This document shows, piece by piece, positions 1-64,000 of a stretch of DNA of 64,000 bases. The position numbers and the translations under genes were made by a program. Numbering within the stretch: position 1 is the first letter of the stretch; each line of letters begins with the position of its first letter. The DNA is from Spiroplasma apis B31 (lineage in GTDB: Bacteria; Bacillota_I; Bacilli_A; Mycoplasmatales; Mycoplasmataceae). The stretch spans positions 248,001 through 312,000 of the forward strand of contig NC_022998.1 of NCBI RefSeq assembly GCF_000500935.1, written 5' to 3'. Below the pieces are notes generated by a model, which was not told the origin of the DNA, did not search any database, and saw only the letters and a program-made list of their open reading frames with translations.

Positions 1-2094
1 GAGACTAACGACCTCATTTTAGATAAAAAACATGACTTAAGAAGTATCAAAAGCAGATTCACAAAAATAAAAAAAGATAAACTGAAAGAGATACAAGATG
101 AGTTTAATGTTCAATTATTAAATGCAAAATATCAAAAACAAAATATCAAAAAAATGTTTTTAGATTACGAGATAAAAAAAGCCAAATTAATCAAAGAGTA
201 CCAAGAGAAAATTATAAATCGTTCAAACACATTAACAAATGAAATAAACTCTATTACATCCGCAAATAAGTCTTTAAAAGATAAAAATAAAGAGATGAAA
301 TTGAAACTCAAAGCGAGTAAACGTTTATTGAAAGAATGCTGAAACGAAACCAAAGGTGAACGAGAGGTTAACGAAAAACAATTGTTAGAATCTCTTCGTG
401 AAAGCAAGAAAAGCTCAAAAGAGAATATTTTAAAGTTCAAACTTGAGTTTAAAGAACAGTATAAAAACTTAATAGATGAGTTCAAAGCAAATAATCCGGA
501 ATTAAAATTAAGTTGATGAAAGATCCGTAAGTTCGCTTCAAAAAGAGTCTCAAATTTTAAAAGTGAGGCCGAAGAAAGTCTATATGACCTAACCGTAAAA
601 ATTAATACTCTTAAAATAGTTCTTCGAAATAAAACTTTATTCCAAAAATCGAAAATTAACAATATCAAATTAGAATTGAGATACAACAAAGGAAAAACTG
701 GGGCTATTACATTTAAAACTTTTGTTGATAAGACTACATTATTTTCTGGAAAAATCTCAAATTGAAAGATACTTGTAGCACTTAGAAATGGTTTTTTTTC
801 TTTAATGCCCTTAGTTATAATAGGTGCTTTATTTATATTGATTAATAACATTTTGCTAAGCGCATCTAATGGTGGTTTATTTAGTCTATTTTCATTATCG
901 ATAGACCAACTTCAAGTTTTGAAAAATTTACAAGATATTGGTAACAATATTTGAAATGGTACCTATGCATTCTTTGCGTTTATGTTAGCAGGTTCAATTG
1001 CCTATCATCTTGCACCATTTTATAAGGTTAATCAATGATCTAGTGCTGTTGTTGGTATGGGATCATTTCTAGCAATGAATCCATTATTTGTTAAAGATTT
1101 ATCTAGTTTCGGTACTACTGGTATGTTCACTTCTATCGTGGTTTCTATTTTATCAACTATCATTTTTGGAAAGATATCAAAGAATAAGAAACTAAAAATA
1201 AAAATGCCAAAATCTGTTCCTGAGGGTGTTTCTAAGTCATTTAACGTATTGATTCCGTATGCTTTTACAATGATGACATTTGGTTTTACAGCATTTGTAA
1301 TTACTCAAGTGGGTATCTTTGTTGGACCTGTTTATGTAATTCAAGGCAAACCCCCAATATCATTTTCGACAATAAATGAATTGATTGTAATTTTGATACA
1401 AAAACCATTAGTTCATGCAGTATCTGGTCTTGGAGGCATGATAGTTATCGTTCTTTTATGACAAGTGTTATGATTCTTAGGGATACATGCTGGTGGAGTT
1501 TTATCACCAATAATTGAGCCAATCCAATTAGCAGGTATAAGTGAAAATCAGAATGCTGTTGCCTCTGGAGGTATTCCTTCTTATGTTTTTACAAACCCAT
1601 TCATGAATAATTTTATTCATATTGGTGGAACTGGTGGAACTTTCGGTCTTATATTAGCAATTTTTATTTTTTCAAAAAGAGTGGATTATCGTTTTATGGC
1701 TAAAGTAACGCTTGTGCCATCAATATTTTGTGTGAACGAACCTCTGTTATTTGGTTTACCAGTTGTTTTAAATCCTGTTTTATTTATACCATTCATTTTG
1801 GCGCCATTATTAGCTGGTTTAATTGCATATATATCTACTGTGACAGGTATTATGAATTATTCTTCGGTAATTGTTCCGTGAACGACACCACCAGTTTTAG
1901 GTGGCTTGTTAGCAACCAAAGACTTATGAGGTGCTGTTGTAGCTTTTGTTAATATAGGAGTATTGTTTGGAGTATACTCTCCATTTGTTATCTTAGCTAA
2001 CCTTGTTGAAAAAAAATCAGTTTTAAATAAATTTGGTTCACTTGAATCTCAAAAAGTAGTAATACCAGATAGAAAAAATATTGAATATTCATAA
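1..2094 (+). CDS. PTS EIIC, cellobiose/lactose (oligosaccharide) type, with coiled-coil N-terminus; 5' partial
   Basis: The frame is open from the window edge to TAA at 2092 when TGA is read as Trp (697 codons visible; the start lies outside). The last ~440 residues (from about base 765) are a multi-spanning permease with the Lac/Cel-family signature NEPLLFGLPVVLNP near base 1738, so it should carry an oligosaccharide across the membrane while the separate IIB downstream phosphorylates it. The first ~250 residues are unusual: very rich in Lys, Glu, Asn and Leu with heptad-like spacing, predicted coiled coil, with no similarity to any PTS domain I know. It is followed directly by its IIB gene. 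The permease family is well supported; the substrate and the role of the coiled coil are unknown. Confidence 0.88.
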
Positions 2095-2116
2095 ATAGGA
2101 AATAGGAGTACATAAT

Positions 2117-2416
2117 ATTAAAAAAGTTTTATTAGCTTGCACAGCTGGAATGAGTACTTCGATTCTTTTAAAAAAGGTCGAAGATGCTGCTTATGATAGT
2201 GATTATAAAATTGATATTAAAGCAACTTCGGTTGATGAAGCTAAAATTATTGGAGAAAATTATGATTTGATACTATTAGGTCCACAGGTTAGTTATGAAA
2301 AAGAAGCTTTACAAAAAATATTAACAATACCAGTTTTGGTTATAGATGCAGAAACTTACTCTATTGGAAGTGGAGAAAAAATAATAAACTTAATTATAAA
2401 TACAATTGGAAAATAA
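2117..2416 (+). CDS. PTS EIIB, lactose/cellobiose family, probable ATT start
   Basis: A 99-residue soluble IIB protein. The N-terminus reads (M)KKVLLACTAGMSTSILL, with the phospho-acceptor Cys at residue 7, typical of CelA/ChbB-type IIB. The only ATG (2150) would begin after the catalytic Cys. The frame upstream offers ATT at 2117, 8 nt after a good GGAG Shine-Dalgarno (2105-2108), and gives the normal family N-terminus; no ATG, GTG or TTG exists there. It would pass phosphate from IIA to the sugar brought in by the EIIC just upstream (22-bp gap). No IIA is visible in the window. The family is certain; the ATT start is inference from alignment and SD position. Confidence 0.85.
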   Translation: MKKVLLACTAGMSTSILLKKVEDAAYDSDYKIDIKATSVDEAKIIGENYDLILLGPQVSYEKEALQKILTIPVLVIDAETYSIGSGEKIINLIINTIGK

Positions 2417-2421
2417 TTATA

Positions 2422-2448
2422 AAATCTCTTGAATAAAGAGATTTTTTT
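2422..2448 (+). terminator. Rho-independent terminator after the PTS EIIC-EIIB pair
   Basis: The 9-bp perfect stem AAATCTCTT / AAGAGATTT has a 5-nt loop and is followed by a T run. Confidence 0.85.
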
Positions 2449-2481
2449 CTTGTTAAAATTAGTTTATGAAAGAGGTTACAT

Positions 2482-3588
2482 ATGAAAAGAAGGTTAGGTA
2501 TATCAATTTATCCTGAACAATCATCTTTTGAAGAAGATAAACAATATTTAGAAAGGGCAAAAGAGTATGGTTTTGAAGTATTATTTACAAGTGTCCTTCA
2601 CTTTGCTAATGACGAGGAATTTAATAATAAAGCCCAAAAAGTTTTGAGAAGTTTAAAATATGCTAAGTCACTTGGCTTTTATACAATATTAGATGTTGAA
2701 TATAAATCAATGAGACTTCTCAATTTACAAATGGATAATTTAGGAAAGTGCAAACAATATGGAATTGACTGTTTGAGATTAGATTCTCCTAGTCTACCGT
2801 TTGAAATTGCAACAGTAACACATAACAATGAACATATCGATATACAACTAAATATGTCAAATAACGATCATTTGATAGATAATGTTTTAGATTTTCAACC
2901 AGTTAAAAGTAGGATAAGTGGTTGCCATAATTTTTATCCTATGAGATTTACAGGACTTCCTTTTGAGTTCTTTAAAAAAGCGAATAAGAAATTTTTAAAA
3001 CATGGTTTAGAAACAGCTGCTTTTGTTGGTAGCCATTTTGGTAAGATGACAACTGCTTTTGATTGTAAAGAATTACCAACCTTAGAAGAACAAAGAGACC
3101 TAAGTATAAAGGAACAAGCCAAAATTTTATTTTATAGCAATCAGATTGATACTGTATTGATTGGTAATGCTTATGCATCTGAAGAAGAACTAAAAGAATT
3201 AAGTTCACTTGAACGTTACGAAATTACTTTTGATTTAAAAATACTAACAAATATATCGGAAGTTGAAAAAGGAGTTCTAAACTTTGAACACTTTCGAAGA
3301 GGAGATATTAATGAATACTTTATAAGATCAACTTTTAGCAGAGTAAAATATAAAGACTCGTCAATTGAACCAAATAATCTCAATAAGCTGTACACATACG
3401 GTGATGTTGTAATTGTAAACAACAATGATAAAAAATATAAAGGTGAACTTCACATAATACTCAAGGATAACTTAGAAGACACTGAAAATAAATATAATTA
3501 TATAGGAAGGATCAAAGAATCGGAATTTAGGTTATTTGACTTTATCAAACCTTGAAGCCATTTTAGATTTTCGAGTGAGGAATTATAA
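2482..3588 (+). CDS. MupG-like 6-phospho-N-acetylmuramidase (DUF871)
   Basis: 368 residues; a TGA Trp codon at 3553 near the end extends it 11 residues past the standard-code stop. The N-terminal signature GISIYPE is typical of DUF871/MupG TIM-barrel proteins, and the motif AFVGSHFGK followed by LPTLEEQRDLS fits the C-terminal half of the barrel. Characterised members (S. aureus MupG) split MurNAc-6P-GlcNAc taken up by a PTS. It sits between two PTS systems here, which fits a role in handling an imported phospho-disaccharide, although this organism should have no wall of its own. AGAGG precedes the ATG. Its stop overlaps the ATG of the next gene by one base, implying coupling. Family good; exact substrate inferred. 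Confidence 0.8.
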
Positions 3589-3857
3589 TGATAATATTAG
3601 CAAAATTAACTACTAATCAAGCATGAATTGTTTTAGCTATTGGAATTGGTTTGCTAGTACTTGGATTACTAGCAACTTTTTTCTTTGTCTGATTCAAAAG
3701 AAGAAAAAAAGAAGAAAAGGATACATTTAAAACCTTAACTAGTAAACAATCCTTTTTTAGGTTTTGACAATATTATGGAATAGTTATTGTTATGTTAGTT
3801 GGATATGTTGGTTCCTTAGTTACATTGGGGATAGCAATTGGAGAATTTATAGGATAA
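3588..3857 (+). CDS. Small two-helix membrane protein
   Basis: 89 residues, only visible with TGA as Trp (three such codons). The ATG overlaps the stop of the MupG-like gene (TAATG), with GAGG 8 nt upstream inside that gene. It has two predicted membrane segments (about residues 14-36 and 62-86) separated by a strongly basic loop (KRRKKKEEK). No family recognised. Translational coupling to the MupG-like gene and position before a PTS permease suggest a role in the same uptake module, but the function is unknown. Confidence 0.65.
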
Positions 3858-3961
3858 TAGTATAGAAAATATTCCAAAAAAAGCAAGAAAAAAACGAGAA
3901 ATATTCAAAAAAATATATTATTATAATATAGACAATAATAGTCATAGAAAAGGAGAGCTAT

Positions 3962-5764
3962 ATGGCTGAACAACAAATATTTGCGAGCAAAAAAGAAAAA
4001 AGACTTGCAAAGAAAACAAAAAGTTCGTCAGGTGGTTCGGGGTCGTGGAACAACTTTTTAACAATGTTGCAAGAACTCGGTAAAGCATTGCAATTCCCAA
4101 TTGCAGTTCTACCATTTGCGGCAATATTAAATCGTTTTGGTGCATTGGGTTTACAATACACATCTGAGATATTAGATAATGGTAGTGTATTAATCACAAA
4201 TAAAGTGGGATATTGAATATCAACACTAATACAAAAACCAGGTGCGGTACCATTTGAGAATTTGCCTCTTCTATTTGCAATCGGAACTGCATTTGGATTA
4301 GCTAAAGATCATCGTGGAGAAGTTGCTCTAGTGGCATTAATCTTTTATATGTCACTGGCTGCATTAACAGCTGAGCATACTTTGCCTGAGATGTTTTATA
4401 AAGGCGTATTTACTTTCGAGGACAATAAAGGAGACATGTGGTCAAGATTATTTTATGTTCCTTTGTACAAAGAAGGTACTGAGGCATCGGTTGAAAATAT
4501 AAGTGGGGGTAAATACATTCTTGATATAGGTGTATTAGGAGGTATTGTTTCTGGTTGTATGTCTGCATTTTTCTACAACAAGTTTAAAGATATTAAACTA
4601 CCCACAGCTTTATCATTTTTTGGAGGTCGTAGATTTGTACCGATGGTTGCATTAGTTGCTGCTATACCAGTTGCATTATTATTTTCAATCATTTGACCTT
4701 GAATACAATATGGTTTAGTGTCATTTGGTGGGTTGGTAGCTAATCCTAATAATCCAATTGTTGCTGTACCTGGAACTGCAATTTATGGAGTATTAAATCG
4801 TTTATTACTACCTTTTGGTTTACACCAAATACTAAATACTTTCTTCTGGTTCCAACTACCTGTTGGTGACTTTAAAGTAGGTCCAATCAATGGAAATGTG
4901 ATAGGAGATCCTACTTTTGTAAACGGAGATATTAATGCATTTGCCAACGGAATGTCAAATTCAGGATTATTCCAGTCTGGTTTCTTCCCAATTATGATGG
5001 GTGGAATGCCTTGTGCTGCTTTAGCCATGATAATGTCTTCAAGAAAAGAAAATAGAAAAGAAGTGGCAGGATTTCTTGGTGGGGTAGCAGCAGTTTCCTT
5101 TTTATCAGGAATAACTGAACCACTTGAGTTCTCATTCGTATTTATATCACCATTATTATTGTTATTACATGCTTTAATGACAGGTGTGTTTGTTGCAATA
5201 ACTACTGGAATGCATATACAAATAGGATTCGGATTTAGTGCTGGTTTCATAGATTATTTGATCTCTTTTGCACAATCTTGAGGTATTGCAAAATATCACG
5301 ATAGTCTAGTGTTGAGCAATCCCTTATGAATCTTGGTATTATCAGTTGGTGCTGGTTTAGCATATTATTTAGTTTTCTATATAACAATAACTAAAATGAA
5401 TTTGGCAACACCTGGACGAGAAATAAAAGATGATGCCTCAATCAATTCTAACGACTTACTTGACAAAGAATTATCTAATAATTCTAATATTACTAACAAA
5501 TATGATTTGATGGCAGCAAAAATTATAAAAGCTGTTGGTGAAGATAACTTTGTAAGTATCGATAATTGTGCAACAAGACTAAGACTTATTTTGAAAGATA
5601 ATTCATTAATAGATGATAAAATGGTCAAATTAGCAGGAGCCTTTGGAACAAAAAGATTGGGTGCAGAGGGTGCTCAAATTGTAATTGGTCCAGATGTTGA
5701 ACATGTTGCTAATTCTATTAAAAAACAACTTGGTATAGAGTGAACCCATAAATTTGACAGTTAA
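3962..5764 (+). CDS. PTS EIICB, glucose/N-acetylglucosamine superfamily; 3' end replaced by an insertion
   Basis: 600 residues in code 4, preceded by AGGAGAGC. Residues ~30-470 are an EIIC of the glucose superfamily (motifs NPNNPIVAVPGTAIYG, FFPIMMGGMPCAALA and SGITEPLEFSFVF). The C-terminal IIB domain has the phospho-Cys in NCATRLRL at about residue 536. No IIA domain. The last coding bases enter the left terminal repeat of the 14.9-kb element, so the protein now ends GIEWTHKFDS. Removing the element and one GTA copy restores ..QLGK and TAA, so the original protein was one residue past Gly. The change lies after the IIB fold and probably leaves function intact. The original terminator is now at 20671, beyond the element. 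MurNAc, GlcNAc or glucose are all possible substrates; the MupG neighbour favours an amino-sugar. Confidence 0.9.
5733..5735. repeat. Target-site duplication, left copy (GTA)
   Basis: The 3-bp GTA directly outside the left inverted repeat matches GTA at 20653-20655 outside the right one. Three bp is normal for IS3-family insertion. Confidence 0.75.
5736..5759 (+). repeat. Left terminal inverted repeat of the phage-transposon
   Basis: 24 bp starting TAGAGTG and continuing AACCCATAAATTTGACA. It matches the reverse complement of 20629-20652 at 23 of 24 positions. A further shared block, CAGTAATTTAA, lies 39 bp in (5775-5785) and 38 bp in at the other end (20604-20614). The AACCCAT core at this spacing from the tip resembles IS150-group ends (from memory). 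Confidence 0.85.
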
Positions 5765-5802
5765 ATAAAAACTCCAGTAATTTAATATTATTATATAAAA
5801 AA

Positions 5803-6924
5803 TTATCAATTTTTGTAACTTAATTTAAATTGTGAATTTTTATACCAATTGTATCAAGCATTTCAATCTTTTAAATCTTCTATATATTCATTCAAATTGG
5901 AGTAACTATTATTATGAATAGTTCCTTTTTTAAGGAGGGAGTGAAATGATTCAATTACAATATTGTCTGCACATGTATATGCACGACCTTGTGATATAAT
6001 TAAATTATCAGCTTCACAAACTTCTTTAAATTCATAGCTTGTGTACTGGTGACCGTGGTCCGAGTGGATTATAATTCCACTCGGACTTTTTATTTTCTTA
6101 ATTTTAGCGATTGCGTCTCGTAGATTACTCATTACTAATTTGTTATTATTTGCAAAGCTAATTTTATAATCAATAATTTCTTTTGTGGCAGCATCAATTA
6201 TTGTTGACTGGTATGCTTTTGATTTTCCATGAACCAAATATGTAACATCAGTATATAAAACTGTTAAAGGCTTATCAATTTGTTTAAAACGACGTTTAAT
6301 CAAATCTGGGTATGGTGATAGTTTGCCTACTTTTCTTACTCTTTTATTGAAAGCATTTCTAACTCATTTGGCGCGTAAATTATACTTTTTCATTAAGCGT
6401 TGTATACGTTTGTGATTAAATCTAATTCCCATCTTTTTGAGTTCTGTTTCTATTCGACGATATCCAAATTGTGATCTATGCTTTTCAAAAATTTTTTTAA
6501 TTTCTTTGAATGCTACTTGATCTAATTTTTCTCTTTTTGATTTTTTTATTTGATACAAAAATGTAGTTCTTTTTAATCCAAGAACCTCCAATGCTAAAGA
6601 TTGTGTTGTACCTTTTTCGATTAGTGTCATTGCTATTAATGCTTTTTTAGCATTTGAGTATCTGGTAAAATTACCGTAATTTTCTAGTGTGTATTTGGTT
6701 AATTCTGCAATGTTTTTTCAGTCAATTATTTGTATTCTTCTGCCTCTCTTTTTTGAGTTCGCAGAACCTTCAAGTTTCAACTTTCTTCTTCATGTCTTTA
6801 TTGTGTTTGTTGAAACCCCAAAGTTTTTAGCTGTGTTTTCTATACCAATTTCAAAAGAATTTTTTATAATTTTGTCACGATATTCATTAGAGTATTTCAA
6901 AAATTTTTGACCTAGTTTCGCCAT
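5803..6924 (-). CDS. IS3-family (IS150-like) DDE transposase, single fused frame
   Basis: 373 residues. The N-terminus has a helix-turn-helix (ENTAKNFGVSTNTIKTWRRKL), followed by the OrfB HTH_21 region (FGYRRIETELKKMGIRFNHKRIQRLMKK) and an rve core with TDVTYL, HSDHGHQYTS and ES.HSLLKKG, giving all three DDE residues. IS150-type elements normally make OrfAB by -1 frameshifting; here orfA and orfB are continuous once TGA is Trp. GAGGAGAT lies 7-8 nt before the ATG at 6924; the ATG at 6930 is too close to it. It starts 45 bp after the terminase stop, likely in the same transcript. It ends 44 bp inside the left inverted repeat, but the matching right repeat is 13.7 kb upstream, with all phage genes between. 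It is likely the recombinase of the whole element. Confidence 0.92.
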
Positions 6925-6969
6925 TTTCATATCTCCTCAATAAGTCTTTCGTTAATACAATATTAACAT

Positions 6970-8640
6970 TTATTTAAAGAGCCTGTATCGATAGAACGAT
7001 AGTGCATGTTCAAATGCATTTATTACATCTAAATTATTGGCCTTTGGTCTTTCATCGCGTATTTTTTTATCAGGGTGATTGATACATTTTTCAAGTTCAT
7101 TATATAAATGCCCGTACTTTTTAAAGATGATAGTTTCGCCTCTAATTTCTTTAGTAACTGTTAATTTATTGCTAAAAAATAATTTGTTTTCTGAAAGTAG
7201 ACGTTTGATAACATAATGCCTATCAACAATTGGTCATCCATAATGACCTGTTGACTTAAAAATTCTCATTCCGTTACTTAAAACTACTGGATCATAATTA
7301 TATTCTTCTTCTAAAAATTTAGAAATAAAATCTCTAGTTGTTCTTGAGTCTTGTCCTATTTTAAATTTTATTGATTTCTCGAATGGTTCTTTTAAATTAT
7401 GCATATATTTTTTGCATCAAAAATCTATTGTTTTGGCAATATATTTAACTTTATCGACATTGCTTTTTTTAAAGCGTCTTGAATTAATTGATTCTTCTTC
7501 AAGTATATATATTGCTTTTACACTCTCATCTTTATTTAGTTCAAATCCTAACATAACAAGTGCAGTATCATCACTTATTTGACCACCATCAGCATAATCA
7601 CATCCAATGGTAATTCTGTCAAATCAAAAACGTTTCTCATTCTCAAAATAAAATTCTTGTAGATCAAAAGTTTGAGTATTAGCATATAAGTCTTTTCGAT
7701 ATGAATAATGATCTATTTGCATTTCATTTTCATTGCCGTTGAACAATGTTTCATATTGCTCAGGGTTTGTTTTTTTTAATCCTTCGGCAAAAACTAGTAA
7801 ATCATTATTTAAATTTGCTTGATTTAATTTAGTAGTACCTCGAATAACGGTTGCTCCTACACCATAAAAATCTTTATAGATTCCTGTAGAGTAACCATTA
7901 ACTTTAAGTTCCTTCTTCCTTTCATCTGTTAGGGGCAACACTGCTTGCACATATAGTTGATAAATTGGGTGATCTGTTTGATGGTTGTTAAAACCAAATA
8001 TAACCATTCTTTTTTTGAAAACTTGAAAATCCTCATATCTTAGCTCTTCGATATTATCAAAAGAGGTAGTCAAATCTTGGCCCCTTATTATCTGAATTAA
8101 AATATTATTTAATTGATAGATATAATCTTCTTCATCCAGTATTTTTTCTTTTAAGGGTATTACCTCATCAAGAGCGAACATTCCTCATTCACCGATTGCA
8201 GCTGCAACACCTTCCCATTTTGAAGTATTGTCAAAGCCAATTACTCAAACCTTACGTTTATTTGGAAATACAAATTCACAACGATTATCTGAATTATAAA
8301 ATTTGATCTCCTTTGATTCTATTTTGTCCATAATTGTTACACCGTATTTTTGTAAAAACGTAGCTACACGAATCATCATTGCTGAATAAGTTGTTTTTGC
8401 GGATGTGAATGTATAACGCGCTAATTGCACGTTATAGTCAGTAAAATTACATATATTAAATCATGCAACCAAGCAAATAAAAAATGTTTTTCCAAATCCT
8501 TTCGCTCCCGAAAGAGCAAGGAAAAATGTAGTGTTTGTGACGTATGTTCCATACACCTCCAACATTACCTTTTTATATATGTCTACAGAAAAATTGCAGT
8601 TATCTGTGTCAAATTTTAAGTCTATATTTTCTTTTTTCAT
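6970..8640 (-). CDS. Phage terminase large subunit
   Basis: 556 residues. The N-terminal ATPase has a Walker A-like loop (SGAKGFGKTFF, about residue 45) and Walker B (WGMFALDEV). The C-terminal RNase H-like nuclease has IGCDYADGG..DDTALVML as its first acidic motif and ends with DVINAFEHAL, the usual last Asp. It should bind the portal, pump DNA into the prohead and cut at the end of packaging. The start ATG at 8640 has a weak AAGG ahead of it and lies just after the terminator of the structured RNA (8668-8920). The transposase gene follows. Length and motif order are normal for TerL, so packaging appears intact. No small terminase subunit was recognised. Confidence 0.9.
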
Positions 8641-8667
8641 ACCTTAATTGTTAGCATAAAATGGGAG

Positions 8668-8920
8668 AAAAAAAAAGACTTAAAATAGTCTTTGTTTTAA
8701 AAATTTCGGGCCGCTCACGTTACTCAAAATGAGTTTGGAAAAAAAATCATTGCGGCACATTCTAAAAATACGAGAGTACTCTATAATTACAAGGATACTC
8801 CCGTACCACGATGACACGCGGTACTAAAGGTATCATTTACATTCTCTCACTATTTTAAATGGGAGTCAAGGATTCTTTTTTTCAAACGAATTTCTCATAA
8901 CTATTCGCGGCCCGCCGGCA
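8668..8920 (-). ncRNA. Structured phage RNA with its own terminator (candidate packaging RNA)
   Basis: A GC-rich island without an open frame between the lipoprotein and terminase genes. On the minus strand an 8-bp perfect closing helix pairs CGGGCCGC (8907-8914) with GCGGCCCG (8707-8714). Inside, I can pair CGAAT/ATTCG, ACTCCC/GGGAGT enclosing CATTT/AAATG and a GTACC/GGTAC hairpin, then GGGAGTA/TACTCTC as an alternative, and an ACTCA/TGAGT hairpin. A terminator (stem 8674-8680 with 8687-8693, then a T run) follows about 15 nt past the closing helix. This pattern fits an independent structured RNA. It does not look like tmRNA, RNase P, 6S, SRP or a tRNA. Function is inference. Confidence 0.6.
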
Positions 8921-8937
8921 TTTTTTTTAAGAATAAT

Positions 8938-8965
8938 CAAAAAAAAGAACAGCCAAAGCTATTCT
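8938..8965 (-). terminator. Terminator at the end of the phage lipoprotein gene
   Basis: On the minus strand, AGAATAGC pairs with GCTGTTCT (one G-U), followed by a run of eight T. It overlaps the lipoprotein stop codon and separates that operon from the RNA. Confidence 0.8.
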
Positions 8966-9312
8966 TCGATATAATCTAAATTTAATAAATTTTTAAAATA
9001 ACTAATATATTGATATTTATAACCTTCTCATCATTTGTTTTGTGTGTTGTCAAATGATCCATCATCAAAGTAAAAAGTTATCTTACACAATCCCTCTGCG
9101 CGTAATTCTTGCAAAGTGTATTTTTTCACCTTAGTTTTGTCTAAAGTTGTAATACCTGCTCTTTCATAATTTGTTCAAGGTTTACCAGTTCTATTATCTA
9201 AACAAAAAACTTGTACCATATTTTTATCCTTTCCACATGAAATGACATTTGTTGATATTAATATTGTTGGTATTGTTGATAATAATCCAAACGTTAATTT
9301 AAGACCTTTCAT
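8959..9312 (-). CDS. Phage-encoded lipoprotein
   Basis: 117 residues with a mollicute lipoprotein signal: a basic N-terminus (MKGLK), a hydrophobic stretch, and lipobox VISC with the lipidated Cys at residue 26. The mature part is about 90 residues, with three TGA Trp codons. A G-rich stretch (GGGGGT) lies ahead of the ATG. It follows the 668-aa gene on the same strand by 19 bp. It should be exported and anchored on the outer face of the host membrane. Temperate phages of other Firmicutes encode lipoproteins that block superinfecting phage; that, or adding a surface antigen, is the natural guess. No family match is claimed. Confidence 0.75.
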
Positions 9313-9331
9313 AATTTGACCCCCGTTAGAG

Positions 9332-11338
9332 TTATAATATCAAATTTGTAAAGTTATTTAAAGAGTCATTTTTGTCAAAAAGATTTAATTCTAAAACATG
9401 TTCTTTATCACTGATATCAATTAAGGATAATTGCCAAATTCCTGCACCATAAAAACTTGATAAAATGATTTCATTTATTTTTTGTGGTTTGTTAAATTCA
9501 AATTCTCCGTTATTTTCAATATAAGATAAATTCAACGGATTATAATTTAAGTTTGAAGATCCATAATCATTTTTAATCATATTAATTTTTGAAATTTCTT
9601 TATTAAATTGTTTAACTTGATATTTTGAATATTCTCCATTTGCTAATTGTTGGTCAATAGGCATAGAAGAAGGTATAGAAGCTGTTTCGGTATTTTTTGT
9701 CATTTCAGGAAAAACATAATGATTTATATCAAGTTTATAAATTTTATTATTCGAAACACTTTCTACAAAAGGTTCAAAATCATCATCAGTAAATTTGAAA
9801 TAATTCGATTTTAATTTAACTCTCAAATCTGTGTAAGAAACAAAACCTTTTGGGTTATCAATACTGTTTTGTAGTTCAAAGTAATAAGGAAGTAAAATTT
9901 TATAATCATCGTTATCACCTTTATTTATACAAAAGTTTGATTTAAAGGCTCCTGACAACATCGCCATAGCAGATTCAATTCTTTTAATTATATGTTGATT
10001 TTTTAACACATACTTAGAATTATTAATACGTTTTCAAGCAAGTCAATTATTGGTAGTAACCGCATATCTATCTTGCTGAGCATATTTCTCCATAAGTTGG
10101 TAAATTTGCTTATCATCAATTTTTAACTCACCTGTATCTTTATCTATTATAGTTGCTCCTTGAAATTCGTAATCTTTTCAAAAGCTTTCAGTTACCATTT
10201 TACACAAAACTTCAAATCCTGTTGTTTTTAAATTTGAACTTGAATCATATATATTTACATCGTAGATTTGTTGGACGTTTCGATGCAAAATAACTGTACC
10301 ACTATTATTTGTTCCTACACCATATCTGAAGTAACCATAAATTTGATTCTCATTTGGTTTTATAGTAATCAAATCATCCATATCAACTATTTCAACACGA
10401 CCTGTTCCATCTTTTTTTTCTATCTCCTTAGTTCCTTTTGCTTTATAAGTAATTTTTTCAACATTATCAAATCTTATAGTTGTTGTACCTGTGTTTTCTC
10501 CTAACTTTAAGAAATCTCCAAGACTAAATTCTTGATTATATTTAAGTCCTTTAGACTTTAAAAAATTAAAAATATCATTAATTGGAATTATTTGATTACT
10601 AGCTCAATAATTAATTAAATTTAAAGTCGGTTGTACTTGGAACGGAAACATAAGTTTTGGGTATACCTCAGTACCTTCTTTGGGTAAAAGGTCAGGAAAT
10701 TTACCATCATCATTAATAGGTTTAATATTTCCAATTAAAGCACCAGCAGGACTTATAACATTTATTCCTTTAATTTTGTCCTTAATCGGCTCATGAACAA
10801 AAACTTTTATTCCTACAGATTTATAACTATTTGTAAATTCTATTTTTGAATCAAATGTACATTCTGCTCCACCATCAATTGAGGGTGTAATTGTTTTGGA
10901 AATGTAAAATTTTTCTTTTTCTAAATTCATATCATCTTCAATTTCAAAAAATGTTAACATATATAATTCATCAAAATTTATATCTGGGAAATCTTTAGTT
11001 TTAAATATTAAACTATCTTGATTTTTTAACAATTTAGCACTTGGTGAATTTGGGTCGATTACCTCTATTAAGTCAAAGTCCATTTCCTCAGACAAGTATA
11101 TTTTAATTTTTTTGCCCTTTTTTGGGGTCGTACACATTAAAGTAATCTTCTCGCTTGATATATTTAATCCAGAACTTATTTTTTGTCCTGTCAGGGTTGT
11201 GAGTGGGTATATCCAAGCTGTTTTAACTTGATCTTCACTATAAAATAAATCATCATTATAATCTAAATTATCTCGTTTTTGTCGTTTTACAGTATATGAT
11301 TCTATAAAGTCGTTTTCGTCATTATATTTATTAATCAT
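9332..11338 (-). CDS. Large virion-type protein, family unknown
   Basis: 668 residues, mostly polar, without membrane segments, rich in Asn, Lys and beta-type sequence. Its ATG overlaps the end of the portal-like gene by 8 bp, so it is translationally coupled. Residues ~20-240 look like a beta-rich domain, and the region around 340-420 has Gly/Asn-rich strands (IYGYFRYGVGTNNSGTVI). Size and position directly after the portal suit a connector, tail-tube, nozzle or receptor-binding protein of a short-tailed phage, but no motif decides between them. Confidence 0.7.
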
Positions 11339-12683
11339 TTTTCACTTCTCCTTCTTTATCAGTACTATTTGAAGTCCCGTTACTTAAAGCATTTGCTAGT
11401 AAATTATTATAATTTTTTTCTGTATTAACATCAATTTCAACATCAATTTCATAATCGTCCAAATTTAACTTTGGAAATACTTCTTTTATATTACATGTTT
11501 CTAAAATTCTTAAAAATTTATGTGCCAAATCTACTAAAAATTCTCTCATAAATATTTTTTCGCGCTCAATTATTGGGCTTGTTAAAAATTGACGTACCAT
11601 TAATTCAGCTTGAGTCTTCTGTGCTGATTTAATTTCATCAATATTAGGAATACCAATATCTGATTTAATTTCAGAAAAAATATCATTTCTTGTGTTTCTT
11701 ATAGTTTGCATAGTTGAAGTAGGATTGAAAGTAGTGATTTGATCAGTTATCGATTGAGGGATTCCGTCAAAATCAATTCCTGATGATTCCACTAATCCAT
11801 TAAATAAAAGATTTTTCATAAATTTATAATTTTCAATCTCAGCATCAGGTCCTTTTGATTGACTATTTTTTAAAACAGCACCTTTCTCTCACAGAGGTAA
11901 GGTTGCGGTTACTTCGTCATAAGTATTTAGCATCGCTAATCTTTCTTTCACCTTATTCATTCTTGGTATTTCATCAAAATCGTTTTTTAAAACAGATACA
12001 GGTACAAAGTTAAAAGTAAGGTTTTTTTCATTATTTTCCTCCAAATGCCTTTGAATATTAGCATCCATTAATGAAGTATCAATATTTTTATTTTTATTAA
12101 AATCTAATAAACTAGTATCTACTGAAACTTGATTTTCATTTAACTTATATTTTTTCTTGAGGATGAAAGACTCTTTTCCTACTGTTAAGGGATAATCATC
12201 ATAAAGTACCTCAATCTCAAAAATATTGTTATTTATTGTATTTTTATAAGATACTCTGGCAGGTATCAAAATAGGTCTAGTTTCAGCCATATTATTAAAT
12301 ATTTTTCTTGTAACTTGTTTTACAACTACAAGTGCATATCTTCCATGAATACCTGATCTAAATTTTGTCACTCATCCTAAACCAGGCAAATTTGCCTCAC
12401 GTAAGTATTTTTTAAATATATCTTCAAGTAACTTATTTCCTTTATTTGTAGGTCCTCTAATAATTCATTTTATATTTGTTAAATCGAAAAGATCAGCAAA
12501 GAATTCATTAAAAACTCTTGTTTTTTCTATAGCTACATTTGAGTGTTGTCTTCCATAAATCATTTCAAACAGTCCATTAACATTTTCTTGTTTATTTTTA
12601 TTTAAAGAAGCTTTAATATTCTCATTCGAATATATTGCATTATTATAACGTTCAAGCAATTCTTCTTGTATATTTTTTGGCAT
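11331..12683 (-). CDS. Portal-like protein
   Basis: 450 residues in one frame with TGA as Trp. The features are those of a tailed-phage portal: an N-terminal helical region with MIYGRQHSNVAIEK, a central GLGWVTKFRSGIHGRYALVVVKQ strand segment like the wing/crown fold, then a long helical C-terminal half (VKERLAMLNTYDEV.., SAQKTQAELMVRQFL) resembling the stem and crown helices of portals. It starts a fresh transcription unit after a terminator, with AGGAG 8 nt before the ATG. Together with terminase, capsid and scaffold-like genes it completes a packaging set. The assignment rests on fold-like pattern, length and context rather than a signature motif. Confidence 0.6.
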
Positions 12684-12766
12684 TTTTTTCTCCTATCTAA
12701 ATGTTTTTGTAACTTTTACATACAAATTTTTAGTTTCTTTAGAGTTTTAAACTTGTTATTAAAATC

Positions 12767-12794
12767 TAAAAAAAACCAGTTTTTTTATACTGGT
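12767..12794 (-). terminator. Terminator after the capsid operon
   Basis: On the minus strand, ACCAGT pairs with ACTGGT across an 8-nt loop, then seven T. It lies just after the stop at 12802 and ends the operon of capsid and membrane proteins. Confidence 0.8.
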
Positions 12795-12801
12795 CATTTT
12801 A

Positions 12802-13233
12802 TTAAAACTTCTTAGCTAGTTTTAAATTTTTATCACGCTCTTGCGCATGATATAGTTCAATTTGTAAGTCAACTAATTCTTTTTTGATTGATTTAGTGTC
12901 TCTCACAGTGTTTAGTGTATCAGTGTTAATTATTCCGTTTGCTTTAGCAATCTTAGAAGTATCTAATGAGTTAACTTCATTTTGATATCGCCTTCTTAAC
13001 TCAGCATCACGTCTATTAGCAAATGCAGATAATATTGCAACTACTAGAAATGTTAAGGTCAGCGAACCAGAACCAGTCACAATAACAGTTATATACAATG
13101 GTATGGATACTAATTTTTCTCTTAAAAAATAAGCGACTAAACCAAAAGCAGCGAGTACTAATAAATAACCTAAAAATACAATTAATAAATTTCTAGTTAT
13201 TCTTTTGGGATTTTTTAGCAAAAATTTTAACAT
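12802..13233 (-). CDS. Phage two-helix membrane protein
   Basis: 143 residues. A basic N-terminus (LLKNPKRITRN) is followed by two strong membrane segments (about residues 14-36 and 44-68), then a charged helical tail of ~70 residues likely forming a coiled coil (KKELVDLQIELYHAQERDKNLKL). AGAAAGGA lies before the ATG. It is the last gene of the capsid operon. The hairpin-in-membrane layout is like that of holins or membrane-associated release proteins. In a host without peptidoglycan no endolysin would be needed. No family match is claimed. Confidence 0.65.
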   Translation of the reverse strand: MLKFLLKNPKRITRNLLIVFLGYLLVLAAFGLVAYFLREKLVSIPLYITVIVTGSGSLTLTFLVVAILSAFANRRDAELRRRYQNEVNSLDTSKIAKANGIINTDTLNTVRDTKSIKKELVDLQIELYHAQERDKNLKLAKKF

Positions 13234-13260
13234 ATTTTTTTTCCTTTCTGGAACAAGGCA

Positions 13261-13794
13261 CTATGTAGTATCTTGTCCTATTATTTTTTTTAATAAATTT
13301 TGTCTTTCTATATATTTGAATTGTTTATAATTTTTTTCTGTTATTATTAAATAACCACAAAGGATTAATATCATTACTGGCAATATTTTTAACAATACAT
13401 CAATTATAATCTTTACTTTTTTACTTGGCATTAATTTTGGCAATTTGTGAATAAAAGTTGAAATAGTTGCCGGAACAAGAGTTAAAGCAATTTGATTACC
13501 TCAATTAGATCATCCAAATGAAGTCATTCCTAAATTCATTCAAGATAATCAACTTGGAAGGGTTATTAAAGGGGGTAGCAAGGTTCATAAAGTTGTTAAA
13601 ATAAAATAAATAAATGTGTCAGTATCATAAATAGTTTTTGCTTGTTTATGCCTTATTTTTTCGGATTCTTTCATATTAGATAAATCATAAAGTTCTCTAT
13701 CTTTATAATAATCTTTAGCACCTTTATTTCAAACTTTTGAAAAAGGTAATCCAAAATACCATTTAAACTCAGGTTTTTGAATTGAATTACTCAT
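13261..13794 (-). CDS. Phage multi-span membrane protein
   Basis: 177 residues. The ATG overlaps the end of the upstream 553-aa gene (ATGAGTAA), so translation is coupled. A charged, aromatic N-terminal 60 residues is followed by three or four hydrophobic segments (about 63-85, 90-115, 133-153). Six or more Trp are encoded by TGA. Unknown family. Together with the following two-helix protein it forms a membrane pair that could act in virion release or, less likely, in an internal membrane. Confidence 0.65.
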
Positions 13795-15448
13795 CTTTAT
13801 CACCATCTTTCCAATATTTATTATTTGGATCAATCCCTAAGGTTTTAATTCTATGTTGTTCTTTTGCATGAAGTTCTTCAACAGTTGGCTTAATAATTTG
13901 TAAATCTTTTTTTATAGGTTCTAATTCTGCTTTAGTTACTAGTGAAGTAAGTTTTGCTTCACGAGCGATTCTTTGCTGTTTTTCCTGATTTTGTTTTTCA
14001 AAAAAAGGCATAGAGAAGTTAATTGAATACTTATTAGTATTACCGTTCTCATCAATTCCAACATATTCTCATACAGAAAAAGGTACTTCAAAAAAGGTTT
14101 CGTTATCTTTATTACCGTCTATAAAAATATTATTTTTGAATCTTTTATATTTAGTCTTTTTAATATCTTCAATAGTTAATCCAAATTTAGCAGCACCCAT
14201 TATTCATTCAAACAAATATCCATTGTATCCACTAATATAATTAGTATCAAAAAATCCATCTCAATTTTCAACTTTTTTTCAAATTCCCGCTGTTTTGAAA
14301 CCAATAGTATGCTGATTTGTAAGGATCGAAAGGTTTTCTGTTAAAAGGTCTTCTCTAAGAAAACGTAGATTGTTTATTTTATTTGTTCCATATTCTTGAG
14401 AAAAAAGATTTGTGTCGTGAGAATATTCTTGATTTTTAATTCACCCTTGTTTCAGTTCTTTTCTTAACATCTGAACACTTTTTATCAACTCACCTTTTAC
14501 AAAAAGTTTATTTATCCGTTCATTTATTTCTTTGTCTTTGTCTTTTAATTTATTAATAGTATTCTCTTGTCCATAAGCCCAAATTCTACCGATTGCATTT
14601 TTATGGTCTGTCTCACTTGGTGTTTGAAAAATTTGAGCACCTGTAATTTCTCCAAGAGATTCATTTAAATTTACTATGGCTCGTTTTTTATTATTTTGAG
14701 TATCAACTATTATAGAATCGGACTTATGACTAAGAATAAGAATTTCATCAAAGTAACCAAGTTCTTTGGGAGAATCAATAGGATTAGCATTTTCATCTAG
14801 TTCTTGTACTAATAATTTATGATCTTTTCGATTTGCTTTATTATTACTTAAGTTATCTAATTCAAGTTTAAGACTTGTAGTTTTAAAATTAGTGTATTCA
14901 TGTTCATATTCAATTTTTTTATCGATTTCAGTAAAGAACTCATTTATTTGGTCTTTATTAAAAAACATATTAGGGTCAAGTAAATAATCTGGGTCAGCAT
15001 CTTTAACGTAACTTATATATATTTTTTCAATTTTAGAGTTATTTCAAGCCCTTCATGCAGGAGCGCCAAGTACACTTTCTATATTCGAATATCCGGGTAA
15101 CTGAGTAGAATCGGTTCTTCCATTATTATAGCTAGTTGATGATTGTCTATCTGTTTGACTCACGTGTGTATCATTTAGGCGTAAGTGATCCATTGCTCGA
15201 TAAGTAAAATTTTTTAATTCTAGTTGAACTTTTGGGGGTAAATCTTTTGTTAAAAATAATCTTCCAATAGCAGACCCAATTCTATCATTAGCAAGCGATT
15301 GCGCCTGAAAGGCATTCTTATCAAAAAAATCTTTTGGTGATATATAACCCAAGCTTTTTTGATAATTTGTTAAATAAGTAAATTTGTTTGCTACAGAAGG
15401 TCAAGTTAAATAATCTTCATAGCTTGTAATTTCTCATAAATTAAACAT
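13787..15448 (-). CDS. Virion-type protein of 553 residues, family unknown
   Basis: Soluble, no signal peptide, acidic and Asn/Lys rich, overlapping both neighbours by 8 bp. The N-terminal ~115 residues (SYEDYLTWPSVANKFTYL.., FDKNAFQAQSLANDRIGSAIG) have a helical head-completion-like look, then a Ser/Gly-poor linker, a long charged middle, and a helical Gln/Lys-rich C-terminus from about 480. It may be a connector, tail or internal virion protein. Strict overlap with the 545-aa gene before it and the membrane gene after it places it in the capsid transcript. Confidence 0.65.
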
Positions 15449-17078
15449 AAAATATACGAACCCTTCTAATGCGCTTTACAACTTTTTTATTAATTGGATG
15501 ATAAATATCTTGATTATTAACTTTTTTGCCTTTGATTCATTTGATTATTGATGATGTAAAAATCTTTGCACCTGGAATAACTCCTATTGTTTTTGAAATA
15601 GATCTATCAATATTTTTTCTAATCGCTTGGTCATATTTTGTTTTAAAAAGGTTTGGAGAACTTTTCAAAGTACTTATTGAAACTAGTTTTGTCAATGCTA
15701 GAGTCTTGTTATAATTTTTTTTAACTTTATCTATACTTTTTGCAAGACTTGGTGATATTAGTTTTAAAATACTGATTTTTTTTTGACTAAAACCATAGCC
15801 AAGAGCTCAATTTTCGTTATATCAAATTGATTGTTCGTCGCCAGTAGATAAAGTTGCAAATTGTTCAATTTCAAATAGATTAGTTCAAACTCTAACAAAG
15901 TTGTAATTGCTTATTTTACCAGTTTTGACCGAAATATAAGGTTTTTTGTATATAGTACAAAAACCTTCTCCCGAAATTGATGATGGTTCAAATTTAAAAC
16001 CTAATAAGAATGAATCTATATGGCAAGGAATCAGATTTAATTTTTTGATCAAGTTTTGTCCTAGTTTATTTCACTTAACGAAAATATTTGAGGTATGTTT
16101 TTTTATTGTGGCAATAGTTTGATTAATAGGTTCAAAAATTTTTTTTACAATTTTGTTAATTAATTTTAAAGGATTAATTTTATCAATTTTAACTTTAATT
16201 ATTTTTTTATAACTTTTAAATATGTTAAAGAATGTTTCTTGAAATTTAGACTGAATTCTAGCATTATTCATTTTTAAAATTTTTTGATAACCAAAGGAAG
16301 TTTGAGCTAAATCAACTACAAACTTAGAAGCCTCAAGATCATTCATTTTAAAAAAATCATTAATAGAAATGTTCTTGTATTTCTTTAACATAAAATCAAA
16401 ATTTGTAATTTCTTTTTTAGAAACATAATTTACTAATTTGGGATTAATTCTGTGTAAAGTTTTTTGCATGTCAAGATACAAATTCATTTCTTTCAAACTT
16501 AAGTTTTTTAAGGCTTTTTTAGTTTGAGGTTGAACCAAATTTGATATCAAATTTAATATTTCAATATCAGTTACTTCTTTTTTGAAAGCAAACTTAGTTT
16601 TACCAACAAGAATGTCTTTATACATGACACTCTGTTTTAATTGATAAAAGTTCTTGAGTCTTGAGTTAATACCAATTTTTTCATAAATTTTAGCTTGATT
16701 GGTTAACTTTAATAATTTGTCATATTTTAAAGCACGACCAAATTGTCCAATATCAGAAACTGAAAATAATAAATTAAGCAAAGTGCTTTCAGTAGTTACA
16801 TTTCCATACATTATATCGAATGCCTCGGTTATTCCAAAGTTGATGGTTGATTGAATTAAAAATGATGAAGTTGCTATTCCTAATTGACTAAATCCAAGAG
16901 GGGCAATTATTGCAGTTCCTATACCAGCAGTTAGTGTCCCAAGAATTGCTGCAAAAACTTGAATTGAAAGAGTTTTAAAAAATTCTTCTCAAAAACTATT
17001 CTTTGTATTTTCAGGTTTTCTTAAGGTTATCTTTTTTTTGTAAGTAACAACTTGGTTGGGTTGTATTATATTAGGCAT
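15441..17078 (-). CDS. Virion-type protein with hydrophobic Gly-rich N-terminus, family unknown
   Basis: 545 residues; its ATG overlaps the capsid stop (TAATG). Residues ~33-85 are a hydrophobic Gly/Ala-rich double segment (FAAILGTLTAGIGTAIIAPLG), then a long basic helical region, then a Trp/Gly-containing part near 390 and a very basic C-terminus (KKVVKRIRRVR). A membrane-active segment on a long helical, basic protein coded just after the capsid is what one expects of an internal ejection or pilot protein that passes DNA through the cell membrane. That function is inference only. Confidence 0.65.
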
Positions 17079-18109
17079 TATTCTTTTTGCATTATTTTTT
17101 CAAAATTTTTTGCAATTTCAATTACTTCCTCAGTTGTTTTTGCGTTAGCAATAAGGTTACTAGTTTTTTTGAATTCAGGTTCAAATTTAGAATTTTGTAT
17201 TCATTTTTCACGTAAATCTTCAATAGTTTTTTGTTTGAATTGATCTAAGGTTGGTGATACATATTCACCACTTGTAGATGTTTTTGTTGGTAACTTAGGT
17301 TCTTCATAACCTATAATATGTTGAGGCATAATAACTTTTGCTCCATAGAATTTATTTACAGCTGTGAATATTTGTCCTAAATATGGCCCTTGTACATATT
17401 GACCTGCCTGAAGAGGTGTTTCAACTCCGCTTGCTCAAGCGAAGGCAGAAGGCAACAAAGCCACAATTTGGTATCCCATGTCGTCAATATCAGCTTCCAC
17501 TGTTGTATATTTATTAAATAATTTTCTAATAGTGATATTTGTATTTTCAATAGTACTGACTGAAGTAGAAATATTACTATTTACAATTGTTGCAACCACA
17601 GATGGAGAGATAAGAATTATACAATTTTTCAACTTAAATTTTAATTTTTTAGCTTCTTTTTCAAGTTTTTTAAATTCTATAACCAAATTATCTTTTGTGA
17701 TTTTCACTGGAGATGAATATTTATTCACTATTCCATTACAAATTTTATTTAATACAAATTCATCGTAAGTTTCTGCCTCAATTGCTTCTAAAACAGTTAT
17801 TTTATTTTCCGCCCAAGCTTCTGCAGCAGAATTAATTTTTGCTATCTTTGTATAAGAAGTAAATGCTTCTGTTAGCTCAACCTCAGCCTCTTTTTCTGTA
17901 GCATCATTTTCGACAAAACCGTTTTCTTGCGATCATCCTGTTTGTAGTTTTGGGGAAGTCATAATAGGGAATGAGACTTTACTTTTAAAGCCAACTTCAT
18001 CTTGTGTTAATTCATTTGGAAATAAAATAGCTAGTTCAGAACCTCCCAATGCGTTTTCGTGTCTTCAATTATTTTTATATATTTGTTGTATAACTTTTAA
18101 TGCTTCCAT
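17078..18109 (-). CDS. Probable major capsid protein
   Basis: 343 residues, in the normal size range for HK97-fold capsid proteins. It lies directly after a small acidic scaffold-like gene and is preceded by GGAGG at good spacing. The sequence SELAILFPNELTQDEVGFKSKVSFPIM, then ATEKEAEVELTEAFTSYTKIAKINSAAEAWAE, has the E-loop/spine-helix-like order seen in such proteins, and the C-terminal half alternates short helices and strands. No hallmark motif exists for this fold, so the call rests on size, order and pattern. Confidence 0.6.
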
Positions 18110-18110
18110 T

Positions 18111-18434
18111 TTATTTTCCTCCAATTATTAATTTTCCTGTTTTTAGATTTAAACCTAAATTAAGTTTCTTTTTATTTGTATCTTGTAAAGTTTCATTTTT
18201 TTGAATTGGTTTTGATACATTTGTTAGTTTTTTAATCACTTCTGATTGCTCTTCAATTTGTGATTCTAACAATTCCAATTTCTTAATGAGTTCTTCTTCT
18301 AGTTCTTTATTAGAAATTTTTATAGGTTGTTCATCCTTAATATCTGTTTTTTCTTCCATTTCTTCATAAATAAAAGAACCGTCTTCATTTTTTAAAGGTT
18401 CACCAGATTCGTCAGTCATAATATATTTTTTCAT
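18111..18434 (-). CDS. Scaffold-like acidic coiled-coil protein
   Basis: 107 residues. A perfect AGGAGG before ATG 18434 fixes the start; the longer frame from 18491 has no such site. Residues 1-30 are acidic (TDESGEPLKNEDGSF), 40-80 form a Glu/Lys/Leu coiled coil (ELEEELIKKLELLESQIEEQ), and the tail is short and basic with Gly (KLNLGLNLKTG). A long helix with a basic C-terminal capsid-binding end just before the capsid gene is the usual scaffold layout. Confidence 0.6.
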   Translation of the reverse strand: MKKYIMTDESGEPLKNEDGSFIYEEMEEKTDIKDEQPIKISNKELEEELIKKLELLESQIEEQSEVIKKLTNVSKPIQKNETLQDTNKKKLNLGLNLKTGKLIIGGK

Positions 18435-18504
18435 AATACCTCCTATAATAAGTGATAGTATAATTGCTAGCATAAAAAAAAAGATTGTCAATACAATTCT
18501 TTTT

Positions 18505-18876
18505 TTATTTTAAAACACCTAATTTTTCATATTTTAGACTCTCTGCAATTACCGATATAGAAGATTTTTGTCCCTTAAATCATTTTGCTTCAAATATGCC
18601 AGTAATTTTAACTACATCATTTATTTTTAAGTTTTTCATTTTTTTAATTAATAGGGGATTTTTTTCGTACACAAAGATTGAGTTGTTTGATCAAGTTAAT
18701 CGCATATATATCATATCTGATGAATAACCGTTTTTGTCCATGCTTCTAAGTTCAATTTGTGACACTTTTGCAGTAACAGTTAAAACTGCACCAAGTAATG
18801 ATTTATCTATATTTTTAGCAGGCATTTGTTTCAACTCACTTTCAATTTTCACACTTAAATTTGAGGGTTTTTTCAT
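18505..18876 (-). CDS. SSB-like OB-fold protein
   Basis: 123 residues from ATG 18876, chosen because GGAAG lies about 9 nt ahead; a longer frame starts at 18921 but lacks an SD. The pattern LLGAVLTVTAKVSQIELRS, then IYMRLTW, then INDVVKITGIFEAKWFKGQKS, and a closing ISVIAESLKYE is the five-strand OB order of single-stranded DNA-binding proteins. It lacks the acidic C-terminal tip of host SSB. It overlaps the RuvC-like gene upstream and precedes the scaffold-like gene. It probably coats single-stranded phage DNA. Confidence 0.55.
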
Positions 18877-19303
18877 TAAAATGTGCTTCCAAAATAGCTC
18901 TTGCATGGATTCAATGCTCATTTTTTTTACCAAACTTGTTAATTAAATTTGTTGTTAATTCTTTATTTTTATGTGAAGGAATATGACCTTTAAATTTAGA
19001 TTTAAAGTGATTTCTTAGTAATCCTACAAATTCTCTGGTCATCTTAATTTCTTTAAATAATTCTTTCCCCTTATGAGGTATTTCTACGACCACAACATCT
19101 ATATCAATATTTATTTCAAAATTTTTTTTAATTTCATTAATAAAACTTAAAGTTTTATCAAATGCCTCAGAAGGGAAATTTGCTATTAATTGGGTTTTTC
19201 AAACTCTAGGGTAATTTAAAAATTTTGATTTAATATAAATACCTGTAGTTCCGCATCCGCTAGGGTCAATACCGATGCTTAACAAAGATTTTTTATGCGT
19301 CAT
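18815..19303 (-). CDS. RuvC-like resolvase/nuclease
   Basis: 162 residues with TGA as Trp. The start SIGIDPSGCGTTGIY matches the RuvC/RNase H-like first strand with catalytic Asp 13, and VVVVEIPHKGK supplies the second acidic residue (Glu 72). The C-terminal helix EHWIHARAILEAH is where RuvC proteins usually carry their last Asp pair; here these are His/Arg. The C-terminus overlaps the SSB-like gene by about 60 bp, or 107 bp if the longer SSB frame is used. It may resolve branched replication or transposition intermediates. Loss of the last acidic residues, or an earlier end, should be checked. Confidence 0.6.
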
Positions 19304-19687
19304 AAATTAATCCAATCTACGACCTTTCGTTAGACTGATTTTAACATTATATAAAAGAAATGTATAAATAATAGGTATTTTTTGGTCAAATAATTAGTTA
19401 ATTCGAGTAAATATTTGTAAAATTTGAGCAAATTTCATATTATTTTTAAGCATCACTTTATAAAAAACCATGTTTTTGCTGTTCAATAAGTTAATTAGTG
19501 TTATATATTGTTAAGTAATGTTTTATTTGTTAACGAATTTAAAGGATTGTCCTAATCATATGGGGAAACTATTTGCAAAGCAAAAAAAACTTTTTTAAAA
19601 GTTAACTTATTATAATTTTGCGACTTTTGGATCCTACCCATTTTTTTGTCGCATGTATCTCCTAATTTATATATTTCTAATTACAGA
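19304..19687. other. Phage intergenic region between the first and second leftward genes
   Basis: 384 bp, very AT-rich. On the minus strand, after the stop at 19688, there is AGGAG followed by a six-codon frame (MRQKNG), then an A/T-only hairpin with a T run (AACTTTT / AAAAGTT, near 19585-19605) that probably ends transcription of the right-end gene, and then the promoter listed for the RuvC-like gene. I see no longer coding frame. Confidence 0.5.
19361..19389 (-). promoter_or_regulatory. Promoter for the RuvC-like gene and downstream phage operon
   Basis: On the minus strand TTGACC (19389-19384) is 17 bp from TATACA (19366-19361). A TATAAT at 19351-19346 offers an alternative -10. The start codon of the RuvC-like gene is at 19303. 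Confidence 0.5.
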
Positions 19688-20482
19688 CTAAGAACCATCT
19701 TCATAATCTTCAAGTCAGTTAAATTTTGTTAAAGATGTTAATTTTGGAGTTTCAGTAACTTCTGGCTCATGTATTCCAGCTTCACCATTTTTAATATCTT
19801 TTTCTTGTTTAATTTTTACCAAATTTAAAACTACAGATAAAATTTTTTTCTCTCTGTCATTATATGTTTTTTTATAAAGTTTGTTAGCTTCTTCAAAAAG
19901 ATCGATAAAGTCTTCGAATGTAGTTCTAAATTTTTCTTCTAAAATTGGTCGTTTTTCAAAGTCAAATGGTATTCATCTAAAATGACCATATCAACTTAAA
20001 TTCACACCACATGTCAAAAAATCGTTCATTTTGATTTCCTTTTTTTGAATTTTAGTGGGTCTAGGAGTAAATGTTAAGGGACCAGTTTTCTTTTGTGTCC
20101 CGTATTCATTGTCTAGTAATCTACCACCTTTGGGGAATTTTAATTCAAGTCAACGCTTGTTTCTATAATCAGGAATTAAGACAAGAATAGAATTACCATT
20201 TTTTTCTGAACGATAGTGCATGTCAATAATTCACTCTTTTTTTATTGTTATATTACTTAAAGTTTTTCAAGAAAGTTTTTGATTGATCACTCTACATTTT
20301 GTTTTATGTAAATTACCCCTTAATTTATTAATAATTTCTTTAGCTTGTTTTGTATTTAAAAAGTTTAAAGTTGAAAAAGTTGGTAGTTCAAAATCAAGTT
20401 TTATTTTAGTTTTTTTGACTTCTTCTAACATTAAATTAATGTATTTTAATTGTTTTTCAGTTATTAACTTTAAATTTTCCAT
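19688..20482 (-). CDS. Phage early protein with helical Q/Y domain, function unknown
   Basis: 264 residues; the ATG at 20482 has GAGAGG at 8 nt, so it is preferred over ATG 20506. The first ~60 residues (ITEKQLKYINLMLEEVKK..LNTKQAKEIINKL) match a small helical module I associate with the ends of phage recombination and ssDNA-handling proteins. The rest is a mixed domain with FPKGGRLLDNEYG and WIPFDFEKRP. It is the first gene of the element, 147 bp inside the right repeat tip after the hairpins. An early or regulatory/recombination role is likely; no firm family. Confidence 0.55.
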
Positions 20483-20505
20483 AATATTTTCCTCTCGTTT
20501 CACCA

Positions 20506-20593
20506 TTTTTTTAATCTAAATAGTACTTAATCTGGCGAAACGAAAGGCCTTATTTACATAGATAATGATTAAGTACTATTTAGATTAAAAAAA
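20506..20593. repeat. Perfect 27-bp inverted repeat with 34-nt loop
   Basis: Arms 20506-20532 and 20567-20593 are exact reverse complements (core TAATCTAAATAGTACTTAATC split over the arms). They flank a loop of higher GC (GGCGAAACGAAAGGCC). It covers the upstream region of the first phage gene. It could be an operator, an origin hairpin or a transposase-binding site; the sequence alone does not decide. Confidence 0.85.
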
Positions 20594-20623
20594 CGACAGT
20601 CTTTTAAATTACTGTCGTTTTTT
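20588..20623. terminator. Bidirectional terminator at the right end of the element
   Basis: The 13-bp perfect stem AAAAAACGACAGT / ACTGTCGTTTTTT has a 10-nt loop. It works on both strands and should isolate phage and host transcription. Its inner part includes the subterminal TTAAATTACTG block shared with the left end. Confidence 0.75.
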
Positions 20624-20628
20624 AAATG

Positions 20629-20652
20629 TGTCAAATTTATGGGTTCGCTCTA
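20629..20652 (-). repeat. Right terminal inverted repeat of the phage-transposon
   Basis: The reverse complement starts TAGAGCG and continues AACCCATAAATTTGACA, one mismatch in 24 from the left end at 5736-5759. Confidence 0.85.
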
Positions 20653-20655
20653 GTA
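20653..20655. repeat. Target-site duplication, right copy (GTA)
   Basis: GTA directly outside the right repeat, matching 5733-5735. The following AATAAAG completes the original end of the interrupted PTS gene (GGT AAA TAA). Confidence 0.75.
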
Positions 20656-20670
20656 AATAAAGTTTTAAAT

Positions 20671-20697
20671 AAAATGATTTAATCATTTTATTTTTTA
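20671..20697 (+). terminator. Original terminator of the interrupted PTS gene
   Basis: AAAATGA pairs with TCATTTT, followed by ATTTTTT. It lies 11 bp after the reconstructed PTS stop and is now separated from that gene by the 14.9-kb element. Confidence 0.7.
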
Positions 20698-20709
20698 TAA
20701 GGAGTATTT

Positions 20710-20919
20710 ATGGCATTTATATTTGATGATGATATTAATTATATTTTTACATTTTGTAAAAGCTGTTGAGATTTTTCGAAGTTTATTTTTGAAATACCTT
20801 TAGATTTTGATAAGGAAGAACAACGTGAGGGATTATGTGCAATTTGTAATAATAAACAAAGAATCTCGCTGATAGATCCCAAGGAGTATTATGAAAAACT
20901 TAATGAGGATAATGTTTAA
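20710..20919 (+). CDS. Small protein with two CxxC pairs
   Basis: 69 residues, AAGGAG before the ATG. It carries FCKSCWDF near residue 16 and GLCAICNN near residue 45, so four Cys spaced like a zinc ribbon, in an otherwise acidic protein. No family recognised. It is followed after 2 bp by the membrane-anchored protein at 20922 and is probably co-transcribed with it. Confidence 0.65.
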
Positions 20920-20921
20920 AT

Positions 20922-21596
20922 ATGTTTAATTTATCTAGTCTGAAATGATGAGTGATCCTCATTATAATATTATGTGTTGTAATACTATATTTTGTTATTC
21001 CATGAAAGAAACTAAGTAAAAAGAATAAACAAAAAAATAATTTAATAAATAAACCAAAGAATAAAAAAATAAAGTATAAAAATGATAACTATAAACCTAT
21101 GTTTGGAATTTATAATTGGTTTGGAAAAAAAGAAGCGCTTAGACTGAAATCCTTGATATATGTTGCAGAAGTAAAGGATTGTTGTAAACTTTGTCAACCA
21201 TTCGAAAATCAAGTACTTTCTCTTGAAAAGTATGATAAAAAATATATTACTATGAGTGAAGCAATCTCTAAGGGCTATCATCATGTTGGATGTAAACACA
21301 AAGATATCAATTATTTTCAAGGAGATACTATTATTCCTAAGAAAAAGTACACTACAGAAGAACAAAATAATTATCATAAGATAATTTTACATATGTATAA
21401 ATTAGAAAACGAAATTAGAAATATAAAATATAAAATAGATAATGATAAAAATACAAAAAAAAGAGAATCTCAACTTTTAGAAGCGGAAAATAATTATCTT
21501 AAGTATTGCAAGGAAAACAGTTTGGTAGTTAACAAAAAAAGATTAAATCCCTCTATCAAGGACATAGAAAAATTCACAAATAACTTACAAGAGTAA
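20922..21596 (+). CDS. Membrane-anchored protein with a phage minor-head-like Cys/His motif
   Basis: 224 residues in code 4. One N-terminal membrane segment (about residues 9-27, with three Trp), a basic linker, then a domain with DCCKLCQPFENQVLSL..YITMSEAISKGYHHVGCKHKDINYF. The order D-C-x2-C-x-P-(E/Q)-x2-V..G-x-H-x-x-C-x-H is that of the C-terminal part of phage minor head proteins and some polymorphic toxin domains. A coiled-coil Lys/Glu tail follows. It is host DNA just outside the element. It might be a domesticated phage or toxin-type domain. The motif is seen; the relation is inference. Confidence 0.7.
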
Positions 21597-21655
21597 GTTA
21601 TTTTTTTTATGCTTAGAATAATTTCTAATTAAAATACAAATATTAGTATTTTTTT
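21581..21655 (+). terminator. Two tandem terminators before the arginine operon
   Basis: First hairpin AACTTAC / GTAAGTT with a T run (21587-21610), second AATAC / GTATT with eight T (about 21632-21655). Confidence 0.65.
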
Positions 21656-21726
21656 TATATTTTAGGTTTATTATGTTTATGGGAAGGGAGATAGTTAACC
21701 ATATCAATGACAGGAGTTGAAGGAAT

Positions 21727-22905
21727 ATGAGTAAAATTCAAGTATTTTCCGAAATAAAAAAACTTAACACAGTCTTAGTACATAGACCAGGTAAGGAGTT
21801 AGAAAACTTAACACCGAACACCTTAGAAAGATTATTGTTTGATGACACACCATTCTTAAAAGTTGCTCAAAAAGAGCATGACGAGTTTGTTGCTAAAATG
21901 AAAGCAAATAAGATTCAAGTTTTATATATTGAAAACTTAGTAGCTGAAGCTTTAGACCAAAATCCCAAACTTAAGGACGAGTTCATCGACACTTTCATAA
22001 AAGAAGCTAAGATTGAGGGTAAATGAATTGATAAATATAAAAACTATATATGCCAAATGAGCAATATAGATATGGTTAACGAGATGATTGCAGGTACTCT
22101 AAAAATTGATTTAGAACCAACAGATAAAAGCGATTATCCATTTATTTCCGACCCACTACCAAACGTACTATTTCAAAGGGACCCATTTGCATCTGTTGGT
22201 AATGGTGTTGTTTTGAACAGAATGTGAAGCGAAACAAGGAATAGAGAAACAATATTTCCGCAATTTGTGTTTAAAAATCACAAAGATTATGCCGATAAAG
22301 TTCCTTTATTTTACGAAAGACAAAATGAGTTTAGTATAGAAGGTGGAGACGTCCTTGTTTTAAATGAAGAATCATTGATCATTGGTGTTTCCCAAAGAAC
22401 TTCAATGGAAGCAATTGAATTACTTTCTAAAAAATTATTTAAAGAAGGATCATATAAAAAAATATTAGTTTTAGAACTACCAAAATCAAGAAGTTTTATG
22501 CATCTTGACACTGTTTTTACAAATGTTGATTATGACAAATTTATTGTTCACCCAATCATTTTTGATGACCCAGGAGCTTTCAAAATTTATGAAGTTACTG
22601 AATGCGGAACAAAAACTGTCTCAAAATCTCTTATTGAGGTTCTTGAGGAACTTATCGGTAAACCACCAATTTTAATTAAATGTGGTGGTGATAACCCGGT
22701 TGCAGCTGATAGAGAACAATGAAACGATGGTACAAATGTTCTAACAATTGCACCAGGAAAGGTAATTGCTTATGACAGAAACTGGGTAACAATAAATCTA
22801 CTCGAAAAAGCAGGAGTAGAAGTTATTTTAATACCAAGTAGCGAACTTTCTCGTGGTAGAGGTGGGCCAAGATGTATGACAATGCCACTTCATAGAGATA
22901 AATAA
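21727..22905 (+). CDS. arcA: Arginine deiminase
   Basis: 392 residues. It hydrolyses arginine to citrulline and ammonia. The guanidine-modifying fold is clear: [29 protein letters not shown] with the catalytic Asp/Glu region, the HLDTVFT His, and the nucleophilic Cys in [11 protein letters not shown] near the end. Slightly shorter than the usual 405-410. It is the first gene of an arcA-argF-antiporter-arcC operon (gaps 13, 44 and 10 bp) that yields one ATP per arginine. AAGGA lies before the ATG; two terminators separate it from the upstream genes. Confidence 0.96.
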
Positions 22906-22918
22906 GGAAGGATATATA

Positions 22919-23911
22919 ATGCTTAATTTAAAAGGAAAGAGTTTAATAACACTTTTAGATTTTTCTCCAAGAGAGATTGAATACCTTTTGGATCTTGCAA
23001 GAGATTTAAAAAGAGCGAAATACGCTGGGAATGAAATACCTAAGTTAACAGGAAAAAATGTGGTCTTACTATTTCAAAAAGATAGTACGAGAACTAGGTG
23101 TGCATTCGAAGTTGCTGCATTGGACCAAGGAGCTCATGTAACTTATTTAGGTAGTGCTGGTTCACAAATGGGTAAAAAGGAGTCAATTCAAGATACAGCT
23201 AGAGTGTTAGGAAGAATGTATGATGCCATTGAATTTAGAGGGTTTAAAAACAGTGATGTAGAAGCACTGAGAGATTATTCTGGTGTACCTGTTTTCAATG
23301 GTTTAACAGATAAGTATCATCCAACACAAATTTTAGCTGATTTTATGACTATCATTGAAAAATTTGGTACCCTAAAAGGTAAAAAACTTGTTTTTTGCGG
23401 GGATGCAAGAAATAACGTAGCTAACTCACTAATGATTGGTTGCGCTAAAATGGGTATGCACTTTGTTGCAGCGGCACCTAAGGAATTGTGACCAGACAAA
23501 GAGCTTGTTAAACGCTGTCAAGAGATATGTGTAGAGACAGGTGCTAAAATCGAGTTTGAAGCTGACCCAATGAAAGCTGTCGATAAAGCAGATGTTTTTT
23601 ATACTGATGTGTGAGTCTCTATGGGTGAACCCGATGAGGTTTGAGAAGAGAGAATTAAATTGTTGAGCCCATATCAAGTTAAAAGCGAGATGTTTAAAAA
23701 TACAAATAAAGATGCTATATTCTTACATTGTCTTCCTGCATTTCACGATCTGAACACAGAAATTGGTCAAAAAGTTTTTGATAAGTTTGGTCTTACCGAG
23801 ATGGAAGTAACAAATGAAGTATTTGAATCAAAAAGATCATTAGTTTTCGAAGAGGCAGAGAATAGAATTCATTCTATTAAAGCCATAATGGTAGCTATGA
23901 TTGGCTTATAG
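22919..23911 (+). CDS. arcB: Ornithine carbamoyltransferase, catabolic
   Basis: 330 residues. It has the carbamoyl-phosphate loop [10 protein letters not shown], the ornithine-binding HPTQ and the HCLPAFHD motif. It phosphorolyses citrulline to ornithine and carbamoyl phosphate. AAGGA precedes the ATG. Three TGA Trp codons interrupt it in the standard code. The position between arcA and the antiporter marks it as the catabolic enzyme. Confidence 0.96.
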
Positions 23912-23955
23912 ATAATAAACCTTCAAAAAATTAAGGGTTTATTAAGAGGTTAAAT

Positions 23956-25449
23956 ATGGACGAAATTAATACCAAAAAAAGAAAACGAAAGTTCAGGATG
24001 CCCACTGCATTTACTATATTATTTTTTATAATATTGTTTATAGTAGTTCTTTCTTGAATATTAGGGGGTGCCGGACTTTCATATGATAAGGTACTTGAAA
24101 ATGGAGATGTTGAAAAAACTAAACTGGTAGCAGTTGGGGTTTTAGATGTCTTTTATTCAGTGATGAAAGGTTTTGTAAACAAAGCCGAAGTAATAATATT
24201 CATATTAGCATTAGGTGGTTTTATTCTTGTCTTAATGGAATCAAAAGCATTAGATGCATTCACACAAAGTTTAGCTAAAAAGTTTAGTAAAAACTCAATT
24301 TGGTTGATTCCAATACTAATGACTTTCTTTAGTTTTTGTGGGTCTACTTATGGAATGGCAGAAGAGTCTTTAGGATTTTATATGATACTAATACCTTTAA
24401 TGTTATCAACTGGATTTGATAAATTTACGGGATTAATGATAGTACTTTTTGGAGCTGGAACAGGAGTTTTAGCTTCTACAGTTAACCCGTTTGTTATTGC
24501 ATTGGCAGAATCATCAGGTAATTTAAAATCAGGAGATGGTATGGCATTTCGTTGAATCTCTTGAATAGTATTTACAGCTGTTGGTGTTGGTTATGTAATG
24601 TGATATGCTAGCAGAGTTAAAAAAAATCCACAAAAGTCAGTGACTTTTTCAACTTATGAAGGGGACAAAGTTTTTTTCCTAGGAGAAAAACAAGAAGAAG
24701 TTCCATTTAACTGAAAAAGAATCCTTTCCCTGGTTGTATTTGCTATAACATTTATACTTATGGTTCTTTATCTTGTAGGATGGGACAGTCTTATAAAAGG
24801 TGCTGATGCTAAAGGTGCGGGGGATTGAATGAATAAACATATTCCTTGATTAACCGCATTAATACCTGGATTTGGTTCGGGTTATTTAGTTGAGGTTGCA
24901 ACTTTCTTCTTAATTGCGGCATTATTTATAGGATTTCTAAATTGAAGAGGTGAAAAAGACTTTGTAGAAAGATACATTGACGGAACAAAAGACCTTTTAG
25001 GTGTTTGTTTGATCATAGCAACTGCTGCTGGTGTTGGTGTAATTTTAGAAGCTACTCAAATGAATGGTTTCATAATTAAAACTTTAAGTGATGGTATGGG
25101 TGGAATGAATAAATCAGGATTTGTTATTGTTTCCTTCTTAATTTTCCTGCCACTTTCATTCTTAATTCCGTCAACTTCCGGATTTGCAGCAGCAATCTTT
25201 CCAATATGAGGTCCTTTAGCAACAAGTGTTGGAGCAGGTTCTGGATCAATTCTAGCATTTTCATTTGCTAGTGGGGTTCTTAATCTATTTACTCCGACTT
25301 CCGGAGTTGTTATGGGGTCTCTTGGTATAGCTAGAATAGATTATGGTAAGTTCATAAAAGGTTCTTGAATATATATTGCACTAACAGCTGGTTTATCAAT
25401 AATAATGTTAGGTTTGGGGTCATTGCTTCCTGCCGGAACAATATTCTAA
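23956..25449 (+). CDS. Arginine/ornithine antiporter, YfcC/ArcD2 type
   Basis: 497 residues, about 12 membrane segments after a basic N-terminus (KKRKRKFRMPTAFT). The pattern LSWILGGAGLSYD, then AEESLGFY and FLIPSTSGFAAAIFPIWGPL, is that of the YfcC family (DUF/anaerobic C4-dicarboxylate carrier-like), which replaces classic ArcD in many arginine operons. It would swap external arginine for internal ornithine. The context is decisive; family from sequence pattern. Confidence 0.85.
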
Positions 25450-25459
25450 AGGGGTAATT

Positions 25460-26389
25460 ATGCAAAAAATAGTTGTAGCAGTTGGTGGTAATGCCTTAGG
25501 CAATAGCCCACAAGAACAAAAAGAAATAGTGAAACTTACAGCAAAAAATATAGTAAATATGTATGAAAAAGGAAATAAAATAGTGATAGTTCATGGTAAT
25601 GGTCCACAGGTTGGAATGATAAATTTAGCCTTTGATTCTGCTCATAAAGTTTTGGATTCATCTCCTATGGTTGATTTTCCAGAATGTGGTAGTATGAGTC
25701 AAGGTTATATTGGTTATCATCTACAGAACGCAATCGTAAATGAATTGAAAATTAGAAAGTTAAAAGGAGAAGTTGCAACAATAATAACCCAGACAGTAGT
25801 CGATAAAAAAGATGTTGCATTTGACTACCCAAGTAAACCAATAGGAAATTTTTACTCAGAAAGCGAAGCCGCACATTTACAAGTTGAAAACAAATGAACA
25901 ATGAAAGAAGATGCTGGTAGAGGATGACGTAGGGTTGTACCGTCACCAAAACCAATTGACATATTGGAAAAAACTTGTATATCCAATTTTTTAGATAATA
26001 ATATTATTACCATTGCTGCTGGAGGTGGTGGGATACCTGTAATTGAGCAAGATGATCGATATCTTGGTATTCCTGCTGTTATTGATAAAGACTTTGCGGC
26101 TGCCAAAATAGCTGAAATAATAGATGCTGATAAGTTAATTATTCTAACAGCTGTTGATAATGTGATGATTAATTTCGGAAAAGAAGACCAAGAAGTATTA
26201 TTCAAGACACCGTTGGCAATAGCAAAAGACTTAGTTGAACAAAAACACTTCGCTGCTGGTAGTATGCTACCAAAAGTTGAGGCAGCATTATCTTTTGTTG
26301 AAAGAACAAAAAAAGATGCTATTATTGGGTCACTTGAAAAGGCGAACCAAGTTATCGAAGGAACTAGTGGAACAACATTCACTATATAA
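25460..26389 (+). CDS. arcC: Carbamate kinase
   Basis: 309 residues. The amino-acid kinase fold shows VAVGGNALG at the start, IVHGNGPQVG, and ITIAAGGGGIPVIEQDD in the middle, with DKDFAAAKIAEIIDAD. It makes ATP from carbamoyl phosphate and ADP, the energy-yielding step of the pathway. Last gene of the operon; a strong terminator follows at once. Confidence 0.96.
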
Positions 26390-26417
26390 AAAAATAGACA
26401 CAAGCGTGTCTATTTTT
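26390..26417 (+). terminator. Terminator of the arginine operon
   Basis: 12-bp perfect stem AAAAATAGACAC / GTGTCTATTTTT with a 4-nt loop. Confidence 0.9.
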
Positions 26418-26549
26418 ATTACTATTTAAGATTAAAGATAAATTATATTTAATTAAGTCAATAAAACAGGCAATTTAATAAGGTATAATTTACTGTGTAT
26501 CCAAAGTGAATTTAGTGTAAAAATATATACTGAGAAGGGAAGATAAACT

Positions 26550-28211
26550 ATGAGCATTATTGTAAAAGAAATTGAAAGTATTTTCAAAGATATCATAAGT
26601 AATAATAATCTTGAGGGAGAAGTTTTAATTGAAAGACCAAGAGAAGGAAGTAACGGAGATTTTTCATCTAATTTTGCAATGATTAACTCAAAGTTAAACA
26701 ACTCAAACCCAATAGAATTAGCTAATAAAATTACCACTGAATTATCTAAAAATAAAATATTTGATAAAGTTGAAGTCGCTGGCCCAGGATTTATCAATAT
26801 GACTATTAATGAAAAAATTACATTTAAGGTTTTAAATGCCATAAATAAAGAAAAAGAAGCTTTTGGTTCTTCTGAAAGAAAAAATTTCAAGTACAACTTA
26901 GAATTAGTTTCTGCAAACCCGACAGGATATTTACATGTTGGTCATGCAAGAAATGGTGCAATAGGAGACTCAGTTGCACGAATATTAAGATTTGCTGGTT
27001 ATGATGTTGAAACAGAATACTATACAAATGATGCGGGGAATCAAATAAATGTGTCTGCAGTAACATTGTTTTACCACTATAAATTGTTGTTAGGACAAAA
27101 TATTGAAAAACCAGAAGAGATGTATGGTGGGGATATGTATATCGAAGTAGCAAAAGCTTTTTTAGAAAAGCACGGAGATAAATTTAAAGATTTAACTTTC
27201 AAGGATAATAAGATTTCTGATCCTGAAACACATGAGTTATTTAAAAAAGAATCGATCGAAATTTTTATGCGTGAAATTAAAAAACAACTTATTCAGTTTG
27301 GTGTAGAAATTCAATTGTATACGAGTGAAGCTGAAATGTACTCAAGTAATGGAATTGAACATGTTCTAAGTATATACAAAGAAAAAGGAAAGACTTATGA
27401 ACTTGACGGAGCTTTATGATTAAAAACCACTGAGTATGGCGATGATAAAGATAGAGTTTTAGTCAAATCTAATGGTGACTACACATATATAACACCTGAT
27501 CTTGCATGTCATCAAGTAAGAATAGAAAGATCGGGTGCTGATAAGTACGTTAACTTTTGGGGTGGTGACCATCATGGTTATATTTCAAGAATGAATGCTG
27601 GTCTATCACTTTTAGGAAACAAAAAAGACATATTAAGCATCGATATGATCCAAATGGTTAGATTGATGAAAGATGGTCAGGAATACAAAATGTCTAAAAG
27701 AAAAGGGACAGCGGTTTGGCTAATAGATCTGATTGAAATGGTTGGTAAAGATGCAGTAAGATATATGTTGCTTTCTAAAACACCTTCAAGTCATATGGAT
27801 TTTGACCTAGATGTTGCTGTTCAAAAAAATGCTACTAACCCTGTATATTATGCACAGTATGCAACAGCAAGATGTAACAAAATAATTACTAAGGCAGCTG
27901 ATATGGGTCTGGATATCAATGAATTAGACACTGAACTTGAAATAAATGATAAAGAAAAACAGTTGATAATTTTAATGGATTCTTTCAATAGAATTGTCGA
28001 ATACTCTGCTTCTTCAAGATTACCCAATATAATATGTGAGTTTATTCAAAATTTATCAAAAAAATTCCACTCATATTATGGAGATACTAAGATTTTTGAT
28101 GAGAATAATCTTGCTCTATCTAAGCAAAAAGTATTTTTAATAAAATGTATTTTACAAGTCTTGAGCAATGCATTTAATTTAATTGGTATAGAAGTTATCA
28201 AAGAAATGTAG
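26550..28211 (+). CDS. argS: Arginyl-tRNA synthetase
   Basis: 553 residues, normal length. The HIGH motif appears as HVGHARNG after NPTGYL, and the KMSKS loop as YKMSKRKG; the C-terminal anticodon-binding helical domain is present. The arginine operon just upstream ends with its own terminator, so this is a separate unit. A TGA Trp at 27417 splits it in the standard code. AAGGGAAG lies before the ATG. Confidence 0.96.
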
Positions 28212-28242
28212 TTTAAAAAAACCTGTAATAACTATTTAAAAT

Positions 28243-28280
28243 AAAAAATACAAGATTTAATTGTCAATCTTGTATTTTTT
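28243..28280 (+). terminator. Terminator after argS
   Basis: 15-bp perfect stem AAAAAATACAAGATT / AATCTTGTATTTTTT with an 8-nt loop. Confidence 0.9.
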
Positions 28281-28500
28281 ATTGTTCTATTGTTTAAATT
28301 AGCACAGTAAATTTTATATGACTAATTAATATACTATTTCTTACACTTTATTCACTAAAAAAATGATTTATTGCTGTATTTCAACTTAAAGATAATCTAT
28401 AAAGATTTGTAACTTTTTTATAATCTACAAAATTTTTTAAATTTAATATAAATATTTTAATAATATATCTAAAAATGTATTATAATTATTTTGGTTTAAA
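28281..28500. other. AT-rich intergenic region before the infC leader
   Basis: No coding frame of note. It probably holds the promoter for the infC operon; several TATAAT-like stretches occur near 28430-28490, but I cannot choose one. Confidence 0.4.
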
Positions 28501-28618
28501 AGAAGAAGCACGCAGCTCACCGTCACTTTCAGGAAGCGGTAAAACTTATTTATTATTTTAAGTGAAGAAATAAATAATTTATAGTGTGCTCCTAATCTTT
28601 TAAGGCACACTTTTTTTT
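28501..28618 (+). promoter_or_regulatory. L20/infC leader with attenuator
   Basis: The 5' untranslated region of infC-rpmI-rplT. It has a GC-richer block (AAGCACGCAGCTCACCGTCA) and ends in a terminator hairpin AGTGTGC / GCACACT followed by eight T (28583-28618), just before the infC SD. This is the layout of L20-controlled leaders in low-GC bacteria, where L20 binding favours termination. Confidence 0.7.
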
Positions 28619-28627
28619 GGAGGAAGA

Positions 28628-29158
28628 ATGGCAGACAATAGAAATGTGAAAACAGAATTTGTAAATCGTGAAATTAGAGCGAAACAAATTCTTATTATAA
28701 ATGAAGATGGTTCAAGGGTTGGACCTATTAATAAGTTTGAGGCTTTGAAAATCGCTGAAGAAAAAGGACTTGATCTACTTCAAGTTGGTAATCAAGATAA
28801 TGTAACAGCAATTGCTAAAATATTAGATTACGGTAAATTCAAATATGAACAAAAAAGAAAAACTAGAGAAAATAAAAAAAATCAAGTTAAAGTCGAAAAT
28901 AAAGAAATTAGATTAACAGTTGGTATAGGTGATCATGATATTGACACCAAGGCCAGAAAAGCAAGAGAATTTTTACTAGCTGGTGACAGAGTAAAAATCT
29001 CACTCAAATTTAAGGGAAGAGAAATCGCATACCAAGATTTTGGTAAAGAAACCCTAAAGAAATTTTTTTCAAAAATAGAAGACATCGCAAAAATCGAAAG
29101 AGAGCCGAAACTAAATATTCGTTTCTTAGATATGTATGTAGTGCCTAAAAAAGGTTAA
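28628..29158 (+). CDS. infC: Translation initiation factor IF-3
   Basis: 176 residues with the IF3 N-domain ([24 protein letters not shown]) and C-domain ([34 protein letters not shown]). It binds the 30S subunit and checks start-codon pairing. GGAGG is 5 nt before the ATG, directly after the attenuator T run. Unlike many bacteria it uses ATG rather than ATT. Confidence 0.96.
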
Positions 29159-29177
29159 ATATAGGAGGGAAATAGTT

Positions 29178-29372
29178 ATGCCTAAAATGAAAACAAAAAG
29201 CTCTTTGGCTAAAAGAGTAAAGAAAACAGCAAGTGGAAAGCTTAAAAGAGGTCAAGCTTATAGATCTCACTTAGCACAAAATAAAACAACAAAACAAAAA
29301 AGACATCTTAAAAAAGCTCAATTTGTTTCAGCAGGAGACATGAAACGTCTAAAAGGACTATTACAAAACTAA
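29178..29372 (+). CDS. rpmI: Ribosomal protein bL35
   Basis: 64 residues, strongly basic, with [30 protein letters not shown] as expected for L35 (start MPKMKT). GGAGGGA precedes the ATG. Standard infC-rpmI-rplT order. Confidence 0.95.
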
Positions 29373-29389
29373 AAGGTAGGTAAGAAAAT

Positions 29390-29755
29390 ATGGCAAGAAT
29401 TAAATTTGGAAAAGTAACTAGAGCTAGAAGAAAACGTTGAATCAAAAGAGCTAAAGGTTACTATGGTACAAAAAAAGCAAATTATAAGAAAGCACACGAA
29501 CAAGTAGTTCGTTCAATGCATTATGCGTTCGTTGGACGTAAACTAAGAAAACGTGATTTCAGAAAATTATGAATTATACGTATTAATGCTGCTGTTAGAC
29601 CATTAGGATTAAGTTACTCAAAATTCATTAATGGACTAAAATTGGCAGGTATCGACATGAATAGAAAAATGTTATCAGAATTAGCTATTCACGAACCAAA
29701 ACAGTTTGAACTTATTGTTGACGCTTCAAAAAAAGCTTTAAACGAAAAAAAATAG
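29390..29755 (+). CDS. rplT: Ribosomal protein bL20
   Basis: 121 residues: [20 protein letters not shown] at the start and [17 protein letters not shown] later, full L20. Two TGA Trp codons hide it in the standard code. It is the likely feedback regulator acting on the leader at 28501. Confidence 0.95.
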
Positions 29756-29762
29756 TTGTTTT

Positions 29763-29788
29763 AAAAGCCTTTTTACAAGGCTTTTTAT
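29763..29788 (+). terminator. Terminator after rplT
   Basis: AAAAGCCTT / AAGGCTTTT stem with a T run. Confidence 0.85.
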
Positions 29789-29809
29789 TTTATAGAAAAG
29801 AGGTAAATT

Positions 29810-30154
29810 ATGGCCACCTTAAAGGAAGATCACACAATTGAATTCACTAAAGAAGATATTGAGAGTGCTTGAAATAACGCACCGAAATTAATAAATAAAG
29901 ATGAAAACGAAATGAGATTATGTTTTATATGTAAATTTCATATGATTAAAGAGAACTTCAACAATACTGAATACGGATACTTCGGATGAATCATTGAACT
30001 TGTTGACCTTAAAAAGATGTCGCTAGAACAAAAAAACTTTATTGCAATTCATCCATTTTGTAGAGATTATCGTCCTAAACAAAATTGTTCGAAAATATTA
30101 AAGAAAGTTAATTATTTGTTATGAAAGTTCAACGAAGAAGAATATGAGAGTTAA
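29810..30154 (+). CDS. Hypothetical protein of 114 residues
   Basis: AGAGG before the ATG. Acidic N-terminus, then RLCFICKFHMIKENF and HPFCRDYRPKQNCSKIL, giving four Cys and two His that could bind a metal. Trp from TGA at three places. It lies between rplT and a small Cys-containing gene. No family recognised. Confidence 0.65.
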
Positions 30155-30201
30155 TCATTTTCAACTATTTTATAATATTATAGTTAAGAGGAGAGTAAGT
30201 T

Positions 30202-30456
30202 ATGGCTAAAGATTTAAATAATGTAGTTAAAATCACATCAGTTGATAAAGGAGATTTTTCACCTATTTTAAATGCCCTTGATAGTGGTAAAACTATTTTA
30301 TTAGCGGTAAAAAAAGGTGAACTAACTTCAAGCTCATTAGAAAATGGACGTATAGAACTTTTAAACGCTTATTGCGAATTTAAAGAAACATCAGAAATTT
30401 GCGGAATCTGTGGATGTGGTGAGACAGCAGATACGTTGATATATATTTGAAGATAA
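30202..30456 (+). CDS. Small hypothetical protein with C-terminal CGICGCG motif
   Basis: 84 residues after reading TGA at 30448 as Trp; GGAGAG before the ATG. The C-terminus has ICGICGCGETADTLIYIWR, a dense Cys/Gly cluster that may hold metal. The first part (SVDKGDFSPILNALDSGKTILLAVKKGEL) is alpha/beta-like. Function unknown. Confidence 0.65.
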
Positions 30457-30841
30457 AAAATCCGCAAGTGTTTATATAAGCAAGAAAACCTCGATAAAGT
30501 TTCGCTCATACTAATTAAATTTTAATTTATGTGCTTTGATATGTGTACAATTATTTCATTGTACAAGAACAAAAGTATAGAGCATCTTATAAATGATAAT
30601 AGCTTTTACAAAGTATTTTTGTATCATAAATATAATTCGTGAAATACATAGATAAGTTTCTTGTTATTTATTGTATTTGTTTTTGCATTATACTTTTTAA
30701 GTTTATTTTAAAATACTTTGTTTTTTTGACCTTATTCATTTTAGAAAAAATCATTTGAACTTATTCAAATGATTTTTTTAAACTTATTGTTATCATTTTT
30801 ATTATAAAATAATTTTAGAGAACTTAGAATGGAATCTACTT
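30457..30841. other. Intergenic region with two hairpins
   Basis: No coding frame seen. It contains a perfect hairpin TGTACAAT / ATTGTACA at 30544-30565, an AT-rich stretch, and a 15-bp perfect terminator stem AAAAAATCATTTGAA / TTCAAATGATTTTTT at 30745-30778. The promoter of the helicase-nuclease gene probably follows that. Confidence 0.5.
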
Positions 30842-33700
30842 ATGAATCATAATCCTAGCGAAGAACAAAAAGCCATAATAGAAAATCTCAAAAATCACTA
30901 TAACATTACCGTTGAAGCTGTTGCAGGAAGCGGAAAAACAACTACTTGTTTGTTGATTGCCAAATCTTTCAAAGAGAAAGAAGTCTTGATCTTAACGTAT
31001 AATAAACGATTAGCTGATGAAACAAAGGAAAAAATAAACTTATGAAATCTAAAAAATGTTAAGGTAAGAACATTTCACTCTTTTATGGGTTATTGATTTA
31101 ACACTCTTTGTGATGATGACTTAAAATTGGCTAAAATTAAATCTGATAGTAAACCTATTCGAACTGATGGTGAAAAAAGCGATATTATAATCTTGGATGA
31201 AGTTCAGGATATGACACCATTAATTTATGAACCTTTGATGAAAATTTTGAAAACAAAATTTTCTCATTCATTAATTTGTGTTTTAGGAGACTCAAAGCAA
31301 TCAATTTATGGGTTTAAAAACTCAAACCCTAATTTTTTGATTAATGCCGAATATGCATTCAAAGAAATAAATGATTATGAATGGAAAGAAATGAGTTTAA
31401 GTGAAAGCTTTAGAATCACTAAAGAGTGTGCAAATTTTATAAACGAAGTGTATTACAATGAGAAAATAATAAACTCAAATAAAAAAATCGATGGAAGTTT
31501 CAATTATCTTGTAACAAATGCTTTTGACACTAACTCTCTTTATAATTATTTAAAACCTATCTTTGATAAATACAACGATGAAGATATTTTTATTTTGTCT
31601 AACTCGGTTAAATCATCTAGGAATCCTTTGGGAAACTTTGCAACCTTCCTATCGAATAAAGGGCATTTGATTTATAAACCTTTTAGTGATGAAGAAAATA
31701 TAGTAGATAATGAATTGATGAACAAAATTGTTTTTTCATCAATTCATCAAGCAAAAGGAAGGGAAAGAAAAGTAGCGATAATATTTGATTTTGATAATAG
31801 CTATTTTTCTCATTATGATAAATATTCAGATCACAAGAAACCAACTAATTTACATTATGTAGCTCTAACTCGGAGTTCAGAAAAAACGATAGTCATCAAT
31901 CACTTTTCAAATCAAGCTTTCAAGTTCCTAAATTTTAATAATTTGAAAGAATATATACAATATAACATTTCTGAACAAGACAAAGAAACTTGAAACAAAA
32001 ATAATAACCTAGAATTTGAACCATCATTCAAGAATGATGTTACGGAAAAAAGTGTGTCTACTCTTCTTAGTTTTTTACCAATTGAACATTTCAATAAGGA
32101 GTTAGAAAAATTTGATATTAAAAAAATTAAATATAATACTAGATACTCTTTAGAACATATTCCGAACTCAAAAAAATTTGTACAAAATAATAAAGAATAT
32201 TACGAAAACTTAACCGTATTTAACGGGGTATATTTTCCTTTGTATTATGTATATAAAGTTAAAAAGTTAGACAATATAATCAATAATATCAAATCAATAG
32301 TAAACTCCGCTCACTCGGAATTGCCAAAATTTGACTTTTTAAAAGAGAAAAAAGAGTGGATAATGCAAGTAATCGAAGAATATGAAAAAAAGAAAATTAA
32401 TATTTTAAAACTAGTATTGCTGATGTTTGCAATAGATAACCAAGATTTCTCTAGACTAAATCAAATTCAAGAAATTGATTGAATCTCGAAAAAAGATAAT
32501 CAAACTGCTATGAAAATCTTTAAAGGGTTATTGAGTAATAAATGTGAGTTTGAATATAATATAAGTCTAAAACATAAAGATGGTATTACTTATTCAGGTC
32601 GAATAGATTGTGTTGATTACCAAAATAAAACTATATGAGAGTTTAAATTCATTGAAGAAATTTTACCAATTCATAGGTTGCAACTAATTTTATATAAAAC
32701 AATCATTTATTTAGATGAGCAGTTAAGAGAAAAATTCAAAGATTTTAAATATTGTTTATTTAACTTGAAAAAAAGCGAAATTGAATATATTAACTACATT
32801 GAACCCAAGTTAGTAAGTTTATTTAACAAGATAATAAAAATACAAAAAAATAAAAATAGTTTAAACAATAAGCAGGATGATTTTGAAATTTATATAAATG
32901 AAGTAATCTCAAGATTACAAACAAAAGTTTTTCATAAACTAGTTAATAAAAAAACTCGTTTTGATATAAACCTCTCTTTCAGTAAACAATTTAAAAATCA
33001 TAAAGAACTTATGAAAGAAATGATAAAAACGAGTGAAGATAAATATGTAATTATAGATTTTGAAACAGTCAATAATATGTACGGTGTTATACAATTTGCA
33101 ATGATAGTCGTTGAAAACGGTAAAATAGTAAAAAGTTTTAACGAATGGTTGAAACCCAGTCCTTGATGGTTTGATGAGTTTATTATAAACTCAGTTAGAG
33201 ATGAAGAAAACCAGTTATCTATTGAGGAAATTCAAGAATGGTCGCTACAGTTTAAAGATAAGTTAACTTTAAAACAATATTTTAAAAATATTAAGGATTA
33301 TTTTAATGGAGACTATGTGGTATATGCACATAATGCAGCTTTTGATGTCTCATCAGTTATAAAAAACCAACTTCGTATCAATAAAGATTTCATATTTGTT
33401 TGCACAGTACAATTATTTAAGAAACTATTGCCAAACTTAGAAAATCATAAACTGAATACAATTGCAAATCATTTTAATATTAAATTCAATCATCATGATG
33501 CCTATGCTGACGTGATGGTTATTTATGATATATTACAAGCAAATTCAGTAAGTATGAAAGAGTGAACTATGTTAGCAATTGAAAGAGGTATGAAACTAAG
33601 GGTTTACTTGAAAGAAACGGTTTTTTTAAATGTAAACGGTCATTTAAAATACTTTCAAGATAAGTGTATTAAAAATAAAAAAAGAATAACAAAAACATAA
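30842..33700 (+). CDS. SF1 helicase fused to a PD-(D/E)XK nuclease and a DEDDh exonuclease
   Basis: 952 residues in one code-4 frame (the standard code breaks it into five). Residues 1-360: UvrD/PcrA-type SF1 helicase with Walker A AVAGSGKTTT (~27), motif II ILDEVQD (~118), motif III GDSKQSIYGF, motif V SIHQAKGRER (~301) and motif VI HYVALTRS (~337). Residues ~580-605: GRIDCVDYQNKTIWEFKF, the G-x-x-D..E-x-K core of Cas4/AddB-like nucleases. Residues ~735-890: DnaQ-type exonuclease with IIDFETV, AHNAAFD and HDAYAD. It probably unwinds and trims DNA ends, in repair or in defence against foreign DNA. It is flanked by terminators, a single-gene unit. Confidence 0.88.
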
Positions 33701-33730
33701 TTTTAATTATTATTTTAAACTTTCAAACAA

Positions 33731-33757
33731 AAAACTATCGAAATCTCGATAGTTTTT
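33731..33757 (+). terminator. Terminator between the helicase gene and trpS
   Basis: ACTATCGA / TCGATAGT stem with a 4-nt loop and a T run on the plus strand; A-rich on the other side, so it may serve both genes. Confidence 0.85.
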
Positions 33758-33804
33758 TTATTATGCTCATTATCATAAAATTATTATATTTAAAGAAATA
33801 CTAA

Positions 33805-34818
33805 TTATTTTCTTTTGTAACTTAACCCAACAAGGTTTAACACCTTATTCATTTTTCTACTTGCAATTGAAGTTGCTTTTTGAGCACCTTGTTCCAGTCA
33901 TTCTTCCACTTCTTTAGAGTTAAGCAATTGTTTGTACCTGTCTTGTATATTTTTAAGTAAATCAACAACAACAGAAGTAACTTCGTTTTTCAATACACCA
34001 TAATCTTTGCCTTTAAAATAGTTTTCTGTTTCTTCAATATCTTTATTTGTTAAAGATGAATATATTGTCAAAAGATTACTTACTCCGGGTTTATTTTCTG
34101 GGTCATAACGGATGATATTCTCAGAGTCAGTCACAGCTGATTTAATCTTGTTTTTAACAACTTCCAAATCATCTAACAAAGCAATATAACTTTTAGGGTT
34201 TGTGCTTGATTTAGACATTTTTTTAGTTGGATCCTGTAAATCCATTATTTTGGAACCTATTTTTGGCGTATATTCACCAGGTAATGTAAACATTTCTCCA
34301 AACTTGTTATTCATTCTTTCGGCAATGTTTCTTGTTAACTCAATATGCTGTTTTTGATCTTTACCAACTGGAACTAGTTCTGCATCATAAAGCAATATAT
34401 CAGCAGCCATCAATGTTGGATATGTCAACAAACCTGTTGGAACAAACTCTGTACCATTATCTGATTTGACCTTAGAAGCTTTATCCTTGAATTGTGTCAT
34501 TCTTTGTAGTTCTCCTAATGTTGTATTACAAGTCAATATTCAACCTAATTGAGTGTGTTCAAGGACATCACTTTGCAAAAATATTGTTGATTTTTCAGGA
34601 TCCATACCGCAAGCAAAATAAAGCGCCACCATACTTTTAATATTATTTCTTAATGTCGCTTTGTCAATCGGTGTAGTAATACCGTGTAAATTAGCAACAA
34701 ATACAAACATTTCAAACTCTTCTTGAAGATCTACAAAATTCTTCATAGCACCTATATAATTTCCTAATGTCATTTGACCGGTTGTGGTTATACCAGATAT
34801 CATTCTTTTTTTATTCAT
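33805..34818 (-). CDS. trpS: Tryptophanyl-tRNA synthetase
   Basis: 337 residues, normal length. Signature TGQMTLGNYIGA at the start, LTYPTLMAADILLY and PVGKDQKQHIELTRN in the middle, and KMSKS loop DPTKKMSKSS. A TGA Trp at 33898 extends the protein 31 residues beyond the standard-code stop to the usual basic C-terminus (SYKRK). It charges tRNA-Trp, including the one that reads UGA in this code. Confidence 0.96.
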
Positions 34819-34910
34819 TTTAATACTCCTTAAAGTTTTACATAACTAATTATACAATTTATTTATTTTTATAAAATAAATAAGTAAAATTAATGGAAAG
34901 GGCGGTATTT

Positions 34911-35714
34911 ATGTTCAAATTCAATGTTGTTAAAAATGATTATGATTCTACTATAAAACTAAGTAAGGAACTTATCGAAAAGTTATACCTTAAAGGTTGA
35001 GTCTTAGAAGAATCAAACCCTAATTTCGTTTTTGTAATCGGGGGTGATGGTACCTTTTTGAAAGCTGTTGCCAAATATCAAAATCAATTACAGAAAACAA
35101 AGTTTATACCCTTTAAATTAGGGGGTATTGGTTTTTATACCAACAAAAATAGAGTTGATGACTTTGAACAAATACTGGAAATGATTGAGGAAGAAACTTA
35201 TAGTATTTATGAATATGAAGTTTTAGAAATCAAAAACGGTCAGAATCGTTTCTATGCAACGAATGAGATAAAAATATTAAATGAGCGAACAGCACTTTAT
35301 ATAGATATTTTTATCAATAACGATTATTTAGAAACCTTTCATGGAACAGGTCTTGTAATATCTACTTCAAATGGAAGTACAGGGTATATAAAATCAACGG
35401 GTGGAGCTGTAATTTTACCTAAAAATCAAATGTTATATCAATTACAAGAACTTGTCCCTATAAGCACCAATAAATTCAGAACACTCAATTCTCCAATAAT
35501 ATTAAACAACAGTTATAAGCTTAATTTGAAATTAGAGAGTATCAATGAACTTTTGATATGCGATACTCAAGTCATAAAGTTAATCGACAAACAAATCTCG
35601 ATTAAAGTAAGTGATATTAAAGTAAGTGTAATCAGCCACCAATGTGAAAAAGAACAAAGTGAAATCAAAGTTCTAAGAGATATATTTATTAAAGATAAGG
35701 AAAAAGTGATTTAA
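34911..35714 (+). CDS. nadK: NAD kinase
   Basis: 267 residues. The GGDGTFLKAV loop, the NE motif (YATNEIKIL) and the STSNGSTGYIKSTGGAV nucleotide-binding segment are all present. It phosphorylates NAD to NADP. The last base is the first base of the next ATG. GGAAAGG lies upstream, slightly far from the start. Confidence 0.94.
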
Positions 35715-36076
35715 TGGATCTTACAACAATTCTGATAACATTTACTTTTATAATATTAGCCTTAATGCTATTTACTTATTTATCAATTGCTAAAAGAATC
35801 AACATCAAATTTAAAAAAAATAAATTAATAAATATCGAAACAGCATTCACTTATCCAAACATAATAAAATATCTGGGTGGAATAGAAAATATTGAAGAAA
35901 TTGATGATAATAACAAAATAAAACTGGTAAGTACTTCCCTAGTTAATCTTAAGAGTCTTAAAAAGCTAGGATTAAAAGTTAGCATTGAAGATGATAAAGT
36001 ATCCTTATTTATAAAAGGCTTCGATCTTAGTAATTTTTATAGAAGATTAAAAAAGGATTTGGCAAATCAAATTTAA
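35714..36076 (+). CDS. Membrane-anchored degenerate PTS IIB-like domain
   Basis: 120 residues. One N-terminal membrane segment (residues 4-24), then YPNIIKYLGGIENIEEIDDNNKIKLVSTSLVNLKSLKKLGLKVSIEDDKVSLFI, which follows the glucose-type EIIB order (ALGGxxNI..ID.CATRLR..L..LGA.G). The phospho-Cys position is filled by Asn/Lys (DNNKIKL), so it cannot carry phosphate. Translation is coupled to nadK by a one-base overlap. A regulatory or scaffolding role is possible; unknown. Confidence 0.7.
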   Translation: MDLTTILITFTFIILALMLFTYLSIAKRINIKFKKNKLINIETAFTYPNIIKYLGGIENIEEIDDNNKIKLVSTSLVNLKSLKKLGLKVSIEDDKVSLFIKGFDLSNFYRRLKKDLANQI

Positions 36077-36081
36077 TATAT

Positions 36082-36121
36082 AACTTCATTATTAGATTAC
36101 TATCTAATGATGAAGTTTTTT
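36082..36121. terminator. Convergent terminator
   Basis: A long stem with one mismatch, AACTTCATTATTAGAT / ATCTAATGATGAAGTT, followed by T on the plus strand. It lies between converging genes and can serve both. Confidence 0.8.
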
Positions 36122-36419
36122 ATTTTTTAAAAATTTTCATATACCTATAGATACCACCATCAAGGTAATCGGCGTCATACCCTTTTTCTCTTAAAAATTG
36201 TGCTGCCTGAGAGCTTCTGTTACCAGCATTACAAACAGTTATAATTTTCTTATTCTCGTGATTTTTTAAGATTTCTTCATAATTACTATGTAAATAATTC
36301 ATCTCATAATTAACGGCTCAATCTAATTTAGCGAGTGTTTTCACTTCTAAAACCGTTCTTACATCTATTGTTAGAACTTGGTCCTTTATTTCATTGTAAT
36401 CAGTTACATTTATTCCCAT
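36120..36419 (-). CDS. Rhodanese-like domain protein
   Basis: 99 residues, a single rhodanese domain: LTIDVRTVLEV, then the active-site loop VCNAGNRSSQAAQFLREKGY with catalytic Cys, and LDGGIYRY. It would move sulfane sulfur. One Trp comes from TGA. GGAGT precedes the ATG. Single-gene unit. Confidence 0.88.
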
Positions 36420-36688
36420 ACTTAACTCCTTAGTTACTACTTATTATTATAATTCAATAAATGAACAATATGTATAGTCTCGCTGCTTAATGTTTATATA
36501 CTCAAAATTAAATTAAAAATGAAGATTTTCTCTACTAAAATTTGTTTTAATTGAACAAATAAAAGCTAATATGAATATCAATTGATTCTTCCACTTATTT
36601 CTTTTAGCATATCTAAAAAACTTATAGTACTATTATTCATAAATTGATATAATAAATAAGTTGATTAACATATAAAAGGAGATATAAA

Positions 36689-36967
36689 ATGAATAAAGAA
36701 AGTAAATTAGCAAAAATTGCCTACATATTGATGATTGTGAGTACAGTATTATCATCATTTTTCATTATACCTTTGGCATGAATGATTCCAATGACATTAG
36801 CTGTTAAAAAAAGGGTAAACGAATATTCAGATTCACTTGTTTTAGGAATTTGTTGTTTACTATTTACTGGAACATTTGGGTTCGTATCTGGTATACTGCT
36901 ACTTGTTAACAAACAAGAAAGTTATGACGAAATTGATAATACAAGTGTTGAGCAAAATGTTAACTAG
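36689..36967 (+). CDS. Small membrane protein of the LAWMIPMT type
   Basis: 92 residues, AGGAG before the ATG, with two membrane segments (about 8-35 and 47-72) and an acidic tail. The segment IIPLAWMIPMT, then SDSLVLGICCLLFTGTFGFVSGILLL, closely resembles the C-terminal part of the next gene product (IIPMTLKTKK.. there ILPLAWLIPMT). Unknown function. Confidence 0.7.
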
Positions 36968-37016
36968 GTTTGAATTAAGCTATAAAATATTAGAATCTAG
37001 TTGAGATGAGAAATAA

Positions 37017-37769
37017 ATGAAAAAATATTATTGAAGTTTTGGCATAAGTGCATCTGTTCTTAGTATTGCTATGAGTATAGTAAGCTTTTCGATGGCCTTA
37101 TTATTCACAATTGAATTATTAAATGAAGGTTTTATTTTAATACCGTTAATTTATATTCTGTGTTCATTCTTCATGATATTTTTTTCTATTTCATGTCTTG
37201 TTTTGATCAGTTTTGTAAATAAACAAAATAACATATTAATTGGGTCTAAATTACTTATTGCTATTAATATTATTTGATTCTTTCTATATTTATATTTAAT
37301 TATATTTAATTCTATTTTTAAAGCCGCGTTTATGATCAACTTGTTTCTATTAATCGTAGTTTTTATTATGGTTACTTTTTCAATTTTGTTTATTATTAAA
37401 ACAATAAAACATAAAGGGTATGTGATCTTTACCAATAAATATAAAGAAAAATATAATACATACAATGAGAAAATTAACACCGCATACAAATTAATGTTAG
37501 CGGGAACAATCATTAACTCGTTTTTAATATTACCCTTAGCATGATTGATACCTATGACATTGAAGACTAAGAAACTTATCTATGTATATGATGAAAGTAC
37601 CGCTTTAGGGTTATGCAGTATGATTTTTGGAAATATATTTAATTTCATAGCAGGACTTTTTATATTAAATAATAAACCATCTGATTACAAATTGTTGAAT
37701 AACAAATCATCGCAAGCAATAAAAAATAAGAATGGGTTGGTCTATATAAATGTATTTGAAAAACAATAA
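37017..37769 (+). CDS. Multi-span membrane protein with the same LAW(M/L)IPMT domain
   Basis: 250 residues in code 4, about six or seven membrane segments. The C-terminal 80 residues (ILPLAWLIPMTLKTKK..STALGLCSMIFGNIFNFIAGLFIL) are paralogous to the protein encoded at 36689. It seems to be a fusion of four extra helices with that domain. The SD is weak (GATGAG). No family recognised. Confidence 0.7.
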
Positions 37770-38280
37770 AAATATTGTAGTATTTAGCAACCAAATACTA
37801 AATAAATTCGGACATATGAAAAATCCACATAGTTTTTTTGGTTTTAATAGTATTTATGATGCAACTTACATTTACCACTTTTTTGAAGTGATCTAGAAAG
37901 TGTTATAAAATTATTTTTTTTAAATACTTATTAGTGAGTTTGAATAAATTTTACCGAATTTGTAAAGATTCAATATCATACATCTTAAATAAAGATGTTT
38001 TTTTTATTTCTTATGAATGCACTTTTCTTGACTAAGAAATGTGCAAAATATGCAGGATTTTTCTTTAAAATATTATAAAATTAAATTAACGATTTAAAAT
38101 ATTATTTGCTTAAAGAAATACTAATAATAGAGAAATTTTAAAAATATTCACAAAAAAGTAAATATAACCTATAATTAGAGAGTTGAATTATCTGTTTGTA
38201 ATCATGAACTTTTATAGAATGATTACATTATCTATAATAAAAAAATCAAATTTTATAATTTGCAAGTAAGGAGAAAATTT
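37770..38280. other. Intergenic region before the RNase J homologue
   Basis: 511 bp, no good frame. A terminator (ACATCTT / AAGATGT with eight T) lies at 37980-38005. An imperfect 12-bp hairpin (TGCACTTTTCTT / AAGAAATGTGCA, one mismatch) lies at 38018-38045. The remainder is AT-rich and probably carries the promoter of the RNase J gene. Confidence 0.5.
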
Positions 38281-40056
38281 ATGGCAGAAATAAAATTCTT
38301 GGCACTTGGTGGTCAAGACGAAAGAGGAAAAAATATTTTCATAGTTAGTGTTGATGATGATTTATTCGTTTTCGATGCAGGTATCAAATTCCCAGAAAGA
38401 AGTATATTAGGTATTGATGTTGTAATACCAAGTTTTGATTATCTAAAAGCTAACTCAAAAAGAATCAAGGGGATATTTTTATCAAACCCAAGCAGTAATA
38501 ATGCAGGATCAATAAGTTATATTTTAAGAGATATTGATGTTCCTGTTTATTGCAATGAGCTAACAACAACAATATTAAAATATCGTAATCTTAAATACAG
38601 AATTAAAAATAGAGAAAATAACTTCAAAATAATCAAAGATAAAGAAATAATAAAGTTTGGTAAGAACAGTATCGAAGTTTTTAGAGCCACTGCAAGCTTC
38701 CCTGAGTCTTTTTGTTTCGCATTACATACAGAGGATGGAACAATTGTTTATGCAGGGGATTACATAATGGATGGTAATGAACAATCTTGATTCTCTACTG
38801 ATATGAACCACTTATCTAAGATTTCAGAAAAAGGAGTCCTAGCTTTCATAAGTGATTCAGAATTTGCTTCAAGAATTGGATATACTGTTCCTAATCATAG
38901 AATTGAAAAATACATTACAACTCCGATGAAGGATATGAAACACAGAATAGTTTTAGGGATATTTGAAGAGGATGTATTTAAACTTTTTGAAATTATAAGA
39001 CAGGCAAAAGAGCAAGGAAGAAAAATGGCCATATATGGCAAAACTTTAGTGAAAGTTGTTGAATCAAAAATCATTCAAGATTCATTGGGAATTTCTAAAA
39101 ATGACATTATTTCTTTAGAAGAATATGCTAAATCTGAAGATGGTATCCTTATTTTAACAGGAGCCGGTGACTTATTATATTCAAGAATGGCGAAAATAGC
39201 TGCAGGAAACGACGACATTATAGAGTTTTCTGAAAAAGATGTAATAATATTAGCAACTCCACCAGCAGCTGGTGTTGAAAAAAGACATGCAGAGATATTA
39301 GATGAATTAGCAAGAACTAATGCAAAATTGATTGCCTTAAGTGATAAAAATATTTGATCTATGAGAGCAAGTTACGAGGATATCAAACTTATGACAAGGA
39401 TAATGAACCCAAAAAGTTTTATTCCTATAAAAGGTTTGTACAAAGACTTTTTATGTGCTGAAAAAGCGGCACAAGAAGCAGGTATTAAACCTGAAAATAT
39501 CCAACTAATAAACAATGGACAAGTACTTAAAATTAACAAAAATGGAAAATTAATAGTTAGTTCAGAAGTAGTTAAAACTAGCGATGTTTACGTTGATGGT
39601 ATTGGAGTCGGGGATATTGGTGCTGTTGTTTTAAACGAAAGAAAACAATTAGCAACTGATGGAGCAGTTATCATCGGGGCTAATTTGGATGACAAAACTA
39701 AAGAATTAGTCTCTTTAATAGATATTCAAATGAGGGGTGTTATTTATATACAAGATGACAACCCTATATTCAAACTTCTACAAAAACAAATTATTGATAT
39801 ATTTGATAAACACCGAGAGGCTATGAAAATAAACCCAAACTCATACGATATGTCCTTAATTAAAAAGGAAATAATATCTCGTACCCGCTCAACTTTAAAA
39901 CAAGACACAGGGAAGCAACCAATTGTTTTAGTAATAGTAAACGAAATCAATACAGGTTCTTTCTATGAACCAAGAAGAAGAGCAACCAGTTTTAACACAA
40001 GGGTTGTTAATACAAATAAAACAGTCGCTGGTAACTCAAATGATAGTACTGACTAA
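38281..40056 (+). CDS. RNase J homologue lacking catalytic residues (J2-like)
   Basis: 591 residues; start chosen at ATG 38281 behind AAGGAGA. The overall order is that of RNase J: metallo-beta-lactamase, beta-CASP and C-terminal domains (LGGQDERGKN..VFDAGIKFPE; TGAGDLLYSRMAKIA; EIISRTRSTLKQDTGKQPIVLVIVNEI). The zinc ligands are gone: the HxHxDH region reads LSNPSSNNAG, the next His position reads RATASFPES, the HVSGHAS motif reads SMRASYEDIKLM, and PVHGEY reads PIKGLY. Only the Asp of AGDYI remains. It is probably a non-catalytic partner of an active RNase J1 encoded elsewhere. Confidence 0.9.
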
Positions 40057-40144
40057 TGATTTCACTCTAATATTTTTTTAGTGTTTTAAAAAGAATTTTA
40101 CTTTAATTAAACTTATAATATAAGTGTTAAAGGGGAATAAAATA

Positions 40145-40639
40145 ATGAAAAAATTAAGAATAGTGTTAGGTGTGTTCGGAGCCTCAGTAACAAGTTCATC
40201 TCTTGTGGTATCTTGTAGTAAAAAAACTGATGAATTTTGGAAAGAAGATTACAGTAAGCTCACTGAAAAAGAAAAAACGGATTTGATTATTTCTTTAAAT
40301 AAAGAAATTGAGACTTTCAAGGAATGATTGGATGACGAAAGTTCTAAGAATAATCCACCAAAAGAAGGTAATCCGTTGATCAATTCAGATAATGTCTACA
40401 AAACTTTAGTATTTCTGGATGCTATGTATAAAATATCGCTAATTCCAGGAGCAAAAGATATTTGTACGGAGAATAAAATAGAAAATTGAAGGCCACAAGA
40501 CTCCGATGATGACGAGGTCGAGACAATAAAGATTATTGTAGAGAGAGTAAGCCAAGAAAGCATTATTATAAGCAAAGAAGCTGCTTTTGAGGTTCGAGAA
40601 CACACTAAAAACTGAGTTTATAAAAAAAACGTATATTAA
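40145..40639 (+). CDS. Lipoprotein
   Basis: 164 residues; start at ATG 40145 after AAGGGGA. Signal MKKLRIVLGVFGASVTSSS, lipobox LVVSC with Cys 24, then an acidic, Lys-rich mature chain with three TGA Trp codons. It should be exported and lipid-anchored. Standalone gene with its own terminator. Function unknown. Confidence 0.8.
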
Positions 40640-40641
40640 AT

Positions 40642-40672
40642 AAAGTTATCTTTTGATAACTTTATTCTTTTT
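40642..40672 (+). terminator. Terminator after the lipoprotein gene
   Basis: AAAGTTATC / GATAACTTT stem with a 4-nt loop and a nearby T run. Confidence 0.8.
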
Positions 40673-40808
40673 TTACTTGAAAACTTATAACTTATCCTTT
40701 AATTATGTTAGAATTTTTTAAATATATTCTATTTTCATTTATATTAAAAATAGAGACTAAATTATATTAAAATGATAAATATAAGGGCAAATAAACAAAG
40801 GAGTTTTT

Positions 40809-43766
40809 ATGAATAATTATAATGGTTTTCCGGGCGTACCAAATGATAATGATAGAACTAAAGCATTCACTGTTCATAAAAAACAAAGAAGGTCTGACTC
40901 TATTGGGTGGATTCTAACAGCTTTAATCTTATTTTTCTTGAATATAATGTCACTAGGTAGGATAACAATAGTTGGTCAATTATTAGATGATATAATTTTT
41001 ACTTTGCCATTTGGTTGGTTTAAGTATTTTTTATACTTGCTATTTTTCATAGTGGTTTTTGCCGTGTATTTTGGTATAAAGTTTAAACCAAAAAAAAGAT
41101 TTTTGGCAATGATATTCCTTACTTGAATAATGTTTTGTTGAATATTTACCTCAGTTTTATTTATATGCGCTTATCACATAAATAATCCTGGCCTAGTTAT
41201 TGAACATTATTGAAGCAAAAGTATTCTTCAAGACTCTATCAAATCATATTTAGCAACTTGAAAGCTACACTCATTTTTTGGTAATGCAGAAGGTAGTTTA
41301 CTTTGGTCAAGTCCAACAAGTTATTTTACCACTTGAGCTGGGGGTGGATTAATAGGGGCAACTTTGGCAGGAATTTTTTCATATACAACAATATATGGTT
41401 CTTTAATAGTGGCAACTTTCTTCTTCTTTCTTAATATGATGTGAATTTTTACAGGAAATCCTTTTTATTTCTTTAAACCTAAGCATAAAAGAGTGTTTAA
41501 AAGGTTAAGAATTCTTTCATTAAGGGGAAAGAATAATAATTCAAAGGCAAAAGTTAAAACTAAAAAAGGTATTTTTAATATTATAAGTATTGATGAAGAA
41601 ATCAATCTGAATGATGTTGATATAATTTCTTCTATTAAGGACTCTGATATAACGATTGAATTACCAAGTTTTAGAAAAGAAATGACATCAGAAATTTATC
41701 AACAACCAGACGAAAAGTTTTACAGTTCAAATCTGGATATAGAAGTGCCTAAAATTAATAATCCTATCAACTTTGATGATCACAAGTATATGAAAAGAGA
41801 TGAACCAATTTATGCACGCGGGGTTAAAGGGTATAGAAAAGTTGTCACTGAAAATCATGATAACGTTGAGAGTGATATAAATAGTCAAAAGGCTCCAACT
41901 CAAGTTACTAATGAGTTTGATTTTGAGAAGCAATTTTTACCAAGACGTAAACCAAAAGAAAATTTTGATTACACAATACCATTAGAGTCAAAATATGGTA
42001 ACGTGTCAACTGAGGAAGCTAGACAAAAGTTTAGCAAAGAGACTTCAATTACCCCACACGGTGCTAACGGTCATACAAAAGAAATAATAAAAGAATTAGT
42101 TAAAAAACCAGTTAATAAAGAAGGACCTAGTCAAATTTCACTAGAAGACTTTATAAATAGTAGTATCGAAGAAAAAGAGAAAAAAAATAACTCTCTATAC
42201 AGTATTGATGACTATACTTCTCCTATGGAAGATATTTTTACTAAGTCAATCATTAACCCTGGTAATAGTTTTGTTAACAGATCAAATAATAATCAAACAA
42301 TTGAAATAAATTCAAACAAAGCGGTTGATAAAGAAATATTTGTAAATGCTGGTTATAGTTTACCAAAAACAGAATTATTAAATCCAGATACAAACACTCA
42401 AAATGAGTTGCTTGAGATTAGAGAGAAAGCTAAACTAAAAGCCAAGGCTATTAATGATACGTTCGCACAGTTTGGTGTAAAAGCAACTGTTAACAATATG
42501 AATATTGGTCCAAGTGTTACGAAGTTTGAGGTTTTACCAGGAGTAGGTACAAAAGTAAACAGTATTACAAGTTTAGAAAATGACCTAAAATTAGCATTAG
42601 CTAATCAAAATGTTAGAATTGAAGCTCCAATTCAAGGTAAGGCAGCAGTTGGTATCGAGGTACCGAACGATAAAGCAGCCATTGTCCCATTTAGAAGCGT
42701 AATTGAAAATGTTCCTTTGAAAAATATGAACTCAAAGTTACTTTTTGCAATTGGAAAAAACGTAAGTGGAGAAATGTTATTTGGAGAGCTTGATAAAATG
42801 CCCCACTTATTAGTTGCTGGTTCAACAGGTAGTGGTAAATCAGTTATGATAAATGGTATTATTTCTTCTATATTAATGAGATCTAAACCACACGAAGTAA
42901 GGTTTCTAATGATAGACCCTAAAAAAGTAGAATTATCAATTTATTCTTCAATACCTCATTTATTGGCACCAGTTATAAGTGATATGAATCTCGCAAATAG
43001 TGCCTTAAAAAAAGTAATAAATGAAATGGAAAGAAGATATGCTCTATTCACAAGTAACAGTGTCAAGAACATTGAAGGTTATAATTCTAAAATGTCAGCA
43101 CCTTCAAGAAGATTACCGTACTATGTAATAATTATCGATGAGTTGGCTGATTTAATGATGACAGCTAACAAAAAAGATGTTGAGGACTCTATCATGAGAC
43201 TTACTCAAATGGCAAGAGCAGCAGGTATACATTTAATTGTAGCTACTCAAAGACCATCAACAGATGTCTTGACAGGGGTAATAAAATCAAATATCCCAGC
43301 AAGAATTGCTTTCTCTGTTGCTAGTTCAATCGACTCTAGAACAATACTAGATTCTGGTGGAGCAGAAAAACTGATTGGGAGAGGTGATTTACTTTATGTG
43401 CCACCAGGAAGTTCATCTTTAATAAGGGCACAAGGTTCATTTATTAGCGATGAAGAAATAGAGAAATTAGTTTATCATTGTTCAAATCAACAACCTCAAA
43501 TATTTGATGAAGAGTTTATGATTGAAGAAAACGAATATAACGAATATGGTGGTGGTTCCTCTTCTCAAAGAGATCCAATGTTTGATGAAATAAGGTCTTA
43601 TGTTGTTAGAGAACAAAAAGCTTCAACCAGTTTGTTGCAAAGGAAATTCTCTATAGGATATAATAGAGCTGCCAAAATAATTGATGAACTTGAAGAATAT
43701 GGTGTAATTGGCCCTCAAAACGGTTCAAAATCACGAGAAGTTTATGTAAAAAATGAAGAATTATAA
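40809..43766 (+). CDS. ftsK: DNA translocase FtsK/SpoIIIE
   Basis: 985 residues in code 4; the standard code shows only the last 757. Four N-terminal membrane segments (about residues 32-220), then a ~350-residue low-complexity linker, the motor with Walker A AGSTGSGKSVM (~672) and Walker B VIIIDELADLMM, and a winged-helix gamma domain at the end (FDEIRSYVVREQKAS.. NRAAKIIDELEEYGVIG). It pumps chromosomal DNA at division. AAAGGAG lies before the ATG. Confidence 0.95.
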
Positions 43767-43793
43767 AAAAACACATTAGCAATGTGTTTTTTT
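43765..43793 (+). terminator. Terminator between ftsK and uvrC
   Basis: AAAACACATT / AATGTGTTTT stem with a T run. Confidence 0.85.
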
Positions 43794-43829
43794 AATGGTA
43801 TAAAATATAATATTGAAAGAGGTAACAAT

Positions 43830-45608
43830 ATGAAACTTGCATCACAATTAAAGACAATTCCAGAAAAACCAGGTTGTTATCTATACTTCAATAAAGACGA
43901 TAAAGTCATTTATGTCGGAAAAGCTAAAAACTTAAAAAAAAGAGTGAACTCCTATTTTAATAAGGCACATAATTTTAAGACAACTAAGCTAGTTCGTGAG
44001 ATTTTTAAACTTGAAACTATAATAACAGATAATGAGAAGGAGTCTCTTCTTTTAGAACAAAATTTAATAAAAAAATATAAACCAAGATTTAATATCGTAT
44101 TAAATGATGATAAAAGTTATCCTTATATTGCAATAACAAATGAAAAAGACCCGATGTATTTGTATACACGTAATTATGATAGAAAAAACAAGATCTCTTT
44201 TGGTCCATTACCAGATGGGACAAGTGCTAGAAATATCATGAGAACATTAGAAAGAATTTATCCATTGCGTAGATGTAAAGGTAATTTAAATAAACCTTGT
44301 ATACATTATCATATAAACCAATGCAGTGGTGCTTGCTTTAAAGAAGTAGATAAAGACTACTATGATAAACAAATTAAACTAGTTCAAGATTTCTTTGACG
44401 GAAAGTCAACTGATGTCAAAGAGAAATTACAACAAAAAATGTTTTTAGCTTCAGAAAACCTTCAGTTTGAAGAGGCTCAGAGAATCAAAGAAATAATAAG
44501 ACATATGGAATTTACACTTATACAACAAAGTGTTGATTTAAATGACAATCTTAATAGAGATGTATTCAATTATTTTGAGTATGATAATTATATTTGCTTT
44601 ACAGTTTTATTTTATCGCGGTGGAAAATTAGCCCTTAAGGATCAAGATATATTCAAATACGAAGGCCAAAACATTTTCGAAATGATGAAAAGTTTTGTGA
44701 TGCAAATTTATGCAAAAAATATATTATCAGACTACATTATCCTACCTTCTGAAATAGAGTTGGATGATCTTAAACAATTATTTGGAAACAAGGTACTTGA
44801 TGAAAATGACACTATATCTAAAAAACTTTTAGATCTAGCTAAAAAGAATGCTCAAGAATTTTTATATCAAAAAATTAATTATAGTGATCAAAATGTTTTA
44901 ACAAAAGATGAATTGTTAACAGAATTGCAAAACACTTTAAACCTACCCAAATTCCCATCTCATATAGAAATGTACGACGTAGCAAATATTCTAGATGAGT
45001 TCGTAACTGGTGCAATGGTTGTTTTCAAACAAGGTGTTCCAAGTAAGAATGATTTTAGAAAATACAATATTGATATTGAACACCCTGACGATTATCACAG
45101 AATGCAAAATATGATAGAACGTAGATACTCTAAGGATAAAGATGATCATGGTAAGTGAGCAGACTTAATAATTATGGATGGGGGTATTATTCAAGTAAAC
45201 GCAGCAAGAGAAACACTTAATAAACTTGGTATCAACATACCTATAATTGGTCTTGTTAAAAATGACCACCATAAAACAGAATATATTTTCAACCACGATA
45301 ATCAGAAAATTTATCTTGAAAAAAATACACAATTATTTAAAATGTTAGAAAGTTTTCAAATGAGAGTGCATAATTTTGCAATCTCTGGATTTAGAAAAAG
45401 ACAATCCAATAACCTATTGAAGGATGATTTGGTTGCTAATGTAAAAGGTCTAGGTCCAACAACTGCTAAAAAGCTTTATGAAAGTTTTCTGACTTTGAAA
45501 AATATTAAGGCTGCTAGTTTTGATGAATTATTAGCGATTATAAAAAATAAACAAACAACAAAAAACTTATTTGAATATTTAGGTAAGGAAGAAGCAAATG
45601 AAAAATAA
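43830..45608 (+). CDS. uvrC: Excinuclease ABC subunit C
   Basis: 592 residues; start ATG 43830 with AAAGAGG ahead (a longer frame runs back into the ftsK terminator and is not likely). The GIY-YIG nuclease (GCYLYFNKDDKVIYVGKAKNL), the UvrB-interacting UVR helix pair near 210, the UvrC RNase H fold around EMYDVANILDEFVTGAMVVF, and HhH motifs at the C-terminus (VKGLGPTTAKKLYESF) are present. It makes the incisions in nucleotide excision repair. The end overlaps the MATE gene start. Confidence 0.95.
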
Positions 45609-47073
45609 TAAAGACAAATCAAAACTTAAGACATCTAAGAATGATGTTATTGTTTTTGAAAAAATAAAAGTACCTTTTTGAAAAGTTGAAGACTTAAAAG
45701 ATATAACAAAGATGGCAATTCCTATCTTTGTGCAATTATTATTCAATATAATCATTGCCCAAATAAATTTAATAGCTATAAATTGATATGATGGTGGTGT
45801 TTACTCTGAAGCTGTTTCAAAAGCAGTGTTAAGTTATAATACGTTACAGTTCATTCCAAGTTTAATCTCGACAGGAACAATCGTAGTAGCAGGTAATTTG
45901 ATTGGTCAAGGCAGAAAAGACGAAGTTTCTAGAGTAGTGGTATCTGGACTAATAGTAAATTTAATGATAACTTCAATAATTTTTGTTTTTATTGAATCAT
46001 TTGCAGAGCAAATTGTGAAATTAATGGAAGCAAAAGACACTCCTATAATAGGTGCTAACACATATGAAAAAAGTGAATTACACTTTGTATCAAAATATTA
46101 TCGCTTTTTGAACATAAATTTAGTGTTGTTATCAGTAACCCAAGTATTTGTAGCTGGCCTTCAATCTATGAAGAAAAGCTTACACGTTACTATTGGTGCG
46201 ATACTAGCAAATGTGATTGATTTGATAGTAGTAATGGTGATTCTATATGCTACTAATGTCAACCCCGTTTATAGTGCGCTTTCATTAACTGTAACTGGGA
46301 TTTTTCAATCTATATATATGATGTTTATGAATTTTAAGTTTATAGATTTTAAAATTAATAAGAAAAAACAATTAAGCTGAAAATACTCAGTTGAAACTAT
46401 TAAAACTGGTTTACCAATAACAATCGAAATGGGTGTTTGAAATTTATGTAACTTTGCGACAGGAATCGCAATAGCTAAACTATCAACAAATGCACCAATC
46501 AGTAATGAATTTTCATGATTAGTGTTGCATCGTGACGCGAATAATATCGGACAATATTCTGCCGCTTTTATACAAGCTATGGGAACGGTTACATCAGTGT
46601 TTGTAGCCAGAAAAATTGGTGCAAATGATCGACAAGGAGCTTATGAAACTGGTATAAATTGTTGAAAGGCAGCTATTTATGCCACAATAATATCTAATAT
46701 TGTGATGATTTGTCTATCGTGGCCGATGTTAAAACTACTAAATACACCAACCGAATATATTTGACCTTGAGGAATTACATTACTTTTAATATTCTCTGTA
46801 AAACTTTTAGTTGATACTGTAAATATGACTTTATTAAGAGCTTTGTGAAGTGCTGGTGATTTATGATATCCAATAATAATATCATTTATAACTATGGGTA
46901 TTGGTATGGTTGCTATACCATTTACCATTGTCTATGCTTTTAATGCTGTTGGTGGATTTGGATTAATATTTGTTTATTTAGGAATAATTGTAGACCCTCT
47001 AACAAGGTCTATAATTTACATAATAAGATGATTAAAAGGAAAATGACAAAATTATATACATATTATTGATTAA
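45598..47073 (+). CDS. MATE family efflux transporter
   Basis: 491 residues, 12 membrane segments in two halves: FVQLLFNIIIAQINLIAINWY..; SLISTGTIVVAGNLIGQGRKDE and, in the second half, GQYSAAFIQAMGTVTSVFVARKIGANDRQGA. It exports drugs or other cations by Na+ or H+ antiport. The ATG overlaps the uvrC stop by 11 bp. Eleven or so Trp use TGA. Confidence 0.88.
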
Positions 47074-47110
47074 AAAATGTATAATATCATAGTTAACAAA
47101 GGGGACTAAT

Positions 47111-47584
47111 ATGACAGATAAAGATATTATATTAACTGAGGAAGGTCTTAAGGAACTTAAAGAAGAATTAACTCATTTGATTAATGTAGTAAGACCACAA
47201 GTAATCGAAGAACTAGTTGAAGCACGTGCTCAAGGAGATCTTTCTGAAAATGCAGATTATGATGCGGCAAGAAATAGACAAGCAGAAGTTGAAGCTCGTA
47301 TTAAAGAAGTTGAAGCTATGCTTTCAAAGGCTAAAATCATTGAAAGTTCAGATAAAAAAACATTTGAAGTTAAAATTGGAAGCAAAGTAACTTTTATGAA
47401 TACAAAAACGAAAAAAATATCAACTGTTAAAATCGTAGGTGCGATTGAGGCAGATCCTTTTGAACATAAAATTTCAAATGAATCTCCATTAGCTAAAGCA
47501 ATGATTGGTAGATCAGTTGGAGATACAATGGAAATCCGTGAATTAAAAGAACCATACAAAATAACAATTGAAGAAATTTCTTAA
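47111..47584 (+). CDS. greA: Transcription elongation factor GreA
   Basis: 157 residues: N-terminal coiled coil with ARAQGDLSENADYDAARNRQAEVEARI (the tip with conserved Asp/Glu) and the C-terminal FKBP-like domain (PLAKAMIGRSVGDTMEI). It rescues backtracked RNA polymerase. AAAGGGG before the ATG; a hairpin terminator follows. Confidence 0.96.
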   Translation: MTDKDIILTEEGLKELKEELTHLINVVRPQVIEELVEARAQGDLSENADYDAARNRQAEVEARIKEVEAMLSKAKIIESSDKKTFEVKIGSKVTFMNTKTKKISTVKIVGAIEADPFEHKISNESPLAKAMIGRSVGDTMEIRELKEPYKITIEEIS

Positions 47585-47607
47585 ACCTATACATTAGGTT
47601 TTTTTAA
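47583..47607 (+). terminator. Terminator between greA and rsmI
   Basis: AAACCTA / TTAGGTTT stem with a T run. Confidence 0.75.
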
Positions 47608-47620
47608 ATGGGAGAATAAT

Positions 47621-48514
47621 ATGTTAAGTATTCAAAAAACATATAAGAATAGTTGACCAACGTTATTTATGGTAGGTACCCCAATAGGAAATTTAAGTGA
47701 CATTTCTCACAGGGCGATAGAAGTACTTAAAAAAGTAGACATCATTTATTGTGAGGACACACGAGATAGTCAAAAATTACTAAAAAGTTTAAAGATAACC
47801 AAACCTTTAAAAGCACTTCATAAATTTAACGAACATGAAAAACTAGAAGAAATTAAAAATGACTTAATTTTGCAAAAAAATATTGCGATTATAAGTGATG
47901 CAGGGGTACCAGGTATTTCTGATCCTGGAACCCAAATAATTAATGCTCTTAAAATTGATGAAACTTTAAACTTTAATGTCACAGCTGTTAATGTAGGTCC
48001 TGCTTATATTCATGCAGCGATAATGTCAAGTTTTAACTTTTACGAAAATATTTTTTTAGGTTTTTTAGATAAAAAAAGTAAGGCGCAAGAAAGTAAAATA
48101 GTTGACTTAATAACGTTTTTAAACGACAAGAATTATAAAGCGGTGATTACAATATATGAGTCTGTACACCGTATAATTTCAACAATTAATTTTTTGAACC
48201 AAATACTGAACGGTGACACTAAAATCGCTGTCGTAAGAGAAATAACTAAGCTTAATGAAGAAGTTATTTTAGGTACCATTGATGAAGTATCCAACTATAT
48301 GAACTCAAATGATTTCATATGTAAAGGAGAATTTGTAATTGTCATTGACAAAAATGCCTCATTAAGTTCAATTACTTCAAAAGAAACTGACTTTCGAGGT
48401 GAAATAATAAAATTAGTTGAACAAGGAATATCAAAAAAAGAAGCTATTAAGTCAGTATCAAAAAAATATAAACTAAATAAAACAGATTTGTATAATGATT
48501 TTCATAAAAAATAG
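47621..48514 (+). CDS. rsmI: 16S rRNA (cytidine-1402 2'-O)-methyltransferase
   Basis: 297 residues; ATG 47621 with GGGAGA ahead. Tetrapyrrole-methylase fold: VGTPIGNLSDISHRAIEVLKKVDIIYCEDTR, ISDAGVPGISDPG, and the C-terminal extension EQGISKKEAIKSVSKKYKLNKTDLYNDFHK. It 2'-O-methylates C1402 in the decoding centre. Confidence 0.95.
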
Positions 48515-48557
48515 TAATTATTCTTATATCTTTACGAAAATATATTTGGAGGTAAAT

Positions 48558-48845
48558 ATGAGAGAATTAACTATTCATGAAAAACATCAAATTAGAGGTG
48601 GTGCTGGCGTATCTGGATCTTTATTTGGAGGAATCGCTTCAATAATCAGTTCAGTAACCTCGTTCGTTGAAGATATGTATTCCGATATTGTTTCAACAGT
48701 ATTTTTATTTAATCATGCTAATGACTATGATAAGTTAGATATGAAAATTGGAAAAAATACAATAAAATTGGATAATACATCTTCGAATAAGCTGAGTTTG
48801 GAACACAAAAATCAAGTTGTCGACCACACCCTTCCACTATTTTAA
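48558..48845 (+). CDS. Double-glycine-leader peptide, bacteriocin-like
   Basis: 95 residues from ATG 48558 behind a perfect GGAGGT; the longer frame from 48495 overlaps rsmI and is unlikely. The N-terminus MRELTIHEKHQIRGGAGV is a class II bacteriocin/ComC-type leader ending in Gly-Gly at residues 14-15. The rest starts Gly/Ser-rich and hydrophobic (SGSLFGGIASIISSVTSFVEDM), then becomes charged. It would be cut after GG by a C39-peptidase transporter; none is in the window. Function (toxin, signal) is inference. Confidence 0.65.
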   Translation: MRELTIHEKHQIRGGAGVSGSLFGGIASIISSVTSFVEDMYSDIVSTVFLFNHANDYDKLDMKIGKNTIKLDNTSSNKLSLEHKNQVVDHTLPLF

Positions 48846-48868
48846 AAAAAGGTCTTGGACCTTTTTTT
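48844..48868 (+). terminator. Terminator after the GG-leader peptide gene
   Basis: AAAAAAAGGTC / GACCTTTTTTT with a 3-nt loop. Confidence 0.9.
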
Positions 48869-48880
48869 AAAATATGTTAA

Positions 48881-48901
48881 TATAATTACACCCCTAGGGG
48901 T
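48881..48901 (+). promoter_or_regulatory. -10 box and CsoR operator palindrome
   Basis: TATAAT (48881-48886) is followed by ACCCCTAGGGGT (48890-48901), a perfect 12-bp palindrome of the G-tract type bound by CsoR repressors. It overlaps the expected transcription start, and the csoR start codon is 14 nt further on. Autorepression relieved by Cu(I) is the expected control. Confidence 0.75.
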
Positions 48902-48914
48902 ATAGGAGAGAGAT

Positions 48915-49187
48915 ATGGCAAAAACTAATAGAGAAGAAAAATTAAAGTTAGATTTAATTAAACAATTAAAAATTATTAACGGACAAGTAACAGGTCTTAT
49001 TAATCAAATTGAAAATGATAAGTACTGCATTGATATAATCAACCAAGTTAATGCGGTTAGAGCCTCTTTACACTCTGTTTCAAAAAAATTAATCACAGAT
49101 CACATTGATGGTTGTGTAAAAAGTGATAAAAATAATGAAAAATATATTGAGGAAATAAAAAATTTAATTGATAAGATTTCAAGATAA
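48915..49187 (+). CDS. csoR: Copper-sensing repressor CsoR
   Basis: 90 residues, all-helical CsoR/RcnR fold: LKIINGQVTGLINQIENDKYCIDIINQVNAV, then LITDHIDGCVK. The Cu(I) ligands Cys-His-Cys (C in KYCID, H and C in DHIDGC) are all kept. GGAGAG before the ATG. First gene of csoR-copZ-copA under the palindromic operator. Confidence 0.93.
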   Translation: MAKTNREEKLKLDLIKQLKIINGQVTGLINQIENDKYCIDIINQVNAVRASLHSVSKKLITDHIDGCVKSDKNNEKYIEEIKNLIDKISR

Positions 49188-49196
49188 GAGGAATAT

Positions 49197-49397
49197 ATGA
49201 AAGAAATTCAAGTTACATTAACAAATATAAAATGTGAGGGTTGTGTAAAGAAAATAAAAAAATTAGTAAAAAAAGAGAAAGACTTTGTTATTACCCATGT
49301 CGATCCAGAAACAAAAGTAGCTACCATTAATTATGATGAGTCTAAAATAAGCTTAAGTGATATAAAACTAATTTTAAAGAAGATAGGTTATATGTAA
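49197..49397 (+). CDS. copZ: Copper chaperone CopZ
   Basis: 66 residues, one heavy-metal-associated (HMA) domain with CEGC in IKCEGCVKKIKKL. It hands Cu(I) to the ATPase or to CsoR. It starts 9 bp after csoR with AAGAGGA ahead. Confidence 0.9.
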   Translation: MKEIQVTLTNIKCEGCVKKIKKLVKKEKDFVITHVDPETKVATINYDESKISLSDIKLILKKIGYM

Positions 49398-49400
49398 TTT

Positions 49401-51563
49401 ATGAAAAGAGAATTCTCCCTCGAAGGTATGAGTTGTACTAATTGTGCAAAAACAATCAATAACTCTCTTTCTAAAAGTCAAGGCATTAAAAAAGTAAGAG
49501 TATCATTACCACTCAAATCTTTAATCGTTGAGTGTGATGAGGAAATCAATAGCGAGCACATAATAGATTTAGTTAGAAAACTAGGTTATAAAGCTGAAGA
49601 AAAAACTGGAAGTTTTGAAACAAAACTATGAGATAGGGAAGCAAAGTCCTATTTGATAAGATTCATTTTGGCTGCCACTTTAACCTTTCCTTTATTATTA
49701 GGAATGTTTTTAGGTTTATTTAAGTATGAGAGTACTTTAACTGCTATGTTAAATAATCCAATTTATCAGCTTATTACAATTATAATAATAGAGTTTTTTA
49801 TTGGTTATACATTCTTTATTTCATCATATTATTCGATCATCAATAAAAAACTAAATATGAATATTTTAGTAGTATTAAGCACAACTTTAGCGATTGCATT
49901 GAGCATATATAAATCAATTAAAAATAATTGAACATATATTCATGGAGATCATTTATTCTTCGAAACTGCTGGAACAATAATTACATTAATTTTATTGGGG
50001 AAATTATTAGAAAGTCTTGCTAAGAATAAAGCAAAAAGCTCTATGGATTTGATTTCAAAGTTGGTCCCACAAAAAGTTTTGAAAAAAAAGAATAATGAAA
50101 TAATTGAATGTTCTTTAAATGATTTAATATTAAATGATATAGTTATTGTTAAAAATGGTATGTTAGTTCCAATTGATGGAAAAGTAATCAATGGCGAAGG
50201 GTGAGCCGATAATTCTATTATAACTGGTGAATCTAAACCCATTCATATAGCAAATAATTATAATATTTTTGCTGGCACCACTTTGGTAGAGGGCTATATT
50301 GAAATACTATTTGAAAAAAAACAAGAAGATTTTATGATAAATAGAATAGTAGATTTATTAAAGAATGCTCAATCTAATGACATTGCCATCCAAAAGCTTG
50401 TTGATAAAATTACGGCATATTTCGTACCTTTCTTGATAATGTTAGCCATTGTAACGTTTCTTGGCTGAGTTCTATATGATAAATATGTTTCAGAGAGAGC
50501 CATTTTAAATGCAATTACCACTTTGATTATTGCTTGTCCTTGTGCACTTGGACTTGCATCGCCAATAGCTATTATAGTCGGATCTAGTAAAGCAGCACAA
50601 AATAATATTTTGTTCAAAAACGGCGATGTTATTGAAAAATTGGCAAAAGCAAATGTTTTTGTATTTGACAAAACAGGTACTTTAACTCATGGAAATATTA
50701 AAATCAACTCAATTAATATCAAAAATGACACTTTTGATAAAGACTATATTTTGAGCTTATTAAAATCCCTAGAAATGAAATCTTCACATCCTATTGCTAA
50801 AGCATTAATAAATGAGCTACCTAATTACAAGACTTTTCCTGTAGAAAATTTTACAACCCATACATCAAAGGGTTTAAGTGGGATAGTCAATGAACATAAA
50901 ATAAAAGTAGGATCAAACAATTGACTATTAGATAAAGAAAAACCTTATAATAAGTCAGATAATAAATACTTCTCGATATTAAATTTAGTTATTGATGAAG
51001 TATATTGTGGATATTTAGAATTAAGTGATACTCTAAGAGAAAACTCAAGTACGTTAATTGAAAAACTTAACAAATTTAAAATAAAAACAATTTTATTATC
51101 AGGAGATGATGCAAAACCGGTTGAATATATTGCAAATATGACTAATATTAAAGAATATCACAGTAAAAAAACAGTTCTTGAAAAAGAAAAGATTATAGAG
51201 AGTTTAAAACAAGAAAAAAACACTGTAGTAATGGTTGGAGATGGAGTGAATGATGCTTTAGCATTAAAAAAGGCTGATATAGGTATTACTCTATCTAGTT
51301 CGCTAGACATTGCTTTAGAAGTTAGTGATATCATAATAACAAGTGAAGACATTTTACTAATAATTAAGGCTATCAAAATAGCTAAAAAAACACACTTTAA
51401 AATAAAAACCAACTTATTTTGAGCTTTTATTTATAATATTTTAAGTCTACCTCTTGCTGCTTTTGGTCTTTTATTGCCTCAAATAGCAGCTGCTACTATG
51501 ATGTTATCGTCTTTGTCGGTGGTTATAAATTCACTTTACTTTAATACAAAAAAACTCTCGTAA
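49401..51563 (+). CDS. copA: Copper-exporting P1B-type ATPase
   Basis: 720 residues in code 4. One N-terminal HMA domain (MSCTNC, residues 9-14), membrane helices, the TGES actuator loop (SIITGESKPI), the CPC metal motif (IIACPCALGLASP), the DKTGTLT phosphorylation site, SSHPIAKAL, and MVGDGVNDALAL. CPC and HMA indicate Cu(I) export. It starts 3 bp after copZ. Confidence 0.95.
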
Positions 51564-51627
51564 AAATAGTTGTTATTAAATTTAAAGAAAAGTTAGTAAT
51601 TCATTTAAAAAAAGTATAAAATAATTT

Positions 51628-51711
51628 AGGTTGCTAGTTTCAACCGCTCTTTTGTATGTTATAAGAAGGTAAAACTCACATACAAGGCGAGTCTAGACTG
51701 GAGGAATATAT
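51628..51711 (+). promoter_or_regulatory. L21 leader RNA
   Basis: The 5' UTR of rplU has hairpins GGTTG / CAACC (51629-51645) and TTGTATGT / ACATACAA (51652-51685) followed by GGCGAGTCTAGACTGG and the SD GGAGGA. This matches the layout of the L21 leader found before rplU-prp-rpmA in low-GC bacteria, where L21 is thought to bind its own mRNA. Confidence 0.65.
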
Positions 51712-52266
51712 ATGTTCGCAATTATTAAAACAGGTGGTAAACAAATAAAGGTTCAACCCGGTGACGAAATCTACATTGAAAAGGTTTCGGTAGAGGAAGG
51801 ACAAAAAATTACTTTTAACGAAGTGTTGGCTACAGATACTGCAATAGGAACACCATTAGTAAAAGATGTTGTTGTAATGGGTACTATAGTTAAACAAGGA
51901 AAAGGTAAAAAACTTAGAGTTGTAAGATATCACCCAAAGAAAAATGTTAACAAAGTTTATGGTCATAGACAACCATTTACAAAAGTTAAAATCGATGATA
52001 TATCTGTTGGGGGTAAAGTTTCAAAATCTATTGAAGCAAAACCAAGTACTAATACAACTGAAAAAGCATCATCAACTAAGGCCGTAGCTTCAACAGCTAA
52101 AACAGCTGCAACAACAAAAACATCAACAACTAAAGCGGCAGCTTCAACAACAAAAACATCAACAACTAAAGCAGCAGCTTCAACATCAAAAACATCAACA
52201 CCTAAAGCAGCAGCTTCAACAACAAAAACAAAATCTGCTGAAACAAAAACTAAAAACGAGGAATAG
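51712..52266 (+). CDS. rplU: Ribosomal protein bL21 with a low-complexity C-terminal tail
   Basis: 184 residues against ~100 usual. Residues 1-100 are normal L21 (MFAIIKTGGKQIKVQPGDEI.., KVYGHRQPFTKVKI). From about 108 the tail is nearly all Thr, Ser, Ala and Lys with a 12-residue tandem repeat of the type TKTSTTKAAAST repeated about three times (DNA repeats of 36 bp, about 52110-52235). The tail is basic and probably disordered, likely lying outside the ribosome. First gene of rplU-prp-rpmA. Confidence 0.94.
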   Translation: MFAIIKTGGKQIKVQPGDEIYIEKVSVEEGQKITFNEVLATDTAIGTPLVKDVVVMGTIVKQGKGKKLRVVRYHPKKNVNKVYGHRQPFTKVKIDDISVGGKVSKSIEAKPSTNTTEKASSTKAVASTAKTAATTKTSTTKAAASTTKTSTTKAAASTSKTSTPKAAASTTKTKSAETKTKNEE

Positions 52267-52267
52267 T

Positions 52268-52579
52268 ATGGTAGTTGCTGAGTTTTATAAAGAAAATAAT
52301 AGTTTCTTTAAAATAATCATTAGTGGTCATGCTAACTCAGATAAATACGGAAAAGATTTAGTTTGTGCTGGTATAACAGCAATAGTTAATGGAAGTTTGA
52401 ATGCGTTTGATAAAAAATGTGGTAAAAATGTCGAGATAATAGTAGAAGAAAATAAAATTTCTATCATCATCCTAGAGAGCGATAAATTATTACAAGAGTT
52501 TGTAGATTTTTTAAAAATACAATTAGAAACGATTCAAATTCAATATCCAAAAAATATAAAGATAAAGGAGGTGCTTTAA
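52268..52579 (+). CDS. prp: Ribosomal-processing cysteine protease Prp
   Basis: 103 residues with the catalytic His in [16 protein letters not shown] and Cys in [12 protein letters not shown]. Prp trims the N-terminal extension of L27. Its usual position between rplU and rpmA is kept. The start codon is 1 bp after the rplU stop. Confidence 0.93.
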
Positions 52580-52580
52580 A

Positions 52581-52871
52581 ATGCGTTTTTTATTAGGTTT
52601 ACAATATTTTGCTTCTAAAAAGGGAGTAGGATCAACAAGAAACGGAAGAGATTCAGAATCAAAACGTTTAGGAGCTAAAAAAGCTGATGGGCAATTTGCA
52701 AATGCTGGCTCAATTATATTTAGACAAAGAGGAACTAAGATCCATCCAGGAAATAACGTTGGTAGAGGCGGGGATGATACTTTATTCGCTCTAGTCTCAG
52801 GTATAGTTAAATATCAAAGATTTGGGAAAAACAAAACACGTGCTGTAGTAGTTCCACAAGAAATAAAATAA
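52581..52871 (+). CDS. rpmA: Ribosomal protein bL27 with Prp-cleaved N-terminal extension
   Basis: 96 residues. The N-terminus RFLLGLQYF then ASKKGVGST shows the Prp site (cut between F and A), leaving a mature L27 that starts ASKKG. Motif [22 protein letters not shown] is typical. AAGGAGG precedes the ATG. Confidence 0.95.
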
Positions 52872-52900
52872 AAAAGACTCTACAAAAGAGTCTTTTTTTT
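52872..52900 (+). terminator. Terminator after rpmA
   Basis: AAAGACTCT / AGAGTCTTT stem with a T run. Confidence 0.85.
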
Positions 52901-52913
52901 AAAAGAGGTTAAA

Positions 52914-53750
52914 ATGAACACATTGATTGCAATTTCTATCACACTATTATTAGCCTTCTGTGCTTTAGGTTTATTTGTTTTTATTTATTTAATCAAGAAT
53001 AATAACTTAAAAAAGGTCGAAAAGGAACTTGCAAATTTCAAAATGAAGTTTTCAAACGACACAGATAAAAAAATCTTTTTAAAAAACCACAACTTTTATG
53101 AGAATTTTAATATTTTCCCTTTTAAAAGTGACTTTTTAGAAACTAGAAAGAACATAAATGATAATAACTTAGTTGAGTTTTTATCAAAAACTCAAAACAG
53201 TTTTTATATTTTTTGAGCTTCAAAAGAAAGAGAATTGTTCGAATATTTAGAACAAATTTCAAAAGAAACTAAAAATAAAAATTTACCGGTGATAAAGTTA
53301 TATCGTAAATTTAGTGAACAAAGCTTTCAAATTTTCAATAATACATTTATAAAAAGAATAATGGATACAACTCACTTAAACTCAGTCAAACTTATTGATG
53401 ATTTTTTCAAAAATATAGTTGATAAAAGTTTTCAAACCTTCTCTAATGAATTGGATAAATTAACAAAAATAATCATTGATGAAGTACCAATAATAGAAAA
53501 ATTTAACCATCAAAGTGATAGTTGAAATGAGACTGATGATAATAAAAATAGAGTAGATGAAGAAAATCTTTTAAGGTGTTACAAATTATTGGGTGTAACG
53601 AAAGAAACATCAAACGAATCTATAAAAAAGGCATATCGTAGCTTGGCAAGAAAGTATCACCCAGATAAAAATAAAACGATCGAAGCCAAAGAACTTATGG
53701 CTCAAATCAATAATGCATACGACATAATCAAAAAACACCGCAATATTTAA
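52914..53750 (+). CDS. Membrane-anchored J-domain protein
   Basis: 278 residues in code 4. Residues 5-28 are a membrane anchor, 30-210 a Lys/Phe-rich helical region, and the last 60 a J domain (CYKLLGVTKETSNESIKKAYRSLARKYHPDKN) with the HPD tripeptide that stimulates Hsp70. No Gly/Phe or zinc region, so it is not DnaJ itself but a DjlA-like or specialised co-chaperone. Substrate unknown. Confidence 0.85.
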
Positions 53751-53785
53751 ATAACAAGCATATAATAAAAAAGGAGGTAACAAAA

Positions 53786-55135
53786 ATGAAAGTGGATAAA
53801 AAAGACTTATTAGATAATTATTTCCCCAAAGCATTGGATGAAATAAAAAAAGTGGTTGCTATGCCATCTTATCGTAAAAATTTAGAAAAAGGAAGCCCAG
53901 TAGACCAAGATATACGTAACGTTCTGGATCATTGTATAAATTTATGTAAAGAATTTGGATTTAAAACATTTATAGCTCCCGATTATAGATATGGTTATGC
54001 AGATTATGGAGACTCTGACAAATTATTCGGTATTATTTGTCATTTGGACGTAGTCCCAGCTGGTAATATTTCAGAATGAAATACTCCTCCATTTGAACCA
54101 ATTGAAAAAGATGGTAAATTGTATGGTAGAGGTTCATTTGATGACAAAGGACCAACAATGGTAAATATTTTTGCCTTTAAGTATTTAATCGATAACGGAT
54201 TTAAACCTGACTACACCGTACGATTTATATTTGGTACAAGTGAAGAAACTAATTGAGAATGTATGGAAGCATATGTAAAAAATGAAAAACTTTGTGATTT
54301 AGGTTATGTTCCTGATGGACATTTTCCAGTGGTTTATGCGGAAAAATGGATAAGCGATGTGGATTTATTAGGAAATTTTAGTTCAGACTTTGAGATAAGT
54401 GGTGGAGAAGTTTATAATGCGATAAATGACTTAGTAACATATAAAGGACCTAAATTAGAGGAAATTAACAATTACTTAAAACAAAATAGCATCGAAACTT
54501 ATATAGATGAAAATAAGCTTTTTGTAAAAGGAGTATCATCACATGGTAGTCTACCGCATAAAGGAGTGGCAGCTTCATCTTGACTTTTAAAAGCAATTAA
54601 TGAAGTAGGATTGAAGCATCCATTAGCACAATTTGTAAGTGAATATTTTCATTTAGACTATAATATGGAAAAACTATTTGGAGATATCTCAGATGAAACA
54701 GGTTCACTTACTGTATGTAATGGAATCATAGAAGTTACAAAAGAAGATTTTAGATTTACAATTAACTTTAGGGTGCCGTGTACACGTAATCCGCATAGAG
54801 ATGTAAATGAAAAATTAAGAGATTTTTTAAAACCACTAAATATAGACTTAAAAGTGGTTGCTGTTGAAAACAGTGTTTATTTTTCTAAGGAAAGTGACGT
54901 AGTTCAAAAAATCATGTCAGTTTATCAAGAAGTTACTGGTGATTTAGAATCAGAACCAATAGCTATTGGGGGAGGAACTTTTGCAAAGTCAATGCCAAAT
55001 ATGATAGCTTTTGGAGCAGAGTTTGATTTAGAGGAATCAACAATGCACGCTTACAATGAATATGTTAAGATAGATGACTTAAAAAAAATGATGGAAATAT
55101 ATGCAAAATCAATTGCTAAATTAACAAAATTTTAA
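53786..55135 (+). CDS. pepV: Dipeptidase PepV-type (M20 family)
   Basis: 449 residues. Metal-ligand motifs GIICHLDVVPAG, YGRGSFDDKGP, FGTSEETNWE and GGGTFAKSMPN are all there, with the M20 lid domain between. It splits Xaa-Xaa dipeptides, sensible for an auxotroph. AAGGAGG before the ATG. Confidence 0.92.
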
Positions 55136-55191
55136 AGGAATAGATTTTCATTTTTTTTGTTATATCATTAACACAAAGGAGGAAAAAAAAT

Positions 55192-55713
55192 ATGAATAAA
55201 TCAATTACTGAAAATTTACAAAATTATATAAATGAACATGCGAAAATGCAATTGACTTGTTATAACTTGAGTAATTCTTGTGATAAATTGGGTTACCCTG
55301 GATTTACACATTTCTTTCAAGTTCAAGCGCAAGATGAATTTCTTCACCAAAGAAGAATTATGAATTACCTACTAGATAGAGGAGAAAAGTTCAAAGTTTC
55401 TTCGATAAATGTTGAGGTTAAGGAATTCGATAATATAATCGATATTTTAAATTATTATAAGTCAATGCGAGAAATGTTCTCACACATGACTGATGATTAC
55501 ACAGAAAATGCTAAATCAGAAAAAGATTACACATCTGTGAAATTTTACGAGTGATTCTCAATTGATTTCTGTGAAGAGATTTCTGAAATTTCAGATATAA
55601 TCGACTGATTGAAAATGTCTAATGGTAATCATTATTCTGTTGATAAACAAATGAAAAAAAGAGAAAACCCAGATACATTGTCTGTTGTCGATCCTTTTGC
55701 GCCGCATAATTAA
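55192..55713 (+). CDS. Ferritin-like protein with altered ferroxidase site
   Basis: 173 residues, four-helix ferritin fold: INEHAKMQLTCYNLSNSCDKLGYPGFTHFFQVQAQDEFLHQRRIMNYLLDRGEKF. Aligned by eye with FtnA, Glu-50 and His-53 (EFLH) are kept, but Glu-17 is Gln (KMQL) and Glu-94 is not evident. Iron storage or protection of DNA/protein from iron is likely, with weak or no ferroxidase activity. AAGGAGG before the ATG. Confidence 0.78.
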
Positions 55714-55716
55714 AAA

Positions 55717-55743
55717 ACTGCAAGTATCAAAATACTTACAGTA
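55717..55743 (+). terminator. Hairpin after the ferritin-like gene
   Basis: ACTGCAAGTAT / ATACTTACAGT with one mismatch and a 4-nt loop, no long T run; probably a terminator for converging genes. Confidence 0.5.
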
Positions 55744-55789
55744 TAGTTATAATAATCAAATAACATAACTTTTTTTCGAAAGTTTCATG

Positions 55790-57184
55790 TTATTTTTTTA
55801 TTTTTGTCTTTTTTATTTTTTCTTTTCTTTTGAACAAACTTTTGAAACCTAAGTTATCTTGGTCTGGTAGGAAAAGGTTTAACATTAATCCTAAAAATGT
55901 TGCCAAGAATAAGCCTGTTATTTCAAAAGAACTTGCAATTTTTATGGTAGAACCAGTAATACTCATTCCGATACCTGTAGCAAGAACTACTGATGAAATG
56001 ATTATATTTTTGGCGTTTTTGAAATCTACTTTTTCATCTATCATAATTTTTATACCGTTTGAACTTATCATTCCAAAGAGCATTAAGCTTATCCCCCCAA
56101 GCACTGGCTTTGGAATCATAATTATTATTTGATTTATTGGTGCTATGAAACTCATGATTATTGCCATACAAGCTGCAAGACCTGTAACCCATACACTAGC
56201 GACCCTTGTTATACCAACAACACTCGTATTCTCAGCATACGTTGCATTCGGTGGTCCACCAATCAATCCAGATAATCCCATTGCTACTCCATCAGCCATC
56301 AATGTTTTACTAATACCAGGATTTTCAATGTAGTTTTTATTTGTCATATTACCAATGTTTATATGATCACCAAGGTGTTCTACCATAGTTACTAATGAGA
56401 TAGGTACAATAGCAACTAATGCAGGTCCTATCTTCGAACCGTCCACATTTCAAATACCTTTAAAGCTTGGATACCATTCTCAAGAAGACACATTAGTTAT
56501 TAAATCAGTATCTAATAATTTATAACCATAACCTGATAATGAATAGTGTAATATCACTGTAAATACATAACCTATGACTAAAGCAATCAATATAGGTATA
56601 ACTCTTAAAAATGATTTTGCTTTTAACATGAACATCGCTGCTGTTAAAAATACTATAATTCCTATCAAAATTGATAATCATTGTGGATATTGCTTAGTTG
56701 AATCTCATATAAAACCAATATCACTTAATGCACTTTTGACTGCACTAAGCCCAATTATACAAATAATAGGACCAATAACCACTGGTGAGAAGGCTTTCTT
56801 AATTCATTTAATGCCCGTTCAATGAATGATGAAACCAACTAATATATATACTAGTCCAACTGCAAATACAGCGATAAAAACTGCATTATGCCAATCCTTT
56901 CATCCTAATCCGATAACCGTCATATATGCTAAACTACTCCCTAAATAAATAGGTACTTTAGCCATCGTTAATGCAATATAAATTAATGTACCAAACCCTG
57001 AACAAAAAAGGGCCATAGATATATTGATAACTGTTTCATTTGCTAACCCGTTTATAATAATTGGTACTAATACTGTAGCGCCAAACATTGCGAATACATG
57101 TTGTAAACTTAATACTAACCATTGTCCAATATTTTTTGGTTTTTGATGGGGTTGAAGTATTAAATCATCTGTTTTATTTTCCAT
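55790..57184 (-). CDS. Uracil/xanthine permease family transporter (UraA-like)
   Basis: 464 residues, 12-14 membrane segments, NCS2 family: LQHVFAMFGATVLVPIIING at the start, VAIVPISLVTMVEHLGDH (the substrate-binding Glu-His loop) and GLIGGPPNATYAENTSVVGITR in the middle. MVEHLGD favours uracil. GGAGGA before the ATG. A leader peptide and terminator lie upstream. Confidence 0.9.
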
Positions 57185-57246
57185 TTTTTCCTCCTACATC
57201 TATTTATTCATAAAAAAACCAGTCATATATAAATGACTGGTAATAT
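57185..57246 (-). terminator. Attenuator-type terminator upstream of the permease
   Basis: On the minus strand ACCAGTCAT / ATGACTGGT with a 6-nt loop and seven T (about 57209-57243), between a small leader frame and the permease gene. Confidence 0.75.
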
Positions 57247-57330
57247 TTAAAAATAAAATACAATTTGAAAAGATCTCTTTGATTTATTAGATTTGATTCC
57301 TTTATAAACTACAAATTTCTTTAAAAACAT
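57247..57330 (-). CDS. 27-residue leader peptide of the permease gene
   Basis: ATG 57330 behind CGAGGTT; it reads MFLKKFVVYKGIKSNKSK.. and ends with TAA a few bases before the terminator stem. It is Lys, Ser and Phe rich. The order peptide, terminator, permease suggests attenuation by translation or by a bound factor. No PyrR-type consensus was seen. It could also be a chance frame. Confidence 0.45.
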   Translation of the reverse strand: MFLKKFVVYKGIKSNKSKRSFQIVFYF

Positions 57331-57559
57331 AATAACCTCGAAACTTTTCTTAAAAGTTATTATACACAATAGTAAAAGAATTTCACTTTTTTTTCAAAAA
57401 AATAAACTAATAAACTAATAAACTTTTATGACTTCTAAAAGATAACTTTCTTGATATATATAACGATTATGTTATAAAATTAGAATAACTTAGAGTAAAA
57501 GTTTACCTATTTTATATAAATATATTTAATAAATAAAATACAAGGAAGTGATTAACACT
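57331..57559. other. Intergenic region between divergent genes
   Basis: AT-rich, with an AACTTTT / AAAAGTT hairpin at 57341-57358 and short repeats of AATAAACT near 57401-57424. It must contain both promoters; I cannot place them firmly. Confidence 0.4.
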
Positions 57560-58267
57560 ATGAACAATTTAAAAAAGAAAAATGTACTTTTTAGAGTATT
57601 TATTAGTCTAGTAATATTGCATTTAGTTTTAATTACTACTGGGGACTCTAGCGGATTAGTTTATTTAAAATATCTAAATAGAAATGTGAGCTTGTTACTA
57701 CAAACACTGTTTTTAGTTATAATTTTGTTTTTAATTATATTCGAATTTATAAAGCTATTATCAAAGATAGAGTTAAAGATTTATGAGCCATCTCAATGAA
57801 AAGAATTAAAGTTTAAAAAAGAGTTAATATTAGATTTGATACAATTAACATTTTTAATTGCTCCTTTTATAATTATTTCACTATATGATAATTTCGCAAA
57901 TATTATTGTTACTACTGAAATAAGATTTTTATACTTTTATATTTCATTACTATCACTTATTATAATTATGAACATAATAGTTTTTTGTCTTTTTGTATCT
58001 TATATAAATATAATAAAAAGATTACAAATTCTAAATCATAATATAGAAATTGTATATAACTTTTCAACATTGAACATTGAAACAATGTTTTTTTCGGTGC
58101 TTTATTTTAATTGATCAGTTTACGAAAAAGACTTTGACCATATAATTTCTACATATATGGTTAACAAAAATAAGGACATAATGATCAAAATAAAAGAAAT
58201 GAAGTCATCGTTTTTAAATAAATATAAAAAGAATATAGATCCACCAAGAAATACACACCAAATATAA
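57560..58267 (+). CDS. Four-helix membrane protein, paralogue of the protein at 63553
   Basis: 235 residues; ATG 57560 preferred, with AAGGAAG 11 nt ahead, over GTG 57548. Four membrane segments in two pairs (about 10-30, 46-68, 95-115, 122-148), a polar C-terminal tail. The order of helices and short motifs (FLVIILFLIIFEFIKL) match the protein starting at 63553. Unknown family. Confidence 0.7.
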
Positions 58268-58321
58268 TTTAAGTAGTTTAATGAAAAACTGCTATTTTTC
58301 TAAACTCAACTAGAAAAAAAC

Positions 58322-58393
58322 AAATATACACTGCACGAACCTAAAAAACAAGTGAGAGCTTTCTTTAGGTAATAGCATCTTTTGTGTATATTT
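58322..58393 (+). promoter_or_regulatory. Structured leader RNA before the large permease
   Basis: A 10-bp perfect closing helix AAATATACAC / GTGTATATTT encloses TGC/GCA and a 7-bp helix ACCTAAA / TTTAGGT with internal loops. It ends 22 nt before the start codon. No T run, so it is not a terminator. It fits none of the riboswitches I can recall. Confidence 0.55.
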
Positions 58394-58415
58394 TAATTAT
58401 AGATAAGAGGTATGT

Positions 58416-61400
58416 ATGAAAAGACAAAAACTTTTTTTCAAAAACACATTCAAAAATCTAATAAAAAATCAATTGCAACTAATAATGGTTATTTTATTAA
58501 TATTTTTATCTGTTTTTGTTTTCACTTCAACTAATTCAACTGTAAATAGATTGAAAAACAGTAACGCTCAGTTTTCGTTAAAGAGTAATTTACATGATGC
58601 AATTGTGGATTTAGATAATATTGGATACAAGTATACAGAAGATGATGCTTTTAGAGAAATTTCAAATGAAGAAGTAAGAAATGAAGCTATTTTTTCATAC
58701 TTGAAAAATAGCTTAGAGAAAAGAGGATTAAGTTTTGATTTTGATAGAGTGGAATCTAGAAAAATTACTCTTAATAACGAAAAAACTTTAAAAATAATAG
58801 GATTAGATACAGCTAGAAGTGTTGATAAATTTGTAGTAACAGAAGGTATGAAATTAGATACTTGAAAAAGTTATGAAAAATCTTTATATGACCTTACTAC
58901 TAGATGAGTATATTTATCTGAATCTTTTGCTCAATCTAACAACATAAAAATAAATGATATAGTTAGATTCGACGAGGACTCATTTGGTTCATCAATTTTA
59001 GTTAAAGATAGTAAAACTAAAAAAGTCAATATTGATGACTACAAAAATCAAGATATTAACGAATGAATTAAAAACTCTGACTATTTTAATATGAATTGAT
59101 TTCAAGTAGTGGGATTTGGTTCAAGTGCAGACTTTGCAACACCAATAATTGATAACACATCTCCACTACCAAATGCTAAAAATGAAGGGTTAGCATACGT
59201 TAATCCAAAAGCCTTTGGATGAAACAAAAGTTATGCTGTTAATATTTTTAACGAGAGGGTAATCAAAAAGTTAAGTGAAGTAATCCCTGATATTAACAAT
59301 TTCAAAATAAATTACTCAAGTACTGAATTGCAATCAAAAGAAACAATTAAGGTAGTCTCAAAACAAGATAAAGAAACTTATTACTCAATTAAATTTAATA
59401 ATCAGGAAACCAGTGTTAATGATTTATCTAAAATTTTGAACTCTTATTTAACAGATCGAGTAGAATCTAAATCCGTTGGACTAGACTCATATTTTAGTAG
59501 TTCTTTACAAAACTCAAATAAAATCGTTTACAGTTTAAACGATAAAGATTACTCTATGCATTGAAGAACATCTATGTTCGGAGAGATTTTAAAGTATTTT
59601 AGTTTAGTAATGTACACAACAGCTGCAGCTATAATCTTAATTGGTATTGTAATTTTAGTAATTATGTTAAAAAATGAGATTGAAAAATCATTTAGTCAAA
59701 ATGGAGTTTTAATTTCACTAGGTTACACACCAAGAAGTTTAATTATATCAAACTGTTTATATCCTTTCTTCATATCTCTAATTGGTGGAATTTTAGGATA
59801 TTTTATTGGTCTACCATTTCAAGTACTAGTAAAAAATATTTTTTCTAATTACTTTACCATACAGTTTGCTGGTATTGACCCCTCAATAGTGGGTCTTGCG
59901 GCCTTGGTATTTGGATTATTTTTCTTACTATTGTCAATTACGTTGTTAACTTACTGAATAATATTGAGTAAATACTCAACTTTGCAAATGATTAATTATG
60001 AAAATATATCTACAACTAATAAATTTAAAATTAAATTGAAGAAATTCTTAACAAAATCTAAAAAGTTTGACTCAAGATTTAAAGGTGCTATTCTTTCTTC
60101 ATCTATTTCAAAATTTGTTTCAATTATTTCAGTAATGCTTATTGCTTCGTTTTTAGTAACTATTGGTGTGGTTTCTCCAAGCATACTTAATAATTATTTA
60201 AAATCTTCATATATTGATAATAAATACGACAATAAGGTTGAGTACTATTCACCAAGCTATAATATACCAACATCATTTTACAAAACTTATAATCCCGGTA
60301 GTGAAAGTGTTTTACCAACCGATGATTCTGAAAAGTTATACAATATGTACTTAAATAATACAATTAGTGCAGATGTCTATAGTCCAAAAGAAGATGTTGG
60401 AACTCTAACAGATTTACTTTATAAAAACTTAAATAAAAAGTTTTTAACAAATCAAGATTTAAAATTAGAGGTTCCAGATGGAGTCGATAAAAACACAGCT
60501 TATACAAGTGTTATATCAGGTGTTTGAAATGATTACTCTTATTTTGGATTAAACAATTTTATAGAAAAGAAACAATTATTTGAGTTTATTAAAAATTCAG
60601 TTAGTTTAAAAGAACATCTTGATGAGTTAGAAAAATTAAGACTATTTTATATTAATTATCGTAAAACAATTGGTTTAAATTATATCAAGGACATGTATTA
60701 CGACAAAGATAGTGGTGTTATACGTCCTAACGGTGAGCAAGCTAAAAAAGATTTGATAACAGAAGATGATTTAAACGATGACTTACAAGAACTAAAAAAT
60801 GCAAACCCAGATTTCACACCAATCTTATCTAAGGGAAAAATTCAAGGAGATAAAGATCTTGAATTAAGTTTTTATAATGTTCTGGAAAAAGAAGGGTATT
60901 CAGTAGTAGGTAAAAGAGTCATTACTATTTATAACTGAATAAAAGCATTCTTTATAAATAACCTTCAACAAGGATTCTTGCAAGGTATCTATGTAAGTTC
61001 ACCACAACAAGTAAGAAAAATAATGAATGATAGTTTATCTGATGACTCTAAAGAGTTTAATGTTGGTTTCAATGTTATACCTTATAATGATAAAACTGAT
61101 GATTTAGGTGTATATTTGAATGCTGCTATAAATAATACTAATTTCAAGATTTATGGAATCGAGCAAAGCAATAAAACACAAAATTTAATTAATGAAAGCA
61201 AAAAAAATCTTAGCTCTTCATTTGAAAATTTAAATGATATTGTAATAAATGAAACCCTAGCCAAGCAATTAAATATCAAAGTTGGAGATAATATCGATGT
61301 TGATCATATTATTGAATCTTTAAACAACTCAAAAGGTCCTATCAAATTAGATTCATGAGATACTACGCAAATGAACGCTCAGAATAGTGGCTACACAAAT

Positions 61401-62522
61401 CAGCAGGAATTATATTCAAGGTCACTAATAGACCAAAAAGAAAAAGGATGGAAAAATAAATCGATTAGTGAAGAAACAAACGAATTTATTTACAATACCA
61501 ACCTTGACCCTTCACAACAGTCTTTAATCAAGCCAACTGTTATGTCACAAAAAGTTTCTGAAGGTAAAGTTTTCAAAAGTAATGAAACTATAAATACTAC
61601 TTATAAGGTTGTTGGGATCTCTAGACAATACGGAAATCCAAAAGCTTGAATACAGAATGAACAAGCTAAAAAAATAGCTAAATTTGATGAAACTAAGGCT
61701 GTTTTATTTCAAATATTTTTAGAAGAATGAAGAGAACCTAAAAATACTCCAAAAGAAATGGAAGACTTTAAAAAAAATATAAATAAATGGAAACTTACTA
61801 CTAATAACGAAGGAAATACTCTTAAAAATTATCAAGACAAGTTTAAGGACTTTTTGGAATCAGATATTGCTAATTTAGACAAAATTTTGAAGCTATTTGA
61901 AAATGAGTACCCTTTATTTAATTACAAAACTTCTCAGGATACATCGTTCTCAGATATTTCTAAGGGGTTAACTTCATCACAAAAATTTGGAGACTTCTCA
62001 AGTTATGGATTAAATGGTGGTGAAACAAGTAATGGTTCAATGAATGCATACAAAACAGGAGCTATCAATGATGCTCTAAAAATAGACTTAGCAGAAAATA
62101 TAGCAAATAGAATAGCACAAAATATTAAGTTTGTTATATATGTGATAATAGCTATTGCACTTATTCTTTGTTTGATAATAATTATGTTGATTGTTAACTT
62201 AGTTATTGTTAAAAACCAAAGAATAATAGCTGTTATGAAAGTTTTAGGATACAAAAATAGATATTTATTGAAGTTATTTATAGGTATGTATATTCCTTTG
62301 GTTATAATTACTTCAATTATTGGGTATGGAATTGGAATTGCAGTTTGTGCAGCCATAATATCTAATTTATACCAATCTTCAATTGTTTTACCATTCTTTG
62401 CATTTACATGGTGATATCCAATTTTAACATTAACAATCGTAGGTGTAATATACACTTTATCTTCAACAATTAGTTGAAATATACTTAAAAGAATTAGATT
62501 ACTTTTAGCAATTCAAGAGTAA
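58416..62522 (+). CDS. FtsX-type ABC transporter permease, very large
   Basis: 1,368 residues in code 4; cut into ten or more pieces in the standard code. One N-terminal membrane segment (~22-42), a ~340-residue outside domain, three segments (~389-514, with KNEIEKSFSQNGVLISLGYTPRSLI), another segment (~565-590), a ~630-residue outside domain, and three final segments (~1230-1360, with VKNQRIIAVMKVLGYKNRYLLKLFIGMYIP). This doubled FtsX layout is that of MacB/LolE-like permeases that handle lipoproteins or peptides. No ATPase gene is adjacent in the window. Confidence 0.88.
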
Positions 62523-62535
62523 AAAAGGAGGAACT

Positions 62536-63507
62536 ATGAAAAAACTACTTAATTTATTTACAGGTATTTTGATGCTTTCTTCATCAACAAACATGTTGGT
62601 CTCTTGTAGTGCGGGATCTGGTTCGTATGATGAAATAAAACGTCCAAACCCAGTCTATCCATTTCAAAAAAAAGGTTTTGAAAAATTTCAAGAAGACAAA
62701 TTAGATATTAGTAAGTATGTCTATACTTATGATTTGATAAAGGATGTCAACAACGCTTTTGAGATAGCTGGTTATAATTTGGATAATTTAAACTATACTG
62801 TTTATAGAAATGCTTCTTTATTAGAAAAAAGTTTAGATGATAACTTACTAAGAAATGGGACTTACAAGTTTATAGTAACTAACAAGTTAGCTCCAGAAGA
62901 TGAATTGATTTTTCAAATGAATGTTACAAGTTCAAGATATTTACCTGATATAGTAAGAACCCTTAAACTTGGTGATATTAATGACAATCGCAAAAAAACA
63001 GTATTAATGAAAATGATGTTTATGAATTTAACATTAATCAAATTTATCGATGAAATAGCAGAAGAGATGTTAAAGGAAGATGCAAATATAACAATAGAAG
63101 AGAATAAAGCTATAATTAATTTTGGTGATTTTGATAAAGAAAAAAGAAAAAGCTTTTATGGAGAAATTATATTAGAATTCAACATTAAGAAATCAGAAGA
63201 ACCTTGACCTGGTGAAAAGGATATCAATGAATTAGCTGGTGAAGATGCAAAGAATGAACTTGGCGTTTTGTCATCTAAAAAACCTTTTTCCATAATTATG
63301 CAATATATTACATTAAACTTTGCATCTCGCTTAGACCTTTTGGGTATTCTTATAAACGATCTTAATATTGAAGGCGCAAAAATTGATTTGAAAGGTTCAA
63401 ACAAGTTCACGGCAACAATTAAAACACGTGAAAAAGTAGGTAATGATGAATATCCTACAAAGTTAAAGGGAACATTAGAGTTAACCTTTACTTATTTTGA
63501 AACATAA
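62536..63507 (+). CDS. Lipoprotein
   Basis: 323 residues, AAGGAGG before the ATG, 13 bp after the permease stop. Signal MKKLLNLFTGILMLSSSTN, lipobox LVSC with Cys 24, then a beta/alpha mature chain with internal similarity of FGDFDKEKRKSFYGEIILEFNI and the C-terminal KLKGTLELTFTYF. It could be a partner or cargo of the FtsX permease. No family recognised. Confidence 0.8.
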
Positions 63508-63552
63508 TTTTTATAATATAGTAAACTAATTCAAAGAAAGAGTGGTGAAATA

Positions 63553-64000
63553 ATGAACATTCAAAAGAAAAAACTTTTATATTCCTCAATTGGTGTTTTG
63601 TTATTTTTACACATTATTTCAAGCACTCTTATTGAACTAAATGTAATAGAAAAACCTTTAATGTTTGACTTTGCTTTTAGTACTTTAACAAACCTTATAT
63701 TTTTAATATCACTATTATTTGCTATCATAATTGAATTGATTAAACTTTATTATCAGTTGATAAGTAGTTTTTATAAAATCATTAACATTAAAAAACTCCA
63801 CTCCACTCATGAAATAATTAAGAACTTAACTCAATTTACATTGATTGTTCTTCCAATTTTATTTTTAAATTATTATGATTTTTTAAGCCTTGAGTTTATT
63901 GATATAAATACAAAAGTTCTATACTCCATAATTGGATTAGATTTTATATTAGTGGCATGTGCTATCATATTATTATTTTTGATGCTAGCAGTGGATATAT
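63553..64000 (+). CDS. Four-helix membrane protein, 3' partial
   Basis: 149 codons to the window edge. It starts MNIQKKKLLYSSIGVLLFLH with helix order like the protein at 57560 (first pair, polar linker, second pair). The SD is weak (AAAGAGTGG, slightly far). The end is outside the window. Confidence 0.65.
   Translation, partial: MNIQKKKLLYSSIGVLLFLHIISSTLIELNVIEKPLMFDFAFSTLTNLIFLISLLFAIIIELIKLYYQLISSFYKIINIKKLHSTHEIIKNLTQFTLIVLPILFLNYYDFLSLEFIDINTKVLYSIIGLDFILVACAIILLFLMLAVDI

Follow-up and report, generated by a model that had tools for sequence, protein, structure and literature searches.

A tailed-phage genome of Spiroplasma apis with the tips and transposase of an IS3-type transposable unit

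Introduction

Transposable tailed phages are usually equated with Mu and its relatives. A locus of Spiroplasma apis B31 raises the question of whether a tailed phage may instead move by the transposase and ends of an ordinary insertion sequence. The genome of this strain is a single contig of 1.16 Mb, in which TGA is read as tryptophan; positions given below are those of the window, the whole stretch of 64,000 nucleotides that was analysed. It harbours an element of 14,917 bp (5736-20652), all of whose long genes lie on the minus strand while the flanking host genes on both sides lie on the plus strand, and the GC skew shifts across this stretch. The original prediction had read the element as a terminase-bearing phage packaged as an IS3-type transposon. 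Here we describe its ends, its genes and its relatives, and weigh the ways in which it could move and replicate.

Results

The ends of the element and its insertion site

The element is bounded by 24-bp terminal inverted repeats with 23 of 24 positions identical: TAGAGTGAACCCATAAATTTGACA on the transposase side (5736-5759, plus strand) and TAGAGCGAACCCATAAATTTGACA on the far side (20629-20652, read on the minus strand). The ungapped inverted-repeat score of these tips is 21.8, as against 9.8-12.8 in shuffles; when up to three mismatches are allowed, the window contains the tip core exactly twice (expected 0.19). The whole 1.16-Mb genome holds one extra match with two mismatches, at 816877; it sits within an unrelated gene and was rejected as a chance match. 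Directly outside the tips, the trinucleotide GTA is found as a target-site duplication, with identical left (5733-5735) and right (20653-20655) copies. The tips and duplication are thus of the kind that defines the IS3 family, namely terminal repeats of about 20-40 bp with a duplication of 3-5 bp.

The insertion interrupts a PTS transporter gene within its last codons. With the element in place the gene product ends in IEWTHKFDS; when the element and one GTA are removed in silico, giving the predicted empty site AACTTGGTAAATAAAG, the stop codon is regained and the product ends in KQLGK. Homologues of this transporter end soon after the same KQLGK motif. TAG was also considered as the duplication and was rejected because it requires tips of unequal length, while GTA suits both the tips and the regained stop codon. 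The IS3-type boundaries put forward in the original prediction are borne out by the match of the tips, the GTA on both sides and the repaired PTS gene. The genome holds only this one copy of the element, which counts against reading it as a transposon.

A perfect 27-bp inverted repeat with a 34-nt loop (20506-20593) lies upstream of the first phage gene, a short way inside the far tip, and adjoins a terminator-like hairpin (20584-20627). It could be an operator, an origin or a packaging site. On the host side, an arginine deiminase pathway cluster (arcA, ornithine carbamoyltransferase, an antiporter and carbamate kinase; 21673-26389) adjoins the insertion.

The transposase

The gene nearest the left tip (5803-6930, minus strand) closes the phage transcription unit at its 3' end and encodes an IS3/IS150-type transposase of 375 aa. 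It combines the Pfam domains HTH_21 and rve, scores 218 bits against the NCBIfam IS3 profile NF033516 (cut-off 160) and retains an intact D...D-35-E (DD35E) catalytic motif, the combination expected of an IS3-family DDE enzyme. A programmed -1 frameshift between OrfA and OrfB is usual in the IS3 family, though not universal; in this copy the two are fused in one continuous 375-aa frame. Searches of the element with Pfam and PHROGs recovered no tyrosine or serine recombinase, integrase or resolvase domain, in keeping with the earlier proposal of an IS150-like enzyme unaccompanied by an integrase.

Within its own genome the transposase is without close paralogues, the next best being 31% identical, and that genome contains no short element in which the phage's own tips bound a transposase alone. 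Since both tips and transposase are single-copy, the tips do not come from a multi-copy IS flanking the phage by accident.

The phage genes

Three of the proteins, all encoded on the minus strand as are those that follow, identify the element as a tailed phage: a large terminase, a portal and a capsid with an HK97-like fold, the capsid match being the weakest. The large terminase subunit (556 aa; 6970-8640) has the Walker-like motif GAKGFGKT, the motif DEV and a nuclease-like CDYADG; it is 44-54% identical to those of its relatives and belongs with the TerL of a related unit, L126, which passes Pfam Terminase_3. The AlphaFold2 model of the 450-aa protein (11331-12683) has 59 PDB matches at E <= 0.001, the best of which are portals (SaPI1, E 1.4e-10). 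The adjoining 668-aa gene was considered as the portal and rejected, the portal fold belonging to the 450-aa protein. The model of the 348-aa protein (17078-18124) has a mean pLDDT of 57 and its best PDB matches are phage capsids (E 2.3e-4); we accordingly assign it as a putative HK97-type major capsid protein with modest confidence. Of the structural genes originally named, the terminase thus stands on its homologues, the portal on its fold and the capsid on a weaker fold match; the scaffold-like label given to a 126-aa protein (18111-18491) could not be confirmed, and this protein is kept as a scaffold candidate by its position before the capsid gene.

At the start of the unit lie a 272-aa protein (19688-20506), with orthologues in L025, L031, L108 and L033/L127, and a 162-aa RuvC-like resolvase candidate (18815-19303). 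The latter has a profile match (E 1.4e-7) to the protein annotated as RuvC in Spiroplasma phage MaM-2019a, and an hhalign value of 95% that covers only 21 residues; a PDB sequence search with it gave no useful match. The next gene (18505-18933) encodes a 142-aa protein with orthologues, a candidate ssDNA-binding protein. Downstream of the capsid gene are a 545-aa virion-type protein (15441-17078) and a 553-aa protein (13787-15448), both with orthologues in phages having IS3 and Mbov_0401 transposases; the second is a possible tail appendage. These are followed by two membrane proteins, one of 190 aa (13261-13833; orthologues 38-68% identical) and one of 143 aa (12802-13233) with hydrophobic segments and orthologues. 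Between portal and terminase are the 668-aa protein (9332-11338), a virion-type protein conserved in relatives and, from its position and size, probably a tail or knob protein, and a 117-aa protein (8959-9312) with a predicted lipoprotein-type signal and orthologues in L024-L027 and L031. Most of the remaining genes gave no convincing match to Pfam or PHROGs and are conserved in relatives. Neither collection yielded a recognisable initiator, helicase or polymerase, the early genes being very divergent.

Relatives with an IS3 transposase

Relatives were collected by searching 99 genomes for the terminase and by a family profile search, and their gene maps were drawn from HMM annotation. Five IS3-type copies were found in four other genomes: L126 in G024 (17,287 bp), L127 in G027 (17,362 bp), L031 in G018 (16,368 bp, with a frameshifted terminase), and L024 and L125, both in G014 and both internally deleted (6,394 and 9,062 bp). 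Together with the S. apis element, all six have perfect 3-bp duplications (GTA in S. apis; AAT, TTG, AAG, AAC and ATT in the others) at unrelated insertion sites, where random identity is expected with a chance of 0.027 per copy. In each of the six the tips match within the unit and begin with TA or TT; in L031 their placement has some freedom (TTGACAGAG vs TAGACTGAG). The transposase is the 3'-terminal gene in every copy, adjoining terL, the 668-aa gene or a short lipoprotein-like gene, and g143 in one of the deleted copies. Hence, the same type of tip bounds the same gene set in other mollicute genomes with a 3-bp duplication each time, and in no relative does the phage have other borders within the IS; on both counts the original prediction holds.

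The G014 pair are complementary deletion derivatives within one genome, both with tips and duplications: besides the transposase, what remains is the 668-aa gene and terminase in one and the head genes in the other. In G024 the insertion lies directly upstream of rpsJ/rplC, with which a ribosomal protein operon begins (L126 1-1550). Near their far tips, L126 (16563-17345) and L127 (16498-17334) encode a D12-class DNA adenine methyltransferase that is absent from the S. apis element.

This comparison leaves very little room for the reading in which an ordinary prophage received an IS3 at one end and the other tip is a relic of a second IS, as in a hitch-hiking composite transposon: IS3-family elements abound in related genomes, and similar tips are found on stand-alone relatives, but the same architecture recurs in six copies from five genomes although their transposases share only about 38-45% identity with that of S. 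apis, each copy's own duplication falls outside the phage, the far end has no second transposase, and relatives with another enzyme have tips matching that enzyme.

Relatives with the Mbov_0401 transposase

Four further units, L025-L028, have directly after terL a transposase that is not of the IS3 family. That of L027 matches NCBIfam NF046004, the Mbov_0401 family ICE element transposase-like profile, with 292 bits (cut-off 162), and has distant similarity to ISLre2. In genomes of the S. citri clade a transposase of this kind is divergent from terL and occurs in many copies; S. citri plasmids also carry such relatives (H1-H13). The tips of these phages differ from the IS3-type ones, beginning GGGCAAGTTG in L026 and L027 and GGTAGTATACATTATT in the S. 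citri clade. They are flanked by 8-bp duplications (8 or 9 in L026) in all six copies with both ends resolved, a count that leaves out five further S. citri-clade copies with unresolved far tips; the chance of random 8-bp identity is 1e-4 per copy. The copies are 15.4-17.4 kb long, and near-identical ones with unrelated flanks occur in one genome, which shows movement within that lineage.

Cognate tips with 3-bp duplications for the IS3 enzyme and 8-bp duplications for the Mbov_0401 enzyme indicate that these phages move as transposons and that a module of transposase plus tips has been exchanged among them. At least two DDE transposases, the IS3 enzyme among them, are interchangeable across the family, and enzyme, tips and duplication length change together.

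Origin of the module

G037 and G004 contain stand-alone insertion sequences of 1.2-1.3 kb in which TAGAATGAACCC-type tips enclose a transposase alone; over OrfB, the enzymes of these elements share 49-50% identity with the phage transposase. No duplication was convincingly seen beside these elements in either genome. Their similar tips suggest that the phage module derives from an insertion sequence; the simplest history would be that a phage genome became enclosed in such an IS, between its transposase gene and one of its tips. The transposase tree, in which support is low, does not group the phage-borne IS3 enzymes in a single clade.

Discussion

A model of transposition and its alternatives

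Elements of the IS3 family move by an asymmetric strand transfer that leads to a host-replicated circle, which is then pasted in with a 3-bp stagger. The S. apis element is very probably a small tailed temperate phage whose entire genome is one transposable unit. By analogy with the IS3 family, the transposase would bring the two tips together and host replication would copy out a circle of double-stranded DNA, about 15 kb long, in which the tips abut. The circle could then be pasted into a new site, either in the same cell or in a newly infected one; the circle, or concatemers of it, is the probable substrate for packaging by the terminase, and repeated copy-out would amplify the phage. We propose, more tentatively, that IS-type copy-out itself both amplifies the genome and supplies the circle that is packaged, unrelated DDE modules (IS3 and mycoplasma-ICE type) being interchangeable in this role. 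Classical IS3 circles are expected to have a conserved junction promoter; no consistent one was found at the abutted tips, with 8 of 12 matches in this element and 6-7 of 12 in the others.

A variant, compatible with the copy-out model, shares the transposon structure but denies amplification by copy-out: the transposase would only integrate the phage, with replication and packaging from a circular genome left to a separate theta or rolling-circle system. We regard this as a serious possibility, if short of a probable one. The RuvC-like and possible ssDNA-binding genes would suit recombination-dependent replication; against it, an initiator, helicase and polymerase are missing from the Pfam and PHROGs results, but the early genes have diverged too far for these to exclude one.

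It is rather improbable that the element is a domesticated or satellite one, using capsid and packaging genes for gene transfer or for parasitising a helper phage and merely maintained by its IS3. Its small size, the want of a recognised polymerase or helicase and the internal deletions in both G014 copies would fit such a role, but the terminase, portal, capsid and several proteins of tail size are present and open in the S. apis copy, and relatives transpose as whole units to many sites. Mollicutes lack a wall and have no need of a lysin.

On the copy-out model of a transposable phage, copy-out transposition as a form of phage replication becomes testable. Such transposon-phages may explain the prophage copies that accumulate at many sites in some spiroplasma genomes.

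Comparison with known systems

Mu-like phages use a MuA-type transposase, MuB and complex ends. The S. apis element resembles them as a tailed dsDNA phage integrating by a DDE transposase, but differs in its IS3-family enzyme, simple tips of about 24 bp and 3-bp duplication, and no MuB-like ATPase was recognised in it with Pfam or PHROGs; the distinction from Mu drawn at the outset is upheld. Spiroplasma plectroviruses (SpV1-R8A2B, SVTS2) also integrate via IS-type transposases; unlike the S. apis element, they are filamentous, have ssDNA genomes and lack both terminase and portal.

The mycoplasma ICEs (MICE/ICEA/ICEF) are large DDE-transposase elements with terminal inverted repeats and a circular form (PMC7466169, PMC3317919), and MICEs generate 8-bp duplications (PMC3317919). 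The related phages, not the S. apis element itself, share their Mbov_0401 transposase family; MICEs combine it with conjugation genes, whereas the S. apis element has an IS3 enzyme and phage genes and hence falls outside this group. The mycoplasma phages phiMAV1 and phiMFV1 are similar to it in size (about 16 kb), in their nearly unidirectional gene order and in their multiple integration sites (PMC7466169); in phiMFV1 the inverted repeats are 4 bp long and both copies show an identical duplication of 6 bp, TTTTTA (PMC3317919). A very large circular intermediate made by an IS3-family enzyme has been shown experimentally in Burkholderia thailandensis, where a 210-kb megacircle arises from a composite transposon that has an IS2-like element at either end and includes no phage (PMC6350997).

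Free-virus searches gave little: a phage collection searched with the terminase, and IMG/VR searched with the terminase profile and the 668-aa protein, returned no match; the S. citri-type terminase found one 6.6-kb contig in IMG/VR, and a scan of genome contigs had matches only in S. poulsonii and S. phoeniceum.

The nearest counterpart is MaM-2019a, a tailed Spiroplasma phage of about 19 kb with terminase and transposase. Its genomes were assembled from DNA of phage-like particles (PMC12453411). In the records from S. poulsonii NSRO/MSRO (OL689226, OL689227 and OL689230), genes for terminase, portal, capsid and RuvC are accompanied by a transposase gene at one end, and no tips or duplications are stated. 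Their transposases are UPF0236/IS285-like or IS30-like, as opposed to IS3 in S. apis, and that of NSRO-P1 is of the same family as the enzyme of the Mbov_0401-type relatives (E 6.5e-98). The head genes are not detectably homologous to those of the S. apis element (hhalign 0.3% for portal and capsid, 18.7% for TerL), which places the latter outside the MaM-2019a lineage. With these deposits, transposase-bearing tailed phages of Spiroplasma were already a known kind, and the suggestion of a new class of transposable phage was too strong. Within the limits of our literature search, what appears to be new is the IS3 version, the defined ends with their duplications and the exchange of transposase modules, by which ordinary IS and ICE transposases are joined to tailed phages.
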